Shown: positions 1 through 64,000 of the stretch, piece by piece
How positions within the stretch are numbered: the stretch's first letter is position 1
How the letters are laid out: the number at the start of each line of letters is the position of its first letter
NCBI RefSeq assembly: GCF_004134825.1
Contig: NZ_SDPN01000014.1
Span: 1-64,000 of the forward strand
Source: Agromyces albus
GTDB taxonomy: Bacteria > Actinomycetota > Actinomycetes > Actinomycetales > Microbacteriaceae
Direction: 5' to 3'
DNA: 64,000 nt
Program-made: the position numbers and the translations under genes
Notes under the pieces: generated by a model
Databases searched by the model: none
The model's input: only the letters and a program-made list of their open reading frames with translations
Told to the model about the DNA's origin: nothing

Positions 1-665
1 TGGGCGTACAGCGTGTCGAGGGCGGCCTGCTGCTCGGCGACGCGTGCGGCGGCGGCCTCGTGCGCGATGCGTGCGGCCTCGGCCGTGGCGGAGGCCTCGC
101 GTGCGAGGCGGGCTCGCTCTCGTTCGGCGACCTCGGCTTGCGCGCTGAGCGCCGCCGCGTCCGCTTCGGCGGCGCGCGCTCCATCGACGACCGAGCCGTA
201 GACATTCGTCAGTTGCGCCGCTCGTGAGAGGCCGATGAGCAGATCGTGGTCGTCGTCGGGTCCGAACAGGAGCCGCAATGTGACATCGGCGCCGCCTGAT
301 CTCGCGAGCACGGCGCCGACCCTGGCGAGCTGCCGCGCGGCCGAGACGGCTTCGGCCTCGGCAGCATCGGCGCTCACGCGCATCGTCTCGGCGCGTGCCG
401 AGGCGTCCGCGTGCGCGGACTCGGCCGCTGCGGATGCGGCCGCCGCGGCGACGGCAGCATCGCCGAGTCGGCCGGACTCGGCCTCGAGCTCGTCGACGAA
501 CGCCGTGATGCGGCTCGCCTCGGCTTCACGTGACGCGACGTCGCGCTTGGCGGACTCCACTTCCTCCCAGCTCGGATACTCCTCGGCGAAGGCGGCGATG
601 GGCACGGTGAGGGTCGTCGCGAGCACCACCGCGAGTCCTGCCAGCACACGAATCCCGGTTCGCAT
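1..665 (-). CDS. Secreted coiled-coil protein, probable N-terminal part of a cell-wall hydrolase (partial)
   Basis: The reading frame is open from an ATG at 665 to the window edge (about 221 codons, C-terminus missing). It begins with a Sec-type signal peptide: MRTGIR, a hydrophobic stretch of about 17 residues, then AFA-EE as a likely cleavage site. The rest is a long Ala/Glu/Arg-rich helical region with heptad-like spacing, interrupted by a short globular-looking stretch (LRLLFGPDDDHDLLIGLSR). Secreted actinobacterial proteins of this layout often carry an NlpC/P60 or M23 peptidase domain at the C-terminus. That domain would lie outside the window, so peptidoglycan hydrolase is an inference. 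A purine-rich GGGGTGGGG sits directly before the start. Confidence 0.6.
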   Translation of the reverse strand, partial: MRTGIRVLAGLAVVLATTLTVPIAAFAEEYPSWEEVESAKRDVASREAEASRITAFVDELEAESGRLGDAAVAAAAASAAAESAHADASARAETMRVSADAAEAEAVSAARQLARVGAVLARSGGADVTLRLLFGPDDDHDLLIGLSRAAQLTNVYGSVVDGARAAEADAAALSAQAEVAERERARLAREASATAEAARIAHEAAAARVAEQQAALDTLYA

Positions 666-744
666 CCCCACCCCCCTCGGGCCACGCGAGTCTACCCACC
701 TGCGGCGGAGCGTTCGTTCGGACACGCAGCGTAAACTCGGGCCG

Positions 745-1920
745 GTGCGAGTGAAGCGAACGGCGGCGCTGCCGTTCCTGGTGACGGCGGTGCTCATCGG
801 CGTGGCCGCGTGCGCGGGCGGTGCGCCGGCACCGTCACCCGAATCGAGGGCGCCCGCGCCCTCTGCGACGGCGACGCCGACGCCGACCCCAATCGATCCG
901 ATCGCCGCTTGGGTCGACGAGCGGATGTCGCAGCTCACGCTCGAGCAGAAGTCCGCCGCATTGCTCATGCTGCATGCACCGGGCACCGACCCTGCGCCCC
1001 TCCGCGCGCTCGTCGACGCCGGTGCATCCGGACTCATCCTGATGGGCGACAACATCCCCGCCACGCCGGCCGAACTCGCCGCGCTCACTGCGGCGCTCGA
1101 GGTCGACCCCGAAGCCCCGCCGCTCATCGGCATCGACGAGGAGGGCGGTGAGGTGCAGCGGCTCCATTGGGACGACGCGGCGAGCGCCGAAGGCCTGCGA
1201 GCAGCCCCTCCCGCAGCGTCGCGCGACGCGTTCTCCTTACGCGCCCGCTACCTCGCCGACGGCGGGATCTCGGCGAACTTCGGCATCGTCGCCGATGTCA
1301 CGGCGGATCCCGGCTCGTTCATCTTCGGCCGCGTCCTCGGCACCGATCCGGCAGGCTCTGCCGACCGCGTCGCCGCGGCGGTCGAGGGGGAGCGCGGAGT
1401 CGTCGCGAGCACGCTCAAGCACTTCCCTGGCCATGGCGCTGCGCCCGGCGATTCGCACCTGAGCGTTCCGAGTGCGCCGCTCACGATCGACGAGTGGCGC
1501 GCGGGCCCTTCCCTGCCCTTCCAGTCGGGAATCGACGCCGGCGCCGAGATGGTCATGACGGGCCACCTGGCCTATCCCGCGATCGATGCCGCCCCGGCCT
1601 CGCTCTCCCTGGAGTGGCATCGGATCCTTCGAGACGATCTCGGCTTCGACGGCATCGTCGTCACCGACGACATGCTCATGCTGCAGCACAACGGCTTGCC
1701 CGAGTTCGCCGATCCGGGCGAGAACGCCGTGCGCGCCGTCGCGGCGGGTGCCGACCTGCTGCTGTACGTGCTGCCGGCGGATCCAGCTGAATTCGGCATC
1801 TCGGTGTCGTCCCTCGCCGGTGCGATCGCCGCGGCCGTGCAGAACGGCCGCATCAGCGAGGAGCGCCTCGATGACGCTGTCACGCGCGTGCTCACGATGC
1901 GGCGAGCGCTCTCAACCTGA
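745..1920 (+). CDS. Glycoside hydrolase family 3 lipoprotein, NagZ-like beta-N-acetylhexosaminidase
   Basis: This 391-aa protein starts with a lipoprotein signal (VRVKRT, hydrophobic core, lipobox V-A-A-C with Cys23), then a Ser/Pro/Thr linker and one GH3 catalytic domain. Visible family motifs are the KHFPGHG loop followed by GDSH (the Asp-His pair used by NagZ-type enzymes) and VTDDM, whose first Asp is the expected nucleophile. The likely role is removal of N-acetylglucosamine from cell-wall fragments at the outer face of the membrane; substrate is not proven. I chose GTG 745 because TAAACT at 732-737 ends 7 nt upstream, which fits a leaderless start; GTG 751 is an in-frame alternative. 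The much longer open frame upstream is a shadow of the opposite-strand gene. Confidence 0.85.
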   Translation: MRVKRTAALPFLVTAVLIGVAACAGGAPAPSPESRAPAPSATATPTPTPIDPIAAWVDERMSQLTLEQKSAALLMLHAPGTDPAPLRALVDAGASGLILMGDNIPATPAELAALTAALEVDPEAPPLIGIDEEGGEVQRLHWDDAASAEGLRAAPPAASRDAFSLRARYLADGGISANFGIVADVTADPGSFIFGRVLGTDPAGSADRVAAAVEGERGVVASTLKHFPGHGAAPGDSHLSVPSAPLTIDEWRAGPSLPFQSGIDAGAEMVMTGHLAYPAIDAAPASLSLEWHRILRDDLGFDGIVVTDDMLMLQHNGLPEFADPGENAVRAVAAGADLLLYVLPADPAEFGISVSSLAGAIAAAVQNGRISEERLDDAVTRVLTMRRALST

Positions 1921-1930
1921 GTCGTATCTG

Positions 1931-1950
1931 GGTATCGGGAATACCTCCCG
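1931..1950. promoter_or_regulatory. Nested inverted repeats upstream of yceI
   Basis: GGTAT-CGGGA-ATACC (1931-1945) overlaps CGGGA-ATACC-TCCCG (1936-1950), so the same bases belong to two perfect 5-bp-arm palindromes. They lie 68 bp upstream of the YceI start in a 97-bp gap. The 12-bp palindrome GGCCGATCGGCC follows at 1974-1985. A regulator site or a weak terminator of the GH3 gene are both possible. Confidence 0.35.
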
Positions 1951-2017
1951 GATTCATGTGTTTGCATGTGTGTGGCCGATCGGCCGCGCGACATCGACCT
2001 GGAGAGAGACCGCACTT

Positions 2018-2581
2018 ATGACGAGCACCGCTCTGACGACCGAGATCCCCGGCTACAAGGCTGGCACCTGGAAGATCGACACCGCGCACAGCGAGGTCGC
2101 CTTCAGCATCCGCCACCTCATGATCAGCAAGGTGAAGGGCAAGTTCGAGCGCTTCGACGCGACCTTCGTGACCGGTGAGAACCCGCTCGACTCGACCGTG
2201 ACCGCGTCGGCCGAAGTGGCCTCGATCAGCACGAACGATGCGGCCCGCGACGGGCACCTCCGCACGGGAGACTTCTTCGACGCCGAGACGTACCCGACGA
2301 TCGACTTCGTGTCGACCGGCGTTCGCGTCGACGACGGCGACTTCAAGGTCGACGGCGATCTCACGATCCGTGGCGTCACGAAGCCCGTCACGTTCGACTT
2401 CGACTTCGGCGGCTTCGGCGGCGACCCCTGGGGCAACTACAAGGGCGGCGCGACGGCGAAGACCGTCATCAACCGCGAGGACTTCGGGCTCACCTACAAC
2501 GCGGCCCTCGAAACCGGCGGCGTGCTCCTCGGCGAGACCGTGACGATCACCCTCGAGCTGCAGGCCGCGCTCGAGCAGTAA
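2018..2581 (+). CDS. YceI family polyisoprenoid-binding lipocalin-like protein
   Basis: This 187-aa protein matches the YceI family along its whole length: GTWKIDTAHSEVAFSIRHLM near the N-terminus, the central DGHLRTGDFF-DAETYPTI motif, and a C-terminal beta-rich half ending in LLGETVTITLEL. YceI proteins form a lipocalin-like barrel that binds a long isoprenoid chain. Many are periplasmic, but no signal peptide is visible here, as is usual for actinobacterial members, so the protein is probably cytoplasmic. Physiological role is unknown; some relatives respond to acid, base or oxidative stress. ATG 2018 is preceded by GGAGAGAG at 2001-2008. Confidence 0.9.
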   Translation: MTSTALTTEIPGYKAGTWKIDTAHSEVAFSIRHLMISKVKGKFERFDATFVTGENPLDSTVTASAEVASISTNDAARDGHLRTGDFFDAETYPTIDFVSTGVRVDDGDFKVDGDLTIRGVTKPVTFDFDFGGFGGDPWGNYKGGATAKTVINREDFGLTYNAALETGGVLLGETVTITLELQAALEQ

Positions 2582-2592
2582 ATCCACGCCAT

Positions 2593-2629
2593 CGAACGGG
2601 CGGTCTCGCAGGTCGGGGCCGCCCGTTCG
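2593..2629. terminator. Bidirectional rho-independent-type terminator
   Basis: An 11-bp perfect stem (CGAACGGGCGG at 2593-2603, its complement at 2619-2629) with a 15-nt loop lies between the convergent ends of yceI (2581) and the winged-helix gene (2637). Like many high-GC actinobacterial terminators it has no clear U-tract. Confidence 0.7.
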
Positions 2630-2636
2630 CATGCCC

Positions 2637-3746
2637 TCACGCTCGTGCGGTGATCTCGCCGAGTTCGAGTCCCCAGAAGCGGGTCCACTCACCGAACGCC
2701 CGGCGATAGGCCGATGCCTCGATGGCGGATGTCGCGTCGAAGCCGGAGAGCGTGACGGCCTGCGCGCCGCGACCAGGTGTTCGCTTCCACGTGCCGACGA
2801 CGCGGCCGCTCGAGACGAGTATCGGCTGGAAGACGCCGTTTGCACCCGGAACGACGCTCGTGGCATGCGCCGGATCGCACACCGCGGTGCGATCGGCGTA
2901 GCCGAGGAAGTACTCGTCGAACGCGGCGAGGGCCAGCCTGCTCCGCACGCGCGGTGTGTCGGAGTGGGCGTCGGCCGGCCATCCGGCGTCGGCAGCGACG
3001 AAGCGTTCGTCGTCGAACGGGGTGACGGCGTCTCCGGCGGTGAGGAGGCCGACGCGAGCGTCGCCGAGCGTCAGGCCGCTCCACCACGCGAAGTCGCGAA
3101 CGGTCGCCGGCCCGTGCCCGGTGACGTACGCGACGAACATGGCCGCGAGCGTCTGATCGCGGTCGGTATGCGGGGCCTTGTCGGGTGCCCACTCGTCGAG
3201 CAGCACGAGTCGCTGCCCACGAGCCTCGGTGGGGCCCCAGCAGACCACCGCGTCGTTGGCGAGCCACCAGATGAGGTGATAGCCGCGCTGGCCGGCCGTC
3301 TCGATGCCGGCGGCATTCCATGCCGCTTGCAATTCATCGCGTGAGCGCGAGGCACCGCCCGCGAGCTCCGTCTCGGCGACGGCGCGGGCGGACCGGTAGA
3401 CGCCATCGTCGAGCTCGAGCTGCCGATGGCGCGTCGCCGCGCGCTGCAGCTCCCGTGGGCCGGTGATCGAGAGGATCGGGCGCAGCGACGTGGTCGGCAG
3501 CAGATGGAGCGTGCCTCGCATCGGCCAGGACCGCACGATCTCGCGGGAGGCGATCGCCGCATCGACATCGGCGGCGACCGAGCCGGGCACTCGCGCCCCG
3601 ATCACCCATTTCGCGGCGGTGAAGTCCTGCGCCTGTATGGCGCCGAGCCTCGTGACCGCGGCGGTGACCGACGGCAGGCCGCTCCGCAGCCCGTGAGCGT
3701 CGAGGCGGGCGGCGCGAACACGGGCGTCGCTGGCGAGCTTCGGCAT
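2637..3746 (-). CDS. Winged-helix DNA-binding domain protein, HTH_42 / AlkX-AlkZ superfamily
   Basis: This 369-aa protein fits the winged-helix DNA-binding domain family (HTH_42), a group related to the DNA glycosylases YcaQ/AlkZ. Typical features are LGAIQAQDFTAAKWVIGARV near residues 35-55, the motif RSWPMRGTLHLL, a central QRGYHLIWWLANDAVVCWGP and a C-terminal FDEYFLGYADR. By family knowledge it may bind or repair DNA crosslinks or abasic sites, but many members are uncharacterised and I would not assign an activity. The start is ATG 3746 (MPKLAS); a longer upstream frame lacks the family's sequence. It converges with yceI. Confidence 0.75.
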   Translation of the reverse strand: MPKLASDARVRAARLDAHGLRSGLPSVTAAVTRLGAIQAQDFTAAKWVIGARVPGSVAADVDAAIASREIVRSWPMRGTLHLLPTTSLRPILSITGPRELQRAATRHRQLELDDGVYRSARAVAETELAGGASRSRDELQAAWNAAGIETAGQRGYHLIWWLANDAVVCWGPTEARGQRLVLLDEWAPDKAPHTDRDQTLAAMFVAYVTGHGPATVRDFAWWSGLTLGDARVGLLTAGDAVTPFDDERFVAADAGWPADAHSDTPRVRSRLALAAFDEYFLGYADRTAVCDPAHATSVVPGANGVFQPILVSSGRVVGTWKRTPGRGAQAVTLSGFDATSAIEASAYRRAFGEWTRFWGLELGEITARA

Positions 3747-3885
3747 GCCCCGAGTCTGGCGGATGCCGGTGACATCCGTCGCCCGCCGTACAGCTGCCGT
3801 CGATGTTCGGCTGCCCCGGAACGATAGACTGGGAGGCTGTGCCGCTCGGCACGCCATCCCACACCCGTCGCTCCGGAGGATTCCC

Positions 3886-5484
3886 GTGCTCGCCGTCCAT
3901 GATCTCGAGATCCGCATCGGCGCACGAGTGCTCATGGAGCACGTCGACTTCCGCATCTCCCCGGGCGACAAGGTCGGCCTCGTCGGCCGAAACGGCGCCG
4001 GCAAGACCACACTCACGAAGACCCTCGCCGGCGAAACCCTGCCGACCGGCGGCCGCATCGATCGCGGCGGCGAGATCGGCTACCTCCCGCAGGATCCGCG
4101 CTCGGGCGACCCCGAGATGCTCGCCCGCACGCGCATCCTCGACGCCCGTGGTCTCGGATCGCTCGTGCTCGGCATGCACGAGGCCTCGATGCAGATGGGC
4201 AGCGACGACGCGGCCGTCGCCGAGCGCGCGATGAAGAAGTACGGCAACCTCACCGACCGCTTCACGGCGCTCGGCGGGTATGCCGCCGAGGCCGAGGCCG
4301 CTTCGATCGCCTCGAACCTGAACCTGCCCGATCGCATTCTCGACCAGCCGCTGAAGACGCTCTCGGGCGGCCAGCGCCGGCGCATCGAGCTCGCCCGCAT
4401 CCTCTTCTCCGACGCCGAGACGATGATCCTCGACGAGCCGACGAACCACCTCGACGCCGACTCGGTCGTGTGGCTCCGCGAGTTCCTCAAGGGCTATCGG
4501 GGCGGCGTCATCGTCATCAGCCACGATGTCGAGCTCGTCGGCGAGGTCGTGAACCGCGTGTTCTACCTCGATGCGAACCGCTCGATGATCGACGTCTACA
4601 ACATGGGCTGGAAGCACTACCAGCGCCAGCGCGCGGCCGACGAGGAGCGACGAAAGAAGGAGCGCGCGAACGCCGAGAAGAAGGCCGGCGTCCTGCAGCT
4701 GCAGGCCGCGAAGTTCGGCGCGAAGGCCTCGAAGGCCGCCGCGGCGCACCAGATGGTCGCTCGAGCCGAGAAGCTCCTCGCGGGCCTCGACGAGGTGCGC
4801 GCCGTCGACCGCGTCGCGAAGCTGCGCTTCCCGACGCCTGCGCCGTGCGGCCGCACCCCGATCACTGCGAGCGACCTCTCGAAGAGCTACGGCTCGCTCG
4901 AGATCTTCACCGCTGTCGACCTCGCGATCGACCGCGGGTCGAAGGTCGTCATCATCGGACTGAACGGTGCCGGAAAGACGACCCTGCTCCGCATCCTCGC
5001 AGGGGTCGACCAGCCCGACACGGGCGTCGTCGAGCCCGGCCACGGACTCCGCGTCGGCTACTACGCCCAGGAGCACGAGACCCTCGACGTGCAGCGCAGC
5101 GTGCTGCAGAACATGGTGAGCGCGTCACCGAACCTCACCGAGACCGAGGCGCGTAAGGTGCTCGGATCCTTCCTGTTCACAGGTGACGACGTGCACAAGC
5201 CCGCCGGTGTGCTCTCGGGCGGCGAGAAGACGCGTCTCGCCCTCGCGATGATCGTCGTCTCAGGTGCGAACGTGCTGCTCCTCGATGAGCCGACGAACAA
5301 CCTCGACCCCGCGAGCCGCGCCGAGATCCTCGACGCGCTCGCGCACTACGAAGGATCCGTGGTGCTCGTGAGCCACGACCCGGGCGCGGTCGAGGCACTG
5401 AACCCCGAGCGCGTGCTCATCATGCCCGACGGCACCGAAGACCACTGGAGCAGTGAGTACCAGGAGCTCATCGAGCTGGCTTGA
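3886..5484 (+). CDS. ABC-F family ATPase
   Basis: This 532-aa protein has two ABC domains in one chain and no membrane segment. Domain 1 has Walker A GRNGAGKTT, signature LSGGQRRR and Walker B MILDEPTNHLD. A charged, Lys/Arg/Glu-rich linker of about 80 residues follows. Domain 2 has [17 protein letters not shown] and LLLDEPTNNLD. This is the ABC-F plan: cytoplasmic proteins that act at the ribosomal E site as translation factors or antibiotic-protection proteins. It resembles the widespread housekeeping actinobacterial type rather than a dedicated resistance protein; that distinction is inference. GTG 3886 is preceded by GGAGGA at 3875-3880. TAGACT at about 3824-3829 could be the -10 of a leadered transcript. 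Confidence 0.9.
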   Translation: MLAVHDLEIRIGARVLMEHVDFRISPGDKVGLVGRNGAGKTTLTKTLAGETLPTGGRIDRGGEIGYLPQDPRSGDPEMLARTRILDARGLGSLVLGMHEASMQMGSDDAAVAERAMKKYGNLTDRFTALGGYAAEAEAASIASNLNLPDRILDQPLKTLSGGQRRRIELARILFSDAETMILDEPTNHLDADSVVWLREFLKGYRGGVIVISHDVELVGEVVNRVFYLDANRSMIDVYNMGWKHYQRQRAADEERRKKERANAEKKAGVLQLQAAKFGAKASKAAAAHQMVARAEKLLAGLDEVRAVDRVAKLRFPTPAPCGRTPITASDLSKSYGSLEIFTAVDLAIDRGSKVVIIGLNGAGKTTLLRILAGVDQPDTGVVEPGHGLRVGYYAQEHETLDVQRSVLQNMVSASPNLTETEARKVLGSFLFTGDDVHKPAGVLSGGEKTRLALAMIVVSGANVLLLDEPTNNLDPASRAEILDALAHYEGSVVLVSHDPGAVEALNPERVLIMPDGTEDHWSSEYQELIELA

Positions 5485-5493
5485 CGGCCAGCA

Positions 5494-6324
5494 TCACCGC
5501 CGATCGAGGATCTCGTCCTCGATGTCGGCGTCGCCACGCTCGCGCTTCGGCTTGCGCGGCGGGGCGGGCGGGGCATCCGGTCCGGCTGCGAGCTCGGCGA
5601 CCGCCCTCCGCTCCTGGTTCGCCGACCACCCGAGTCCGATGAACCCGAGCAGGGCGAAGACGAACCACTGCAGGGCATACGACAGGTGCGGGCCCTCGTC
5701 GCGCACCGGGCGCGCCGCGGCGAGCGGCGGTTCATCGCTCTCCGCACGCGACTCGACGAGCACGCCGTACGCGCCCGTGTAGGTCGGCTCGTCGATGCGA
5801 GCGGCGAGCTCGTCGAGATCGATCGTCGCGAGCTCGATGCCCGTCGACGTGCGCCCGGCGATGCGATCCTCGCCGGCCTTCAGCCGCGCAGTGATCTCGA
5901 GGTGACCATCGGGCGGGGACGGCACGTCGCTCGGGCGCCCGTCGGGTGCTTGCGCGATCCATCCGCGATTCACCCAGAAGACACGCCCGTCATCGAGTCG
6001 GAACGGCGTGATCACCTCGAAGCCCGAGTTGCCCTCGAACGGGCGGTTGCGCACGACGACCTCTTCGTCGACGAGGTAGCTTCCCGAGAGCTCGACGACC
6101 TGCCAGCGCTGGTCGACGTCGAATTCGGCCGGGTCGGGCAGTGCCTCGGCGAGCGGCACGGGCTCGGCGTCGTAGTTCGCGTCGATCCTCGCCACCTCGG
6201 CGAGCGCCTCGGCGCGGCGGTTCAACTGCCAGGTGCCGAGCGCCGAGCACGCGACGGCGAAGACCACGGTGAGGGCGAGGTACCCGGCCCAGCGCGGCGA
6301 GCGGAGGAACGACCACGAACTCAC
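5494..6324 (-). CDS. SURF1 family cytochrome oxidase assembly protein
   Basis: This 276-aa protein has the SURF1 plan: an N-terminal transmembrane helix (residues about 12-32) followed by ALGTWQLNRR (the G-x-W-Q-x-x-R signature), a large extracytoplasmic domain with NRPFEGNSGFEV and WVNRGWI, and a second helix near the C-terminus beginning SYALQWFVFALLGF. A charged tail follows. SURF1 helps assemble heme-a-containing cytochrome c oxidase. The GTG start at 6324 overlaps the stop of the upstream gene in GTGA, so translation is probably coupled. It converges with the ABC-F gene with only 9 nt between stops. Confidence 0.9.
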   Translation of the reverse strand: MSSWSFLRSPRWAGYLALTVVFAVACSALGTWQLNRRAEALAEVARIDANYDAEPVPLAEALPDPAEFDVDQRWQVVELSGSYLVDEEVVVRNRPFEGNSGFEVITPFRLDDGRVFWVNRGWIAQAPDGRPSDVPSPPDGHLEITARLKAGEDRIAGRTSTGIELATIDLDELAARIDEPTYTGAYGVLVESRAESDEPPLAAARPVRDEGPHLSYALQWFVFALLGFIGLGWSANQERRAVAELAAGPDAPPAPPRKPKRERGDADIEDEILDRR

Positions 6325-6602
6325 GAATCACTCCTCGTGGCGGCATCCGGAATCGAACCGGCCTCGACGACGGTGTCGGATGCCGCGAACGGCTGCACCT
6401 CGACCGGGAACGAGCGCGCCTCGAGGAACTCGCGCAAGTACCCGACGTGCTCCTCGCACGCGAGCCACGTCTTCGATCGGTCGCCCGTGTGGATGCGCGG
6501 GTTGCGCCATTCGATGCGCCACGCGGCCGCTTCGCGGCATCCCGCGCGGGAGCAGGTTGCCTGTGCGAGCTCGCCGCCCACACCGCCGAGACCGCCGATC
6601 AC
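6321..6602 (-). CDS. Small Cys/His protein of unknown function
   Basis: This 93-aa protein is coupled on both sides: its GTG start at 6602 overlaps the DUF3099 stop (GTGA) and its stop overlaps the SURF1 start (GTGA). It has no membrane segment. The conserved-looking core is ATCSRAGC, then WRIEWRNPRIH, then WLACEEHVGYLREFL. The Cys-x4-Cys pair and the Cys-x2-His pair could bind a metal, giving a small zinc-finger-like fold. I do not recognise a characterised function. Its fixed place between DUF3099 and SURF1 suggests a link to membrane or respiratory assembly, but that is only context. Confidence 0.75.
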   Translation of the reverse strand: MIGGLGGVGGELAQATCSRAGCREAAAWRIEWRNPRIHTGDRSKTWLACEEHVGYLREFLEARSFPVEVQPFAASDTVVEAGSIPDAATRSDS

Positions 6603-6988
6603 CGGCCGCCTCGCTCGGCGTCGGGTTCCTCGTTCGCGTCGGGTGCAGCGGGCGTGGGCGCTTCGGCCGTCTTCGGTGCATCCGCCGTCGACGGCGCTTC
6701 GCCCGTGCCCGGAACCGCGCTCGGGCCCGGGGGAGTCGTCGGCACCAGGTTGCCAGGGCGGAGCACTTCCGGCGCGCGCGTCGGGCCCCCCACGTTCGCG
6801 AGCACGACCGCGATGTACGGCAGGAAGATCGCCCCGGCTGCGAACACCACGAGCCACCAACCCTGTGCGAAGAGCATCGCGACGATGCAGAGCACGCGGA
6901 TCGACATCGCGACGGAGTACTTGATCATGCGCGAGCGCCGCTCGGCCTCTGGCGAGGGCGGGAGCGTGGTGATCGACTGCTGCTTCAT
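6599..6988 (-). CDS. DUF3099 family small membrane protein
   Basis: This 129-aa protein matches the actinobacterial DUF3099 family. Residues 1-15 contain SITTLPPSP. Two adjacent transmembrane helices follow (about residues 24-43 and 48-66: ...RVLCIVAMLFAQGWWLVVFAAGAIFLPYIAVVLAN). The C-terminal half is a Pro/Ala/Glu-rich, low-complexity cytoplasmic or external tail. Function is unknown. It is the first gene of the three-gene set running to SURF1 and is divergent from fabG across 132 bp. ATG 6988 (MKQQSITT) is the only good start before the family sequence. Confidence 0.8.
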   Translation of the reverse strand: MKQQSITTLPPSPEAERRSRMIKYSVAMSIRVLCIVAMLFAQGWWLVVFAAGAIFLPYIAVVLANVGGPTRAPEVLRPGNLVPTTPPGPSAVPGTGEAPSTADAPKTAEAPTPAAPDANEEPDAERGGR

Positions 6989-7120
6989 GATGCTCGCCGT
7001 GGGTCGCTCGGCGTTCCTCCGCCTCAAGCCTACGCCGCTCAGCACGGGCGGATACCCGGGAATGGACGGCCGTATGCTGGGACGGGCCGATCGGCCGCAC
7101 GCACAGAAACGGAGTCCAGA

Positions 7121-7831
7121 ATGACGACGAGCCGCACCGTCCTCGTGACCGGGGGCAATCGGGGCATCGGGTTCGCGATCGCCGGCGAGTTCCTCGCACA
7201 GGGCCATCGTGTCGCCGTCACGGCGCGCTCAGGAGAGGGCCCCGAAGGCTCGCTCACGGTGCGGGCGGATGTCACGGATGCGGCATCGCTCGACCGGGCG
7301 TTCTCCGAGGTCGAGGCGGCGCTCGGTCCCGTCGAGGTCGTCGTGGCGAACGCCGGCATCACCCGAGACACGCTCCTGCTGCGCATGAGCGAAGACGAGT
7401 TCACGAGCGTCATCGACACCAATCTCTCGGGCGCGTTCCGTGTCATCAAGCGCGCGTCCAAGGGCATGCTGAAGGCCCGCTTCGGCCGGATCGTGCTCAT
7501 CTCGAGCGTCGTTGGCCTCTACGGATCGGCCGGCCAGGTCAACTACTCGGCGTCGAAGGCCGGTCTCGTCGGCATGGCCCGGTCGCTCACGCGTGAGCTC
7601 GGCGCCCGGAACATCACGACGAACGTCGTCGCGCCCGGCTTCATCGAGACCGACATGACCGACGAGCTGCCCGAGGCCCAGCAGGCCGAGTACAAGAAGA
7701 GCATCCCGCTCGGCCGATTCGCCTCGCCCGCCGAAGTCGCCAAGGTCGTCACCTGGCTGAGCGGCGACGACGCCGGGTATATCTCGGGCGCGGTGATTCC
7801 CGTCGACGGCGGACTCGGCATGGGCCACTAG
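7121..7831 (+). CDS. fabG: 3-oxoacyl-[acyl-carrier-protein] reductase, FabG/MabA-type SDR
   Basis: This 236-aa protein is a classical short-chain dehydrogenase: TGGNRGIG nucleotide-binding motif (residues 10-17), NAG (78-80), catalytic Ser129, Tyr142 and Lys146 (YSASK), and a C-terminal IPVDGGLGMGH typical of FabG/MabA. It should reduce beta-ketoacyl-ACP with NADPH in fatty-acid elongation. Other SDR substrates cannot be excluded by sequence alone, but the ETDMTDELP and PGFIETDMT region fits FabG. ATG 7121 has GGAGTCC upstream; TATGCT at about 7074 is a possible -10 with a leader containing the palindrome GGCCGATCGGCC (7085-7096). Confidence 0.85.
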   Translation: MTTSRTVLVTGGNRGIGFAIAGEFLAQGHRVAVTARSGEGPEGSLTVRADVTDAASLDRAFSEVEAALGPVEVVVANAGITRDTLLLRMSEDEFTSVIDTNLSGAFRVIKRASKGMLKARFGRIVLISSVVGLYGSAGQVNYSASKAGLVGMARSLTRELGARNITTNVVAPGFIETDMTDELPEAQQAEYKKSIPLGRFASPAEVAKVVTWLSGDDAGYISGAVIPVDGGLGMGH

Positions 7832-7865
7832 CGCGCCACGGGTTGGAATCGGATGTCGCAGCCGA

Positions 7866-7879
7866 CGGCCGATCGGCCG
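7866..7879. repeat. 14-bp perfect palindrome in convergent gap
   Basis: CGGCCGATCGGCCG lies between the stops of fabG (7831) and serB (7890). Its 12-bp core GGCCGATCGGCC also occurs at 1974-1985 and 7085-7096, all outside genes. It may act as a short bidirectional terminator here. Confidence 0.4.
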
Positions 7880-7889
7880 CCGGATGCCG

Positions 7890-8552
7890 CTATCCGCGAA
7901 GTCCGAGGAGTGCGAGAACGCCCGAGAGGTCGGGCCGGTCGATCGCGACGTGCGCGCGTTCGCGCACGATCGGCTTCGCACAGAACGCCACGCCGAGGGC
8001 GGCGCGTTCGAGCATGAGCAGGTCGTTGGCGCCGTCGCCCACCGCGACGGTGCGTCGCAGCGGGATGCCGCTGGCCGCCGCCCATTCATCGAGCGCGGCG
8101 GCCTTGCCGTGGGCGTCGACGATCGGGCCGTCGACTCGCCCGGTGAGGCGACCGCCGTCGACTTCGAGCCGATTGGCCCGGCAGAAGTCGAGCCCGAGGC
8201 GCTCGGCGAGCGGGTCGAGCAACTCATGGAAACCGCCCGACACCACGCCGATGCGCCCGCCCGCGGCGTGCACGCCGGCGATGAGCTCACCGAGGCCCGG
8301 CGTCGGCGTCATCCGCTCACGTGCCTCGGCGAGCACGGCGACATCGAGTCCCGCGAGCGTCGCAACGCGCTCCCGGAGGCTCGCGGCGAAGTCGAGTTCG
8401 CCCCGCATCGCGCGCTCGGTGACCAGCGCCACGTGCGCGAGGCTGCCGGCGGCTTCGGCGAGCAGCTCGATCGCCTCCTCACGGATGAGCGTGGAGTCGG
8501 CGTCGAGCACGACGAGCGGGCCGCTCGCGCGGCCCGGGGCGCCATCCGTCAC
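7890..8552 (-). CDS. serB: Phosphoserine phosphatase SerB
   Basis: This 220-aa HAD-superfamily protein has the PSP signature: VLDADSTLI with nucleophile Asp17 and acid Asp19, [20 protein letters not shown] and VSGGF (motif II Ser), [20 protein letters not shown] (motif III Lys), and [13 protein letters not shown] (Mg-binding Asp pair). It performs the last step of serine synthesis. No ACT domain precedes it, so it is the short form. The GTG start at 8552 overlaps the glgC stop in GTGA, so it is probably translated from the glgC transcript. No metabolic reason for this pairing is obvious. Confidence 0.9.
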
Positions 8553-9796
8553 GCGAGGGCCCGGACCCTGGAGCCCTTGCCGACCACCGTGATGCCCGTG
8601 TCGGTGACGATGAAGCCCCGCGCGATGTCGTCGGCGCGATCGACGCCGATGCGGGCACCCGCCTCGACCACGACCTCCTTGTCGAGGATCGCCCGCTGCA
8701 CGGTGGCACCGGCCTCGATGCGCGCCCGGTCGAAGAGGATGGAGTCGGCGACATGCGCGCCGGAGCCGACGATCGCCCACGGGCCGAGCACGCTGCGCTC
8801 GACGTGCGCGCCCGAGATGACGGAGCCGAGCGAGACGATCGAATCGATGACCGTGCCGAGCGAGCCTCGCGCGTCGCGAGTGAACTTCGCGGGCGGGGAG
8901 TTCAACTGCTGGCTGAAGATGGGCCATTCCCGGTTGTAGAGGTTGAACACCGGCAGCACCGAGATGAGGTCTTGGTGCGCCTCGAAGAAGGAGTCGATCG
9001 TTCCGACGTCGCGCCAATAGTAGCGGTCGCGATCGGTCGAACCCGGCACGACGTTGTTCCGGAGGTCGTACACGCCCGCGTTGCCCTGCGCCACGAACGC
9101 CGGGATGATGTCGCCGCCCATGTCGTGACTCGAATCGGTGCGCTCCCCGTCGCGCAGCACGGCATCGATGAGCGCGTCGGCGTTGAACACGTAGTTGCCC
9201 ATCGAGGCGAGCACTTCGTGCGGTGCGTCAGCGAGGCCCACGGGGTCGGTCGGCTTCTCGAGGAACCGGCTGATGTGGCCGGGGCGCGCGGGATCGACCT
9301 CGATGACGCCGAACTGGTCGGCGAGCGAGATCGGCTGCCGGATCGCCGCGACGGTCGCGTCGTGGCCGGACTCGATGTGTGCGTCGATCATCTGGCTGAA
9401 GTCCATGCGGTACACGTGATCGGCGCCGACGACGGCGATGATGTCGGGCTGCTCGTCGTAGATGAGGTTGAGGCTCTGCAGGATCGCGTCGGCCGAGCCC
9501 GAGAACCAGCGCTTGCCGAGACGCTGCTGCGCCGGCACCGACGCGACATACGAGTTCAGCAGCCCGTTCATTCGCCAGGTCTGCGAGACGTGCCGGTCGA
9601 GACTGTGGGACTTGTACTGGGTGAGCACGACGATCTGCCGAAGCCCGGAATTCAGCAGATTGGAGAGCGCGAAGTCGATGAGCCGATACTGCCCGCCGAA
9701 CGGAACGGCTGGTTTCGCTCGGTCTTCGGTCAGGGGCATGAGTCGTTTGCCCTCGCCGCCGGCGAGGACGATGCCGAATACTTTGCGCGTCACCAT
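8549..9796 (-). CDS. glgC: Glucose-1-phosphate adenylyltransferase GlgC
   Basis: This 415-aa protein makes ADP-glucose from glucose-1-phosphate and ATP. The N-terminal nucleotidyltransferase domain shows [47 protein letters not shown] and FLEKP; the C-terminal third is a left-handed beta helix ([35 protein letters not shown]). Length and motifs match bacterial GlgC. ATG 9796 is 7 nt from the minus-strand hexamer TACGCT (9804-9809 on the plus strand), so the mRNA is probably leaderless. glgM is divergent, 81 bp away, as in mycobacteria. Confidence 0.95.
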
Positions 9797-9877
9797 GCCC
9801 CCCAGCGTAGCCAGAGCGAGGCCCCTGCGGGCACCGAAGTCGGAGCATGACGGATGCCGCTGCGCTAGCGTTGCACC
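9797..9877. promoter_or_regulatory. Divergent glgC / glgM promoter region
   Basis: The 81-bp gap holds two outward-facing -10-like hexamers: TACGCT on the minus strand (9804-9809), 7 nt from the glgC ATG, and TAGCGT on the plus strand (9866-9871), 6 nt from the glgM ATG. Both fit leaderless transcripts. No ribosome-binding site precedes glgM. Confidence 0.6.
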
Positions 9878-11065
9878 ATGCGCGTCGACCTGCTCACCCG
9901 CGAGTACCCACCCGAGGTCTATGGAGGAGCCGGCGTGCACGTCGCCGAGCTCGTGCGTGCCCTGCGTCGCGATCTCGAGGTCGTGGTGCGCTGCTTCGGT
10001 GCACCACGCGACGAGGCCGGCACATTCGGCTATCCCGCACCCGCGGAGTTCGCCGCGGCGAACCAGGCGCTCGGCACGATGGGGGTCGATCTCCTGATGG
10101 CGAGCGACGCCGCCGGAGCCGATCTCGTGCACTCGCACACCTGGTACGCGAACTTCGCCGGGTTCACGGCGAAGCGACTGCACGGCGTTCCGCACGTCGT
10201 GACCGCGCACAGCCTCGAACCGCTTCGCCCGTGGAAGGCCGAACAGCTCGGCGGTGGTTATCGGGTCTCCTCCTGGGTCGAGCGCACGGCGTTCGAAGAC
10301 GCCGACGCGGTGATCGCCGTGAGCGAGGGGATGCGCCGCGACATCCTGCGTTCGTACCCGTCGATCGACCCCGCCCGCGTGGAGGTGGTCTACAACGGCA
10401 TCGACCTCGAGGACTGGCGGCCGCTCGACGATCCCGACACGGTACGCGCGCTCGGTGTCGACCCCGACCGCCCGGCGGTCATCTTCGTGGGCCGGATCAC
10501 GCGCCAGAAGGGGCTGCCGTACCTGCTTCGCGCCGCGCGCCTGCTGCCTGAAGATGTGCAGCTCGTGCTCTGCGCGGGCGCGCCGGACACCGAAGACATC
10601 ATGGCCGAGGTCACCGCGCTCGTCGAAGCCCTGCGGGCCGAGCGAAGCGGCGTCGTCTGGATCGATCGGCACCTGCCGCGTGCCGAGCTCACCGCGTTGC
10701 TCACGGCCGCGACGGTGTTCGTCTGCCCCTCGGTCTACGAGCCGCTCGGCATCGTGAACCTCGAGGCGATGGCATGCGGCGCACCCGTCGTCGGCACGGC
10801 GACGGGCGGCATACCCGAGGTCGTCGATGACGGCGTCACCGGCGTGCTCGTTCCGATCGAGCAGGCCGACGACGGCACCGGAACGCCCCTCGATCCCGAT
10901 CGCTTCGTGGAAGACCTCGCCGCCGCACTCACTCGCGTCGTCGCTGATCCGGCGCGAGCGCGGGCCATGGGCGAGGCGGGCAGACTGCGCGCCGAGGCGC
11001 GATTCGCCTGGGACGCGATCGCCGGCCGCACTCGCGAGGTGTACGCGGCCGTTCTGGCTCGATAG
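9878..11065 (+). CDS. glgM: Actinobacterial GlgA/GlgM: GT4 ADP-glucose-dependent glycosyltransferase
   Basis: This 395-aa GT-B glycosyltransferase has [21 protein letters not shown] at the N-terminus, HSHTWYAN, the donor-site stretch [15 protein letters not shown] and the C-terminal [20 protein letters not shown] (E-x7-E signature of GT4). Its close mycobacterial counterpart (divergent from glgC) was named GlgA and later shown to make maltose-1-phosphate from ADP-glucose and glucose-1-phosphate, hence GlgM. I infer the same here; a true glycogen synthase activity is the alternative. The adjacent, divergent glgC would supply ADP-glucose. Confidence 0.88.
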
Positions 11066-11124
11066 CCCGCCGGGCGAGCACGTGCGCGTCAGGAGCCCAC
11101 TTCGTGCCCGATAGCATTGGGACC

Positions 11125-11910
11125 ATGGCGAGTACGGTTCTGCAGTTCCGCGATGTGTCGGTGGTCCGCGACGGCAATTCGATTCTCGACGGGGTGACGT
11201 GGAGCGTCGACTCCGACGAGCGCTGGGTGATTCTCGGGCCGAACGGCGCAGGCAAGACGACCTTGCTGCAGATCGCCGCCGCCGGGATGCATCCCACCAA
11301 GGGCACTGCCGACGTGCTCCAGGAGTCGCTCGGCAAGACCGATGTGTTCGAGCTCCGGCCGATGATCGGCTTCGCGTCGACCGCGATGGCGCGGAAGATC
11401 CCGCGCAATGAGACCGTGCTCGACGTCGTGCTCACGGCCGCCTATTCGGTGATGGGCCGATGGAACGAGGAGTACGAGGCCGTCGACCTCCGTCGTGCGC
11501 AGCGGGTGCTGAAGGAGTGGGGCCTCGAGGGTTTCGCCGAGCGCCGTTTCGGCAGTCTCTCCGACGGCGAGCAGAAGCGAGTCCAGATCGCCCGCTCGGT
11601 CATGACCGACCCCGAGCTGCTGCTCCTCGATGAGCCGGCCGCAAGCCTCGACCTCGGTGCGCGCGAAGAACTCGTCGGTCTCCTCGGCGGTTACGCCTCG
11701 TCGCCCTCGTCTCCGGCGATCGTGATGGTGACCCACCACGTCGAGGAGATCCCGAACGGCTTCACGCACGCGATGCTCCTCGCCCACGGTGGGGTCGTCG
11801 CGGCCGGTCCGCTCGACGACGCGCTCACCTCCGACACCCTCACCGAGACGTTCGGGATCCCGATCGAGCTCAGCGAGGCCAGCGGGCGATTCGTCGCGCG
11901 CGCCGCTTGA
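11125..11910 (+). CDS. Stand-alone ABC transporter ATP-binding protein
   Basis: This 261-aa protein is a single ABC ATPase domain: Walker [10 protein letters not shown], an unusual signature LSDGEQKRV, Walker [13 protein letters not shown] and switch His in MVTHHVEEI. There is no permease gene beside it, so its partner is unknown; it could act on its own in a non-transport role like other cytoplasmic ABC proteins. ATG 11125 follows TAGCAT (11112-11117) by 7 nt, supporting a leaderless start; the GTG at 11104 lies upstream of that hexamer and is unlikely. Confidence 0.85.
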
Positions 11911-11923
11911 CGTGCGCTTGCGA

Positions 11924-11940
11924 CGATTCTGCTAGAATCG
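11924..11940. promoter_or_regulatory. Promoter/operator palindrome before rpmE2
   Basis: CGATTCT-GCT-AGAATCG is a perfect 7-bp-arm inverted repeat that contains TAGAAT (11933-11938), a good -10 hexamer. TTGACG at 11907-11912 is a -35 candidate with a long 20-nt spacer. The palindrome could be a repressor site over the -10. A leader of about 85 nt with AAGGAA precedes the L31 start. Confidence 0.45.
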
Positions 11941-12032
11941 GTAGCTGGCCCGAGGGTCATCACGCTTTCCTGTCTGCGCGCGCTGCGTCTCGGCAGGTCC
12001 GAAGTCACCATCCGATCAACAAGGAAGTCTCC

Positions 12033-12281
12033 ATGAAGACCGACATCCACCCCGACTACGCCGCCGTCGTCTTCCGCGACCTCGCTTCGGGTGCCACGTT
12101 CCTCACCCGTTCGACGGTCTCGAGCGACAAGACGATCGAGCTCGATGGCGTCACCTACCCGGTGATCGACGTCGAGATCTCGTCGGAGTCGCACCCGTTC
12201 TACACGGGCAAGCAGCGCATCATGGACTCGGCCGGTCGCGTCGAGAAGTTCAACAAGCGCTTCAAGGGCTTCGGCCAGTAA
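12033..12281 (+). CDS. rpmE2: 50S ribosomal protein L31 type B
   Basis: This 82-aa protein matches L31 type [52 protein letters not shown]. It has no cysteine, so it is the zinc-free form; the zinc-binding form carries a CxxC pair. In many actinobacteria the zinc-free paralog is expressed when zinc is scarce under Zur control. I do not see a clear Zur-type AT-rich palindrome upstream, so that control is unproven here and this may be the main L31. AAGGAA lies just before ATG 12033. Confidence 0.95.
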
Positions 12282-12289
12282 GAGCCGAC

Positions 12290-12325
12290 ACGAAAGGCGG
12301 GCGACCGAGGTCGCCCGCCTTTCGT
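12290..12325. terminator. Strong bidirectional terminator after rpmE2
   Basis: A perfect 16-bp stem (ACGAAAGGCGGGCGAC at 12290-12305, complement at 12310-12325) with a 4-nt loop CGAG. It separates rpmE2 from the convergent exonuclease gene (stop at 12350). The plus-strand side ends in CTTTCGT. Confidence 0.9.
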
Positions 12326-12349
12326 CGTGCCTGCGAGCGATTCCGCTGC

Positions 12350-13051
12350 TCAGCGCACCGGCCACTCGCCCGATGTGGTGAACTCGGGACTGCCGTTCGC
12401 CCGCCGCCACGCCTGGTAGTTCTCGGCTTGCTCGCGGCTCCAGTCGACCTGCTGCGCATGCAGCGCCGCCACGGCGGTCGTGGCCAGTTCGGGGAAGGCT
12501 CGGGCGATCGCCTGGGCGACCCGGCCGGCGGCCACGGCATCGGCGCCGGCGTCATGGGCGTCGATGAGCGAGACCCCGTAGTGCTCTGCTGTCGCGGAGA
12601 GGGTGCGCTTGCCGCGTCGGTATCGGTCGACGGCCTTGTCGATGACGAGCGGGTCGACGACGGCACCGGGCACCGGCAGCGCGGTGAGGCCGTACCGCAG
12701 CGCTTCGCGATCGAGCAGGGTCAGGTCGTAAGCGGCGTTGTACGCGACAATCGGCAGGCCGCGGCCCGCGACCTCGGTGAGGGCCGCGATGATCTCGGCG
12801 ACGGCGACGGGCGGTGTCTGCCCCTCGAGGCGCGCGCGCTCGGTGGTGACGCCGTGGATGATCGATGCCGCCATGGGGATCTCGACGCCGGGGTCGATGA
12901 TCCAGTCGCGCTGCTCGATCACCTCGCCGTCGCGCCCGAGCACACCGACGTACGCGGTGACGATGCGACTCGTCTCGACGTCGATGCCGGTGGTTTCGAG
13001 GTCGAAGACGGCCAGCGTGTCGGCCCAGGGAGCTGCGGTCGTGTCATCCAT
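12350..13051 (-). CDS. DnaQ-like 3'-5' exonuclease domain protein
   Basis: This 233-aa protein has the DEDDh exonuclease motifs: VFDLETTGID (Exo I, Asp-x-Glu), IVAYNAAYDLTLLDREA (Exo II) and DAHDAGADAVAAGRVA (Exo III, with the HxxxxD arrangement). SIIHGVTTERAR is also typical of the DnaQ/epsilon family. It is a free-standing proofreading-type or RNA-processing exonuclease; it is not fused to a polymerase. The C-terminus ends with WSREQAENYQAW, seen in short actinobacterial members. ATG 13051 is 6 nt from the minus-strand hexamer TAGCCT (13058-13063). Confidence 0.85.
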   Translation of the reverse strand: MDDTTAAPWADTLAVFDLETTGIDVETSRIVTAYVGVLGRDGEVIEQRDWIIDPGVEIPMAASIIHGVTTERARLEGQTPPVAVAEIIAALTEVAGRGLPIVAYNAAYDLTLLDREALRYGLTALPVPGAVVDPLVIDKAVDRYRRGKRTLSATAEHYGVSLIDAHDAGADAVAAGRVAQAIARAFPELATTAVAALHAQQVDWSREQAENYQAWRRANGSPEFTTSGEWPVR

Positions 13052-13163
13052 GTCGACAGGCTAGGGGTGGCCACCGTCAACAGCGGGGGAGCTGCTCGCG
13101 TGTCCGCGGCATCCGCTGTTGAGCGGGCTCTGACGCCCAGCTCGCGCCCGTAGAATGGCGAGG

Positions 13164-14057
13164 ATGATCGCTTCCCCGTACGCAGAGCAGCTCGCTCGCA
13201 TTCCCGTGCGGGAGCACCGCACCGACGTGGCCGGCACCGAGACCGCCTGGTGGGAGTACGGCGACGAGCGCGCTCCCGTGCTCGTGCTCGTGCACGGGTT
13301 CCGCGGCGACCACCACGGCCTCGAGCCGGTCGTCGCGCAACTGACCGGATTCCGCATCGTCTCACCCGACCTGCCGGGCTTCGGCGACTCAGCCAACTTC
13401 TCCGACCGGCCCCACGACATCGACGGTTATGCGGCCTGGCTGAGGGCGTTCCTCGCCGCGGTCGGCATCGAGGGCCGCTTCGCGCTGCTCGGCCACTCAT
13501 TCGGCTCCATCGTCGCTGCCGCGGCGGTGGCCGGGGGTCTCGCGCCCGAGCGACTCGTGCTCGTGAACCCGATCGGCGCACCGGCGCTCGAGGGTTCCCG
13601 CGGCGTCATGACCCGACTCGCCGTGTTCTACTACCGCATGGCCGCCGCCCTGCCCGAGCGAGCGGGCTTCGCGCTGCTGCGCAATGGAGCGATCGTGCGG
13701 GTCATGAGCGTGACGATGGCGAAGACCCGGTCGAAGACCCTGCGGCGCTGGATCCACGACCAGCACGATCGCTACTTCTCGGCGTTCGGCGATCGCGACG
13801 CCGTGCTCGAGGCGTTCCAGGCCTCCGTGAGCCACGACGTGCGCGAATACGCGCCGCAGATCGAGGAGCCGACGCTCCTCGTCGCCGCCGAGCGCGACGA
13901 CGTCACCCCGATCGCCGCCCAGCACCGGCTCGCCACGCTGTTCCCCGACGCCACGCTCGAGGTCATCCCCGAGGTCGGCCACCTGATCCACTACGAGACC
14001 CCCGGCGACGCCGCGGCGCGCATCCAGAAGTTCCTGCGCTCCGGAGCACGCGCGTGA
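13164..14057 (+). CDS. Alpha/beta-hydrolase fold protein
   Basis: This 297-aa protein has the alpha/beta-hydrolase plan: VLVLVHGFRGDHHGLEPV (oxyanion loop), DLPGFGDS, nucleophile elbow GHSFGS, late Asp in AERDDVTP and final His in GHLIHYE. Substrate is unknown. I chose ATG 13164 because the earlier ATG at 13155 lies inside the -10-like hexamer TAGAAT (13151-13156); 13164 sits 7 nt after it. The stop overlaps the start of the glycosyltransferase gene in GTGA, so the two proteins are probably made together and may act on the same glycoconjugate. Confidence 0.85.
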   Translation: MIASPYAEQLARIPVREHRTDVAGTETAWWEYGDERAPVLVLVHGFRGDHHGLEPVVAQLTGFRIVSPDLPGFGDSANFSDRPHDIDGYAAWLRAFLAAVGIEGRFALLGHSFGSIVAAAAVAGGLAPERLVLVNPIGAPALEGSRGVMTRLAVFYYRMAAALPERAGFALLRNGAIVRVMSVTMAKTRSKTLRRWIHDQHDRYFSAFGDRDAVLEAFQASVSHDVREYAPQIEEPTLLVAAERDDVTPIAAQHRLATLFPDATLEVIPEVGHLIHYETPGDAAARIQKFLRSGARA

Positions 14058-15151
14058 GGCTCGTCGTCGACTGCCGGTACATCCGCATCGGGCAGCACGA
14101 CGGCATCAGCCGGTTCACGGCCGGCATCGTGACCGAGCTCGGCAAGCGGCATCCGCTCACCATGCTGATCAGCGACCACCGGCAACTCGAGATGCTGCCG
14201 CCGTTGCCGTGGCAGCTCGTGAGTCCGGTCACGAGCATCCGTGAACCGTTCGTGGCGCTGCAGGTGAAGAAGCTCCGGCCCGATCTCGTCTTCACGCCGA
14301 TGCAGACGATGGGCTCGTGGGGGCGCGACTACCGCCTGCTGCTCACGGTGCACGACCTCATCTACTACGAGAACCGCACCCCGCCGCGCGACCTGCCGCT
14401 CGCCGTGCGCCTGTTGTGGCGGCTCTACCACCTCGCGTGGTGGCCGCAGCGGATGCTGCTCAATCGCGCCGATGCCGTGGTGACCGTCTCGCAGACAACC
14501 GCCGATCTCATCCGTGAACGTCACCTCACCGATCGCCCGGTGACCGTCGTGCCGAACGCCGCCGACGGCCTCGGCCGCCCGGAGCTTCCCCGGCGCAGGC
14601 CGGCCGCGAATCGACTCCTCTACATGGGTTCGTTCATGCCCTACAAGAACGTCGACACGCTCGTGCGCGCCGTCGCCGCGCTGCCCGACCACGAGCTGCA
14701 CCTCTTGAGCCGCATCACGCCAGTCGAGCGCGCCCGGCTCACGAGGCTCGCGCCGCAAGCGAGGCTCGTCTTCCATGACGGCGTGACGGATGCCGAGTAC
14801 GCCGAGCTGCTCGCCGGCGCCACCGCCCTCGTCACGGCCTCGCGGGCAGAGGGCTTCGGCATCCCGCTCGTCGAGGCCATGCGACTCGGCACGCCCGTCG
14901 TCGCGAGCGACATCCCGATCTTCCGCGAGATCGGCGGCGCAGCGGCCCTCTTCTTCGATCCCGACAATCCCGAGGGGCTCGTGGCCGCATTGTGGGCGCT
15001 CGAGCGCGAGGGGGAATGGGAGCGTCGTTCGGCGGCAGCAGTCGAAGCCGCCGCGGGCTACACCTGGAGCGAGTCAGCCGAGCGGCTGCTCGAACTCATG
15101 CGGCGCACGGTAGCGCCCGAATCACGCCGGCGCCGACGCACCCCCGCCTGA
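14054..15151 (+). CDS. GT4 family glycosyltransferase
   Basis: This 365-aa protein is a GT-B glycosyltransferase: VDCRYIRIGQHDGISRFTAGI at the N-terminus, LLTVHDLIYYENRTPP, VVTVSQTTADLI, VVPNAADG, LLYMGSFMPYKNVDTLV and SRAEGFGIPLVEAMRLGTPVVASD (E-x7-E type donor site). Its acceptor and donor are unknown; mannosyl or glucosyl transfer to a cell-envelope lipid or exopolysaccharide would be typical. The GTG start at 14054 overlaps the stop of the hydrolase gene. A very basic tail (SRRRRRTPA) could hold it at the membrane. Confidence 0.85.
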   Translation: MRLVVDCRYIRIGQHDGISRFTAGIVTELGKRHPLTMLISDHRQLEMLPPLPWQLVSPVTSIREPFVALQVKKLRPDLVFTPMQTMGSWGRDYRLLLTVHDLIYYENRTPPRDLPLAVRLLWRLYHLAWWPQRMLLNRADAVVTVSQTTADLIRERHLTDRPVTVVPNAADGLGRPELPRRRPAANRLLYMGSFMPYKNVDTLVRAVAALPDHELHLLSRITPVERARLTRLAPQARLVFHDGVTDAEYAELLAGATALVTASRAEGFGIPLVEAMRLGTPVVASDIPIFREIGGAAALFFDPDNPEGLVAALWALEREGEWERRSAAAVEAAAGYTWSESAERLLELMRRTVAPESRRRRRTPA

Positions 15152-15182
15152 ACTCCCCGCGCACAGGTGGCGCGGCGCGGTG

Positions 15183-16028
15183 TCACTCCAGCAGCGCCTC
15201 GGCCATGGCGGTGAGCGTCTCGCTCGCGCCGGCATCGATCTTCACGACGGCGCGGCTGTCGCCCTTCGTGATGCCGCGGTTCACGACGATGATGGGGAGC
15301 CGTCGCCGGCGTGCCTGCTCGATGAGCCGCATGCCCGAGTTGACGACGAGCGATGAGCCCGCGACGAGCAGGACCTCGGCCGATTGCACGAGCGACGCCG
15401 CTGCCTTGAAGATGTCGGCCGGCACGAACTCGCCGAAGAAGACGACGTCGGGCTTCAGCACCCCGCCGCACACGGTGCACGCGGGGATGGCCATGGCCTC
15501 GACGTCGTCGACCTGCACGTCGCCATCGGGCGCGAGCCGGATGGTGGTGCCGAGGTCGATCTCGGGGTTCAGCTCGGTGAGCCGGTCGGCGATCGCCTGG
15601 CGCGCATAGTGCTGGCCGCAGCTCAGGCACAGCACGCGATCCATGCTGCCGTGCAGTTCGACGACGTGGCGACTGCCGGCGCGGCGGTGCAGTCCGTCGA
15701 CGTTCTGCGTGACGACGCCTGAGACGACCCCGCCCGCTTCGAGCTTCGCGAGTGCCAGGTGTCCGATGTTCGGCCGGGCGCTGCCGAAGCTGCGCCATCC
15801 GAGGTGACTGCCCGCCCAGTACCGCTTGCGCGAGTTCTCAGACGCCAGGAAGGCCTGCACCGTCATCGGCGTGCGCACGGGCGCACCCTCGCCGCGATAG
15901 TCGGGAATCCCCGAGTCGGTGCTCACGCCGGCGCCCGTGAGAACGGCCACGCGCGCGCCCCGCATGAGGCCGATCGCCTCGTCGAGCAGGGCGTCGGTCG
16001 ATACGGGTACTCCGGTGCCGATTGACAC
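15183..16028 (-). CDS. Sir2 family NAD-dependent protein deacylase
   Basis: This 281-aa sirtuin shows GAGVSTDSGIPDYRG (residues 32-46), TQNVDGLH (107-114), catalytic His126 in ELHGSM, zinc cysteines 134/137 and 184/187, and LKPDVVFFGE, GSSLVV and VVNRG of the Rossmann part. It should remove acetyl or other acyl groups from lysines using NAD+. The Ala/Tyr/Arg pattern of class III desuccinylases is not clear, so the acyl preference is open. GTG 16028 has GGGAG upstream, and a minus-strand TAGAAT lies near 16050. It is divergent from the TrmH-type gene. Confidence 0.9.
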   Translation of the reverse strand: MSIGTGVPVSTDALLDEAIGLMRGARVAVLTGAGVSTDSGIPDYRGEGAPVRTPMTVQAFLASENSRKRYWAGSHLGWRSFGSARPNIGHLALAKLEAGGVVSGVVTQNVDGLHRRAGSRHVVELHGSMDRVLCLSCGQHYARQAIADRLTELNPEIDLGTTIRLAPDGDVQVDDVEAMAIPACTVCGGVLKPDVVFFGEFVPADIFKAAASLVQSAEVLLVAGSSLVVNSGMRLIEQARRRRLPIIVVNRGITKGDSRAVVKIDAGASETLTAMAEALLE

Positions 16029-16115
16029 ACGTCTCCCTTCGACGGTGGTCTGATTCTAGACGTGTCGGTTTACCGGAATGTTTCGTGCACTGGCAGGCTG
16101 GAGGCGAGGAGACCC

Positions 16116-16922
16116 ATGCACATCGAACGAGTCCGCGACGCGGCATCCGACGCTGTCGCCGACTTCGCGCGGCTGACCGACGTGACGCTGCGGAGCGCCA
16201 CCGAGCCCGAGCGAGGGCTCTACATCGCCGAGTCGGCGAAGGTCATCCGCCGGGCGGTCGCCGCGGGGCACCGGCCGCGCTCGGTGCTGATGGAGGAGAA
16301 GTGGCTGCCCGGATTGCAGGAGGCCCTCGCTCCGTTCGACATCCCGGTGCACCTCGCCGACCCCGACCAGCTCGAGGCGATCACCGGGTACCGCGTGCAC
16401 CGCGGGGCCCTCGCCGCGTTCGAGCGGCCCGAACTGCCCGATCCCGCTGAGCTGCTCACCGGCGCCCGCCGGGTCGTGGTGCTCGAGGACATCGTCGATC
16501 ACACGAACGTCGGCGCGATCTTCCGCTCGGTCGCGGCGCTCGGCGCCGATGCGGTGTTCGTCAGCCCGCGGTGCGCCGATCCGCTGTATCGCCGGAGCGT
16601 TCGCGTGAGCATGGGCACGGTCTTCCAGGTGCCGTGGACCCGGCTTCCCGAGTGGCCTGAAGCGGAGCGGATGCTGCGCGCCCACGACTTCGCCATCGCC
16701 GCGCTCGCCCTCGCCGACGGTGCCGTCTCGCTCAGGTCACTCGCGGCCGATCCGCCCACCCGGCTCGCCGTCGTGTTCGGCGCCGAGGGCGACGGGCTCA
16801 GCCGGAACGCACTCGCCGCGGCCGACACGGTCGTCACGATCCCGATGGCGCACGGTGTCGACTCCCTCAACGTCGCAGCGGCGGCCGCCGTCGTGCTCTA
16901 CGCGCTCAGCGCCGACGATTAG
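16116..16922 (+). CDS. TrmH (SpoU) family RNA 2'-O-methyltransferase
   Basis: This 268-aa protein has the SPOUT knot motifs in order: NVGAIFRSVAALGADAVFVSP (motif 1), VVFGAEGDGLS (motif 2) and IPMAHGVDSLNVAAAAAVVLY (motif 3), preceded by an N-terminal substrate-binding part (GLYIAESAKVIRRAVAAGH). It should methylate a ribose in rRNA or tRNA with S-adenosylmethionine; the target is not predictable here. ATG 16116 is preceded by GGAGG near 16100. The stop codon TAG is part of the -10-like TAGGCT of the next gene. Confidence 0.88.
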   Translation: MHIERVRDAASDAVADFARLTDVTLRSATEPERGLYIAESAKVIRRAVAAGHRPRSVLMEEKWLPGLQEALAPFDIPVHLADPDQLEAITGYRVHRGALAAFERPELPDPAELLTGARRVVVLEDIVDHTNVGAIFRSVAALGADAVFVSPRCADPLYRRSVRVSMGTVFQVPWTRLPEWPEAERMLRAHDFAIAALALADGAVSLRSLAADPPTRLAVVFGAEGDGLSRNALAAADTVVTIPMAHGVDSLNVAAAAAVVLYALSADD

Positions 16923-16932
16923 GCTCGAACGG

Positions 16933-18225
16933 ATGTCACCGCAACTGCCGACCCTCGAACGCGAGCGCCGACCCGATCGCACCACGACGTACCGGCGGCG
17001 GCGCATCGTCGTCTTCGGCTCGCTCGCGGTGGTGCTCGCCCTGCTGCTCACCGGCGGCCTGTACGCGGGCAACGCGCTCGGCGCTCCGATCCCCGCTGCG
17101 CAACCGGCGGTGTCGGCTCCCGAACCCATCGTGGCAGCAGCGCAGCCCCTCGCACTGCCGGGCTTCGGCGGCTACGCGGTCGGAGCCGTCGGCTTCGAGG
17201 GCCTCCTCGCCGCGAGCCCCGACCAGTCGCTCATGCCCATCGCGAGCATCACGAAGATCGTCACGGCACTGCTCATCCTCGAGGCCAAGCCGCTCGCGCC
17301 GGGTGAAGAGGGCCCCGGCATCGAGTACACCGAGGCCGACGTCGATCTCTACTGGCAGGTCGTCGCCGAGAACGGCTCGGTCGCACCGGTGAGCGCCGGC
17401 ACCACGCTGAGCGAGCGGCAGAGCCTCGCGGCGATGCTCCTCGCATCGGGGAACAACTACGCCATCTCGCTCGCGACCTGGGCCTACGGGTCGATGGAGG
17501 CGTTCCTCGATGCCGCGCGAGGCTGGCTCGACGAACACGGGCTCGAGAACACCCGGCTCGTCGATTCGAGCGGCATCTCCCTCGACAACGTCAGCACGCC
17601 GGCCGAGCTCGTCGAACTCGGCGAGATCGCGCTCGCCGACCCGACGGTCTCCGAGCTCGTCGCGACGCAGAGCATGGACCTGCCCGTGATCGGCACCGTC
17701 AAGAACTCGAACAAGATGCTCGGCTCCCACGGCGTCGACGGCATCAAGACCGGCACGACCGACGACGCGGCGAACCTCCTGTTCTCCGCGGACTACCCGG
17801 TCGGCTCGCAGGTCGTCACGGTCGTCGGCGTGGTGCTCGGAGGAGAGAACCACACCGTGCTCGACGAGGCCATCGCCGCGCTCCTCGACAGCATCGCACC
17901 CGGATTCCACGAGGTCACGGCACTCGAGGCCGGCCAGGAGTTGGCGTCGTACTCCACGGCGTGGGGCGACACCGCCCGCGCACGTGCGGTGGAAGGGGCA
18001 TCCGTCGTCATCTGGAGCGACACCCCGGTCGACGTCGAGGTCGTGGCCGCTCCCGTCACCCTCGCGGCGAGCGGCGCCGAGGTCGGCACCGCGACGGTCA
18101 GAGCCGGCACGCAGGAGATCGTCGTCGCGCTCGAGCTCGATGCGGCGATCGAGGATCCGGGCGCCTGGTGGCGCCTGTCGAATCCCGGCGCCCTCGAGGC
18201 CGGGGCTCAGTCGCCGCGCGAGTAG
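16933..18225 (+). CDS. PBP5-like D-alanyl-D-alanine carboxypeptidase (peptidase S11 fold)
   Basis: This 430-aa protein has one N-terminal transmembrane/signal segment (residues about 25-46) and a penicillin-binding domain with SITK (Ser105, Lys108), SGN (172-174) and KTGT (272-275), the three active-site motifs of S11 peptidases. A C-terminal beta-rich region (from about 310) fits the PBP5-like second domain. It should trim the terminal D-Ala of peptidoglycan peptides outside the membrane. No C-terminal anchor is visible, so the N-terminal segment probably anchors it. ATG 16933 follows TAGGCT (16920-16925) by 7 nt. Its 3' end overlaps the SGNH gene by 19 bp. Confidence 0.88.
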   Translation: MSPQLPTLERERRPDRTTTYRRRRIVVFGSLAVVLALLLTGGLYAGNALGAPIPAAQPAVSAPEPIVAAAQPLALPGFGGYAVGAVGFEGLLAASPDQSLMPIASITKIVTALLILEAKPLAPGEEGPGIEYTEADVDLYWQVVAENGSVAPVSAGTTLSERQSLAAMLLASGNNYAISLATWAYGSMEAFLDAARGWLDEHGLENTRLVDSSGISLDNVSTPAELVELGEIALADPTVSELVATQSMDLPVIGTVKNSNKMLGSHGVDGIKTGTTDDAANLLFSADYPVGSQVVTVVGVVLGGENHTVLDEAIAALLDSIAPGFHEVTALEAGQELASYSTAWGDTARARAVEGASVVIWSDTPVDVEVVAAPVTLAASGAEVGTATVRAGTQEIVVALELDAAIEDPGAWWRLSNPGALEAGAQSPRE

Positions 18226-18992
18226 GGCCCAGCGTCTGGCCGCTTCGCCGTGACGAAGTCGCCTGACGACTGATGGCGCACCCGGCGGAGCACCCACGGC
18301 ACGAGGTACTCCCGGGCCCATGCGAGATCTTCGGAGCGAGCCTGGCGCCACGTGCTGAGAGGCAGGGGCTCGGGCTTCAGCGGCTCGAGCGAGTTCTCGA
18401 CGTTGAGCGCGGCGAGCACCATGCGCGCGACCGTGTGGTGACCCAGCGAGTTGAGGTGCAGGCGGTCGGGCGCCCACATGCGCTGGTCTTGAATGGTGGT
18501 GAGCGCCCACAGGTCGGCGACGATGCAGTCGTACTTCGCGGCGATCGTGCGGAGGTTCTCGTTGTAGATCGCGACCTTGCCGCGGATGCCGCGGAACACG
18601 GGGGAGAAGCCGACATCGACGCCCGTGAAGATCACGATCGTCGCACGATCGCGTGAGAGCCGCTCGATCGCGTACTGGAACCTGCCGGCGATCTCGTCGG
18701 GATCGGTGCCAGGGCGGATGACGTCGTTGCCGCCGGCCGAGATCGTGATGAGGTCGGGGTGCAATGCGAGTGCAGGTTCGAGCTGTTCGTCGATGATCTC
18801 CTGGATGAGCCTGCCTCGCACCGCGAGATTCGCGTAGGCGAAGTCCTCGACGCCCTGGCCGAGCACCTCGGCAACCCGGTCGGCCCAGCCCCGGTGGCCG
18901 CCCGGCACGTTGGGATCGGGGTCGCCGATGCCCTCGGTGAACGAATCGCCGATGGCGACATAGCGAGACCAGGGGTGCTGCTGCGTGACCAT
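18207..18992 (-). CDS. SGNH/GDSL-type esterase or lipase
   Basis: This 261-aa protein has the SGNH blocks: YVAIGDSFTEGIGDP (Ser17), NLAVRGRL (block II Gly), GGNDVIRPG (block III Asn) and DRLHLNSLGHH (block V Asp-x-x-His). No signal peptide is visible, so it is probably cytoplasmic. Substrate is unknown. I chose ATG 18992 (MVTQQHPW); a GTG at 19007 in the same frame would add five residues. Its last 19 bp overlap the convergent S11 peptidase gene. Confidence 0.85.
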   Translation of the reverse strand: MVTQQHPWSRYVAIGDSFTEGIGDPDPNVPGGHRGWADRVAEVLGQGVEDFAYANLAVRGRLIQEIIDEQLEPALALHPDLITISAGGNDVIRPGTDPDEIAGRFQYAIERLSRDRATIVIFTGVDVGFSPVFRGIRGKVAIYNENLRTIAAKYDCIVADLWALTTIQDQRMWAPDRLHLNSLGHHTVARMVLAALNVENSLEPLKPEPLPLSTWRQARSEDLAWAREYLVPWVLRRVRHQSSGDFVTAKRPDAGPYSRGD

Positions 18993-19054
18993 GGTTCCAT
19001 TCTGCACTCGTCGTGGTTCGAGGATGTCGGCCGCCTCGGGTAGCCTCGAATCCA

Positions 19055-20854
19055 GTGAGCACCGCGACCCCCTCCGGCCCCCTGCCGGGCACCTCGGCCG
19101 CCGAGCACCTGTCCCCGTCCTTCCCCGAGCGCGCCGCCTGGGGAACGGCGAGCAAGCTGCGCGCGTGGCAGGCCGAAGCCCTCGAGCTCTACCTGGCCGA
19201 ACAGCCCCGAGACTTCCTCGCTGCCGCCACGCCGGGGGCCGGCAAGACCACGTTCGCCCTGCGCCTCGCGGCCGAGTTGCGTGCCCGCCGGGTGATCGAC
19301 CGAATCACGGTGGTCGCGCCCACCGACCACTTGAAGCGACAGTGGGCGGATGCCGCGGCGCGCGCCGGCATCCGTCTCGATCCGGGGTTCCGGAACGCGC
19401 ACGGCCGCAGCGCCCGGCACTTCCACGGGGTCGTCGTGACCTACGCCCAGGTCGCCATGCGGCCGGCCCTGCATCGGGAGCTCACGCTCTCGGGCCGCAC
19501 CCTCGTGATCCTCGACGAGGTGCATCACGGCGGCGACGCACTGTCGTGGGGCGACGCGATCCGTGAGGCCTTCGAGCCGGCGACGAAGCGGCTGTCGCTC
19601 ACGGGCACGCCGTTCCGCTCCGACACTGCGCCGATCCCGTTCGTGCAGTACGAGCCCGACGCCGCCGGCGTGCGGGTCTCGAAGAGCGACTACAACTACG
19701 GCTACGCGCGGGCGCTGCACGACGGTGTTGTGCGCCCGGTGCTGTTCATGGTCTATGCCGGCCACATGCGCTGGCGCACGAGGGCCGGCGACGAGATGGA
19801 GGCGAAGCTCGGCGAAGACAACACGAAAGACATCACCTCGTCGGCGTGGCGCACGGCCCTCGAGCCCACTGGGGAGTGGATTCCGGCCGTGCTCCGCGCA
19901 GCCGACCGGCGGCTCACCGAGGTGCGGCACGGTATCCCCGACGCCGGCGGGCTCGTGATCGCGACCGACCAGTCGACGGCGCGCGCCTACGCCAAGATCC
20001 TCGAGGAGATCTGCGGCGAGCCGGTCACGGTCGTGCTCTCCGACGAGAAGGAGGCGAGCTCGCGCATCGAGGAGTTCTCGGGCAACACGAGACGGTGGAT
20101 GGTCGCGGTGCGCATGGTGTCCGAGGGCGTCGACGTGCCACGACTCGCCGTGGGCGTCTACGCGACGAGCGCCTCCACGGCCCTGTTCTTCGCGCAGGCG
20201 ATCGGCCGCTTCGTGCGAGCGAGGCGGCGCGGGGAGACCGCGTCGGTGTTCCTGCCGAACGTGCCCGGGCTCATGGCGCTCGCGGCGCAGCTCGAGCTCG
20301 AGCGCGATCACGCGCTCGACCGTCGAGGCGGCGATGATGACGACGACGGGCTCCTCGACGACGAGCTGCTGAACGCGGCGAACCGCGAGGAACGCGCGTC
20401 AGAGGAGGCCGGACTCGGCACGTGGGAGGCGATCGGATCCGACGCCTCCTTCGACCGGGTGCTCTACGACGGAACCGAGTTCGGCACCCTCGCCGAACCC
20501 GGCAGCGACGAGGAGTTCGACTTCATCGGCATCCCCGGGCTCCTCGAGCCCGAGCAGGTCGCCGAGCTGCTGCGGCACCGCCAGTCACGGCAGTCGCGGC
20601 GCGCGGGCGAGCGACGACGACAGGTCGCCGAAGAGGAGAAGCCCGAACCCGTCGCCCTGTATCGCACGCTCAAGGAGCAGCGTTCGCTCCTCAACAGCCT
20701 CGTCGGACTCTGGGCGAGGCACACGGGCGAGGCGCACTCGCAAGTGCACGCCGAGCTGCGGCGCGTCTGCGGGGGGCCGGCCGTCGCGCAAGCGAGCGTC
20801 ACGCAATTGCAGGCTCGCATCGAGCTCTTGCGACGGCGTCTCGGCAGTCGCTGA
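19055..20854 (+). CDS. Superfamily II DEAD/DEAH-box helicase
   Basis: This 599-aa protein has helicase motifs I (ATPGAGKTTFALRLAAELR), Ia (VVAPTDHLKRQW), II (ILDEVHHGGDA), III (SLTGTPFRSD), V (VSEGVDVPRLAVGVYAT) and VI (AQAIGRFVRARR). This resembles the ssl2/XPB-like and type III restriction-helicase arrangement, but no nuclease domain is present. The C-terminal 200 residues include an acidic run (RRGGDDDDDGLLDDE) and a helical, charged end. Role in DNA repair is plausible but unproven. GTG 19055 follows TAGCCT (19041-19046) by 8 nt. Confidence 0.85.
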   Translation: MSTATPSGPLPGTSAAEHLSPSFPERAAWGTASKLRAWQAEALELYLAEQPRDFLAAATPGAGKTTFALRLAAELRARRVIDRITVVAPTDHLKRQWADAAARAGIRLDPGFRNAHGRSARHFHGVVVTYAQVAMRPALHRELTLSGRTLVILDEVHHGGDALSWGDAIREAFEPATKRLSLTGTPFRSDTAPIPFVQYEPDAAGVRVSKSDYNYGYARALHDGVVRPVLFMVYAGHMRWRTRAGDEMEAKLGEDNTKDITSSAWRTALEPTGEWIPAVLRAADRRLTEVRHGIPDAGGLVIATDQSTARAYAKILEEICGEPVTVVLSDEKEASSRIEEFSGNTRRWMVAVRMVSEGVDVPRLAVGVYATSASTALFFAQAIGRFVRARRRGETASVFLPNVPGLMALAAQLELERDHALDRRGGDDDDDGLLDDELLNAANREERASEEAGLGTWEAIGSDASFDRVLYDGTEFGTLAEPGSDEEFDFIGIPGLLEPEQVAELLRHRQSRQSRRAGERRRQVAEEEKPEPVALYRTLKEQRSLLNSLVGLWARHTGEAHSQVHAELRRVCGGPAVAQASVTQLQARIELLRRRLGSR

Positions 20855-20863
20855 GCGTCGCCT

Positions 20864-22147
20864 TCACCTCAACGTCGCCGTGCGGTCGCCGTTTCGCGCC
20901 CGGGTGTCGAGCGACGACGTATCAGGCATCGCGGATGCCGCGGCTCGGCCTGAGCCGAGGGCTCCCAGTTCGGCGGCTGCATCGAGCGCCGTCATGAGAT
21001 CGGCCGTGAGGTCGTCGACGTGTTCGAGACCGATCGAGAGACGCACGACGCCCGCGCCGGGCTTGGCTTCACCCGCTACGGGTCGGTGCGTGAGGGAGGC
21101 GGGGTGCTGCACGAGCGAGTCGACCCCACCGAGCGAGACTGCGTGCGTCACGAGGTCGCACGACTCGGTGAACCGTGCGGCCGCCGCGTATCCGCCCACG
21201 AGCTCGAGCGCGATGATCGATCCCGGTCCGTCGAGCTGCGTGCCCACGAGGCCCGAGGGGTCTTGGCCGGGCAGCCCCGGGTAGTGCACGTGCGCGACCG
21301 CCGGGTGTTCGAGGAGTCGCCTCGCGAGCACCTCGGCGGTGGCCTGCTGGGCGCGTACGCGGAGCGGCAGTGTGCGCAGCCCCCGGTGCAGGAGATAGGC
21401 GCCCATCGGATGCAGCAGTCCGCCGGTGAGGGCTCGCACCTGTCGCAGTCGCTCCATCCACGCCTGGTCGCCCGCGACGATCCCGCCCATGACGTCGCCG
21501 TGGCCGCCGAGATACTTCGTCGCGCTGTGCAGCACGAGCGTCGCGCCATGCTCGACCGGCCGCTGCAGCACCGGGGTGGCGAAGGTGTTGTCGACGAGCA
21601 CGGGCACCGGGCCGGCGGCATCCGCGATCGCACACAGGTCGAGCAGTTCGAGTGTGGGGTTCGCGGGCGTCTCGACGATGACGAGACCCGTGTCGGGCTC
21701 GATCGCATCGGCGATGCCCGCGGCATCCGCCCACGTCACGCGAGTGCCGAGCAGACCGCTCGCGAGCACGTGGTCGGTGCCGCCATACAGCGGGCGCACG
21801 GCGACGACGTGCGGACGGCCCGCCGACGCCGTAGCGATGAGGGTCGCCGCGAGTGCGGCCATACCGCTCGCGAAGGCCACCGCACCCTGGGTGCCCTCGA
21901 GGCCCGCGAGTGCGTCTTCGAAACGTGCCACGCCGGGCTGCCAGAGGCGCTGGTAGACCGCCGAACGACCTTCGCCGAGCTCATGACCGGTGGCGAGTTC
22001 CTCGTAGGAGAGGCCTCCGGCCTCGACCGAGCCGAGCGGATTGGTGGTCGAGAAGTCGATGACGGGCACGTGGGATCCGCTCTCTCGAACGCCCGCCATG
22101 CCGCCGTGCACGGCGCGGGTCTCGAGGTGCGACGACGATGTCTGCAT
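20864..22147 (-). CDS. Cystathionine gamma-synthase / methionine gamma-lyase family PLP enzyme
   Basis: This 427-aa protein is a Cys/Met-metabolism PLP enzyme: YQRLWQPGVARFEDALAGLEG, ASGMAALAA, VETPANPTLELLD, DNTFATPVLQ and the PLP lysine in HSATKYLGGHGD (Lys211), with SLGGVDSLVQHPASLTH near the C-terminus. Sequence alone does not separate synthase (MetB) from lyase. A divergent Lrp-type regulator next door is common for lyase-type genes that degrade sulfur amino acids, so I lean slightly that way. ATG 22147 starts MQTSSSHLETRAVH. Confidence 0.85.
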   Translation of the reverse strand: MQTSSSHLETRAVHGGMAGVRESGSHVPVIDFSTTNPLGSVEAGGLSYEELATGHELGEGRSAVYQRLWQPGVARFEDALAGLEGTQGAVAFASGMAALAATLIATASAGRPHVVAVRPLYGGTDHVLASGLLGTRVTWADAAGIADAIEPDTGLVIVETPANPTLELLDLCAIADAAGPVPVLVDNTFATPVLQRPVEHGATLVLHSATKYLGGHGDVMGGIVAGDQAWMERLRQVRALTGGLLHPMGAYLLHRGLRTLPLRVRAQQATAEVLARRLLEHPAVAHVHYPGLPGQDPSGLVGTQLDGPGSIIALELVGGYAAAARFTESCDLVTHAVSLGGVDSLVQHPASLTHRPVAGEAKPGAGVVRLSIGLEHVDDLTADLMTALDAAAELGALGSGRAAASAMPDTSSLDTRARNGDRTATLR

Positions 22148-22255
22148 GGGTCGAATCAAACAGATCCTGCACGATTCAGCAAACTGGCTTGCAGAATCCA
22201 TACGATATGCTTCGAACCTCGAATGTTCTGCATTCATTTTGTCAGGAGGCCCGCC
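22148..22255. promoter_or_regulatory. AT-richer divergent control region with inverted repeats
   Basis: The 108-bp gap between the PLP enzyme and the Lrp gene is clearly less GC-rich than its surroundings. It holds TTCGA-ACC-TCGAA (22211-22223) and, overlapping it, GAATG-TTCTG-CATTC (22221-22235), both perfect 5-bp-arm inverted repeats. These are plausible sites for the adjacent Lrp protein. AGGAGG (22244-22249) precedes the Lrp ATG. Confidence 0.5.
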
Positions 22256-22732
22256 ATGGCGCAGAAACCCGAACTCGATCGCGTCGACCGGGCGCTCCTG
22301 CAGGCGCTCTCCGCGAATGCACGCGCCTCGGGTGCTGCTCTCGCCGCCGAGGTGGGCGTCGCCGAGTCGACCGTATCGCTTCGTCTGCGGCGGCTGCAGG
22401 CGCTCGGCACCGTGCGCGGGTACCGCGTCGAGGTCGATCTCGCCTCGCTGGGCGTGTCGCTGCAGGCGCTCATTGCGATCCGGCTCGTGAAGCACGATCG
22501 CAGCGAGATCGACGCGTTCCGCGCGCAGGTGCCGCACCTGCCCGGCGTGATCGGGGTCTTCCACATGGCGGGCGCCGAGGACTACCTCCTCCACGTTGCC
22601 GCTCGCGATGCCGAGGAGCTCCGCCAGTTCGTGCTCGATCACCTCACGGGACATCCGGCGGTCGCTCACACGGAGACGAATCTCATCTTCGAGCACGTCG
22701 ACGGCGACGGCTGGAATCGCCTGGTCGGCTGA
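22256..22732 (+). CDS. Lrp/AsnC family transcriptional regulator
   Basis: This 158-aa protein has an N-terminal winged helix (DRVDRALLQALSANARASGAALAAEVGVAESTVSLRLRRLQALGTVRGYRVEVD) and a C-terminal RAM/ACT-like ligand domain (LQALIAIRL ... PGVIGVFHMAGAEDYLLHVAARDAEELRQFVLDHL). Such proteins bind amino acids and control their metabolism. It faces the transsulfuration PLP enzyme across 108 bp and probably controls it in response to methionine, cysteine or a related amino acid; the ligand is inference. A good AGGAGG precedes ATG 22256. Confidence 0.92.
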   Translation: MAQKPELDRVDRALLQALSANARASGAALAAEVGVAESTVSLRLRRLQALGTVRGYRVEVDLASLGVSLQALIAIRLVKHDRSEIDAFRAQVPHLPGVIGVFHMAGAEDYLLHVAARDAEELRQFVLDHLTGHPAVAHTETNLIFEHVDGDGWNRLVG

Positions 22733-22901
22733 CGTGCCGCTCGTTCGGCATTCCGAAAACCCGCCAGTTCCGCCCAGCGGGCGTGCCCCAGCCTGATCGC
22801 GCCGATATTGTGGCTGACGGCCGCGAATGCGGCGTGAACGCGACGGGGCGGGTGGGCGCCGAGCGGACCGCCCGAGCCTCCGGTGAACGGATGGAGCACG
22901 A

Positions 22902-23993
22902 GTGACCGAGCAGCCGAACGGATCGGCGAGCGACCGTGCCAGGTGGCGCCGCTACCTCGCCGACGAGCGTGCCGAGGCTGCGGTCTACCGCGAGCTCGCA
23001 GCGCGCCGCGATGGCGAGGAACGCGAGATCCTCCTCGCCCTCGCCGCCGCGGAGGGACGCCACGAGGCGCACTGGCTCGCGCTGCTCGACGGCGACGACG
23101 CAGGCACGCCCCGCGCCGACATCCGCACGCGCATGCTCACGGCCCTCGCCCGTCGCTTCGGCTCGATCTTCGTGCTCGCGCTCGCGCAACGCGCCGAAGC
23201 TCGGTCTCCCTATGCGACCGACCCCGATGCGACGGCGGCGATGGCCGCAGATGAACGGATCCATGGCGAAGTCGTGCGCGGGCTCGCGTCGCGCGGCCGA
23301 CGCCGCCTGGCCGGATCGTTCCGCGCGGCCGTCTTCGGCGCGAACGACGGGCTGGTCTCGAACCTGGCCCTCGTGCTCGGCATCGGGGCGACGGGCGTTC
23401 CCGCCGCCGTCGTGCTGTTCACGGGGATCGCGGGCCTCCTGGCCGGGGCGCTCTCGATGGGCGCCGGCGAATACGTCTCGGTGCGGTCGCAGCGCGAACT
23501 GCTCGAGGCATCCGCCCCCGACCCCACCGCTCGCGAGGCACTGCCCGACCTCGACATCGACGCCAACGAACTCGCCCTCGTCTATCGCGCGCGCGGCATG
23601 GAGGAGCAGGCGGCGATCGAGCACGCCGCACTCGTCGTCGCTCGCGTGCACGCGGCCGAGCAGTCCGCGGCTCCCACTGATTCGCTCACCGTCGTCCACC
23701 ACGACGACGAGGCCATCGGCACGGGCCTGTCGGCCGCAGTCTCGAGCTTCCTCTTCTTCGCGTCGGGTGCGCTCATCCCGGTGCTGCCCTATCTCTTCGG
23801 CCTGACCGGTGTCGCCGCCATCGTCACCGCGACCGTGCTCGTCGGCATCGCCCTGCTCGCCACGGGTGCGACGGTGGGCCTGCTCTCGGGTGCATCGCCG
23901 CTGAAGCGGGCGCTGCGGCAATTGGCCATCGGGCTCGGTGCCGCCGCGGTCACCTACCTGCTCGGGCTCGCCTTCGGCACGACGATCGCCTGA
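22902..23993 (+). CDS. Ferritin-like/VIT1 fusion iron transporter (MbfA-like)
   Basis: This 363-aa protein joins a cytoplasmic N-terminal ferritin-like (erythrin) domain to a C-terminal VIT1/CCC1 membrane domain. The first part has Glu22/Glu25 and two ExxH motifs (EGRH at 51-54, ERIH at 118-121), the ligands of a di-iron site. The second starts at SFRAAVFGANDGLVSNLALVLGIGATG (residues 139-165), includes GALSMGAGEYVSVRSQREL and has about five membrane helices. The family includes MbfA, an iron exporter in alphaproteobacteria, so iron or manganese export or storage is likely. GTG 22902 has a GGAG about 6 nt upstream. No iron-regulator box was recognised. Confidence 0.88.
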   Translation: MTEQPNGSASDRARWRRYLADERAEAAVYRELAARRDGEEREILLALAAAEGRHEAHWLALLDGDDAGTPRADIRTRMLTALARRFGSIFVLALAQRAEARSPYATDPDATAAMAADERIHGEVVRGLASRGRRRLAGSFRAAVFGANDGLVSNLALVLGIGATGVPAAVVLFTGIAGLLAGALSMGAGEYVSVRSQRELLEASAPDPTAREALPDLDIDANELALVYRARGMEEQAAIEHAALVVARVHAAEQSAAPTDSLTVVHHDDEAIGTGLSAAVSSFLFFASGALIPVLPYLFGLTGVAAIVTATVLVGIALLATGATVGLLSGASPLKRALRQLAIGLGAAAVTYLLGLAFGTTIA

Positions 23994-23994
23994 G

Positions 23995-24861
23995 TCAGCG
24001 CGCCGTGGTCACGAAGTCGATGAGCTCCTCGACCCGGCCGAGCAGCGCAGGTTCGAGGTCGCCGTAGCCGCGCACCCTGCCGAGGATGCGCTGCCAGGCG
24101 CGGGCGATGTCGGCCTGCTCCGCGTGGGGCCAGCCGAATGCCTCGCAGATGCCGTGCTTCCACTCGATGCCTCGGGGAATCTCGGGCCACGCATCGCGGC
24201 CGAGGCGTGCCGGTTTCACGGACTGCCAGATGTCGATGTACGGATGCCCCACCACGAGCACGTGCGCTCCGTGCGGCCCGCGGCGTGCGGCGTCGGCGAT
24301 GCGCTGTTCCTTCGATCCCGGTACGAGGTGGTCGACGAGGACGCCGACGCGGCGGCCGGGACCCGGCCGGAACTCGTCGAGCACGTCGCCGAGCACGTCG
24401 ACGCCCTCGAGGTACTCGACGACGACACCCTCGATGCGGAGGTCGGCGCCCCAGACCTTCTCGACGAGTTCGGCGTCATGGCGGCCCTCGACGAAGATGC
24501 GGCTCGGCAGCGCGACCTTCGCCGGAGCCGATGCGACCGCGAACGAGCCCGAGGCGGTGCGAAGCCGGCCCGCCGGCGCCTTTGGCTTCGGCATGACGAG
24601 CTCGACCAGAGTCCCCTCGACGAGGAATCCGTGCCCGAGCGGGAACATGCGCCGTGCGCCGAACCGGTCTTCAAGCGTCACGGTCTGCTTCTCGACGGCG
24701 ACGACCGCACCGCAGAAGCCGTTGCTCGCGAGCTCGACGACGAGGTCGCGCTCGGCTTCGACGACGGGGATCGTGCGGCGACCGCGCGTCTTCCAGTCGC
24801 CGGCGAGCACATCGCCGCCGTACCGGTCGTGGCCGATGGGGTCATGGGATGTAGCAGACAC
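23995..24861 (-). CDS. DUF3097 family protein
   Basis: This 288-aa protein matches the actinobacterial DUF3097 family: GGDVLAGDWKTRGRRTIPVVEAERDLVVE at the N-terminus, then RIFVEGRHDAELVEKVWGADLRIEGVVVEYLEGVD and VLVDHLVPGSKEQRI, and a C-terminal WPEIPRGIEWKHGICEAFGWP. The middle stretch VEGRHDAELVEKVWG resembles a TOPRIM-like fold with acidic residues, so a nucleic-acid role is possible, but the function is unknown. GTG 24861 lies 6 nt from the minus-strand hexamer TAGCCT (24868-24873). It is convergent with the VIT gene, 1 nt between stops. Confidence 0.8.
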   Translation of the reverse strand: MSATSHDPIGHDRYGGDVLAGDWKTRGRRTIPVVEAERDLVVELASNGFCGAVVAVEKQTVTLEDRFGARRMFPLGHGFLVEGTLVELVMPKPKAPAGRLRTASGSFAVASAPAKVALPSRIFVEGRHDAELVEKVWGADLRIEGVVVEYLEGVDVLGDVLDEFRPGPGRRVGVLVDHLVPGSKEQRIADAARRGPHGAHVLVVGHPYIDIWQSVKPARLGRDAWPEIPRGIEWKHGICEAFGWPHAEQADIARAWQRILGRVRGYGDLEPALLGRVEELIDFVTTAR

Positions 24862-24907
24862 CGGTCGAGGCTAACGGACGTCGTCGGCCGCTGCGGTGAC
24901 GACGCGC

Positions 24908-26098
24908 TCAGGCGACGTCGACCGGTTGGCGCTGACGTGTGCGGCGCTGCAGGAGCAGCGTCCAGATGCCACCCGCGACGGCGATGGCCGCCCCGACGCC
25001 GAACGCCCACGGGATCCCGAACGGGCCAGCGATCAGGCCCAGTGCGATCGGTCCGAGCCCGAGTCCCAAGTCGATGGCGGCGCTCGCGGTGCCGGAAGCG
25101 GCACCTCGCTGCGATCGAGTCGCCGTCGAGAAGATCGCCGAGAAGAACGCCGGAGTGCTGAATGAGACGCCGACGGCCATGATGACGACGCCGACCAGGA
25201 GCCCGACCGGAGTCTGCCAGATGGCGACGAGTCCGAGCCCCGCGCCGATCACGCCGAGTGCTGCGGCACCGAGCGGGAGTGACGGCAGTCGGTCGGGCAC
25301 GCGCGCGAACACGATCCGGCACACCACGACGACCCCGCCGTAGACGAACAGCGCGAGGCTCGCCTGGCTCAGCCCGATGCGCACGGCGTAGAGGGAGGCG
25401 AACGTCAGGAAGCCGCCGATCGCGATGAGCGACGTGATGAATCCGATCGAGATCGGGATGGAAGGCCGATGGATGAACCGGCGAGGCGAGAGATCGGGCG
25501 ACGGGTCGGCCGAGGTGTCTTCCCGGGTCTCTCCGATCAGCAGCGTCAGTGCGGCGGCGAGCAGCGCGAGCGCTGCCGCGCCCAGCCAGGCGATGCAGAA
25601 TCCCCACGTCTGCACGAGGACCTCGCCGACCGGCGGGCCGAACGCGATGCCGAGATAGAGGCCGAGGGAGTTGTAGGACAGCGCCTCGCCCAGCCGATTG
25701 GCCGGCGCGAGGTCGGCGAGCGCCGCGAAGCCGGCGACGAAGAAGGCGGCCTCGGCGACTCCGGCGAGCAGGCGCAGCGCGATGATCACGAACAGGTCCT
25801 CGGTCAGTGCGGTGAGTGCGAGGCTGACGGCGGCGAGCAGAGTGCCGCCGAGGAGGAGGGGCAGACGGCCGTAGACGTCGGTGATGCGGCCCGCGAAGGG
25901 ACGCAGCACGAGCGCAGACACCGCGAACACTCCGAAGGCGAACCCCGCACCGATCTCGTCTCCGCCGACGGGACCGGTCACGTAGAGCGGCAAAGCGAAG
26001 ATTGCCACGCCCACCGCCGTGAAGTAGGCGAGATCGGAGACCCCGAGCGCGATGAACTGCCGCGTGAAGAGCGGCTCAGTCGGCGGCGGCCGCTTCAT
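24908..26098 (-). CDS. MFS transporter
   Basis: This 396-aa protein has about 12 hydrophobic helices with a cytoplasmic central loop near residue 195 (GETREDTSADPSPDLSPRRF). The motif-A region RPFAGRITDVYGRLPLLLGG after helix 2 is typical of the major facilitator superfamily, and LRLLAGVAEAAFFVAG fits helix 4. This subgroup (MFS_1) usually contains drug or metabolite exporters; the substrate is unknown and no regulator gene is adjacent. The ATG at 26098 begins MKRPPPTEPLFTRQF. Confidence 0.85.
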   Translation of the reverse strand: MKRPPPTEPLFTRQFIALGVSDLAYFTAVGVAIFALPLYVTGPVGGDEIGAGFAFGVFAVSALVLRPFAGRITDVYGRLPLLLGGTLLAAVSLALTALTEDLFVIIALRLLAGVAEAAFFVAGFAALADLAPANRLGEALSYNSLGLYLGIAFGPPVGEVLVQTWGFCIAWLGAAALALLAAALTLLIGETREDTSADPSPDLSPRRFIHRPSIPISIGFITSLIAIGGFLTFASLYAVRIGLSQASLALFVYGGVVVVCRIVFARVPDRLPSLPLGAAALGVIGAGLGLVAIWQTPVGLLVGVVIMAVGVSFSTPAFFSAIFSTATRSQRGAASGTASAAIDLGLGLGPIALGLIAGPFGIPWAFGVGAAIAVAGGIWTLLLQRRTRQRQPVDVA

Positions 26099-26184
26099 GG
26101 TTCATCGCCCCGGACGGTGTTCGCGGCGGATTGTGTCTCAGCCACACGCCCACTGTATTCCTGTGTGCCCGGTGGGGCGATCGG

Positions 26185-29100
26185 TCAGCGGAAGTCGCGT
26201 GAGCGGCTCGGCGCCGACACGACGAGTCGCTCGAATCGATCGGCGACGAGGTTCGTGACGCCCTCGGGCGATCGCTCGAGCATGCCGCGCACGATCATCG
26301 CGGGCGCTTCGCGTGCCACTCGCCGGTACCGGTTCCACACGCCCACCCCCGCGATGACGTTGAGGGTGCCCGACTCGTCTTCGATGTTGAGGAAGGTGAT
26401 GCCGCTCGCCGTCGCCGGCCGCTGCCGGTGGGTCACGACCCCGCCCACCTCGATGCGCCGGCCGGACTCCGCGTGCTGCAAGCGGTCGATGCGGATCGCG
26501 CCGCGTTCGTCGAGTCGCTCGCGCACGTGCCGGATGGGATGGTCGTCGGGGGAGATGCCCGTGGCCCAGAGGTCGTAGACGACCTGCTCGGCGGGGGTGA
26601 GCATCGGCAGCAACGGAGGCTGCACCACGACGACGGAGCCCTGCAGGTATTCGGCGCGGTCTTCTGCAGCCTCGCCGGCGAGCCAGAGGGCTTCGCGGCG
26701 CTCGAGGCCGAAGCCGGAGAATGCTCCGGCCGCGGCGAGCGCCTCGAGCTGTTCGGCGCTGAGCGCCGCGCGGCGCGAGACATCGGCCATGTCGCGGTAC
26801 GGCCCGCGGGCGTCACGCTCGGCGACGATGCGCTCTGCGACGGCGGTGCCGATCGACGAGACGTCGGCGAGGCCGAGCCGCACCGCGAAGGCCGCATCGC
26901 GGCGATGCTCGGCGGAGCGATCGGGTGCGTGCCTATCGAACTTCCCGACGGGCGGTTGTGCGGGGTCGATGCACGAGTCGAGGCCGCTCGGCGCGCGCGA
27001 TCCGCGCTGCCGGTCGTCGGCACCGGATGCCGCGGACGCCCCCACTGCTTCGAGTCCCGCGTGCACGCCGGAGTGCAGGATGTCGGGCCGGAGCATCTCG
27101 ACGCCGTGCCGCCTCGCGTCGGCGGTGAGCGTCTGCGGCGAGTAGAACCCCATCGGCTGGGCGCGCAGCAGCGCGGCGAGGAATGCAGCTGGATAGTGCA
27201 GCTTCAGCCACGAGCTCGCGTAGACGAGCAGGCCGAAGCTGATCGCGTGGCTCTCGGCGAAGCCGAAGTTCGCGAAGGCCTCGATCTTCGCGTAGATCGA
27301 GTCGGCGACGTCTGGTTCGATGCCGTTGCGCTCCATGCCCGCGTAGAGCTTCGACTTCAGGCGTTCGATCTTCTCGACGCCGCGCTTCGAGCCCATCGCC
27401 CGCCGCAAGAGGTCGGCGTCGGCAGCGCTGCAGTCGCCGACGGCGACCGCCATCTGCATGAGCTGCTCCTGGAAGAGCGGCACCCCGAGGGTGCGTTCGA
27501 GCACCGGCTCGAGCTTCGGGTGCAGGTAGCTCACTTCTTCCTCACCGGTGCGGCGGCGGATGTAGGGGTGCACCGCACCGCCCTGCACGGGCCCAGGACG
27601 GATGAGCGCGATCTCGACGACGAGATCGTAGAAGCAACGTGGCTTCAGGCGGGGGAGCGTGCCGATCTGCGCGCGGCTCTCGACTTGGAAGACGCCGATC
27701 GAGTCGGCTCGGCACAGCATGTCGTAGACCGCCGACTCCTCTTTGGGGATGGTGGCGAGCTCCCACGTCTCGCCGGTGGTCTGCTGCACGAGGTCGAAGG
27801 TGTACTGCAGCGCCGCGAGCATGCCGAGGCCGAGCAGGTCGAACTTCACGAGGCCCATCCACGCGCAGTCGTCTTTGTCCCACTGGAGCACCGTGCGGCG
27901 CTCCTTTCGGGCGTGCTCGATGGGGCACACCTCGCCGACGGGGCGGTCGGTGAGCACCATGCCGCCGGAGTGGATTCCGAGGTGGCGTGGGAAGGTGAGC
28001 ACCTGCTCGGCGAGCTCGACGACGGAAGCGGGGATGTCGTGGTCGTCGGTCGAGACCATCGCACCCCAGCGCTCGACCTGACGCGACCACGCGTCCTGCT
28101 GGCCGGCCGAGTAGCCGAGCGCCTTCGCCATGTCGCGCACGGCGGCCTTCGGCCGGTAGCTGATGACGTTCGCGACCTGCGCGGCGTTCTGCCTGCCGTA
28201 CTTGTCGTAGACGTACTGGATGACCTCTTCACGCCGGTCGGAGTCGAAGTCGACGTCGATGTCGGGCTCCTCGTCGCGGAGCGCGGAGAGGAACCGCTCG
28301 AAGGGCAGCCCGTAGCCGATCGAGTCGACCGCGGTGATGTCGAGCACGTAGCAGACGGCGGAGTTCGCCGCCGAGCCGCGGCCCTGGCAGAGGATGCCGC
28401 GGCTGCGGGCCTCGCGCACGATGTCGTACACGATGAGGAAGTAGCCGGGGAAGTCCTTCTGCTCGATGACGTCGAGCTCGCGGCCGATGCGCTCCCGCAC
28501 GTGCTCGGGCATGCCGGGGTAGCGTCGTTCGGCACCCGCCCAGGCGAGCTCGCGCAACCAGCTCATCGGCGTGTGGCCGGCCGGCACCTTCTGCTGCGGC
28601 AGCCGCGGCTTCGCGCTTCGCAGCCGGAAGCCGAGCTCTTCGGCGAGTCGCACCGAGTGCTCGACCGCGCCGGGATACCTCTCGAAGCGCTGCGCCATCT
28701 CGGCCCCGCTCCGCAGATGCAGCCCATCGGATGCCGGGAGCCAGCCGTCGAGCTCGTCGAGGCTGCGCCGCGCCCGCACGGCGGCCAGCGCGCTCGCGAG
28801 CCGGTGCTCGGACGGGCTCGCGTAGTGCACGGCGTTCGTCGCGAGGAGCGGCAGCCCCGCGCGTTCGGCGAGCCCTGCAAGGGCGTCGTTCGCCTCCTGG
28901 TCGAGCGGATGCCCGTGGTCGAAGAGCTCGACGACGACGTTCTCGCGACCGAAGAGGGCGACGAGACGGTCGAGCTCGCGCCACGCGGCATCCGGCCCCT
29001 CGGCAGCGAGTGCACGCCTGACGGCTCCCTTGCGACAGCCCGTCAGCACCGCCCACTCGCCGCCCGCGCGCTCACCGAGCTCGTCGAGCGAATAGACGGG

Positions 29101-29622
29101 ACGGCCTTTCTCGCCGCCCGCGAGCTGGCCGGCGGTGATCGCGGACGCGAGGCGGTGGTAGCCCTCTTCACGGCGGGCGAGCACGAGCAGGTGCTCGCCC
29201 TCTGGGTCGGCCGAACCGTTCTGCGGCGCGCTCAGGCCGAGCGAGAGTTCGGCGCCGAACACGGTCGCCAGTTCGGGGAAGCTCTCGGCGGCCTCGGCGA
29301 AGTGCACGATGCCGTAGAAGCCGTCGTGGTCGGTCATGGCGAGCCCCGTGAGACCGAGTCGCTGCGCCTCTTCGACGAGTTGCTCGGGCGTCGAGGCGCC
29401 GTCGAGGAAGCTGAACGTCGAGTGCACGTGCAGCTCGGCGTAGGGCACGACCGGGCCGGTCGGCGTCTCGAGCCCTTCAGAGGGGCGGTACGGATGCCGC
29501 TTCCGGCTCCACGCCGGACTGTCGCCGCCGTCGGCGATGAGCGGGGGCCCGCCCGGCCGTCGCGCGTCGGAGAGCTTTCGCTCGAGCTCCGACCACGGGA
29601 TGGCGGGATTGTTCCAGCCCAT
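26185..29622 (-). CDS. dnaE2: Error-prone DNA polymerase DnaE2
   Basis: This 1,145-aa protein is a C-family polymerase of the DnaE2 type. It has an N-terminal PHP domain (ELHVHSTFSFLDGAS), a GRGSAANS loop, the catalytic PDIDVDFDSDRREE acidic motif, a GIHSGGMVLTD stretch, a helix-hairpin-helix region (GPYRDMADVSRRA) and a C-terminal OB fold (IEVGGVVTHRQRPATASGITFLNIEDESG). The N-terminal MGWNNPAIPWSELERKLS is characteristic of DnaE2. It copies damaged templates with ImuB and ImuA' during the SOS response. ATG 29622 is 2 nt from the imuB stop, so it is the last gene of the operon. Confidence 0.96.
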   Translation of the reverse strand: MGWNNPAIPWSELERKLSDARRPGGPPLIADGGDSPAWSRKRHPYRPSEGLETPTGPVVPYAELHVHSTFSFLDGASTPEQLVEEAQRLGLTGLAMTDHDGFYGIVHFAEAAESFPELATVFGAELSLGLSAPQNGSADPEGEHLLVLARREEGYHRLASAITAGQLAGGEKGRPVYSLDELGERAGGEWAVLTGCRKGAVRRALAAEGPDAAWRELDRLVALFGRENVVVELFDHGHPLDQEANDALAGLAERAGLPLLATNAVHYASPSEHRLASALAAVRARRSLDELDGWLPASDGLHLRSGAEMAQRFERYPGAVEHSVRLAEELGFRLRSAKPRLPQQKVPAGHTPMSWLRELAWAGAERRYPGMPEHVRERIGRELDVIEQKDFPGYFLIVYDIVREARSRGILCQGRGSAANSAVCYVLDITAVDSIGYGLPFERFLSALRDEEPDIDVDFDSDRREEVIQYVYDKYGRQNAAQVANVISYRPKAAVRDMAKALGYSAGQQDAWSRQVERWGAMVSTDDHDIPASVVELAEQVLTFPRHLGIHSGGMVLTDRPVGEVCPIEHARKERRTVLQWDKDDCAWMGLVKFDLLGLGMLAALQYTFDLVQQTTGETWELATIPKEESAVYDMLCRADSIGVFQVESRAQIGTLPRLKPRCFYDLVVEIALIRPGPVQGGAVHPYIRRRTGEEEVSYLHPKLEPVLERTLGVPLFQEQLMQMAVAVGDCSAADADLLRRAMGSKRGVEKIERLKSKLYAGMERNGIEPDVADSIYAKIEAFANFGFAESHAISFGLLVYASSWLKLHYPAAFLAALLRAQPMGFYSPQTLTADARRHGVEMLRPDILHSGVHAGLEAVGASAASGADDRQRGSRAPSGLDSCIDPAQPPVGKFDRHAPDRSAEHRRDAAFAVRLGLADVSSIGTAVAERIVAERDARGPYRDMADVSRRAALSAEQLEALAAAGAFSGFGLERREALWLAGEAAEDRAEYLQGSVVVVQPPLLPMLTPAEQVVYDLWATGISPDDHPIRHVRERLDERGAIRIDRLQHAESGRRIEVGGVVTHRQRPATASGITFLNIEDESGTLNVIAGVGVWNRYRRVAREAPAMIVRGMLERSPEGVTNLVADRFERLVVSAPSRSRDFR

Positions 29623-29624
29623 GG

Positions 29625-31166
29625 CTAGTCGTACCTCGCTTCGGCCCACCAGCCCTCGTCGTCGCGCACGAGGAGCCAGGCGCAGCCGTCGTCGTCGACG
29701 ATCTGAAAGCGGTGCATGCGCTTCGCACGCTCGGGGTCCCACCAGCGCTCCACGACCGGCCATGGACCTGCCCAGGCCCGCACGGGGGCCGGCTTGCCGC
29801 CGTGGACGGCGAAGACCTCAGGGGTCGTGGTGATCGCGCCTCGCCCGTCGATCGTGACGGTGACGCCGCCGGCACCCTGGAGCGCGATCGGCAGTCGTTC
29901 GCGGAAGACGCTCGCGGGGGCGAGTGCGGGCAGACTCCCCGGCCAGGGCGCGTCGTTCGGGCGCTCGGGGGCACGATCTCCCCACGGCACGAGCACCTGC
30001 CGGTCGGTGAGCATGCGCCCGCCGCCGATCGTCGCGGTCACGACGCCCTCGTGCCCGAGCATGCTCTGCACGCGCGTGAGTCCGTGATGCACGCGTTCGT
30101 CGGGCCCGCCGCCCCAGAGCCCCTCTTCGTGGTTGCCGGTGGAGTCGATGCGCTCGGGCACGACCCGCAACCGCACGATGGGGGAGGCGAGCCCGCTGGC
30201 GGTGCCGGCGCCCTGCAACTGCCAGCGCACCCGGTCGACGACGTCGGCGGGTGTGAACCACTGCGGGTGCAGCCAGCTGCGGCTGGAATGCCCACCGCCC
30301 TCGTCGTCGAGCTCGACGCGGATGCCGGTGCACACGAGCCGCACCGCCCGCATGCGCTCGATGAACTCCTCGGCGAGCACGCGGAAGGCGAAGGCGAGCT
30401 GGTCGACGCGGTCGAGCGGCGGCTCGAACTCCTGCTGTACGGAGAACTCGGGCGGCGGCGTGCGGGCGATCACCCTGGCCTGCTCGCGACCGGCGGCGCG
30501 GTCGTGGGCGAAGGCCCCCGCCGCGCCGAAGCGCCGCCGCACGTCTTCTCGCGGCAGCTCGGCGAACTCGCCGAGCGTGCGCACCCCGAGCCGGTTGAGC
30601 AGGGTCGTCGTGCGGGTGTCGGTGACGAGGCCGACGGGCAGCGGGGCGATGAATGCAGCGGATGCCCCGGGCGCGACGATGCCGACGGGAGACGCCGTGG
30701 CGGCCCGTGCCGCCTGCTCGGCCGCGAACGGCCCGTCGGCGATGCCGACCCGTGCTCCGGGCACCCCGAGCTCGGCGACGGTGGCGAGGAGGGCCGCCGC
30801 CGCGGCATCCTCGCCGCCGTAGTAGCGGGTGGGACCCCTCGCCCGCATCGCGAGCGAGCCGGGGCGGATGAGCTGCACGCCGGGCACGGTCTCTTCGACC
30901 CGCCGCACGACGGGCTCGAAGATGCGCGCGTCGAGCGCGGCGTCGTAATCGAGCACCACGACCGTGGGGGAGCGGTACTGCGCCTCGCGGAGCTTCAGCC
31001 CGCGAGTGACCCCGTCGCGGCGGGCGGCTGCCGAGCAGGCGAAGACGAGCTGCGACTCGATGAGGGCGATCGGCTGCCCGGGATCGAGCTCACGCTCATG
31101 GCACGCCGCGAGGATCGGCCAATCGGGGCACCAGAGCACGATCGTGCGGGAGAGCTCGGAGGTCAT
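29625..31166 (-). CDS. imuB: ImuB, inactive Y-family polymerase-like mutasome adaptor
   Basis: This 513-aa protein is related to Y-family polymerases, but the catalytic acids are missing. The usual HVDMDAF block reads LWCPDWP and the SIDE block reads RPGSLAMR, so it should not polymerise. The helix-hairpin-helix (LLNRLGVRTLGEFAELPREDVRRRFG) and the little-finger region remain, and the C-terminal tail after about residue 350 fits ImuB. In mycobacteria ImuB connects DnaE2 to the beta clamp and ImuA'. The ATG at 31166 overlaps the imuA' stop in ATGA. Confidence 0.92.
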   Translation of the reverse strand: MTSELSRTIVLWCPDWPILAACHERELDPGQPIALIESQLVFACSAAARRDGVTRGLKLREAQYRSPTVVVLDYDAALDARIFEPVVRRVEETVPGVQLIRPGSLAMRARGPTRYYGGEDAAAAALLATVAELGVPGARVGIADGPFAAEQAARAATASPVGIVAPGASAAFIAPLPVGLVTDTRTTTLLNRLGVRTLGEFAELPREDVRRRFGAAGAFAHDRAAGREQARVIARTPPPEFSVQQEFEPPLDRVDQLAFAFRVLAEEFIERMRAVRLVCTGIRVELDDEGGGHSSRSWLHPQWFTPADVVDRVRWQLQGAGTASGLASPIVRLRVVPERIDSTGNHEEGLWGGGPDERVHHGLTRVQSMLGHEGVVTATIGGGRMLTDRQVLVPWGDRAPERPNDAPWPGSLPALAPASVFRERLPIALQGAGGVTVTIDGRGAITTTPEVFAVHGGKPAPVRAWAGPWPVVERWWDPERAKRMHRFQIVDDDGCAWLLVRDDEGWWAEARYD

Positions 31167-31942
31167 CCGGTGGCCCGCCGTTCGATGTCGCCGAGGGGAA
31201 CCGGCTCGGCCCACTCGGGTTCGACCCGGGTCGGCCGGGTGCGCGCCCGCTCGGGGAGCGGCAGCGCCTCGCCGGCAATCGCGAACCCGAGGGAGCGATC
31301 GGGCAGGCGGAGCCGCGATCGGGCACGCCGGCCGAATCCGCCTCGACCTGCGGCGCTCACGACGACCTCGCGTTCACGCAAATGGCCGTGCCCGCGCTCG
31401 AGCCCCTGCCACTGGCTCTCTTCGAGGCCGAGTCTCGCGTCGCTACCCGGCCACTCGCCCGCGACGAGCAGGGTCGAGCCGCGCTGGCGGAGCCTCGCCG
31501 AGAGCCGGGACGCCTCGGCGGGCGACACCCGGCCGACGGGCCGCACGGCGACCATGGGGATGACGTCGGCGAGGGCGGCGACGACGGTGAGCCATTGCCC
31601 GCCCGGGTCGGGCACGAGCACCAGGCGATCGAGCGCGATGCCGAAGCGGGCAGCGGCCTCGACGCCGAAGTCGGGCAGCCCCACGACCGCGACCCAGCGC
31701 CCGCTCGCCGAGGGGGTCGCGAGCAGCGCCATGAGCAGCGTCGTGGACCCCTCGACCTGCACGACCGTGCCTTCGCGAAGGGTGCCGCCCGGCAATACCG
31801 ATTCGAATGCCGGATGCGTCGGCACGGCCTTCGAATCGAGCCGCGTCGCCTGCATGCCGCTGATTCGGGCTTGCAGCTCTTCAACACGCTCGAGCCGCGC
31901 AGGTGCGGGCGAGTCCGTGGTGAGGGGAGCGGTCATGGTCAT
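31163..31942 (-). CDS. imuA: ImuA', RecA-like mutasome accessory protein
   Basis: This 259-aa protein is first in the imuA'-imuB-dnaE2 operon. It has a weak RecA-like core (TVVQVEGSTTLLMALLATPSASGRWVAVVGLPDFGVEAAARFGIALDRLVLVPDPG) with no proper Walker A, as in actinobacterial ImuA'. It begins with a helical stretch (ARLERVEELQARISGMQ). By analogy with mycobacteria it works with ImuB and DnaE2 in damage-induced mutagenesis. ATG 31942 lies 8 nt from the SOS box; ATG 31936 is an alternative two codons later. Confidence 0.88.
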   Translation of the reverse strand: MTMTAPLTTDSPAPARLERVEELQARISGMQATRLDSKAVPTHPAFESVLPGGTLREGTVVQVEGSTTLLMALLATPSASGRWVAVVGLPDFGVEAAARFGIALDRLVLVPDPGGQWLTVVAALADVIPMVAVRPVGRVSPAEASRLSARLRQRGSTLLVAGEWPGSDARLGLEESQWQGLERGHGHLREREVVVSAAGRGGFGRRARSRLRLPDRSLGFAIAGEALPLPERARTRPTRVEPEWAEPVPLGDIERRATG

Positions 31943-31950
31943 ACCCCAGT

Positions 31951-31968
31951 TTCGAACATATGTTCGAA
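31951..31968. promoter_or_regulatory. LexA SOS box of the imuA'-imuB-dnaE2 operon
   Basis: TTCGAACATATGTTCGAA is an 18-bp perfect palindrome placed 8 bp upstream of the imuA' start. It fits the actinobacterial LexA consensus TCGAAC-N4-GTTCGA exactly. It should keep the mutasome operon silent until DNA damage triggers LexA cleavage. Confidence 0.95.
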
Positions 31969-32014
31969 GAGGGCAAGTCGGGAATGCCGACTGTCCACGT
32001 CGTGCGCATTAACG

Positions 32015-32051
32015 CGAGAAGGGCCGGATCTCGATGATCCGGCCCTTCTCG
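32015..32051. terminator. Terminator after tRNA-Leu
   Basis: A 16-bp perfect stem (32015-32030 with 32036-32051, starting CGAGAAGGG) with a 5-nt loop TCGAT lies 8 nt past the tRNA 3' end on the minus strand. It also separates the tRNA from the SOS promoter region. Confidence 0.85.
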
Positions 32052-32059
32052 ACACATCG

Positions 32060-32143
32060 TGCGCGAGGGGGGACTTGAACCCCCACGCCCGTTAGGGCAC
32101 TAGCACCTCAAGCTAGCGCGTCTGCCATTTCCGCCACCCGCGC
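32060..32143 (-). tRNA. tRNA-Leu (anticodon GAG)
   Basis: Read on the minus strand from 32143, this gives a 7-bp acceptor stem (GCGCGGG with CTCGCGC, one G-U pair), a D arm (TGGCGGAAATGGCAGA), an anticodon stem CTAGC/GCTAG with loop TTGAGGT and anticodon GAG, a class II variable arm (GTGCCCTAACGGGCG region) and a T arm with GGTTCAAGTCC. The discriminator base is A at 32060. CCA is not encoded. A minus-strand TAATGT (32184-32189) is a possible -10 about 40 nt upstream. Confidence 0.95.
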
Positions 32144-32266
32144 ATGTGTCTGACCACCCGATCGCTCGGAGGCCCGAGAGAAGACATTAGCACGGATTAC
32201 TGGGTGCCTCGAACGCCGGCAGGGCCCCGGTGGTCACCGCCAGCGGTGGCCGATACCGTGAAGTCC

Positions 32267-33592
32267 ATGGCCGAGTCATCCGCAGTCCAGCTCCCGACCT
32301 CCGCGCTCGATGAGACGGCCGAGATCGCGCGCGACCTGATCCGCATCGACACGAGCAACTACGGCGAAGGACGGTCGAACGGCGAGCGGGAGGCCGCCGA
32401 ATACGTCGAGGCGAGGCTCACCGAGCTCGGCCTCGCCCCGAAGCTCTACGAGCCCGAATCCCGCCGCACGAGCGTCGTGGCCAGGGTGCCGGGGCGCAAC
32501 CCCGCCAAGCCCGCGCTCGTGCTGCACGGGCACCTCGACGTCGTGCCCGCCGACCCCCGCAACTGGAGCGTCGACCCGTTCGGCGGGGAGATCCGCGACG
32601 GCATGCTCTGGGGACGCGGCGCCGTCGACATGAAGGACATGGACGCCATGATGCTCACGGCGCTCGGCGACATCATCGGCTCCGGGTCGCAACCCGAGCG
32701 CGAGCTCATCGTCGCCTTCTTCGCCGACGAAGAGGCCGGCGGCGGCCTCGGTGCGAGCTGGCTCGTCGACGAGCATCCCGAGCTCTTCGCGGGCGCCACC
32801 GAGGCGATCAGCGAGGTCGGCGGCTACTCGATCGCCGTCGGCGGACAGCGCGCCTACCTCCTGCAGACGGGGGAGAAGTCGCTCATCTGGGTTCGCCTCG
32901 TCGCGCGCGGGGTCGCGGCGCACGGCTCGCGCCTCGTTCGCGACAATGCGATCACGAAGCTCGCCGAGGGCGTGGCCCGGCTCGGCCGCACCGAGTGGCC
33001 GATCCGCCTCACCGACACGACGCGGGAGCTCCTCGGCGAGATCGCCGGTGTCCTCGGCGTCGACCCGGAGCAGGTCTCGCCCGATGAGCTCGCCCTCGCG
33101 ACCGGCTCCGCCTCGGGATTCATCACCGCGACGCTCCGCACGACGTCGAACCCCACCCTGCTCGGGGGCGGCTACAAGCACAACGTCATCCCCGACCGGG
33201 CCGAGGCGCTCGTCGACATCCGCACGCTTCCGGGCGAGGAGGACGCCGTGCTCGCTGAGATCCGAGAGCTCCTCGGTCCCGAGATCGACCTCGAGATCGT
33301 GCACCGCGACGTGGGACTCGAGAGCCCGACATCCGGTCCGCTCGTCGATGCCGTGAGGCGCTCGATCGCCGTGCACGACCCGGGCACGCCGGTCTTCCCC
33401 TACCTGCTCTCGGGCGGCACCGACAACAAGTCGCTCAGCCGGCTCGGCATCGCCGGCTACGGCTTCGCGCCGCTCAGGCTGCCAGAAGGCTTGGACTTCC
33501 CCGCGATGTTCCACGGGGTGGACGAACGCGTGCCGCTCGACGCATTAGTCTTCGGTAGGCATGTTCTGCGGGACCTGCTCCTCGACTACTGA
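32267..33592 (+). CDS. M20 family metallopeptidase / deacylase
   Basis: This 441-aa protein has the M20 zinc motifs: LVLHGHLDVVP (His and Asp ligand), GRGAVDMKDMD (bridging Asp), FFADEEAGGGLGASW (general base Glu followed by Glu ligand) and a C-terminal MFHGVDERVP (His ligand). A dimerisation domain lies in the middle (VRLVARGVAAHGSR ... HNVIPDRAEALVDIRTLPG). Members include dipeptidases and ArgE/DapE deacylases; the exact substrate is unknown. ATG 32267 follows TACCGT (32254-32259) by 7 nt; the frame upstream of it runs into non-coding sequence near the tRNA. Confidence 0.87.
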   Translation: MAESSAVQLPTSALDETAEIARDLIRIDTSNYGEGRSNGEREAAEYVEARLTELGLAPKLYEPESRRTSVVARVPGRNPAKPALVLHGHLDVVPADPRNWSVDPFGGEIRDGMLWGRGAVDMKDMDAMMLTALGDIIGSGSQPERELIVAFFADEEAGGGLGASWLVDEHPELFAGATEAISEVGGYSIAVGGQRAYLLQTGEKSLIWVRLVARGVAAHGSRLVRDNAITKLAEGVARLGRTEWPIRLTDTTRELLGEIAGVLGVDPEQVSPDELALATGSASGFITATLRTTSNPTLLGGGYKHNVIPDRAEALVDIRTLPGEEDAVLAEIRELLGPEIDLEIVHRDVGLESPTSGPLVDAVRRSIAVHDPGTPVFPYLLSGGTDNKSLSRLGIAGYGFAPLRLPEGLDFPAMFHGVDERVPLDALVFGRHVLRDLLLDY

Positions 33593-33640
33593 CGGTCTCG
33601 ATCCTCCGGCGTTCCGCGGAGGCGGAAGGCGGAAGCCCAC

Positions 33641-34459
33641 GTGTTCGAAGCGCTCATCCTCGGCCTGGTGCAAGGGCTGACCGAGTTCCTGCCGATCTCC
33701 TCGAGCGCCCACCTGCGGATCCTCGGCGAGTTCCTACCCGGAGCGCAAGACCCGGGGGCGGCGTTCACCGCGATCACCCAGCTCGGCACCGAGACCGCCG
33801 TCGTGGTGTTCTTCTGGCGCGACATCGTGCGCATCGTCTCGCACTGGTGGGGCTCGCTCTTCGGCAGGGTGCCGCGCAGCGACCCCGACGCGCGCATGGG
33901 CTGGCTCATCATCATCGGGTCGCTCCCGATCGTCGTGCTCGGCATCCTCTTCCAAGACGAGATCGAGACGAGCCTGCGCTCGCTCTGGATCGTCGCGACG
34001 ATGCTCATCGTGTTCGGCATCGTGCTCGGCCTCGCCGACTGGGCCGGGGCCAAACGGCGCACGCTCGACCAGCTCACCGTTCCGCACGGCGTGGTCTTCG
34101 GGTTCGCACAGGCGCTCGCGCTCGTGCCGGGCGTGTCCCGCTCCGGCGGCACGATCACCGCCGGCCTGCTGCTCGGCTACGAGCGGCCGGCTGCCGCGCG
34201 CTACGCCTTCCTCCTCGCGATTCCGGCGGTCTTCGGCAGCGGCCTGTTCCAGCTCTTCAAGAGCTGGGGGCAGCCGACCGTGTACGGCCCGATCGAGACG
34301 GCCGCGGCGACGATCCTCGCGTTCTTCGTCGCCATCGTCGTGATCGCGTTCTTCATGAACTACATCTCGAAGCGCAGCTTCCTGCCGTTCGTGATCTACC
34401 GCATCGTGCTCGGCGGGCTCATCTTCGTGCTGCTCGGCACGGGAGCGATCCAAGCCTGA
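33641..34459 (+). CDS. uppP: Undecaprenyl-diphosphate phosphatase UppP (BacA)
   Basis: This 272-aa membrane protein has the two UppP signature regions: [19 protein letters not shown] near residues 8-26 and [23 protein letters not shown] in the second half, with about eight hydrophobic helices. It recycles the lipid carrier for peptidoglycan synthesis by removing a phosphate from undecaprenyl diphosphate. GTG 33641 follows GGAAG. The short hairpin CCTCCG...CGGAGG near 33604-33622 lies in the 48-bp gap after the M20 gene and may be a weak terminator. Confidence 0.95.
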
Positions 34460-34522
34460 CGGACGACGGATGTCGCATCGCCGCGGCATCCGCTCGCGTC
34501 GGACTTCAGCGGCAGCGCCGCA

Positions 34523-35452
34523 TCACTCGCGCGGCCGCCACGGCTCGTCGCGCGGTCCCTCGCCCCGACCGTCGGCGCGCCCCTCGGGGCCCTCGCCGCG
34601 TCGCCGCAGGTACCGCTCGAACTCCTGGGCGATCGCCTCGCCGCTCGCCTCGGGGGCGTCGACGGCGTCGCGCGCCTGCTCGAGTTGCGTGATGTAGCCG
34701 GCCATCTCCTCATCGTCGGCGGCAAGGGCGTCGACGCCCGCCTCCCACGCCTTCGCGTCGGTTTCGAGGCTGCCGCGGGGGATGCTGAGCCCCGTGAGCT
34801 CCTCGAGCTTGCCGAGGAGGGCGAGCACGGCCTTCGGCGACGGCGCGTTGTGCACGTAGTGCGGAACCGAGGCCCACAGCGAGACGGTGGGGATGCCCAC
34901 TCGCTCGGCCTGGTCGGCGAGCACGCTGAGGATGCCGACGGGCCCTTCGTAGTTCGAGCGCTCCACGCCGAGGGCGGCCCGCACGTCGGGGTTCTCGCTC
35001 GAGGCGAACACCGAGAGCGGCCTCGTGTGCGGCGCATCGGCGAGCATCGCGCCCAGCAGCACGATGCCCTCGACGTCGGCGGTGAGCGCCGCGTCGATGA
35101 GCTCGGCCGCGAAGCCCTTCCAGCTGCGCGCCGGCTCCGCGCCGATGAGCACGTGCAGCGTCCCGGCGCCGGGTCCGGTGACGCGGTCGTCGTCGAGCGC
35201 GTCACCGCTCGGGCCGAGGATCGCGGCACCAGGCCACTCGATGCGCCGGACGCCGTCGTCTCCGACGACGACGGTGGGTCGCGTGAACTGGTAGTCGAAG
35301 TACAGTTCGGGGTCGACGGCGGCGATCTCGACCAGGCCGAGTCGCTCGACGAGCAGCCTCGCAGCTCCGGTCGCCGCCTCGCCGGCGTCGTTCCATCCCT
35401 CGAATGCCACGACGAGCAGCCTTCCGCCCTCGAATCCGGCCGGCTGAATCAC
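34523..35452 (-). CDS. PAC2 family protein
   Basis: This 309-aa protein matches the PAC2 (proteasome assembly chaperone-like) family of actinobacteria: LLVVAFEGWNDAGEAATGAARLLVERL, YFDYQFTRPTVVV, TLHVLIGAEPARSWKGFAAEL, LLGAMLADAPHTRP, SLWASVPHYVHNAPSPKAVLALLGKLE. The C-terminal end is charged (RRRGEGPEGRADGRGEGPRDEP). Function in bacteria is unknown; the eukaryotic name refers to proteasome assembly. GTG 35452 is the best start (AGGA directly before it). It is divergent from the HAD gene. Confidence 0.85.
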   Translation of the reverse strand: MIQPAGFEGGRLLVVAFEGWNDAGEAATGAARLLVERLGLVEIAAVDPELYFDYQFTRPTVVVGDDGVRRIEWPGAAILGPSGDALDDDRVTGPGAGTLHVLIGAEPARSWKGFAAELIDAALTADVEGIVLLGAMLADAPHTRPLSVFASSENPDVRAALGVERSNYEGPVGILSVLADQAERVGIPTVSLWASVPHYVHNAPSPKAVLALLGKLEELTGLSIPRGSLETDAKAWEAGVDALAADDEEMAGYITQLEQARDAVDAPEASGEAIAQEFERYLRRRGEGPEGRADGRGEGPRDEPWRPRE

Positions 35453-35527
35453 TCCTGGTGCCCCGCTTCCCGCCCCGGATCTCCGGGTTCCTCTCCACAA
35501 TAGGCCGTGCCCGTAGACTTGCGGGTT

Positions 35528-36202
35528 GTGACTACACGCCTGCCCGCCGCCGTCCTCTGGGACATGGACGGAACCCTCGTCGACACCGAGCCGTACTGGA
35601 TGGCCGCCGAAGAGGAGCTCGTGAGCTCCTTCGGCGGAACCTGGACGCACGAAGACGCGCTCGCGCTCGTCGGCAGCGGCCTGTGGGAGGCGGCGACGGT
35701 GTTCCAGTCCTTCGGCGTCGACCTCGATGCCGACACGATCGTCGCGCGTCTCACCGCGCGCGTGAGCGAGCAGCTCGTCACGCACGGCGTGCCGTGGCGC
35801 CCGGGCGCGCGCGAACTGCTCGAGGCGCTGCGCGAGGCATCCGTGCCCACCGCGCTCGTGACGATGTCGATCCGGTCGATGGCCGACGAGGTCGTGGCCG
35901 CGATCCCGTTCGAGGCGTTCGACGTGATCGTCACAGGCGATTCGGTGACCGAGGCGAAGCCCCACCCCGAGCCCTACCTCACCGCCGCCGCCGAGCTCGG
36001 CGTCGACATCCGCGATTGCGTGGCCATCGAGGACTCGCCCGCCGGCGTCATGTCGGCGTTCAGTGCCGGCGCCGTGGCGGTCGGAGTGCCGAACATCCTC
36101 TCGCTCGACGAGTCGCCCGCGAGCGTGCTCTGGACGACCCTCGCCGGCAAGTCGGTGGCGGATGTCGCTGCACTCGTCGGTGCGCGCGAGGAGAGCCGAT
36201 GA
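35528..36202 (+). CDS. HAD family hydrolase, beta-phosphoglucomutase-like
   Basis: This 224-aa protein has the HAD motifs VLWDMDGTLVDTEPYW (nucleophile Asp, general acid Asp), LVTMS (motif II Ser), EAKPHPEPYLTAAAELG (motif III Lys) and CVAIEDSPAGVMSA (Mg acidic pair), with a helical cap of the subclass I type. It should dephosphorylate a sugar phosphate or similar small molecule. GTG 35528 is 8 nt from TAGACT (35514-35519); the upstream GTG at 35507 lies before that hexamer. Its stop overlaps the trmI start in ATGA. Confidence 0.85.
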   Translation: MTTRLPAAVLWDMDGTLVDTEPYWMAAEEELVSSFGGTWTHEDALALVGSGLWEAATVFQSFGVDLDADTIVARLTARVSEQLVTHGVPWRPGARELLEALREASVPTALVTMSIRSMADEVVAAIPFEAFDVIVTGDSVTEAKPHPEPYLTAAAELGVDIRDCVAIEDSPAGVMSAFSAGAVAVGVPNILSLDESPASVLWTTLAGKSVADVAALVGAREESR

Positions 36203-37293
36203 GCGAGCCGACGCACGAGCCGACGCGCGAGCCCGTGAACGAACCGACCGACGAACCCCGGCGCGAGAGCCGCGGCCAGCAGAGCGGCCCGTTCCGCGTC
36301 GGCGACCGCGTGCAGCTGACCGGCCCGAAGGGCCGCATGCACACGATCACCCTCCAACCGGGGGCCCTCTTCCATTCGCACAAGGGCCCGATCGCGCACG
36401 ACGACCTCATCGGCCTGCCCGACGGCTCGGTCGTCGCGAACAAGGTCGGCATCGAATACCTCGCCCTCCGGCCCCTGCTCAGCGACTTCGTCATGTCGAT
36501 GCCCCGCGGTGCGGCGATCGTCTATCCGAAGGACGCCGCGCAGATCCTCGCGCAGGCCGACATCTTCCCCGGCGCGACCGTGGTCGAGGCCGGAGTGGGG
36601 TCCGGTGCGCTGTCGCTGTGGCTGCTTCGCGGCATCGGCCCGGCGGGCCGCCTGCTCTCGTTCGAGCGCCGCGAGGAGTTCGCCGACGTGGCGCGCGGCA
36701 ACGTCGCGACCTTCCACGGTGCCGACCCCGAGAACTGGTCGATCACGCTGGGCGACCTCGCCGAGGTGCTGCCCGACGTCGCGCCCGAGGCATCCGTCGA
36801 CCGTGTCGTGCTCGACATGCTCGCGCCCTGGGAGTGCCTCGACGTCGTCTCGACGGCCCTGAAGCCCGGCGGCGTGCTGCTCTGCTACATCGCGACCGCC
36901 ACCCAGCTCTCCCGCGTCGCCGAGGCGATCCGGGCGACGGGGGAGTACACCGAGCCGAGCTCGAGCGAGACGATGGTGCGCGGCTGGCATGTGCAGGGGC
37001 TCGCGGTGCGGCCCGACCACCGTATGATCGCGCACACCGGATTCCTCATCACCGCCCGTCGGCTCGCTCCGGGCACGGTGCTGCCCGAGCTCAAGCGCCG
37101 TCCGTCGAAGACCGAGTTCAGCGACGACGATTTCGAGGCGTGGACCCCGGGCGCGCTCGGCGAGCGAACGGTCAGCGACAAGGCGTTGCGCAAGCGCGTC
37201 AGGGCTGCGGATGCCGCGGCCGAGCGCTCCCGTGCGGTCGACGACCCCGGCACCGAATCCCAGGACACCGAGCCCCCGGCCGGAGCCGGGTAG
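36199..37293 (+). CDS. trmI: tRNA (adenine-N1-)-methyltransferase TrmI
   Basis: This 364-aa protein matches bacterial TrmI, which makes m1A58 in tRNA as a homotetramer. It has the N-terminal GDRVQLTGPKGRMHTITLQPGALFHSHKG domain and the SAM motif ATVVEAGVGSGALSLWLL, then LDMLAPWECLD (catalytic Asp region). A repeated EPT/EPV tract (SEPTHEPTREPVNEPTDEP) precedes the fold and is probably disordered. In mycobacteria trmI is the border gene of the Pup-proteasome cluster, which is missing here. ATG 36199 overlaps the HAD stop. Confidence 0.93.
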   Translation: MSEPTHEPTREPVNEPTDEPRRESRGQQSGPFRVGDRVQLTGPKGRMHTITLQPGALFHSHKGPIAHDDLIGLPDGSVVANKVGIEYLALRPLLSDFVMSMPRGAAIVYPKDAAQILAQADIFPGATVVEAGVGSGALSLWLLRGIGPAGRLLSFERREEFADVARGNVATFHGADPENWSITLGDLAEVLPDVAPEASVDRVVLDMLAPWECLDVVSTALKPGGVLLCYIATATQLSRVAEAIRATGEYTEPSSSETMVRGWHVQGLAVRPDHRMIAHTGFLITARRLAPGTVLPELKRRPSKTEFSDDDFEAWTPGALGERTVSDKALRKRVRAADAAAERSRAVDDPGTESQDTEPPAGAG

Positions 37294-37345
37294 GCTTTCA
37301 ACGACTTTTCACTGCCCCCGCGACCCATCGAAGAATCGAGGATCA

Positions 37346-38278
37346 GTGCGCTCGTCTCTCGCGCTCATCGCCACCGCCGGCCTCGTCGCCGTCCTCTCTG
37401 GTTGCGCCGCGGCGGCTCCCCAGGTGTCGCCGGGCCAGTCGTCCGACGTCGTCACGGTCTCCGGCAAGTTCGGCGAGGAGCCCCGGGTCGAGTTCCCGAC
37501 TCCGCTCGCACCGAGCACGACCCAGTGCACCGAGGTGATCGAAGGCGAGGGGGAGCTGCTCGAAGACGACCAGTTCGTCCTCCTCGGCGCGTCGATCTTC
37601 AATGGCACCACCGGTGAGGAGGCGCAGGTCATCGGCTACGACGACCAGGCAGCGCCGCTCGCGATGGGTGCCGCTGAGACGCCGATCGCCTTCACGAAAG
37701 GCTTGACCTGCGCCCGAGAAGGCTCCCGCGTCGTGATCGTCGCGCCCTCCGAAGAACTCGTCAATCCGTCTCAAGACCCGGAGGGCGCGGAGGGCGGCGA
37801 CAGCCTCGTCGCCGTGTTCGACGTCATGCGTGCGTTCCCCGCTCGTGCAGTTGGAACACCCCAGCTCGCGCGCGACGGCTTCCCGGCGGTCGTGCTCGCG
37901 CCCGACGGCCGCCCGGGCATCACCGTGCCGAAGGGCGATCCGCCGACCAAGGAGGAGTCCGAGGTCGAGGTGCTGAAGCGGGGTGCCGGTGAGGTCGTCG
38001 AAGCGGGTGACACGATCGTCGTGCAGTACACGGGAGTCACCTGGGCCGGCGGAGCGGTCTTCGAATCGACGTGGCAGAACGGTGCCCCGACCACCCTCAC
38101 CGTCGGCGAGGGGTCGGAAATGGTCGAGGGCGTCTCGAAGGCCGTGATCGGCCAGGCCGTCGGTTCGCAGGTCGGCGTCATCGTGCCGCCGGCGGAAGGG
38201 TTCGCCGACCAGGCCACCGCAGATATCCCGGCCGGATCGACGCTCTTCTACGTCATCGACATCCTGGGCGTGATCTGA
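37346..38278 (+). CDS. FKBP-type peptidyl-prolyl isomerase lipoprotein
   Basis: This 310-aa protein starts with a lipoprotein signal (VRSSLALIATAGLVAVLSGCAAAA, lipobox LSGC with Cys20). Two FKBP-like halves follow: a degenerate first copy (EPRVEFPTPLAPSTTQCTEVIEGEGELLEDDQFVLL) and a second canonical domain near the C-terminus (VEAGDTIVVQYTGVTWAGGAVFESTWQNGAPTTLTVGEG ... GSQVGVIVPPAEGFAD ... LFYVIDILGVI). It should assist folding of exported proteins outside the membrane. FKBP genes next to pafBC are common in actinobacteria. GTG 37346 is preceded by GAGGA. Confidence 0.9.
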   Translation: MRSSLALIATAGLVAVLSGCAAAAPQVSPGQSSDVVTVSGKFGEEPRVEFPTPLAPSTTQCTEVIEGEGELLEDDQFVLLGASIFNGTTGEEAQVIGYDDQAAPLAMGAAETPIAFTKGLTCAREGSRVVIVAPSEELVNPSQDPEGAEGGDSLVAVFDVMRAFPARAVGTPQLARDGFPAVVLAPDGRPGITVPKGDPPTKEESEVEVLKRGAGEVVEAGDTIVVQYTGVTWAGGAVFESTWQNGAPTTLTVGEGSEMVEGVSKAVIGQAVGSQVGVIVPPAEGFADQATADIPAGSTLFYVIDILGVI

Positions 38279-38313
38279 TCCGGCGCTCGCGGCCGAGGGC
38301 CCCCGCGGGCCAG

Positions 38314-38319
38314 TATGAT
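38314..38319 (+). promoter_or_regulatory. pafB -10 element for a leaderless transcript
   Basis: TATGAT matches the consensus -10 (TATAAT) at five of six positions and ends 7 nt before GTG 38327. It also contains an in-frame ATG (38315), which argues that the real start is the GTG. Confidence 0.6.
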
Positions 38320-38326
38320 CGCACGT

Positions 38327-39352
38327 GTGGCTAGTGGAGGGGGCAAGCGCGAGTCGAGGATCCCGGTCGAGGATCGTCTCTTCAGTCTTGTGCTCGCACT
38401 GCTCGCAACCGAGACCGGCCTGCTGAAGGCCGAGATCCTCTCCACGGTGCGCGGCTACGCCGAGCGTTTCGACACCTCGGGGCAGAACGCCAACCTCGAG
38501 CGCCAGTTCGAGCGCGACAAAGACGACATCCGCGAGCTCGGCATCCCGCTCGAGACCGTGGAGTCGCCCGACCGTCCCGGCGACAATCAGGCCCTTCGAT
38601 ACCGCATCCCCAAGGGGCAGTACGACCTGCCCGACGAGGTGCGCTTCACGCCCGACGAGCTCGCGCTGCTCGGCCTCGCCGCCGAGGTCTGGCGCGAGGC
38701 ATCCCTGTCAGCCGACTCCCAGCGCGCGCTCACCAAGCTGCGGTCGCTCGGAATCGAGCCTCGCGACCCGGTCATCGGCTACGCGCCCAGGCTCCGGGTG
38801 CGGGAGGCCGCGTTCGAACCGCTCCGTCAGGCGCTCGACCGCCGCCAGACGGTGCGATTCCGGTACTTCAAGCCGGGGGAGCCCGAGGCGAGGCTCCGCA
38901 CGGTCAACCCGCTGGCCGTCGTCCTGCACGAGAACCGCTGGCATCTGCACGCGTTCGACCTCGACGCCGACGGCCCGCGCACCTTCCTGCTCTCGCGCAT
39001 CATCGGAGCGGTGACGCCCGTCGCGGGCTCAACGTTCGAGGCGCCGCCGGCCGGCATCCAAGACCGGGTGATCGCCGAGCTCAACGAGCTGCGGCTGCGG
39101 AACTCCGCCGATCTCGCGGTCACCGCGGGCAGTGACGCCGAGGTGCGCCTCGGCAAGCGAGCCGTCGAGGGCGACGAAGACGCAGGCGTCATCCGGCTCC
39201 ATTACACGGATGCCGCGGTGCTCGCCGATGAGCTCGCCGCCTACGGCCCCGAGGTGCGCGTGCTCTCACCCGAGTCATTGCGCGAGGCGGTGCGCGAGCG
39301 CTTGCGCGCCGTTGCCGCGGCCCACCGCGACGGCGTGGAGGAGGCATCCTGA
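38327..39352 (+). CDS. pafB: PafB, WYL-domain DNA-damage regulator
   Basis: This 341-aa protein has an N-terminal winged helix (DRLFSLVLALLATETGLLKAEILSTVRGYAERF ... LERQFERDKDDIRELGIPLET) and a WYL domain (RRQTVRFRYFKPGEPEARLRTVNPLAVVLHENRWHLHAFDLD) with a WCX C-terminal part. PafB pairs with PafC as a sigma-associated activator of the LexA-independent DNA-damage response in mycobacteria; single-stranded DNA is thought to be the signal through WYL. The Pup ligase gene pafA, from which the name derives, is not in this window. The stop shares one base with the pafC start (TGATG). Confidence 0.95.
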   Translation: MASGGGKRESRIPVEDRLFSLVLALLATETGLLKAEILSTVRGYAERFDTSGQNANLERQFERDKDDIRELGIPLETVESPDRPGDNQALRYRIPKGQYDLPDEVRFTPDELALLGLAAEVWREASLSADSQRALTKLRSLGIEPRDPVIGYAPRLRVREAAFEPLRQALDRRQTVRFRYFKPGEPEARLRTVNPLAVVLHENRWHLHAFDLDADGPRTFLLSRIIGAVTPVAGSTFEAPPAGIQDRVIAELNELRLRNSADLAVTAGSDAEVRLGKRAVEGDEDAGVIRLHYTDAAVLADELAAYGPEVRVLSPESLREAVRERLRAVAAAHRDGVEEAS

Positions 39353-40371
39353 TGGCCAAGCGCACCAAGCCCCTGAAGGCGCCCGACAAGCTCGTCTTCC
39401 TGCTCTCGTTCGTGCCCTACCTGCTCGAGCAACGGGTCGTCGACGTGGCAGAGGCCGCCCAGCACTTCGGGATGACCGAAGAGGAGATCCGCGACGCGGT
39501 GCGGCTCATCGCGACCTCCGGGCTGCCGGGCGCCACGGGCACCTACCAGCCGAACGATCTCTTCGACATCGACTGGGACTCCTTCGAAGACGACGACGTG
39601 ATCGTGATCGTGCACCATGTCGCGATCGACGATGCCCCGAGGCTCTCGGCGCGTGAAGCGTCGGCGCTCATCGCGGGCCTGCAGTACCTCTCGGCCTCGC
39701 CCGAGAACGCGAGCAGCGCATCCCTCGCCTCGCTCATGGCGAAGCTCACGGCCGGGGCTTCCGCAGCGCCCAGTCGCCTCGCCGTCGCCGAGACCGAGGC
39801 CGACTCGTCGCTCGCGGTGATCCGCAGCGCGGTCACCGGCGGCCGGCAACTCGAGTTCGACTACCGCAACGCACTCGGCCAAGCGGGTCGTCGTCGCGTC
39901 GATCCGCTGCGTATCCTCTCCCAAGACGCCGACTGGTACCTGCAGGCCTACTGCCACACGCGCGAAGACGTGCGCAACTTCCGCGTCGACCGCATGAGCG
40001 GGCTCGCGGTGACCGACGCGCCGATCGACGATCATTCCGATCGCGAGGTGCCCGACACGCTCTTCCAGGTCTCGGACTCCGATCTCGACGTCGTCGTCGA
40101 CGTCGCGCCCGAGACGATTCCGTTGCTCGCCGACTACCTCGCCGACTCCACCACCGTCGAGGTCGACGGGCGGATGCGGGTGACGCTCCGGCTCGCCCAC
40201 GTGCACGGGCTGAAGCGGCTGGTGGCGGGCCTGCCCGGCCTCGTCACGGTCGTGGCACCGGCCGAGGCACGCGCCGTCGTGGCCGAGTGGGCGACCGCCG
40301 CACTCGCGGGATATGGCGACGAGGCGCCCTTGATCGGCGCCGAGAACGGCGCGGAGACCCCCGACAGGTAG
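39352..40371 (+). CDS. pafC: PafC, WYL-domain partner of PafB
   Basis: This 339-aa protein has the same plan as PafB. Its N-terminal part (KLVFLLSFVPYLLEQRVVDVAEAAQHFGMTEEEIRDAVRLIATSG) is a winged helix, and the WYL domain reads GRQLEFDYRNALGQAGRRRVDPLRILSQDADWYLQAYCHTREDVRNFRVDRM. PafBC activates DNA-repair genes together with the SOS system in mycobacteria. ATG 39352 overlaps the pafB stop by one base, so both are made from one mRNA. Its stop TAG lies within the tatA promoter-like palindrome. Confidence 0.95.
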   Translation: MAKRTKPLKAPDKLVFLLSFVPYLLEQRVVDVAEAAQHFGMTEEEIRDAVRLIATSGLPGATGTYQPNDLFDIDWDSFEDDDVIVIVHHVAIDDAPRLSAREASALIAGLQYLSASPENASSASLASLMAKLTAGASAAPSRLAVAETEADSSLAVIRSAVTGGRQLEFDYRNALGQAGRRRVDPLRILSQDADWYLQAYCHTREDVRNFRVDRMSGLAVTDAPIDDHSDREVPDTLFQVSDSDLDVVVDVAPETIPLLADYLADSTTVEVDGRMRVTLRLAHVHGLKRLVAGLPGLVTVVAPAEARAVVAEWATAALAGYGDEAPLIGAENGAETPDR

Positions 40372-40377
40372 ACTGTC
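40363..40377 (+). promoter_or_regulatory. tatA promoter-like inverted repeat
   Basis: GACAG-GTAGA-CTGTC is a perfect 5-bp-arm inverted repeat that contains TAGACT (40369-40374), a -10 candidate about 35 nt upstream of the tatA ATG. The TAG is the pafC stop codon. It may give tatA its own transcript or be a regulator site. Confidence 0.4.
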
Positions 40378-40409
40378 GTCACCCATCCACCGAGAACGGA
40401 CGAACACCT

Positions 40410-40625
40410 ATGTGGCAAGGCTTCACTGGTTGGCACGCGCTGATCATCCTCGCGGTCATCCTGCTGCTCTTCGGCGCTCCCAAGCTCCCCGCGCTCGCGC
40501 GCAGCCTCGGCCAGTCGATGAAGATCCTGAAGAGCGAGGTGCGCTCCGACAAGGCCGACGACGCGCCCGCCGCGGGCGACGCGCCCGCCAGTTCCGACGA
40601 GCCGGGTTCCGGCAAGAACTCCTGA
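40410..40625 (+). CDS. tatA: Sec-independent translocase subunit TatA
   Basis: This 71-aa protein has the TatA layout: a short N-terminus (MWQGFTGWH), one membrane helix (ALIILAVILLLFGAPKLPALAR) with the FGxxKLP motif, an amphipathic helix (SLGQSMKILKSEVRSD) and an acidic, Pro/Ala/Ser-rich tail. Many copies form the pore for folded proteins. It lies next to tatC, and no tatB gene is in the window, as is usual for actinobacteria. ATG 40410 has GAACGGA upstream. Confidence 0.95.
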   Translation: MWQGFTGWHALIILAVILLLFGAPKLPALARSLGQSMKILKSEVRSDKADDAPAAGDAPASSDEPGSGKNS

Positions 40626-40630
40626 CTCCG

Positions 40631-41428
40631 GTGACCGCGGTGAAGGATCGCGGCGAGAAGAACCGCGAGAAGCGGATGTCGCTCGGTCAGCACCTGATCG
40701 AGCTCCGCAAGCGCCTCTTCATCTCCGCGATCGCAATCGTCGTCGGCGCAGGTCTCGGGTGGTGGCTCACCGACCTGTTCGTCTGGGACGCGATCCAGGA
40801 ACCCGTGCAGCGCGTGGCCGAGGCACAGGGCTCCGACACGGCGATCATCTTCCCGACGATCTCGAGCGGGTTCGACCTGCTCCTGCAGATCGCGTTCACG
40901 CTCGGTGTCGTGATCTCGAGTCCGGTGTGGCTGTACCAGATCTTCGCATTCCTCGTGCCGGGGCTGAACCAGCGTGAGCGCCGCTTCACGTTCGCCTTCT
41001 TCGCAACGGCGATCCCGCTGTTCTTCGCGGGTTGCGCCGCCGGATGGTTCGTGCTGCCGAACATCGTCAAGCTCATGACGAGTTTCGTGCCCGAAGGCGC
41101 ATTGTCGCTCCTGACCGCGAAGGAGTACATCGACTTCGTGCTGAAGCTCGTGGTCGCGATCGGCGTCGCCTTCGTCGTCCCGGTCTTCATCGTGCTGCTG
41201 AACGCCGCGGGCATCCTGAGCGCCGCGGCGATCATCAAGTCCTGGCGGGTCGCGATCCTCGTGATCGTGCTCTTCACGGCCATTGCGACGCCGTCGGCCG
41301 ACGTCGTGTCGATGTTCATGCTGGCGATCCCCATGATCGCGCTGTATTTCGCGGCCTGGTTCATCGCACACCTGCACGATCGCCGTGTCGAACGGCGCAA
41401 CGCACGCGAATTCGGGGCGGCTGTCTAG
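40631..41428 (+). CDS. tatC: Sec-independent translocase subunit TatC
   Basis: This 265-aa protein has six membrane helices and the TatC motifs: MSLGQHLIELRKRLF (cytoplasmic N-terminus with the conserved Glu), FPTISSGFDLLLQIAF, WLYQIFAFLVPGLNQRERR (first cytoplasmic loop) and ITASPADV-like TAIATPSADVVSMFMLAIPMIALY. It recognises the twin-arginine signal. GTG 40631 is 5 nt after the tatA stop; ATG 40676 (MSLGQ) is an alternative. The stop TAG is also the start of TAGGCT, the -10-like hexamer of helY. Confidence 0.95.
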   Translation: MTAVKDRGEKNREKRMSLGQHLIELRKRLFISAIAIVVGAGLGWWLTDLFVWDAIQEPVQRVAEAQGSDTAIIFPTISSGFDLLLQIAFTLGVVISSPVWLYQIFAFLVPGLNQRERRFTFAFFATAIPLFFAGCAAGWFVLPNIVKLMTSFVPEGALSLLTAKEYIDFVLKLVVAIGVAFVVPVFIVLLNAAGILSAAAIIKSWRVAILVIVLFTAIATPSADVVSMFMLAIPMIALYFAAWFIAHLHDRRVERRNAREFGAAV

Positions 41429-41437
41429 GCTGGAGGG

Positions 41438-43870
41438 GTGATGAGCCTCTCGCCGTCCGAGCGCTACGCGCTTTCGCGTCAGGAACGCCGCCAGCCTCGG
41501 CTCGCCGAGTTCGCCGCCGGGCTCCGGTTCGAGCTCGACCCGTTCCAGCGCGCGTCGTGCGCATCGCTCGACGAGGGGCGCAGCGTCCTCGTCGCGGCGC
41601 CCACCGGTGCCGGCAAGACGATCGTGGCCGAGTTCGCCCTCTACCTGGCGATGCAGGCCCGCGATGAGAAGGTCTTCTACACCACGCCGATCAAGGCGCT
41701 CAGCAACCAGAAGTACCAGGAGTTCGTCGACACGTGGGGTGCCGACAAGGTCGGTCTGCTCACGGGTGACACGAACATCAACTCGAGTGCACGCATCGTG
41801 GTGATGACCACCGAGGTGCTCCGCAACATGCTCTACGCCGACTCGCCGCTCCTCGATCGGCTCGCGTACGTGGTCATGGACGAGGTGCACTACCTCGCCG
41901 ACCGGTTCCGAGGCGCCGTCTGGGAAGAGGTGATCATCCACCTCCCCGAAGCCGTGCGGCTCGTCTCGCTCAGCGCGACCGTGTCGAACGCCGAAGAGTT
42001 CGGCGACTGGCTGCAGGCGGTGCGCGGCGACACCGACGTGATCGTCTCCGAGGAGCGACCGGTGCCACTCGAGCAGCATGTACTCGTGAAGGCGAAGCTG
42101 CTCGACCTCTTCGATTCTTCAGGCCCGGTGGCGACGCATCGGGTGAACCCCGAACTCCAGCGCCTCGCGCGTGCCGGCGGCCGCTCCATCACGGCCCGAT
42201 CCGAGCGCGGCCGCCGTGGCGGCGATCGTGGCCGGTATCACCAGCCGGGCCAGGGCAGCGGCCGTGCCGACCGGCCAGAGGTGGTCGCGCTCCTGCAGGG
42301 CAAGAACCTGCTCCCGGCGATCGTGTTCATCTTCTCGCGGGCGGGGTGCGACCAAGCCGTTCGCCAAGTGCTGCAATCCGGCATCCGGCTCACCGAATCG
42401 CACGAACGCGCCGAGATCAAGGCGATCGTCGAGGAACGGGCACGGATGCTGCGCGACGAGGATCTCGCCGTGCTCGGCTACTGGGAGTGGCTCGAGGGTC
42501 TCGAACGGGGCGTCGCCGCGCACCACGCGGGCATGCTGCCGGCCTTCAAGGAGATCGTCGAAGACCTCTTCCAGCGGAAGCTCCTGAAGGTCGTGTTCGC
42601 GACCGAGACACTCGCGCTCGGCGTCAACATGCCGGCGCGCTCCGTCGTGCTCGAGAAGCTCGAGAAGTTCAACGGCGAAGCGCGAGTGCCGATCACACCG
42701 GGGGAGTACACCCAGCTGACCGGCCGCGCAGGCCGGCGCGGCATCGACGTCGAGGGGCACTCGGTGATCCAGTGGGTCGACGGGCTCGACCCCGAGTCGG
42801 TCGCCTCGCTCGCCTCCCGGCGAAGCTACCCGATGAACTCGAGCTTCAAGCCGACGTACAACATGGCCGTCAACCTCATCGACCAGTTCGGGCGCGAGCG
42901 CACCCGCCAGATCCTCGAGCTCTCGTTCGCGCAGTTCCAGGCCGACCGTGCCGTCGTCGACCTCGCCCGCACCCTGCGCAAGCAAGAGGAATCGATGGTC
43001 GGATTCGAGGAGGCGATGCGGTGTCACCTCGGCGACTTCGGCGAGTACGCGGCCTTGCGGCGGCGCATCGGCGAGCTCGAGCGGCAGGCGTCGAAAGGCA
43101 ACCCCTCGCACGGCCAGCGCGAACGGATGCAGCGCGAGCTCACCGCGGCACGCAAGGCGATGCGCGCGCACCCGTGCCATGGGTGCGCTGAGCGCGAGCA
43201 GCACGCACGGTGGGCCGAGCGATGGTGGCGACTGAAGCAGGAGCACGAGCAGTTGTCGCGGCAGATCCGCACCCGCACCGGGCAGGTCGCCAAGCGATTC
43301 GACCGGGTCGCCGAGGTGCTCGAGGCCCTCCGGTACCTCGAGTACGACAAACACGGCGCCCTCGTGTCGACCTCGGCGGGCCGCATCCTGAAGCGCATCT
43401 ATGGCGAGCGCGACCTGCTGGTGGCCGAGTCGCTGCGCCGCGGGCTGTGGGACGGCCTCGACACCGCTGGCCTCGCCGCAATGGCTGCGGCGCTCGTCTA
43501 CGAGCCTCGCCGCGACGACCGCGGCGAGCAGTTCCGATTGCCGCGCGCCGGATTCCGTGAGGCGTTCGAGCGAACGCTCGACGTCTGGAGCGAGCTCGAC
43601 CACCTCGAGCGCGAGCATCGACTCGCGGGCAGCGAGCAACCGTCGCCGGCCCTCTCGTCGGCGATGTACGCGTGGGCGCGCGGCGCCGCACTCGGCAACG
43701 TGCTTGACGACACCGAGCTCGCCGCGGGCGATTTCGTGCGACTCACGAAGCAAGTGGTCGACTTGCTCGACCAGGTTTCGATCGTCGCCGACGCCGAGCT
43801 CGGGGCGACCGCTCGCGCCGCGATCGACACGGTGCGGCGCGGCGTCGTGGCGTACGGCTCGCTGGGCTGA
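41438..43870 (+). CDS. helY: HelY, Ski2/Mtr4-like DEAD/DEAH-box RNA helicase
   Basis: This 810-aa helicase has DPFQRASCASLDEGRSVLVAAPTGAGKTIVAEFAL (motifs Q and I), TTPIKALSNQKYQEF (Ia), VVMDEVHYLADRFRGAVWEEVIIHL (II), VSLSATVSNAEEF (III), FATETLALGVNMPARSVV (V) and LTGRAGRRGIDVEG (VI). The long C-terminal part, with coiled-coil and winged-helix regions, is typical of HelY, a Ski2-like RNA helicase. The order pafB-pafC-tatA-tatC-helY is shared with other actinobacteria. GTG 41438 follows TAGGCT (41426-41431) by 6 nt; ATG 41441 is equivalent. Confidence 0.92.
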   Translation: MMSLSPSERYALSRQERRQPRLAEFAAGLRFELDPFQRASCASLDEGRSVLVAAPTGAGKTIVAEFALYLAMQARDEKVFYTTPIKALSNQKYQEFVDTWGADKVGLLTGDTNINSSARIVVMTTEVLRNMLYADSPLLDRLAYVVMDEVHYLADRFRGAVWEEVIIHLPEAVRLVSLSATVSNAEEFGDWLQAVRGDTDVIVSEERPVPLEQHVLVKAKLLDLFDSSGPVATHRVNPELQRLARAGGRSITARSERGRRGGDRGRYHQPGQGSGRADRPEVVALLQGKNLLPAIVFIFSRAGCDQAVRQVLQSGIRLTESHERAEIKAIVEERARMLRDEDLAVLGYWEWLEGLERGVAAHHAGMLPAFKEIVEDLFQRKLLKVVFATETLALGVNMPARSVVLEKLEKFNGEARVPITPGEYTQLTGRAGRRGIDVEGHSVIQWVDGLDPESVASLASRRSYPMNSSFKPTYNMAVNLIDQFGRERTRQILELSFAQFQADRAVVDLARTLRKQEESMVGFEEAMRCHLGDFGEYAALRRRIGELERQASKGNPSHGQRERMQRELTAARKAMRAHPCHGCAEREQHARWAERWWRLKQEHEQLSRQIRTRTGQVAKRFDRVAEVLEALRYLEYDKHGALVSTSAGRILKRIYGERDLLVAESLRRGLWDGLDTAGLAAMAAALVYEPRRDDRGEQFRLPRAGFREAFERTLDVWSELDHLEREHRLAGSEQPSPALSSAMYAWARGAALGNVLDDTELAAGDFVRLTKQVVDLLDQVSIVADAELGATARAAIDTVRRGVVAYGSLG

Positions 43871-43900
43871 TCACCCGCGCTCGTCGCTTAGGCTGAACGG

Positions 43901-45487
43901 GTGCCCGAGAACCTCCAGCGTCCCGTGCTGCCGACTTGGGCCGCCGTTCTCGTGGCAATCGCCGGCGGCGCCGTCTACGACCTGGGCTTTCCCGGCGCGA
44001 GCGCCTGGCCGCTCGCATTCCTCGGCATCGCCCTCGCCCTCGTCAGCCTGATCGGCCGCTCTTCGTGGTCGGCCCTGCTCGTGGGTTTCGCCTTCGGCTT
44101 GACGTTCTACCTGCTGCAGGTGTCGTGGACATCGCTGTACCTCGGGCCCGTGCCGTGGCTCGCGCTCTCGTTCCTCGAGTCGACCTTCGTCGCGGCGGGG
44201 GCGGTGCTCATCACGCTCGCCTACCGATGGCTGCCGCAGGCGAGTCCGTCGCGATGGGTGCGACTGGTGTGGCTGCCGCTCCTCGTCGCGGGCCTGTGGT
44301 GCGTGCGCGAGGCCGCGACGGGATCAGTGCCCTATGGCGGCTTCCCGTGGGGCCGTGCCGCCCTCAGCCAGTCCGAGAGCCCGTTCGCCGACGTGGTCTC
44401 CTGGATCGGATCGACCGGACTCAGTTTCGTGATGGTCGCGATCGTGGCTGCGCTCATCGAGTGGGTGCGGTTGCGAGGATGGCGCGACCTGCGCACCGCC
44501 GTGCCGGTTGCGGCGGTCATCCTCGTCGCGATGGTGATCCCCGCGTGGCCGACGACGCCCAACGGAGAACTCACCGTGGCGAGCGTGCAGGGCGACGGCC
44601 CTTCCGGATACTTCGACGAACGGTCACCGGGCGACGTCCTCGCCGAGCAGCTCGAGGCGACCGAACCGATCCTCGATGAGTCGGGAGTCGACGTGCTCCT
44701 GTGGCCCGAGGGCGGCTCAGACGTCGATCCGATGCGAAGCACCGAGGCCGCGCGCATCTTCGATTCGCTGAGCGAGCGGCTCGATGCCCCCGTCATCCTC
44801 AATACGGTGACGAGCCTTGACGAGAAGTTCTTCAACACCTCGCTGCTCTGGCGCGCAGGGGAGGGGGCGGTCGCGAGCTACGACAAGCGGAACCCTGTGC
44901 CCTTCGGGGAGTACATCCCAGATCGGTGGTTCTACGAATCGCTCGCCCCCGACCTCGTCGGGCTGATCCAGCGCGGCTACACGCCAGGCACCAACCCGCC
45001 CGTCTTCGATCTCGGCGATGCCGTGACCGGGCTCGCCATCTGCTTCGACGTGATCTACGACGAGCTCATCTGGCAAGGGGCGCGCGAGGGTGCCGAGCTC
45101 TACATGTTCCAGACCAACAACGCCGACTTCCGGGGCACCGACGAGAACCAACAGCAGTTGGCGATCGCGCGGCTCCGTGCGGTCGAGACCGGGCGCTCCG
45201 TCGTGAACATCTCAACCGTCGGCACGAGCCAGGTGATCGACCCGACGGGGCGCACCATCGATTCGCTGCCCGCCTACAAGCCGGGGGCGATGGTGACCGA
45301 GGTCGAGCTTCGTGAAGGCCTGACGCCCGCGGTCGCGATCGGCGGCGGCATCCCGTTCCTCGTCATCATCAGCGCGGTGGGCGGGCTGATCGCCGCGGCA
45401 GTGCTCGCGAAACGGCGAGCTGCCGCGGCGTGGTTCGCCTCTACGCGCCGATCTTCTGCTGACCCCGACGGGCGCGCAGGTAGTTGA
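43901..45487 (+). CDS. lnt: Apolipoprotein N-acyltransferase Lnt
   Basis: This 528-aa protein has about eight N-terminal membrane helices and a nitrilase-like domain with the three catalytic residues: Glu in LLWPEGGSD, Lys in YDKRNPVPFGEYIPDRWF and Cys in GLAICFDVIYDE. It adds the third acyl chain to lipoproteins; this window itself encodes two likely targets (the GH3 and FKBP lipoproteins). In mycobacteria lnt is fused or adjacent to ppm1, a polyprenol-phosphate mannose synthase; here there is no ppm1. Its last 47 bp overlap the convergent rbpA gene. GTG 43901 follows TAGGCT (43889-43894) by 6 nt. Confidence 0.93.
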   Translation: MPENLQRPVLPTWAAVLVAIAGGAVYDLGFPGASAWPLAFLGIALALVSLIGRSSWSALLVGFAFGLTFYLLQVSWTSLYLGPVPWLALSFLESTFVAAGAVLITLAYRWLPQASPSRWVRLVWLPLLVAGLWCVREAATGSVPYGGFPWGRAALSQSESPFADVVSWIGSTGLSFVMVAIVAALIEWVRLRGWRDLRTAVPVAAVILVAMVIPAWPTTPNGELTVASVQGDGPSGYFDERSPGDVLAEQLEATEPILDESGVDVLLWPEGGSDVDPMRSTEAARIFDSLSERLDAPVILNTVTSLDEKFFNTSLLWRAGEGAVASYDKRNPVPFGEYIPDRWFYESLAPDLVGLIQRGYTPGTNPPVFDLGDAVTGLAICFDVIYDELIWQGAREGAELYMFQTNNADFRGTDENQQQLAIARLRAVETGRSVVNISTVGTSQVIDPTGRTIDSLPAYKPGAMVTEVELREGLTPAVAIGGGIPFLVIISAVGGLIAAAVLAKRRAAAAWFASTRRSSADPDGRAGS

Positions 45488-45806
45488 GCCGCTCCTCGAG
45501 CAACTCTTCGAGCTCGGCGCGCGTGCGGCGCTCGAGCAGCATGTCCCAGTGGGTTCGGGCGACCTTCTCACCCGAACGGTCGATCTCGACCGGCTTCGAG
45601 TCGACGAGCAGCGTCGCGGCTGCACCGCAGAAGCGGCACTCCCAGGTCTCGGGGAGCTCAGCCTCGGTCGAGAACGTCATCACCGTCTCGCGGCCGCACA
45701 CCTCGCAACGGTAGGTGTAGTCTGCACGGTCGGCGAAGACGACGCCGTCCTCGCTCTGCAGGCTCTGGGCGCCGATTCGCATGCCCCGAAGGCTCCTGTC
45801 CGCCAT
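45441..45806 (-). CDS. rbpA: RNA polymerase-binding protein RbpA
   Basis: This 121-aa protein matches RbpA: MADRSLRGMRIGAQSLQSEDGVVFADR (N-terminal tail), a zinc-ribbon-like core with two CxxC pairs (YRCEVCGRETVM and WECRFCGAAA) and the sigma-interaction domain (ARTHWDMLLERRTRAELEELLEERLNYLRARRG). It stabilises the sigma-promoter open complex in actinobacteria. GAGGAG precedes ATG 45806, and the minus-strand TATACC/CTATAC near 45833-45840 is a possible -10. Overlap with lnt is 47 bp tail to tail. Confidence 0.96.
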   Translation of the reverse strand: MADRSLRGMRIGAQSLQSEDGVVFADRADYTYRCEVCGRETVMTFSTEAELPETWECRFCGAAATLLVDSKPVEIDRSGEKVARTHWDMLLERRTRAELEELLEERLNYLRARRGQQKIGA

Positions 45807-45891
45807 GGCGTACTCCTCTCGATCCTCTCTAGGTATAGACGATCAAGCTGGGCATTCCCTTCCCGCGGGCTGATGGATTGCCGGGGAATTC

Positions 45892-46647
45892 TCAGCTTCG
45901 AGCCGAGATGACCTCGAACGCGAGGTCCGCGCGATCAGTGACGAGCCCGTCGATGCCGAGATCGAGCAATCGGGTCATGTCGGCGCGGTCGTTGACCGTC
46001 CACACGTGCACCTCGCTGCCGGCGCGTTGCACCGCCGCCACGAAGCGTGCGGTGACGAGCCGCACCCCGCCCGAGCGCTCGGGAATCTGTAGGGCGCCGG
46101 CGCCGCGCAGCGCGCGAACGAGTCGCGCCTGGGGCCCGGCGAATGCGGCGACGCGGGCACGGATGACCCCGGCGCTGCCGGCCGACGTGGCGACGCCGGG
46201 CACGAGCGACGCGAGCCGGAGCCGTCGCCGCTCGGAGAAGCTCGTCAGCAGCACGCGCGACTCGGCTCCGGTGCGCTTGACCGCCGAGACGACGGGCTCC
46301 ACCGCCCGTTCGACTTTCACATCGATGTTGAAACGCGTCTCGGGGAAGGCGTCGAGTGCCTCTTCGAGCGAGCAGAAGCCCTGACCTCGACCGAGGTCGA
46401 CCCGGCCGAGCTCGGCCATCGCGAGTTGCGCCACCGTGATGTCTCGACCGGCCACGCGCTGGAGTGATGGGTCATGCGCGACGACCGCCGTTTCGTCGCG
46501 ACTGACGTGCACATCGGTCTCGATGTACTGCACACCGATGGCGACGGCCTTCTCGAATGCGAGGAGCGTGTTCTCAGGCGCGTCGACCGCGAAGCCGCGA
46601 TGAGCGAGCACCCGCGGCCCCGGTGGTTCGAAGTAGGTGGAGGCCAC
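45892..46647 (-). CDS. Glycerophosphodiester phosphodiesterase family protein
   Basis: This 251-aa TIM-barrel protein has the GDPD motifs: LAHRGFAVDAPENTLLAFEKAVAIGVQYIETDVHVSRDETAVVAHDPSLQRV (catalytic His pair and metal Glu/Asp) and FNIDVKV, ending in VHVWTVNDRADMTRLLDLGIDGLVTDRADLA. It has no signal peptide, so it is probably cytoplasmic. It should hydrolyse glycerophosphodiesters to glycerol-3-phosphate and an alcohol. GTG 46647 lies 8 nt from the stop of the SPFH gene and is probably in the same transcript. Confidence 0.88.
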   Translation of the reverse strand: MASTYFEPPGPRVLAHRGFAVDAPENTLLAFEKAVAIGVQYIETDVHVSRDETAVVAHDPSLQRVAGRDITVAQLAMAELGRVDLGRGQGFCSLEEALDAFPETRFNIDVKVERAVEPVVSAVKRTGAESRVLLTSFSERRRLRLASLVPGVATSAGSAGVIRARVAAFAGPQARLVRALRGAGALQIPERSGGVRLVTARFVAAVQRAGSEVHVWTVNDRADMTRLLDLGIDGLVTDRADLAFEVISARS

Positions 46648-46655
46648 GCGCGACG

Positions 46656-47588
46656 TCAGCTCCGCGGCGGCGCTGCGTCGTTCGGGCCGGCCTGTGGCGG
46701 CACGAACGCCCGCCCGATGCCCTTCAGCGCCTCGGTGAGCTCGCTCGGCACGATCCAGAGCTTGTTCGACTCGCCCTGCGCGATCTGGGGGAGCGTCTGC
46801 AGGTACTGGTAGGCGAGGAGCTTGGGATCGGCGTCGCCCTTGTGAATGGCCTCGAAGACCTTGAGGATCGCCTCCGCCTCACCCTGCGCCCGAAGCACTG
46901 CCGCTTGCGCATACCCCTCGGCCTCGAGGATCGCGGCTTGTCGGGCCCCCTCTGCCGTGAGGATCGCAGACTGCTTGGTTCCCTCGGCGGTGAGGATCAG
47001 TGCGCGGCGGTCGCGCTCGGCGCGCATCTGCTTCTCCATCGAGTCCTGAATCGAGTGGGGCGGGTCGATCGCCTTGAGCTCGACACGAGAGACGCGGATG
47101 CCCCACTTGCCAGTGGCTTCATCGAGCACGACGCGAAGCTGCCCGTTGATGTTGTCGCGTGACGTGAGCGCCTCTTCGAGGTTCAATCCGCCGACGACGT
47201 TTCGGAGCGTCGTGGTGGTCAGCTGTTCGACCGCACCGAGATAATTCGCGATCTCATACGTCGCAGCCCTGGCATCCGTGACCTGGAAGTAGACGACGGT
47301 GTCGATCGACACGACCAGGTTGTCTTCGGTGATGACCGGCTGTGGCGGGAACGAGACGACGGTCTCGCGCATGTCGACGAGCGGACGCACTCGATCGATG
47401 AACGGCACCAGGATGTTCAAGCCCGGCATGAGGGTCTTGTGATAGCGACCGAGCCGCTCGACGACGCCCGCGTATGCCTGCGGGATGATGCGGATCGCGC
47501 GAACCAGCACGACCAAGACGAAGATCCCGACGACGATCAGCAGCGCGATGACGAAGATCTGGCCAACGAATCCCTCGATGCCGATCAT
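46656..47588 (-). CDS. SPFH/Band 7 (stomatin/QmcA-like) membrane protein
   Basis: This 310-aa protein has one N-terminal membrane helix (FVIALLIVVGIFVLVVLVRAI) and a Band 7 domain (RIIPQAYAGVVERLGRYHKTLMPGLNILVPFIDRVRPLVDMRETVVSFPPQPVITEDN...), followed by a long helical part rich in EGARQAAILEAEGYAQ-type repeats that forms coiled-coil cages in SPFH proteins. It is usually paired with an NfeD partner; here two NfeD genes lie directly upstream. The set probably organises membrane microdomains or membrane protease activity. AGGAG lies before ATG 47588. Confidence 0.92.
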   Translation of the reverse strand: MIGIEGFVGQIFVIALLIVVGIFVLVVLVRAIRIIPQAYAGVVERLGRYHKTLMPGLNILVPFIDRVRPLVDMRETVVSFPPQPVITEDNLVVSIDTVVYFQVTDARAATYEIANYLGAVEQLTTTTLRNVVGGLNLEEALTSRDNINGQLRVVLDEATGKWGIRVSRVELKAIDPPHSIQDSMEKQMRAERDRRALILTAEGTKQSAILTAEGARQAAILEAEGYAQAAVLRAQGEAEAILKVFEAIHKGDADPKLLAYQYLQTLPQIAQGESNKLWIVPSELTEALKGIGRAFVPPQAGPNDAAPPRS

Positions 47589-47621
47589 GGTGAACTCCTC
47601 TGCGGTTGAACGAACGAGGCT

Positions 47622-48092
47622 TCAGGCGCTGTCGCGCTCGAGCGGAACGATGACGACGGTCGCGCCGTCGACGAGGACGACCCGAACGGATGCCCCGGTG
47701 TCGATGAGGCGCTGGGTGGATTCGGGTGCGAGGCGCGCCGTCCACGTCTCGCCGTTGGCAAGCTTGACGAGCCCGGTCGTGTCTGCCACGGGGGAGACGA
47801 CTCGCCCTGACATCCCATGCAGTGCAGCGATGTTGCTCAGTGCCGGGTCCGCCCCTCGGCGCAGGTAGCGGAGCATGACGGGGCGGATGGTGAGGAGGAG
47901 CAACACCGAGACGGCGGCGGCGACGAGGAACTGCACCCACCATTCCCAGCCGAGGAGATTGGCGCCGAGGCCGGCGACGCTGCCGAAGGCGATCATGAGG
48001 AACGTGAACTCGAGTGTGAGAAGTTCGATGATCACGGCGATGAGGATCAGGATGAGCCACGCGATCCAGACGTACTGGGTGAGGTCCACCAT
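47622..48092 (-). CDS. NfeD family protein (copy B)
   Basis: This 156-aa protein has two or three membrane helices (VWIAWLILILIAVIIELLTLEFTFLMIAFGSVAGLGANLLGW and FLVAAAVSVLLLLTIRPVMLRYL), then a soluble OB-fold-like NfeD1b domain (GMSGRVVSPVADTTGLVKLANGETWTARLAPES). It is the partner of the SPFH protein 33 bp downstream. It is clearly paralogous to the next gene: WxLILxx-IEL/VFTLEFTFLM, GxxGxVVxxV and GE-WTARL line up without gaps. ATG 48092 follows GAAGGGGCGATCG. Confidence 0.9.
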   Translation of the reverse strand: MVDLTQYVWIAWLILILIAVIIELLTLEFTFLMIAFGSVAGLGANLLGWEWWVQFLVAAAVSVLLLLTIRPVMLRYLRRGADPALSNIAALHGMSGRVVSPVADTTGLVKLANGETWTARLAPESTQRLIDTGASVRVVLVDGATVVIVPLERDSA

Positions 48093-48150
48093 CGATCGCC
48101 CCTTCGACATCCTGTGTGCTGAACCTATCACCGGAGCTCCGGCGGGACGC

Positions 48151-48627
48151 CTATGCGTTCGGCGTGCTGCGCTCGATGGGGACGACCACTGCGGTCGCGC
48201 CGTCGACGCCGGTGACGAGCACGCGGTCGCCCACGGAGACATCCGGCTGTTCGGTGATGGGGGACAGGCGAGCCGTCCAGACCTCTCCATTCTGGAGACG
48301 AACCTGGCCGCCCGACGGGGTGACGGTACGCACAACCGATCCGTCGGCACCGATGAGCGCGTCGACGTTGCTGCGCGCCGGATCGCCGCCGCGGCGGAGG
48401 AGCCTGAGCAGCGGTGGCCGGAGGGTCAGGATGAGTGCCACGGAGACGACGGCCGCGATGAGGAACTGGGCCCACCAGGGAACCCCGAAGAGGCCTGAGA
48501 GGAGGCCGGCGACGCTGCCGACGGCCATCATCAGGAACGTCATCTCGAGCGTGAACACCTCGATCGTGGCGAACGCGAGGATCAAGACCAGCCAGACGAT
48601 CCAGGCGTACTGGGTCAGCACATCCAA
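48151..48627 (-). CDS. NfeD family protein (copy A)
   Basis: This 158-aa protein has the same plan as copy B: MDVLTQYAWIVWLVLILAFATIEVFTLEMTFLMMAVGSVAGLLSGLFG, helices, then GADGSVVRTVTPSGGQVRLQNGEVWTARLSPITEQ. It lies 58 bp upstream of copy B on the same strand. I chose the rare TTG start at 48627 because AAGGAGGG sits 4-5 nt before it; GTG 48621 would be 11 nt from that site. A tandem duplication followed by divergence is likely, with possibly different SPFH partners. Confidence 0.85.
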   Translation of the reverse strand: MDVLTQYAWIVWLVLILAFATIEVFTLEMTFLMMAVGSVAGLLSGLFGVPWWAQFLIAAVVSVALILTLRPPLLRLLRRGGDPARSNVDALIGADGSVVRTVTPSGGQVRLQNGEVWTARLSPITEQPDVSVGDRVLVTGVDGATAVVVPIERSTPNA

Positions 48628-48760
48628 TTGCCCTCCTTCGCACCCGCCACCATTCCGAAACTAGCAGGGCGGAGAGGCGACCGGGGGAGTTGATAGTCTC
48701 GGTTCGGCGTCCTGCCCGCGGACCGACGGTCCCAATTCCGAAGCTTCGAGGAGTCGACTC

Positions 48761-49528
48761 GTGACCAACCCACTCGCCCCCGATTCGCTCACCGGGCGCG
48801 TCGCCCTCGTGACGGGTTCGTCGCGCGGCATCGGCGCCGACACGGTGCGCTACCTCGCCGGCGCAGGTGCCGCCGTCGTCGTCAACTTCCGCAACAAGGA
48901 GGCCAGGGCAGCGAAGCTCGTCGACGAGATCGTCGCTGCCGGTGGCCGGGCGATCGCGGTGGGTGCCGACCTGACGGATCCCGCATCCGTCGCCGCGATG
49001 TTCGAGCGCACGGTAGCCGAGCTCGGCCCCATCGACATCCTCGTCTTGAATGCCTCCGGCGGCATGGAGTCCGGCATGGGGGAGGACTACGCGATGCGCC
49101 TCAACCGCGACGCGCAGGTGAACGTCGTCGACGGAGCACTCCCGCACCTCGCCGACGGTGCACGCATCGTGTTCGTGACGAGCCACCAGGCGCACTTCAT
49201 CCGCACGACGCCGACGATGCCCGAGTACGAGCCGGTCGCGTTGTCGAAGCGTGCCGGTGAAGACGCGCTGCGGGAGAAGATCCCCGCCCTCGAGGCGGCC
49301 GGCTTCGATTTCGTGGTCGTCTCAGGCGACATGATCGAGGGCACGATCACCGCGACCCTGCTCGAGCGAGCCAATCCCGGTGCGATCGAGGCTCGCAAGC
49401 AAGACGCGGGTCGTCTCTTCAACGTGTCGGAGTTCGCCGCCGAAGTGGCGTCCGCCGCAGTGGAGCCGGTACCGGCCGAGCACACGCGCTACGTGGGGGA
49501 CACCTCGGGGTTCAACCGCGAAGTGTGA
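48761..49528 (+). CDS. Atypical SDR family oxidoreductase
   Basis: This 255-aa protein has the SDR cofactor motif TGSSRGIG (residues 18-25), ADLTD and LVLNASGG (NAG-like). The active site is unusual. Where classical SDRs have YxxxK, this protein reads VALSK (159-163), with a Tyr three residues earlier (Y156), and the Ser is in VTSHQ (S141). It may be a non-classical reductase or have moved the Tyr. GTG 48761 is about 60 nt downstream of TAGTCT (near 48692). Substrate unknown. Confidence 0.8.
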   Translation: MTNPLAPDSLTGRVALVTGSSRGIGADTVRYLAGAGAAVVVNFRNKEARAAKLVDEIVAAGGRAIAVGADLTDPASVAAMFERTVAELGPIDILVLNASGGMESGMGEDYAMRLNRDAQVNVVDGALPHLADGARIVFVTSHQAHFIRTTPTMPEYEPVALSKRAGEDALREKIPALEAAGFDFVVVSGDMIEGTITATLLERANPGAIEARKQDAGRLFNVSEFAAEVASAAVEPVPAEHTRYVGDTSGFNREV

Positions 49529-49539
49529 CCCGCTGACGC

Positions 49540-49575
49540 GATGAGGCGGGCCCGGAGCATCCGGCCGGCCTCATC
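49540..49575. terminator. Bidirectional terminator-like hairpin
   Basis: GATGAGGC (49540-49547) pairs with GCCTCATC (49568-49575) around a GC-rich loop, between the convergent ends of the SDR gene (49528) and the HdeD-like gene (49591). Confidence 0.55.
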
Positions 49576-49590
49576 GTCGTTCGCTGAGCG

Positions 49591-50199
49591 TCACACCGTC
49601 GCCGGGGCCCCGCGACCGAATGTGAACGCACGCACGAGCTGCATGATGCCGAGCACGATGAGGCTGATGCCGGCGATGATGAACAGCACGATCGCAGCCC
49701 AGAGCGGCGAGAAGAGCAACACGATTCCGGCGAGGATGCTGAGGATGCCGAAGAAGATCGCCCAGCCCCTCGACGGGGCATCACCGAGCTGCGCGAGGGC
49801 GACGACGCCTTCGACGATCCACAGGACGCCGATGAGCACGCCGATGAAGACCGCGAGGAAGACGGCGGTCGCCGCGAGGTTGGCGAAGGCGAGGATGCCG
49901 CCGACGATGAACAGGATGCCGAGGATGACATCCAAGGCCCTCGCGCCGCCGGACATGCCTCTCGAGAAGATGCCGAGACCCGCGTAGGCGATGCCGGCGA
50001 TCACGAGGTAGATCGCGAGCATCACCGTGAGCACCACCGCGGAGTCCTTCGGCCAGAACGTGATCAGGATGCCGATGATGAGCGCCGTGGCGCCGGTGAT
50101 GCCGAGCGTCATGCGCACGGTGTTGATGGCGGGCTTCGACAAGCCCGAGGCGTCGAGGGAGAACGAGGCGAACATCGCGTTGGGCTGCGGAGCAGACAT
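49591..50199 (-). CDS. HdeD/DUF308 family membrane protein
   Basis: This 202-aa protein has about six membrane helices in three hairpins, with repeats of GIxxILxGIxxxxxP: LGITGATALIIGILITFWPKDSAVVLTVMLAIYLVIAGIAYAGLG, LDVILGILFIVGGILAFANL, FFGILSILAGIVLLFSPLWAAIVLFIIAGISLIVLGIMQLVRA. It fits the HdeD/DUF308 family, associated in enterobacteria with acid resistance, but the role in actinobacteria is unknown. AAAGGA precedes ATG 50199. The 147-bp region upstream has an AT-richer TATATC stretch (minus strand) that may be its promoter. Confidence 0.85.
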   Translation of the reverse strand: MSAPQPNAMFASFSLDASGLSKPAINTVRMTLGITGATALIIGILITFWPKDSAVVLTVMLAIYLVIAGIAYAGLGIFSRGMSGGARALDVILGILFIVGGILAFANLAATAVFLAVFIGVLIGVLWIVEGVVALAQLGDAPSRGWAIFFGILSILAGIVLLFSPLWAAIVLFIIAGISLIVLGIMQLVRAFTFGRGAPATV

Positions 50200-50346
50200 G
50201 GAGTGTCCTTTCTGGCAACGACATGGACGTGCGGGATCAGGGTATTCCTCACCATCGGCCGAGTGTCGGATATATGTGCCCGAATCCCGCCGCGTGTCGA
50301 CCGGGGGAGCGGACTCGGACCGCTCGGCATCAGGGCGAACGCTGGA

Positions 50347-50748
50347 TCATCGCACCACGGCGGCGACCGCGCTGATCTCGACGAGCGCGCCGGGCACGCC
50401 GAGCCCGGCGACACGCGCCGCGGTCACCAGGGCCGGTTCATCGGACGCGAGCTCGGAAGCGATCGCCCCGTAGCCCGCCGCGAGGTCGACGCCGTCGACG
50501 AAGAGCACCGTCCACTGCACGACGTCTCCGAGGGTGGCACCGGCCGCAGCCAGCGCCGTCTTCGCATTCCCCAGGGCGCGGGCAGACTGCACGGCCACGT
50601 CGCCCTCGCCGACGATCGAGCCGTCGGCGTCGACGGCGTTCTGGCCGCCGACATAGATGGTGGTCGCGCCTGGCGGCACGATGGCCACGTGGCTGAAGGC
50701 AGGACTCGAGACGAGCCCTTCAGGACGGATGCGCTGGATGGCTGCCAT
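50347..50748 (-). CDS. RidA (YjgF) family protein
   Basis: This 133-aa protein matches the Rid family: VSSPAFSHVAIVPPGATTIYVGGQNAVDADGSIVGEGDVAVQSARALGNAKTALAAAGATLGDVVQWTVLFVDGVDL and VPGALVEISAVAAV. The Arg that marks active imine deaminases of the RidA subgroup (near the TRxxV position) is not clear, so a Rid2-7 type is possible. It may remove reactive imines or enamines. ATG 50748 was chosen over an in-frame upstream start that lacks family sequence. Confidence 0.82.
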   Translation of the reverse strand: MAAIQRIRPEGLVSSPAFSHVAIVPPGATTIYVGGQNAVDADGSIVGEGDVAVQSARALGNAKTALAAAGATLGDVVQWTVLFVDGVDLAAGYGAIASELASDEPALVTAARVAGLGVPGALVEISAVAAVVR

Positions 50749-50810
50749 GCCGGTACGATCGCACAGACCACCGACACCGGGGCGGCCCCACCCCGCGTAC
50801 ACTGACTCGC

Positions 50811-51782
50811 ATGTCGAGACGGCCGACCAGCATGAGGGCCGTCGTCTATGAGCGGTACGGCTTACCCGACCAGCTGAGGGTCGAGGAGGTTCCCGTGCCG
50901 TCGCCGGGCGCGAAGCAGGTGCTCATCGAGGTCGTCGCGACATCCGTCAATCTCTCGGACTGGGAAAGTCTGACCGGAAGCCCGGCATACGCGCGCATCG
51001 GCGGTCTGCGAACCCCCTCGCATCGAGTGCTCGGTTCGGACATCGCCGGGCGCGTCGCAGCCGTCGGCTCGGACGTCACCGGTTTCGTGGTCGGTGACGA
51101 GGTGTACGGCGACAACCTGGGCCTCATGGGCGGTTTCGCCGAGTACGCGGTGGCACCTGCGGCGGCGCTCGCTCGCAAGCCCCCTGAGTTGACGTTCGCC
51201 GAGGCCTCGGCGCTGCCCCAAGCCGCTGCGATCGCACTGCAGGGCACCGCCCGCTCACGCCCTGGGCTCCGCGTGCTGATCAACGGGGCCGGAGGCGGTG
51301 CCGGCTCATTCGCGATCCAGCTCGCCTCGCGCTCCGGGGCGCACGTGACCGGCGTCGACAACGCGGGCAAGCTGGATTTCATGCGAGAGCTCGGCGCCGA
51401 CGAGGTGGTCGACTATCGAAATCAGGACTTCACCAGGCTCGAGCCGTACGACCTCGTGCTCGATCTGGTCGCCCACCGATCCGTGTTCGCCTACCGGCGG
51501 GCGTTGGCTCGCGGCGGCCGCTATCTCTGCGTCGGCGGGCCTGTTCGAGCACTGCTGCGGGTCGTGACGGTCGGGGCGGCGATCGGCGTGCTCACCGGAC
51601 GCCGGTTGGGGGTCCTCGTTGCGAGGCAGGGGCCGAAGCACTTCGAACCCGTCGCTGAGCGGTGCGTCGCCGGCGATCTTCGCGTCCACATCGATCGCGT
51701 CTTCCCGCTCGAAGAGGTGCCGCAAGCGCTCACACATGTCGGTGAGGGGCGCGCACTCGGCAAGGTGGTCGTCACGCCATAG
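50811..51782 (+). CDS. NAD(P)-dependent alcohol dehydrogenase / quinone oxidoreductase-like MDR
   Basis: This 323-aa medium-chain reductase has MRAVVYERYGLPDQLRVEEVPVPSPGAKQVLIEVVATSVNLSDW at the N-terminus, GSDIAGRVAAVGSDVTGFVVGDEVYG, and the Rossmann motif INGAGGGAGSFAIQLA. The zinc ligands of classical alcohol dehydrogenases are absent, so it is of the quinone-oxidoreductase type. Substrate unknown. ATG 50811 follows TACACT (50798-50803) by 7 nt. MRAVVY could also start at 50832. Confidence 0.85.
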   Translation: MSRRPTSMRAVVYERYGLPDQLRVEEVPVPSPGAKQVLIEVVATSVNLSDWESLTGSPAYARIGGLRTPSHRVLGSDIAGRVAAVGSDVTGFVVGDEVYGDNLGLMGGFAEYAVAPAAALARKPPELTFAEASALPQAAAIALQGTARSRPGLRVLINGAGGGAGSFAIQLASRSGAHVTGVDNAGKLDFMRELGADEVVDYRNQDFTRLEPYDLVLDLVAHRSVFAYRRALARGGRYLCVGGPVRALLRVVTVGAAIGVLTGRRLGVLVARQGPKHFEPVAERCVAGDLRVHIDRVFPLEEVPQALTHVGEGRALGKVVVTP

Positions 51783-51814
51783 GGCCCCCTCGAGTTCGTC
51801 GGCTCAACACAGGT

Positions 51815-52456
51815 TCAATTGCTGATGGCGGGTGCGCGATTGAGGTAGGTGTCGTCGCTGACCTGTGATGCGGTGAACGCGGCGATGTCCGCGCGGCTGA
51901 CGGCGGCTCCGATCTTGTCGGTCCCGAAGAACCCGGCGCGCACCCGCCCGGTCTTGGGGGTGTTCTTCGGCGCGGTGAAGCGGATGATGGTCCAATCGAT
52001 GCCGGAGGCCATGATCTGGTCGATCATGCCGACCAGTTCCCGGGAGGCGCGAGGCAGGAACATGCTGCCCAGGAACTTCGTCATCCTGGTCTGGGCGGTC
52101 GGTTTCTCCTGTGGGTCGAGGATGCTCGGGGTGGCGTGGCCGATGTACCTCTTCACGCCATGCCGTGTCATCGAGTCGAGGATGTGCCGAGTTCCTTCGA
52201 CCAGCGGCAGGCCCTGTGCCTTCCTGCTGAGGTCGGGGCCGAGCGCGCTGACGACGACATCGGCACCGTCGATCGCGGAGTGGATGGCCGCCCGGTCGGA
52301 GATCTCGCCGACGACAACGCGGACGTCGTCTCCCCAACCGGAGGGGACCTTCTTCCGGTTGCGTGCGTCCGCGGTGACGGTGTGGCCTTGGGTGAGCAGC
52401 TCGTTCACGGTGAGCGCGCCGATCGCGCCGGTGGCGCCGAAGACAGTGATGTTCAT
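51815..52456 (-). CDS. NAD(P)H-binding atypical SDR, NmrA-like
   Basis: This 213-aa protein has the atypical SDR motif FGATGAIGALTVNELL (GATGxxG), NRKKVP and the WTIIRFTAPKNTPKTG stretch of NAD(P)-binding 10 proteins. It lacks YxxxK. It may act as a redox sensor or reductase. It lies 34 nt downstream of the adjacent MDR gene on the same strand, and both are likely controlled by the divergent TetR regulator. Confidence 0.85.
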   Translation of the reverse strand: MNITVFGATGAIGALTVNELLTQGHTVTADARNRKKVPSGWGDDVRVVVGEISDRAAIHSAIDGADVVVSALGPDLSRKAQGLPLVEGTRHILDSMTRHGVKRYIGHATPSILDPQEKPTAQTRMTKFLGSMFLPRASRELVGMIDQIMASGIDWTIIRFTAPKNTPKTGRVRAGFFGTDKIGAAVSRADIAAFTASQVSDDTYLNRAPAISN

Positions 52457-52490
52457 GGAATTGTTCGTTCCTCTGAGATGAAGGTCGGTG

Positions 52491-53426
52491 TCAGTCGATG
52501 GTGACGACGAGCTTGCCGAGCGTGCCGGCGGTGAAGTGCCGGAAAGCTTCGCTGGTCTTGTCGAGGTCGTAGACGCGCTGCACCGTCACCGTGGTGTGGC
52601 CCTTCACCTGGTTCGCTGCCAGGCGGTCGAGTGTCTCCTGTGACGGATTGGCGTAGATGGGCACCACGCGCACACCGTCGGCCGGGATCTGGTCGGGGCT
52701 CTGCACCAGCGTCGAGACCAGCACGCCCGCTTGCCTGACCGCGCCGGCCAGCGCCGACCCGTCACCCGCGAAGTGGAGCACGACGTCCACGCCGCCCGGG
52801 TACGCCTCGCGGATCTGTGCCGCGACGTCATCGGTGTAGTCGACGATGCGGGTTGCGCCCAGCTTCCCGACGAGCTCGATCTCCTCCGCGGTGTGCGCTG
52901 TGGCGATCACCTCGGCGCCGGCACGGACGGCGAGCTGGAGAGCCTGCTGTCCCACGCCACCCGTCGCGCCCGCGACCAGCACGGTGCTGTCCGCGCCGAT
53001 CCCAGCAGCGTTGAACGAGTCGAACGCGGCAGTGCCGGCAAGCCCCAAGCCCGCAGCATCCGTGAAGTCGATCTCCTCAGGCAGCTTCGCGATTCCGACG
53101 GCTACCGGCACGGTCACGTACTCGGCGAACGAGCCGTCGCCGAGGAACTGCTTGGTCACGACGCCGAAGACGCGGTCACCGACCTGGAAGCCCACGACCT
53201 CGGGCCCGACGGCATCGACGGTGCCTGCGAAGTCCTTTCCGAGCACGACAGGGAAGCGGTGCTCCATGGCGCCGTTGAGATAGCCGTTGGCGACGGCCAG
53301 GTCGAAGCCGTTCACAGACGCGGCGCGAACGCGGACTCGGACCTCGCCTGAAGCCGGTTCCGGCATATCCAGTTCGGTCACCGCAGGTGCCTGGTCGAAC
53401 GCACCGAATGCGACTGCCTTCATCAT
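52491..53426 (-). CDS. NADP-dependent zeta-crystallin-like quinone oxidoreductase
   Basis: This 311-aa MDR has MKAVAFGAFDQAPAVTELDMPEPASGEVRVRVRAASVNGFDLAVANG, LGKDFAGTVDAVGPEVVGFQVGDRVFG and VAGATGGVGQQALQLAVRAGAEVIATA (cofactor site). It has no zinc ligands. It should reduce quinones or other carbonyls with NADPH. AAGGAA precedes the double ATG (53426, 53423). The divergent TetR gene and its two operator-like repeats (53466-53515) lie in the 107-bp gap upstream. Confidence 0.88.
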   Translation of the reverse strand: MMKAVAFGAFDQAPAVTELDMPEPASGEVRVRVRAASVNGFDLAVANGYLNGAMEHRFPVVLGKDFAGTVDAVGPEVVGFQVGDRVFGVVTKQFLGDGSFAEYVTVPVAVGIAKLPEEIDFTDAAGLGLAGTAAFDSFNAAGIGADSTVLVAGATGGVGQQALQLAVRAGAEVIATAHTAEEIELVGKLGATRIVDYTDDVAAQIREAYPGGVDVVLHFAGDGSALAGAVRQAGVLVSTLVQSPDQIPADGVRVVPIYANPSQETLDRLAANQVKGHTTVTVQRVYDLDKTSEAFRHFTAGTLGKLVVTID

Positions 53427-53465
53427 TGATTCCTTCTTTCGATTGGGCTGACCCCGCCGCCTTAG

Positions 53466-53481
53466 TGGAGCGGGTGTTCCA
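53466..53481. promoter_or_regulatory. Probable TetR operator, copy 1
   Basis: TGGAGCGGGTGTTCCA is an imperfect 16-bp palindrome (TGGA...TCCA arms). It shares 13 of 16 positions with copy 2 at 53500-53515, and both face the same way. It lies 39 bp from the oxidoreductase start. Confidence 0.75.
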
Positions 53482-53499
53482 TTTAGGTGAACCACAATA

Positions 53500-53515
53500 T
53501 GGAGCAGATATTCCA
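53500..53515. promoter_or_regulatory. Probable TetR operator, copy 2
   Basis: TGGAGCAGATATTCCA matches copy 1 closely and lies 34 bp from it (start to start), just upstream of TAGAAT (53522-53527), the likely -10 of the tetR gene. Binding here would block the tetR promoter; binding at copy 1 would block the oxidoreductase promoter. Confidence 0.75.
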
Positions 53516-53533
53516 ATTCGGTAGAATCTGTTC

Positions 53534-54169
53534 ATGACGAGCTCCGAGCGGCCACTGCGCGCTGATGCCGAGCGCAATCGGCAGGCGATCCTCGGCGCAG
53601 CCGGGTCCGTGTTCGCTGAGAAGGGCACCCAGGTCACGTTGGAACACATCGCCGAGGTCGCCGGCGTGGGCGTGGGCACGATCTACCGGCGGTTTCCTTC
53701 GATCGATGACCTGGTCAGCGTCGTGCTCGAGGAGAAGATGAGGCGCTACGCCGATCGCACCGAGCAGGAGGCGGAACGAGCGCTCACCCAGCCGTGGCCG
53801 GCGTTTCATGACTATGTGCTGTTCATCCTCGAGCAGCAGGCCACCGATCTGGCCTTCAGCGACGTGATCCTGTCGCCGCGCACCGGTACCGAGCTGTTTC
53901 GGCAGGAGATCAAGCGGGCCTTGCAGGCCTCGATAGTGTTGATCGACCGGGTGAAAGCTGCCGGCGAGCTCCGAACGGACTTCGATCACAGCGACCTCTA
54001 CCTACTGCTGCACGCCAATGCCGGCCTGGTACGTGGCACTCACCGCTCGGCGCCAGAGGCGTGGAAGCGGTTCGGGCAGTACATGCTGAAGTCGTTCCGA
54101 CATCCTGGCGACGAGCCGTTGACTGCACCCTCGGTGGTCTGGATGCGAGCCAAGAACTCGGGCGTTTAG
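53534..54169 (+). CDS. TetR/AcrR family transcriptional regulator
   Basis: This 211-aa protein has a TetR DNA-binding domain (LRADAERNRQAILGAAGSVFAEKGTQVTLEHIAEVAGVGVGTIYRRFPSIDDLVSVVLEEK) and a helical ligand domain. ATG 53534 lies 6 nt after TAGAAT (53522-53527), giving a leaderless start. It is divergent from two redox genes and very likely represses them and itself through the paired TGGAGC...TTCCA sites. The inducer is unknown; a quinone or electrophile is plausible from the target genes. Confidence 0.92.
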   Translation: MTSSERPLRADAERNRQAILGAAGSVFAEKGTQVTLEHIAEVAGVGVGTIYRRFPSIDDLVSVVLEEKMRRYADRTEQEAERALTQPWPAFHDYVLFILEQQATDLAFSDVILSPRTGTELFRQEIKRALQASIVLIDRVKAAGELRTDFDHSDLYLLLHANAGLVRGTHRSAPEAWKRFGQYMLKSFRHPGDEPLTAPSVVWMRAKNSGV

Positions 54170-54364
54170 CCGCCGTCACGAGGTGTTCGCCGAGCTCGAA
54201 TGCGACGTCTTCTGTGGACATTCGTGGTGAGGGGACCTGATAGGGCCTCTCAGTCGCCGACCGTTCTGGCGTTGGATGGTTCGGGGTCGACGCGATCTTG
54301 CGTCGCCCAGCATCTACGCGGCAATCGGCCGCGGATGCCGGAACGACATCGAGGAGTCACACGC
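54170..54364. other. 195-bp gap between tetR and the zinc alcohol dehydrogenase
   Basis: No complete gene. On the minus strand from 54221, the frame MSTEDVAFELGEHLVTAAK reads like the start of a protein but breaks down near the tetR stop, so it may be a gene remnant. The plus strand holds a small hairpin (CGACGC-GATCTT-GCGTCG, 54288-54305). GAGGAG at about 54350 is the ribosome-binding site of the next gene. Confidence 0.3.
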
Positions 54365-55384
54365 ATGCGTGGAGTAGTGATGTACAGCGCGGGCGACGTC
54401 CGGGTCGAGGAACGCGAGGATCCGCGGATCGTCGAGCCCACTGACGCGATCGTTCGCCTGACGGCGACGTGCGTCTGCGGTTCGGACCTCTGGCCGTACC
54501 GCGGCATCGAGCCGGCTGACCATCAGGTGATGGGTCACGAGTACGTCGGTGTGGTCGAGGAGATCGGCGCGGACGTGAAGAACGTGAAGGTCGGCGACTT
54601 CGTCGTCGGGTCCTTCGTGATCTCGGACAACACGTGCGAGATCTGCCGGTCGGGTTTCCAGTCCAAGTGCGTGCACGCGTCATTCGTCTCGCAGATCGGA
54701 ACGCAAGCCGAGAAGGCTCGCATTCCATTGGCGGATGGCACGCTGGTTGCCACGCCCGGGCAGCCCGAGCCCGAGCTGATCCCGTCGCTGCTGGCGGCAT
54801 CCGATGTGCTCGGCACCGGATGGTTCGCCGCGGTCGCCGCCCAGGCTGGCCCAGGAAAGTCGGTCGCGGTCGTCGGTGACGGCGCGGTCGGTCTGATGGC
54901 GATCCTCGCCGCCAAGCAGCTTGGCGCCGAGAGGATCATCGCGATGTCCCGTCATCCGGAGCGGCAGGCCCTCGCCCGGTTCTATGGAGCGACCGACATC
55001 GTCGAAGAGCGCGGCGACGCCGGCGTGGCGAAGATCAAGGAGCTCACCGACGGGATGGGCGCGCACTCCGTCGTCGAGGCGGTCGGCACCCAGGAGTCGT
55101 TCATGCAGGCGGTCGGCTCCACCCGCGGCGGCGGGCACCTGGGATACGTCGGCGTGAACTATGACGTGAAGGTTCCCGGCATCGAGCTGTTCTTCGCGGG
55201 AATCCACACCCTCGGCGGTCCCGCGCCGGTCCGGCGCTTCCTGCCCGACCTGATCCAGCTGATCTGGGACCGGAAGATCGACCCGGGCAAGGTGTTCGAC
55301 CTCACCCTCCCGCTCGAGGAGGCAGCCGAGGGCTACAAGGCCATGGACGAGCGACGCGCCACCAAGGTCCTCCTCACCCTCTGA
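54365..55384 (+). CDS. Zinc-dependent alcohol dehydrogenase family protein
   Basis: This 339-aa medium-chain dehydrogenase has the catalytic zinc site (TCVCGSDLWPYRG with Cys, GHEYVGVVEEIG with His/Glu) and part of a structural zinc loop: TCEICRSGFQSKC has three of the usual four cysteines, as in several related YdjJ-like proteins. The cofactor motif is VVGDGAVGLMAILAAK. The N-terminus MRGVVMYSAGDVRVEEREDP fits this family. It should oxidise or reduce an alcohol/aldehyde; substrate unknown. Only GAGGAG upstream supports ATG 54365; no -10 was clear. Confidence 0.87.
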   Translation: MRGVVMYSAGDVRVEEREDPRIVEPTDAIVRLTATCVCGSDLWPYRGIEPADHQVMGHEYVGVVEEIGADVKNVKVGDFVVGSFVISDNTCEICRSGFQSKCVHASFVSQIGTQAEKARIPLADGTLVATPGQPEPELIPSLLAASDVLGTGWFAAVAAQAGPGKSVAVVGDGAVGLMAILAAKQLGAERIIAMSRHPERQALARFYGATDIVEERGDAGVAKIKELTDGMGAHSVVEAVGTQESFMQAVGSTRGGGHLGYVGVNYDVKVPGIELFFAGIHTLGGPAPVRRFLPDLIQLIWDRKIDPGKVFDLTLPLEEAAEGYKAMDERRATKVLLTL

Positions 55385-55395
55385 TCCCAGCAGCT

Positions 55396-55444
55396 GGTCG
55401 AGAGGGTGGGGGAGACGTCCCCACAGCCTCCCACCCTCTCGACC
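55396..55444. terminator. 15-bp-stem hairpin after the alcohol dehydrogenase
   Basis: GGTCGAGAGGGTGGG (55396-55410) pairs perfectly with 55430-55444 around a 19-nt loop, starting 12 nt after the stop. It is probably a terminator. Because it ends 9 nt before TACGGT (55453-55458), the likely -10 of the next gene, it could also be an operator of that regulator. Confidence 0.7.
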
Positions 55445-55465
55445 GCCCGACGTACGGTGGAAGCT

Positions 55466-56395
55466 ATGAACACGAACGACGATGTGCGGGAGTTCCTGAT
55501 GTCCCGCCGGGCGAACGTGACACCGGAACAAGCGGGCCTTCCCGACTTCGGCGGAGAACGCCGCGTTGCCGGACTGCGTCGTGAAGAGGTCGCGATGCTC
55601 GCCGGCGTCAGCCTCGACTACTACACCCGTCTCGAGCGCGGCAAGATTCACGGAGCATCCGAGAGCGTCCTCAACGCCATCGCGACCGCGCTGCACCTCG
55701 ACGACGTCGAGCGCGCCCACCTGTTCGATCTTGCCCGCGCGGTCCCACCGACGCCCGCGACGCGCCGCCCACCGACATCCCCGCGAACCATTCGTCCGTC
55801 GGTGCAACGAGTTCTCGACCACATGGCCGTCCCAGCCGTGGTCTACAACGCCCGCCAGGATCTCGTCGCGTCCAACCTGCTCGGGCGCGCGCTCTTCGCG
55901 CCCCACTTCGAGGCCGATCCGCCCAACAACGCGCGCTTCATCTTCCTCGACTCGCGGGCACGCGATTACTACGATGATTGGCCCCTCGCGTGCAGCCTCA
56001 CCGCGGCGATGCTCCGCTACGAGGCCGGCCGCGACCCGCTCAACAGCGACCTGACGGCACTGATCGGCGAACTCTCCACCCGCAGCCCGCAGTTCCGGAA
56101 GAACTGGGCGGAGCAGGATGTCCACGAACACCGCACCGGGACGAAGATCTACCGCCATCCCGCCATCGGACCGCTCGAACTCCACTACGACGTCTTCGAG
56201 ATGCCCGGAGAACCAGGCCTCTCAATCGGCACCTATACCGCGGAAGCCGGAACCGCCGCAGCTGATGGGCTCACACTCTTGGCGACATGGGCGACAACGC
56301 AGGAATTCGCTCGGAGCCAGCGTCTCGGTGGGGGAGACGCGAGCTCCGAGTCGTCGACGGAGACCGCGGCTGCGCCTCGGACGAGCTCCACGTAG
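55466..56395 (+). CDS. XRE family regulator with MmyB-like ligand domain
   Basis: This 309-aa protein has an N-terminal helix-turn-helix (DVREFLMSRRANVTPEQAGLPDFGGERRVAGLRREEVAMLAGVSLDYYTRLERGKIHGASESVLNAIATALHL) and a PAS-like MmyB domain (RPSVQRVLDHMAVPAVVYNARQDLVASNLLGRALFAPHF... LELHYDVFEMPGEPGLSIGTYTAEAG). MmyB-type regulators bind fatty-acid-like ligands. They usually control a neighbouring dehydrogenase or reductase; the zinc alcohol dehydrogenase just upstream is a candidate target. The last 30 residues are Ser/Thr-rich and may be an odd added tail. ATG 55466 follows TACGGT by 7 nt. Confidence 0.87.
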   Translation: MNTNDDVREFLMSRRANVTPEQAGLPDFGGERRVAGLRREEVAMLAGVSLDYYTRLERGKIHGASESVLNAIATALHLDDVERAHLFDLARAVPPTPATRRPPTSPRTIRPSVQRVLDHMAVPAVVYNARQDLVASNLLGRALFAPHFEADPPNNARFIFLDSRARDYYDDWPLACSLTAAMLRYEAGRDPLNSDLTALIGELSTRSPQFRKNWAEQDVHEHRTGTKIYRHPAIGPLELHYDVFEMPGEPGLSIGTYTAEAGTAAADGLTLLATWATTQEFARSQRLGGGDASSESSTETAAAPRTSST

Positions 56396-56499
56396 CCGGA
56401 AGCCGCGAGCTCCCAGTGCGGGGGACCGCGCGTGTGCGCGACCTTGTCTCGGATGACGACGGCCACCATGTTGTCAGCCGCTGATGCTTGGATGAGCGC
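56396..56499. other. 104-bp gap before the pentapeptide gene
   Basis: No complete gene. On the minus strand, an open stretch starting at 56469 (MVAVVIRDKVAHTRGPPHWELAASGYVELVRG) reads protein-like but continues into the tail of the XRE gene, where it loses that character. It may be a decayed gene end; the evidence is composition only. Confidence 0.25.
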
Positions 56500-57117
56500 A
56501 TGTCAGAACGACGTGACGGTGCACCTTCTTCTGAGACCTCGACGGTCAGCGACGAGGATTGGTACGCCCGCGAGTTCGACGGTGCGAAGTTCTCCGACGT
56601 GCGATTCGTCGACATCGACCTCACTGAGGCATCGAGTTCCGGCGCGACCTTCACCAACTGCGCCTTCGTCAACGTGAAGTTCAACGTCTCCACCCACGAA
56701 TCCACCGCGTTCGTGAACTGCACGTTCCACAGCTGCAACTTCTTCGACGCGACCTTCACCGGCTGCAAGCTCGTCGGCTGCGTCTTCGACAGCTGCGACT
56801 TCAGCATCCTGAAGGTCCATGGCGGCGACTGGTCGTTTACGGGATTCCGCCGCGCCGCGCTCGAGGGCGTCGAGTTCACAGGAGTTCGACTCCGCGAGGC
56901 GGACCTCACGAACGCGCGATGCTCCCGCTCGACCTTCGCCGGCTGTGACTTCTCGGGTTCCGTGTTGCACGGCGCTGACTTCACTGACGCCGATCTGCGT
57001 GGGAGCACCCTCGGTGAGATCGACCCGCTCACGGTGACGCTTCGGGGTGCCTCGGTAACTGGCGTGCAGGCTGCTGAGATCGTCCGTGGGCTCGGGCTCA
57101 TCGTCGTAGACGTTTAG
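56500..57117 (+). CDS. Pentapeptide repeat protein
   Basis: This 205-aa protein is mostly pentapeptide repeats of the A(D/N)LxX or xF/LxX kind: FDGAKFSDVRFVDIDLTEASSSGATFTNCAFVNVKF ... FVNCTFHSCNFFDATFTGCKLVGCVFDSCDFS ... LEGVEFTGVRLREADLTNARCSRSTFAGCDFSGSVLHGADFTDADLRGSTL. Such proteins fold as a right-handed quadrilateral beta helix; some (MfpA, Qnr) mimic DNA and bind gyrase, but most are uncharacterised. The stop codon TAG (57115-57117) lies inside the dif-like site. ATG 56500 has no clear ribosome-binding site; TTG 56488 is an alternative. Confidence 0.88.
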   Translation: MSERRDGAPSSETSTVSDEDWYAREFDGAKFSDVRFVDIDLTEASSSGATFTNCAFVNVKFNVSTHESTAFVNCTFHSCNFFDATFTGCKLVGCVFDSCDFSILKVHGGDWSFTGFRRAALEGVEFTGVRLREADLTNARCSRSTFAGCDFSGSVLHGADFTDADLRGSTLGEIDPLTVTLRGASVTGVQAAEIVRGLGLIVVDV

Positions 57118-57141
57118 CCGATAATGCACATTATGTCCGTT
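57114..57141. other. Candidate dif / Xer recombination site
   Basis: The 28 bp divide into an 11-bp left arm TTAGCCGATAA (57114-57124), a 6-bp centre TGCACA (57125-57130) and an 11-bp right arm TTATGTCCGTT (57131-57141). This fits XerC-arm / centre / XerD-arm architecture, with the palindromic core ATAATG-CA-CATTAT. From memory, 24 of 28 positions agree with the actinobacterial dif consensus; the differences are at the third base and in the outer right arm. It is the most AT-rich short stretch here. It may be the chromosomal dif site, where XerC/XerD resolve dimers at the terminus, or an element's Xer target. Confidence 0.7.
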
Positions 57142-57181
57142 TGGGGAAAACAGGCCAGCTACAGCGTCTCCCCCTGCCCCC

Positions 57182-57250
57182 GGCGGACCAACGATGACGG
57201 TCATCGATCCCTTCGGCAACGAGCTTCGATTCTGCGAGCCCGCCGACTGA
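57182..57250 (+). pseudogene. C-terminal remnant of a VOC/glyoxalase gene
   Basis: From 57182 the frame reads GGPTMTVIDPFGNELRFCEPAD and stops at 57248-57250. The last 18 residues match the end of VOC-superfamily proteins of the bleomycin-resistance/glyoxalase type (V/I-DPFGN-x-L-RFCE). Nothing N-terminal to this belongs to such a protein: 41 bp further upstream is the dif-like site. So the gene has lost its front part, possibly through recombination at that site. Confidence 0.6.
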
Positions 57251-57288
57251 CGCGGTGACCAGGTGGTGGGCTCAATTGCTTCACCCAA

Positions 57289-57304
57289 AGTGCTTGCAAG
57301 CACT
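57289..57304. promoter_or_regulatory. Perfect 16-bp palindrome upstream of the MBL gene
   Basis: AGTGCTTGCAAGCACT is exactly self-complementary and lies 56 bp upstream of the MBL-fold start, near a TACGGT (57317-57322) that could be a -10. A second inverted repeat (GGTCTC...GAGACC, 57320-57342) follows. It looks like an operator for a dimeric regulator; no regulator gene is adjacent. Confidence 0.65.
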
Positions 57305-57360
57305 ACCGCCGGCCAATACGGTCTCGACAAGCGGTTGAGACCACAAGCGGAAGGCAGTTC

Positions 57361-58182
57361 ATGCTCAAGCAAGTCGTTGAGGGCGTTCTCGTTCACGAGA
57401 GCGAGTTCCTCCAGAGTAATTCCGTTGTCGTGCAGGGCCGGCACGGTGTGTTACTCATCGACCCCGGCATTACAGGCGACGAGCTGGCGGCCCTCGCGAA
57501 CGATCTTCGCGAGCTGGGCCAGCCTGTCGTGGCAGGCTTCTCCACGCACCCTGATTGGGACCACGTGCTCTGGCACGCGAACTTCGGCGACGTGCCCCGT
57601 TACGGCACGGCCCGCTGCGCGGCCTCTCTCCAGGATCTGCTGTCGAACGCGGACTGGAGGGACCGCATAGCCCCGGGGCTCCCGCCGGAGTACGCCGAGG
57701 AGATCCCGATGGAGCTGCTGGGTCTCATCACCGGTCTGCCCGCCGAGGCTGCGCAGATCCCTTGGGATGGCCCCGAAGTCCGGATCATCGAGCATCAGGC
57801 CCATGCCCCAGGCCACGCGGCGCTGTTGATCGAGGAGCGCGGCGTCCTCGTCGCCGGCGACATGCTTTCTGACATCCTGATGCCGTTCCTCGATCTCGAG
57901 GCCGCGAATCCGATGGAGGACTACCTCGCCGCGCTGCGGCTGTTCGAGAGTGTGGCCGACGACGTTGTTGCCGTCATCCCCGGTCACGGTTCAGTCGGTG
58001 GAGCTGAGCAGCTACGAGCTCGAATCGAACAGGATCGCGCGTACGTGCAGGACCTGCGAGACGGACGTGTTCCCGACGACCCGCGGGTCGGTCCATCGGC
58101 ATCGTTGGATTGGCTGCCAGACGTGCACAGATGGCAACTCCAGCGGCTCGCCCAAAGAGAGCAGAACGAGACGCCCGCTTAA
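57361..58182 (+). CDS. Metallo-beta-lactamase fold hydrolase
   Basis: This 273-aa protein has the MBL metal motifs: STHPDWDH (His63, Asp65, Asp67, His68; the middle His of HxHxDH is replaced by Asp65), GHAALLI (His152), VAGDML (Asp167) and PGHG (His209). The N-terminus VEGVLVHESEFLQSNSVVVQGRHGVLLIDPGI is typical of small thiolesterase- or glyoxalase II-like members. Substrate unknown. ATG 57361 is preceded by GGAAGG. The Asp65 change could alter the zinc site. Confidence 0.85.
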   Translation: MLKQVVEGVLVHESEFLQSNSVVVQGRHGVLLIDPGITGDELAALANDLRELGQPVVAGFSTHPDWDHVLWHANFGDVPRYGTARCAASLQDLLSNADWRDRIAPGLPPEYAEEIPMELLGLITGLPAEAAQIPWDGPEVRIIEHQAHAPGHAALLIEERGVLVAGDMLSDILMPFLDLEAANPMEDYLAALRLFESVADDVVAVIPGHGSVGGAEQLRARIEQDRAYVQDLRDGRVPDDPRVGPSASLDWLPDVHRWQLQRLAQREQNETPA

Positions 58183-58249
58183 CGGTCTCCCCCAACTGCA
58201 GCGCTGTCCGACCACCGCAGCGATCGACCGGCTCGGTAGCATGCAACGC

Positions 58250-58687
58250 ATGGCCATCAAACTCGAGAACGTCGGCATCGCCGTTCGCGACCTCGAAGCA
58301 GCGATCTCCTTCTTCACCGACCTCGGTCTCACGGTCGTCGGCCGTGACACGGTCAGCGGTGAGTGGACCGACACCGCCGTCGGCCTCGATGGCAACCACG
58401 CCAAGATTGCGATGCTCCAGACGCCAGACGGTCACGGTCGCCTTGAACTCTTCGAGTACATCCACCCGGAGGCGATCGAGTCGGAGCCCACTCGTCCCAA
58501 CGAGATCGGCATGCACCGCGTTGCCTTCTCAGTCGACGACATCGACGAAGCCCTTGAGGTAGCCGCGAGGCACGGATTCCGACCGCTCCGCGGCGTGGCG
58601 ACCTATGAAGACGTCTACAAGCTCACGTACCTCCGCGGTCCTAGCGGCATCCTCGTGATGCTCGCCGAGGAGCTGAAGAAGAGCTGA
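58250..58687 (+). CDS. VOC family (glyoxalase/bleomycin resistance-like) protein
   Basis: This 145-aa protein has two beta-alpha-beta-beta-beta halves: MAIKLENVGIAVRDLEAAISFFTDLGLTVVGRDTV and MHRVAFSVDDIDEALEVAARHGFRPLRGVATYEDVYKLTYLRGPSGILVMLAEE. VOC proteins include glyoxalases, dioxygenases and resistance proteins; a specific role cannot be assigned. ATG 58250 lies 7 nt after TAGCAT (58237-58242), so it is probably leaderless; the much longer upstream frame overlaps the MBL gene and is a shadow. Confidence 0.82.
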   Translation: MAIKLENVGIAVRDLEAAISFFTDLGLTVVGRDTVSGEWTDTAVGLDGNHAKIAMLQTPDGHGRLELFEYIHPEAIESEPTRPNEIGMHRVAFSVDDIDEALEVAARHGFRPLRGVATYEDVYKLTYLRGPSGILVMLAEELKKS

Positions 58688-58764
58688 CGGCCGATCAGAG
58701 CTCACGTCGCTGGTGGAGAACGCCTGACACCACTCCCCCGATTCTCGTGCGCTCGGCGCTCGAC

Positions 58765-58784
58765 AGGTAACCATATGGTTGCCT
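58765..58784. promoter_or_regulatory. Operator-like palindrome upstream of arsR
   Basis: AACCATATGGTT (58769-58780) is a perfect 12-bp palindrome; with its flanks it extends to 20 bp with one mismatched pair (AGG...CCT ends). It lies directly upstream of TATAGT (58784-58789), the likely -10, and so between -35 and -10. ArsR-type repressors typically bind such sites in their own promoters. Confidence 0.7.
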
Positions 58785-58795
58785 ATAGTGGTTCT

Positions 58796-59107
58796 GTGGA
58801 TCCGGTGTTCAAAGCACTTTCCGACCCGACGAGGCGAATCCTCGTCGAGGAGCTCGCCGAGCGCGATGAGCAGACGCTCTTCGAACTGTGCGTACGACTC
58901 ATGTCGCGGCATGGCCTCGAGGTCTCACGACAGGCCGTCGCGAAGCACCTCGACGTGCTCGAGCAGGCCGGGCTCGTGACGATCCGACGCGAGGGCAAGT
59001 ACCGCCTCCACTCCCTCGACCGCGCACCGCTGCGCGCCACGTGGGACGAGTGGTTCCGGCCACTCGTGACATCCGACGATCACCAGACCGACCGACAACA
59101 GGAGTGA
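58796..59107 (+). CDS. ArsR-type winged-helix regulator
   Basis: This 103-aa protein has the ArsR winged helix: VDPVFKALSDPTRRILVEELAERDEQTLFELCVRLMSRHGLEVSRQAVAKHLDVLEQAGLVTIRREGKYRLHSLDRAPLRATWDEWF. It lacks the metal-binding CxC of metal sensors, so it probably responds to another signal; this type is often paired with a SRPBCC or VOC gene, here the VOC gene 2 nt downstream. GTG 58796 is 6 nt after TATAGT, a near-consensus -10, and the operator-like palindrome lies just upstream, so it should repress itself and the VOC gene. Confidence 0.9.
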   Translation: MDPVFKALSDPTRRILVEELAERDEQTLFELCVRLMSRHGLEVSRQAVAKHLDVLEQAGLVTIRREGKYRLHSLDRAPLRATWDEWFRPLVTSDDHQTDRQQE

Positions 59108-59109
59108 CC

Positions 59110-59502
59110 ATGCGCATCAACCTCACGAGCGTGCTCGTCGACGACCAGGCGAAAGCCCTCGACTTCTACACCGACGTGCTCGGGTTCGAGAAGAAGACCG
59201 ACTTCGCGGCGGGCGAGGCCCGCTGGCTCACCGTCGTCTCCCCCGACGATCCCGACGGCGTCGAGCTCGTGCTCGAGCCCGACGAGCACCCGGCGGCACG
59301 GCCGTTCAAGCAGGCGCTCGTCGCCGACGGCATCCCGTACACCTCGTTCGCGGTCGACGACGTCGAGAAGGAGCACGCGCGGCTCGTCGCCGCCGGCGTC
59401 GAGTTCACCCAGCCGCCGACCGCGATGGGTCCCATGACGACCGCGGTGTTCGACGACACGTGCGGCAACCTCATCCAGATCGCGAGCATGGCCACCTCCT
59501 GA
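59110..59502 (+). CDS. VOC family protein, operon partner of arsR
   Basis: This 130-aa protein has the VOC fold: MRINLTSVLVDDQAKALDFYTDVLGFEKKTDFAAGEARWLTVVSPDDPDGVELVLEPDEHPAARPFKQALVADGIPYTSFAVDDVEKEHARLVAAGVEFTQPPTAMGPMTTAVFDDTCGNLIQIA. His and Glu metal ligands of glyoxalase I are not all present, so catalysis is uncertain. GGAG lies before ATG 59110, within the end of arsR, so the two genes are coupled. It may bind or detoxify a small molecule sensed by the regulator. Confidence 0.87.
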   Translation: MRINLTSVLVDDQAKALDFYTDVLGFEKKTDFAAGEARWLTVVSPDDPDGVELVLEPDEHPAARPFKQALVADGIPYTSFAVDDVEKEHARLVAAGVEFTQPPTAMGPMTTAVFDDTCGNLIQIASMATS

Positions 59503-59555
59503 CGAGACGGAAGACGACGGTGTGCCCTCGTGTCTATCGCCCCTAGGGTGGAGCG

Positions 59556-59852
59556 ATGATCCGTCACACCGTCGCGTTCCGTCTGCGTCACCCCACGGGC
59601 TCCGAAGCAGAACGATCCTTCCTCGAGACCGCCAGGGTGCTCGCCGGCATTCCGGGTGTCGAACGATTCGAACAGCTCCATCAGGTGAGCGCGAAGAACG
59701 ACTTCACGTTCGGATTCTCGATGGAGTTCTCCGATGCCGCCGCCTATGCGGCGTACAACGAGCATCCCGATCATGTCGCGTTCGTCGCAGAACGATGGGT
59801 GCCCGAGGTCGAGGAGTTCCTCGAGATCGACTACGCGCCATACGTCGCGTAG
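59556..59852 (+). CDS. Dabb family (stress-responsive A/B barrel) protein
   Basis: This 98-aa protein has the Dabb pattern: MIRHTVAFRLRHPTGSEAERSFLETARVLAGIPGVERFEQLHQVSAKNDFTFGFSMEFSDAAAYAAYNEHPDHVAFVAERWVPEVEEFLEIDY. These small ferredoxin-like dimers include stress proteins and polyketide cyclases; function here is unknown. ATG 59556 follows TAGGGT (59544-59549) by 6 nt. Confidence 0.87.
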   Translation: MIRHTVAFRLRHPTGSEAERSFLETARVLAGIPGVERFEQLHQVSAKNDFTFGFSMEFSDAAAYAAYNEHPDHVAFVAERWVPEVEEFLEIDYAPYVA

Positions 59853-59880
59853 CCCGGCCACTCCCCCGGCGACTCGCGAC

Positions 59881-60210
59881 TCAGCGCGGCTCGCCGCGCT
59901 CTTCGTATCGCTCGAGGCGCCGTCCGGTCGCGGGCATGCCGAGCTCGTTGAGCGGTCGTGCGGTATCGCGCTCGGGAATCCGCTCATCGGTCGGACACGT
60001 CATCACGGTGTTGGGCGTGGAGTGATCGAACGAGTGCTCGAACATCGGGTGTCCGCACAACGGACACCTCTGCTCATCGAGCGAACGTTCCTCTGGTTCG
60101 CTCTCGGTGATCGGTGGCGGACCGAACATCGGGAGGAGCGCTCGATCCACTCTCTCGAAGAAGTGCGTGAACGCGTTGCCCTCGGGGCGGCTCGCCGTGT
60201 CGCGTGCCAT
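59881..60210 (-). CDS. Small zinc-ribbon-like protein of unknown function
   Basis: This 109-aa protein has a probable metal site: QRCPLCGHPMFEHSFDHSTPNTVMTCPTDE (CxxCxH then HxxxH and a further Cys). The N-terminus is ALL/FFERVDRALLPMFGPP-like. I do not recognise a family with known function. The start at ATG 60210 has minus-strand TAGCAT at 60217-60222, 6 nt away, so it is probably leaderless, which supports a real gene. It converges with the Dabb gene and is divergent from the SDR gene. Confidence 0.65.
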   Translation of the reverse strand: MARDTASRPEGNAFTHFFERVDRALLPMFGPPPITESEPEERSLDEQRCPLCGHPMFEHSFDHSTPNTVMTCPTDERIPERDTARPLNELGMPATGRRLERYEERGEPR

Positions 60211-60277
60211 GGCACGATGCTACGCCCGTACCGCGTGTTCCCGCCAGAGGCGACTGTCGGCACCTAGGCTTGCCGGC

Positions 60278-61042
60278 ATGGAAACGGATGCCTCGTCACG
60301 GCCGGTCACGATCGTCACGGGAGCGAGCCGCGGCATCGGTGCGGCGATCGCCGAGCGACTTGCCGCCGACGGACACGACCTCGTGCTGACGTTCCGGGAC
60401 AGGGTGGCGGATGCCGATGCCGTGGCACGCCGGTGCGAGGCATCCGGTGCCCGCGTACGCTTCCTGCAGGTCGACCTCGCCGACCTCGACGCGGCCGCGA
60501 CGATCGTGCCGACGGCGATCGCCGAATTCGCAACGATCACCGGGCTCGTCAACAACGCCGGGATCACGGGCCGGATCGGCGGATTCCTCGACGCCTCCAT
60601 TGAGGAGTCCGAGCTCCTGTTCCGCGTGAACGTGCTCGCGCCGATCGTCCTCACGCGCGCTGCGATCGCGCACATGGCGACGGATCGCGGCGGCGCCGGC
60701 GGCTCGATCGTGAACATCTCCTCGGGCGCAGCGACGACGGGTTCGCCGAACACCTACATCCCCTACTCGATGAGCAAGGCCGCGCTCAACGCGCTCACGA
60801 CGGGCACGGCGAAGGAGTTCGGCCCGGTCGGCGTGCGGGTCAACACCGTGTCGCCCGGCACCACTCGCACCGAGATCCATGCGGCCGCGGGTCGCCCCAA
60901 CGCGCCCGAGGAACGCGCCCCGCGCATTCCGATGCGCCGACCCGGCGAGCCCCACGAGATCGCGGGAGCCGTCGCGTACCTCTTCTCTCCCGACGCGTCC
61001 TACACGTCGGGCGCCGACATCCGTGTGGCGGGCGGCAACTAG
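60278..61042 (+). CDS. SDR family oxidoreductase
   Basis: This 254-aa classical SDR has TGASRGIG (residues 14-21), NNAG (92-95), Ser149 (NISSG), Tyr163 and Lys167 (YSMSK). The C-terminal AVAYLFSPDASYTSGADIRVAGGN fits the FabG/sugar dehydrogenase group. Substrate is unknown. ATG 60278 follows TAGGCT (60265-60270) by 7 nt, so it is probably leaderless. The downstream dhaM gene converges with it across 13 nt. Confidence 0.87.
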   Translation: METDASSRPVTIVTGASRGIGAAIAERLAADGHDLVLTFRDRVADADAVARRCEASGARVRFLQVDLADLDAAATIVPTAIAEFATITGLVNNAGITGRIGGFLDASIEESELLFRVNVLAPIVLTRAAIAHMATDRGGAGGSIVNISSGAATTGSPNTYIPYSMSKAALNALTTGTAKEFGPVGVRVNTVSPGTTRTEIHAAAGRPNAPEERAPRIPMRRPGEPHEIAGAVAYLFSPDASYTSGADIRVAGGN

Positions 61043-61055
61043 AGGGCAACGCCCG

Positions 61056-61784
61056 TCACGCCTCGCCGAAGCCGGACTCGGCGAGTTCGGCGATGGCGTC
61101 GACCGCTTCGCGCCCGTCGGGATCGGTACTCGCGATCTCGACGACAGCTCCCTTCGTCAGGCCGAGCGACATGATGCCGAGCAGGCTCTTCGCATCCGTG
61201 CCGTTCACGGTGATCTTCTGCGTGAACCCGCTCGCGAGCTTCACGAGCTCCGCGGCGGGACGCGCATGCAGGCCGTCGGCGTTCACGAGCGTGATCGAGC
61301 GGGAGTAGCCGGAGCCGGATGCCGCGGCGGCGTCGGTGGTCGCGGCATCCGTGCCGACCGTTGCCTCGGCCGCCGCGCCGACCGGTTCTGCTCCCGCACG
61401 AGCGGATTCCGCGGCCGCGACGACCGCATCGAGCCCATCGCCCGACTCCGCGGACACCGCGGCAGCGACGCCGCCTTCGACGAGAGGGGCGTCGACGATG
61501 CGAACTCGTTCCCGCACCTCGTCATCGAGGAAGTCGAGGGCGGTCTCGGCCGTGAGGATCGCGGAGCCGAGGTCGCAGAGCACCGCGACGCCCTCGCCGG
61601 CATCGGCGTGGGCGATCGCCGACGACACGAGGTCGAAGCTCGTGCCGATCCGGCCGTCGTCGGTGCCACCTGCAGCGGCGAGCGTCGCCGTCGGCGCCAT
61701 CTGGCGAGCGAGATCGACGAGGCCTGCGGCGATCTGCTGGGAGTGCGACACGAATACGACGCCGACCTTCCCGGCCGTCGCCAC
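61056..61784 (-). CDS. dhaM: DhaM-HPr, phosphoryl donor for dihydroxyacetone kinase
   Basis: This 242-aa protein fuses two PTS domains. Residues 1-125 are an EIIA-Man-like DhaM domain (GVVFVSHSQQIAAGLVDLA, active His14). After an Ala-rich linker (about 130-158) comes an HPr domain (SRSITLVNADGLHARPAAELVKLASGFTQKITVNG, active His173, KSLLGIMSLG). Phosphate should pass from enzyme I to HPr to DhaM and on to DhaL. The enzyme I domain of the E. coli protein is absent, so enzyme I must come from elsewhere. GTG 61784 fits the DhaM start; GTG 61793 would overlap dhaL by 8 nt. Confidence 0.9.
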   Translation of the reverse strand: MATAGKVGVVFVSHSQQIAAGLVDLARQMAPTATLAAAGGTDDGRIGTSFDLVSSAIAHADAGEGVAVLCDLGSAILTAETALDFLDDEVRERVRIVDAPLVEGGVAAAVSAESGDGLDAVVAAAESARAGAEPVGAAAEATVGTDAATTDAAAASGSGYSRSITLVNADGLHARPAAELVKLASGFTQKITVNGTDAKSLLGIMSLGLTKGAVVEIASTDPDGREAVDAIAELAESGFGEA

Positions 61785-61785
61785 G

Positions 61786-62433
61786 TCAGGCACCTGCCGA
61801 CGCCGCCGCTGCGTCGGCCGCCGCCTGCAGGAGAAGGGCGCTCGATTCGGCGCCCGGGTCGCGATGTCCGGCGGAGCGCTCGCCGAGGTAGCTCGCGCGC
61901 CCCTTGCGCGCCACGAGCGGTTCCGTCGCCGCGGCACCCTCCCACGCGGCACTCGCCGCGGCCTGGAGGGCGCCGAGGGCATCCGCCCCGTCGGCTGCCG
62001 CGGCCGTGGCGGCGTCGACGGCGGGCGTCCACGCGTCGACCATCGTCTTGTCGCCGGGTTCGGCCTTGCCTCGCAAGACGATTCCGTCGCGGGCCGCCGT
62101 GAGGATACCCGCGATCGCCTCAGCGTCGAGTGACACCGAATCGCCTGCAGCAACCGCGGCCTTCAGGTACGCGGTGCCGTAGAGCGGCCCTGCCGCACCG
62201 CCGACGGTCGAGATGAGCGTCGTCGCGACGAGCTTGAGCACGTCGCCCGGGGTCGACCCGGCATGCAGGTCGTCGAGTTTCGGGAGCACCGCCTGGAAGC
62301 CGCGGTCCATGTTCTCGCCGTGGTCTCCGTCGCCGATCTCGCGATCCAGCGTGATCAGCTCGATTCGGTGGTCCGATACGACCTGCGCGCTCCGCCTGAC
62401 CCAGTCCACCGCCCAGGTGATATCCAATCCCAC
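61786..62433 (-). CDS. dhaL: Dihydroxyacetone kinase nucleotide-binding subunit DhaL
   Basis: This 215-aa protein has the DhaL fold: WAVDWVRRSAQVVSDHRIELITLDREIGDGDHGENMDRGFQAVLPKLDD, in which Asp30, Asp35 and Asp37 hold Mg-ADP, and GGAAGPLYGTAYLKAAVAAGDS. In the PTS-type system DhaL keeps ADP bound and is rephosphorylated by DhaM. AAGGGGG precedes GTG 62433. It lies between dhaK (14 nt gap) and dhaM in one operon. Confidence 0.92.
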   Translation of the reverse strand: MGLDITWAVDWVRRSAQVVSDHRIELITLDREIGDGDHGENMDRGFQAVLPKLDDLHAGSTPGDVLKLVATTLISTVGGAAGPLYGTAYLKAAVAAGDSVSLDAEAIAGILTAARDGIVLRGKAEPGDKTMVDAWTPAVDAATAAAADGADALGALQAAASAAWEGAAATEPLVARKGRASYLGERSAGHRDPGAESSALLLQAAADAAAASAGA

Positions 62434-62447
62434 CGACGTGCCCCCTT

Positions 62448-63455
<1,008 letters not shown>

Positions 63456-63669
63456 CCCTTCCCCTCGGCTGCCGGACGCCGTGCGACCTGTGCATCGGCG
63501 CCGACGCAGCACTCTCGGCAAACCTACGCCCGCGGAGAGCCCGGCCGTAAGAGGCGGAGGGAAATCTCCGGCGCGCCCTTTCCGGGGGACGCTCCGTCTG
63601 AGTATCGTGGGCTCTGTTCCGCCCCTGGGCGAAGCCCCTCGGGCTCGGCGAAAAGGATGGAAGGTCAAC
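63456..63669. promoter_or_regulatory. Divergent dhaK / glycerol facilitator control region
   Basis: The 214-bp gap has a minus-strand TAGGTT (63519-63524), a possible dhaK -10 with a leader of about 60 nt, and a plus-strand TATCGT (63602-63607), a possible -10 for the facilitator with a leader of about 55 nt. No regulator gene is adjacent and I recognise no operator. Confidence 0.4.
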
Positions 63670-64000
63670 GTGGACAGTCTCGGAGTGTTGTTCCTCAGCG
63701 AGCTCATCGGCACCGCGATGCTCGTGCTTCTCGGTTGCGGTGTGGTGGCGAACGTCGCGCTCGTCAAGAACAAGGGCTTCGGCGGCGGCTTCCTGATGGT
63801 GAACTTCGGATGGGGCCTCGCGGTCTTCGCCGGTGTCACCGTTGCCCTGGCATCGGGCGCCCACCTCAACCCCGCGGTCACGCTCGGACTCGTGGCCAAT
63901 CGCACTGAAGAGTTCGGCAATCCCGATTTCGGCACCGTCCCGGTCGGGTTCCTCTCGGTGATCGCCTACATCGGGGCCCAGCTCATCGGTGCGATCATCG
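63670..64000 (+). CDS. glpF: MIP family glycerol facilitator / aquaporin (partial)
   Basis: The gene runs off the right edge; 110 codons are seen. The N-terminus [75 protein letters not shown] has the first two membrane helices and the first NPA box (Asn67-Ala69) of MIP channels. The Asn/Gly-rich loop and the position next to dhaKLM favour a glycerol facilitator over a water channel; this is inference. GTG 63670 has GGAAGG just upstream. Confidence 0.85.

Follow-up and report, generated by a model that had tools for sequence, protein, structure and literature searches.

A dif-like Xer site of Agromyces albus, almost certainly that of the chromosome, lies where the strand bias of GGGGGAG reverses

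The analogy with FtsK and XerCD used below is based on portions of a review of characterised Xer systems (PMC5357621). The E. coli dif/KOPS/FtsK system resembles the locus analysed here in its working, with an XerCD site placed where polar motifs converge; the motifs themselves differ, the E. coli-type KOPS being GGGNAGGG (from an excerpt of PMC13342612) and the putative FtsK motif here being GGGGGAG. In Corynebacterium, an actinobacterial genus of a different family, the architecture-imparting sequences G(A/T/C)GGGGGA and (T/C)GGGGGAG were used to locate the dif of Corynebacterium aurimucosum, and an excerpt of that report (PMC2830990) describes the same motif as found here with the same reversal at dif. 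The motif was recovered here independently, before the comparison with that report. The dif sequence of Frankia alni has also been published; as given in an extract of PMC3025954, it shares with our site the 11-6-11 layout and an identical 20-base core, CCGATAATGCACATTATGTC, in the same register, and differs from it at 6/28 positions, all of them outer arm bases. Because the motifs had already served to locate the C. aurimucosum dif, the site and the motifs that point to it are alike of a type described before, and the locus is a further instance of a well-known element.

The DNA analysed (the window) comprises 64,000 nucleotides, bases 1-64000 of contig C18 in an assembly of 4,291,429 bases (4.29 Mb) and 111 contigs. 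A dif-like 28-mer, TTAGCCGATAATGCACATTATGTCCGTT, lies on its + strand and consists, in order, of TTAGCCGATAA, the centre TGCACA and TTATGTCCGTT. The original prediction had proposed a 28-bp site with an 11-6-11 layout at 57114-57141, and its position proved exact. The left arm is presumably the XerC side, by analogy with E. coli dif, and we take the right arm, by the same analogy, to be the XerD side. The features at the site are:

57114..57141, + strand: almost certainly the chromosomal dif site, TTAGCCGATAATGCACATTATGTCCGTT, from its sequence, copy number, relatives, position and motif polarity
57114..57124, + strand: left 11-bp arm, whose outer bases differ between relatives
57125..57130, + strand: 6-bp central region TGCACA, the commonest centre in the genus listing
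57131..57141, + strand: right 11-bp arm; TTATGTC is the same in all aligned sites (35 from the genus and 23 others from the family), a set itself chosen by core match
56488..57117, + strand: pentapeptide-repeat protein gene (209 aa), with its last 4 bases lying within the outer arm of dif

A search of the genome for the 28-mer and its near matches, which had been suggested as a check, found a single place within 3 mismatches in the whole 4.29-Mb assembly. The core CGATAATGNNCATTATGT, at up to 3 mismatches, has one match in the window, with 0 mismatches. Across the assembly the 18-base core occurs at seven places with up to 3 mismatches, the next best having 2 mismatches, and a reversed control pattern at two. 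Contig C35 carries a sequence that differs from the 20-base core at 3 positions. An Rfam scan of 44-64 kb at gathering scores gave no match.

The core was found in all 60 genomes searched in the genus Agromyces, in 59 with 0 mismatches and in one (G349) with 1. Among the 299 family genomes sampled, it was detected at up to 1 mismatch in 246 and was absent at that threshold from 53. We aligned the 35 genus sites that have 3-kb loci. No variation was seen at positions 5-13 and 16-24 of the 28-mer, which is due in part to the choice of sites by core match; bases 14-15 of the centre vary, as do the outer bases of the arms. The original prediction had put the match to the actinobacterial dif consensus at 24 of 28 bases. 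That number depends on the reference: it holds against the consensus of the 35 genus sites (24/28), and does not hold against the consensus of 23 other family sites (23/28) or the F. alni dif as given in the extract of PMC3025954 (22/28). When the 3-kb locus was compared with 29 other loci, blastn gave no match, and tblastx gave self-matches only, among the matches listed.

The distance between dif and dnaA was computed in 21 single-contig relatives of the genus. The site lies at 0.473-0.533 of genome length from dnaA in all 21, with a mean deviation from the antipode of dnaA of 0.012, where random placement would give 0.25. Relative to dnaA, dif is on the opposite strand in 18/21 and on the same strand in 3 (G303, G305, G336). 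The window-matching flanks of G305 and G336 are oriented to dif as they are in the window itself, and a large symmetric inversion is therefore likely in these two genomes, rather than a flip of dif alone.

A GC-skew switch, which had also been proposed as a test, was not visible at the site. The skew is weak and noisy, with no clear switch in the window or in the relative G300. In 20-kb bins of G300, the skew is positive in the eight to the left of dif (0.011 to 0.032) and of mixed sign to its right (-0.022 to 0.042); over the 200 kb on either side of dif, the cumulative skew peaks at the far edge, 199.9 kb away. Since GC skew fails to mark the terminus clearly, strand-biased octamers were sought in G300, a single-contig relative, using 20 stretches of 20 kb (400 kb) away from dif and requiring at least 25 occurrences. 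The most biased octamer was CGGGGGAG, with 35 leading and 3 lagging copies. In the 400 kb centred on the G300 dif it is found 35 times forward and once reverse on the left, and 0 and 34 times on the right. When the top 15 octamers were tested singly in G300, CGGGGGAG and the overlapping GCGGGGGA switched clearly at dif, and the other 13 showed no clear switch there. Summed counts of the top 30 skewed octamers were also tried as a terminus marker and rejected, their cumulative maximum lying 75.5 kb from dif.

The original prediction had likewise asked about the polarity of KOPS-like motifs, and here a sharp strand switch was seen. In the 94,071 bases of the contig, GGGGGAG is present 20 times forward and 0 times reverse left of dif, and 0 times forward and 14 times reverse on the right. 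Among the 2808 7-mers that occur 20 times or more (counting both orientations, i.e. 1404 complement pairs), it is the most polarised and the sole one without exception. The two sides are:

1386..56336, + strand: left side of the terminus, with 20 GGGGGAG on the + strand and 0 on the - strand, the last starting at 56330
57168..64000, - strand: right side of the terminus, with GGGGGAG on the - strand only, 5 within the window and the first at 57168

The right-side count of 14/14 spans 57168-94071 of the contig. The last forward copy starts at 56330 and the first reverse copy at 57168, and the site falls inside the 838 bp between these two starts. The corynebacterial motifs G(A/T/C)GGGGGA and (T/C)GGGGGAG, in the form given in the excerpt of PMC2830990, are found in the same contig 24/0 on the left and 0/13 on the right. 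Our literature search returned no relevant paper joining GGGGGAG with FtsK.

The original prediction had left two alternatives, the chromosomal dif marking the replication terminus or an Xer site used by a mobile element. The first is supported because the site is single-copy, present genus-wide, opposite dnaA in the closed relatives and placed at the GGGGGAG switch. We conclude that the 28-mer at 57114-57141 is almost certainly the chromosomal dif of this Agromyces.

The genome has two strong Xer-type recombinase genes. The protein encoded at C31:9474-10346 passes the XerD model (339.1 bits, cut-off 329.6). For the XerC model the best protein, C19:91420-92349, scores 303.2 bits, above its XerD-model score of 255.7 bits. 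No protein in the genome exceeds the curated XerC cut-off of 335.15, a threshold passed by just 2/14 control genomes. An FtsK gamma domain (PF09397) is encoded at C52:29759-29935 (81.2 bits, cut-off 30.6).

The surroundings of dif were compared between our contig and the dif regions of eight relatives. In G313, G305, G218 and G336 the left match stops at about 50.2 kb and the right match begins at 59.9-61.1 kb. For G324 the right match starts from 59.9 kb, with no left match within the stretch compared, and G331 gave one short match only. Of the close relatives, G300 matches to 51.9 kb, again around the pentapeptide gene, and then from 57.2 kb; G343 matches to 51.8 kb and at the pentapeptide gene. 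From these flank matches it follows that dif is enclosed by a pocket of genes, about 8.6-12 kb long, with species-dependent content:

50200..59900, no strand assigned: variable pocket around dif, from the flank matches of G313, G305, G218 and G336

The pocket encodes an L-PSP-type protein, zinc-binding dehydrogenases, an NAD(P)-binding NmrA-like protein, TetR-type and MmyB-like regulators, a metallo-beta-lactamase-fold protein, a glyoxalase-fold protein and an ArsR-like regulator, which by their sequences look like accessory enzymes and regulators. A plasmid similarity search with 55-59.5 kb gave partial matches in 129 records, none covering 80%.

The right flanks of our genome and of G343 part at the edge of dif, and the flank matches end at similar places in four relatives. 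Both observations would fit a pocket built up as circular elements were repeatedly captured and lost by Xer recombination at a site that is nonetheless dif, with the pentapeptide gene as a relic. We consider this unlikely: no second core match (up to 3 mismatches) was found near the pocket in our genome, G300 or G343, the left match of G343 ends at 57106, 8 bp short of the 28-mer, and the break in G300 falls within the pentapeptide gene, outside the crossover region. Terminus regions also vary for other reasons.

The divergence of the G343 flank at dif, together with the variable content of the pocket between relatives, could also be read as the mark of an inserted integrative element (IMEX), the 28-mer being its accessory Xer site and the true dif lying elsewhere. 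This is very improbable. The switch of motif polarity at the site speaks strongly against it, as do the lack of any second sequence in the assembly that matches the 28-mer with up to 3 mismatches and the position near the dnaA antipode in all 21 single-contig relatives. Moreover, no second site flanking an insertion was found nearby: searches for the 28-mer across the assembly and for the core on its own contig, each at up to 3 mismatches, revealed no insertion with dif-like sites at both ends, and no second core match within 3 mismatches lies near dif in our genome, G300 or G343. The mobile-element alternative of the original prediction was thus not borne out. That the 28-mer is a chance palindrome-like sequence has a negligible probability and is excluded by the presence of the core in 60/60 genus genomes, and shuffled windows gave a mean of 0.05 matches (5/100 shuffles with a match) even for the weaker version of the pattern, the core CGATAATGNNCATTATGT at up to 3 mismatches.

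The overlap of the site with the pentapeptide gene looks incidental, that of a chance neighbour, and the sequences give no reason to tie the function of the gene to dif. The 28-mer does include the stop codon of this gene, as had been noted originally, with the TAG at 57115-57117, and the 4-base overlap falls in the variable outer arm. Matches to the pentapeptide protein at E ≤ 1e-10 were obtained in 5/60 genus genomes, our own counted, with no match at this threshold in 55/60. In G343, the gene (87% identical) ends about 400 bp before dif. The G300 copy is decayed: it contains stop codons and has lost its second half, in a gap with one end next to dif. A distant match in G313, with 29% identity, is separated from dif by about 2.1 kb, and in G329 the match (31%) and dif are on different contigs.

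Dif-like sequences were also observed elsewhere. On C35, positions 137024-137043 carry CCGAGAATGTTGGTTATGTC, in which one arm base is mismatched and the centre diverges; genes for an HTH protein and a HEPN_Swt1-domain protein lie close by, as does a pentapeptide match of 39% identity (C35:137703-137951). Judged from its sequence, the dif-like stretch is possibly an accessory Xer site; 0.11-0.26 arm matches as good as this one are expected by chance in the genome. The single-contig Agromyces chromosome of G324 has a second dif-like site (G324:C1:2781275-2781294), with 1 core mismatch and a changed centre, beside a RES-domain gene and between two inverted insertion sequence copies with identical transposase ORFs. 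In G313, a dif-like site with 2 mismatches (G313:C2:39156-39175) lies on an 83.6-kb contig, possibly a conjugative plasmid, which has a gene for a TraG/TraD-like coupling protein as well. Multiple core matches at up to 1 mismatch occur in at least 9/299 family genomes (G023, G041, G051, G099, G104, G259, G265, G284, G287). In the seven genomes for which places are listed, the extra matches have changed centres; five of these genomes have them on a different contig, and two (G051, G265) on the same one. A scan of viral contigs for the arms with any centre gave at least 120 stretches, with a TGNNCA centre in 3 of the 80 listed. Our literature search found no actinobacterial pdif/Xer paper, the match concerning Acinetobacter, and nothing on dif sites or Xer of Microbacteriaceae plasmids. 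We tentatively raise the idea, which we hold to be rather doubtful, that Agromyces and its family carry accessory Xer sites, with dif-like arms and a divergent centre, on plasmids and islands, the sites of C35, G324 and G313 being the candidates; these would be an actinobacterial counterpart of pdif, letting elements use the host XerCD, and the dif pocket may partly result from them.

By analogy with established Xer/FtsK knowledge, the 28-mer would be recombined by XerCD, and GGGGGAG would most likely be read by FtsK. The FtsK translocase would draw a dimer of replicated sister chromosomes through the septum as it closes, and polarised motifs (most likely GGGGGAG in this genome) would steer the translocase towards dif. 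At dif, FtsK would activate XerD, and XerC and XerD would exchange strands around the TGCACA centre, resolving the dimer into two chromosomes.

The site places the replication terminus on this contig. The polarity of the motif suggests the direction of replication, with the + strand leading left of 57.1 kb and the - strand leading to the right. Finally, where GC skew fails, GGGGGAG polarity places dif to within about 0.8 kb.
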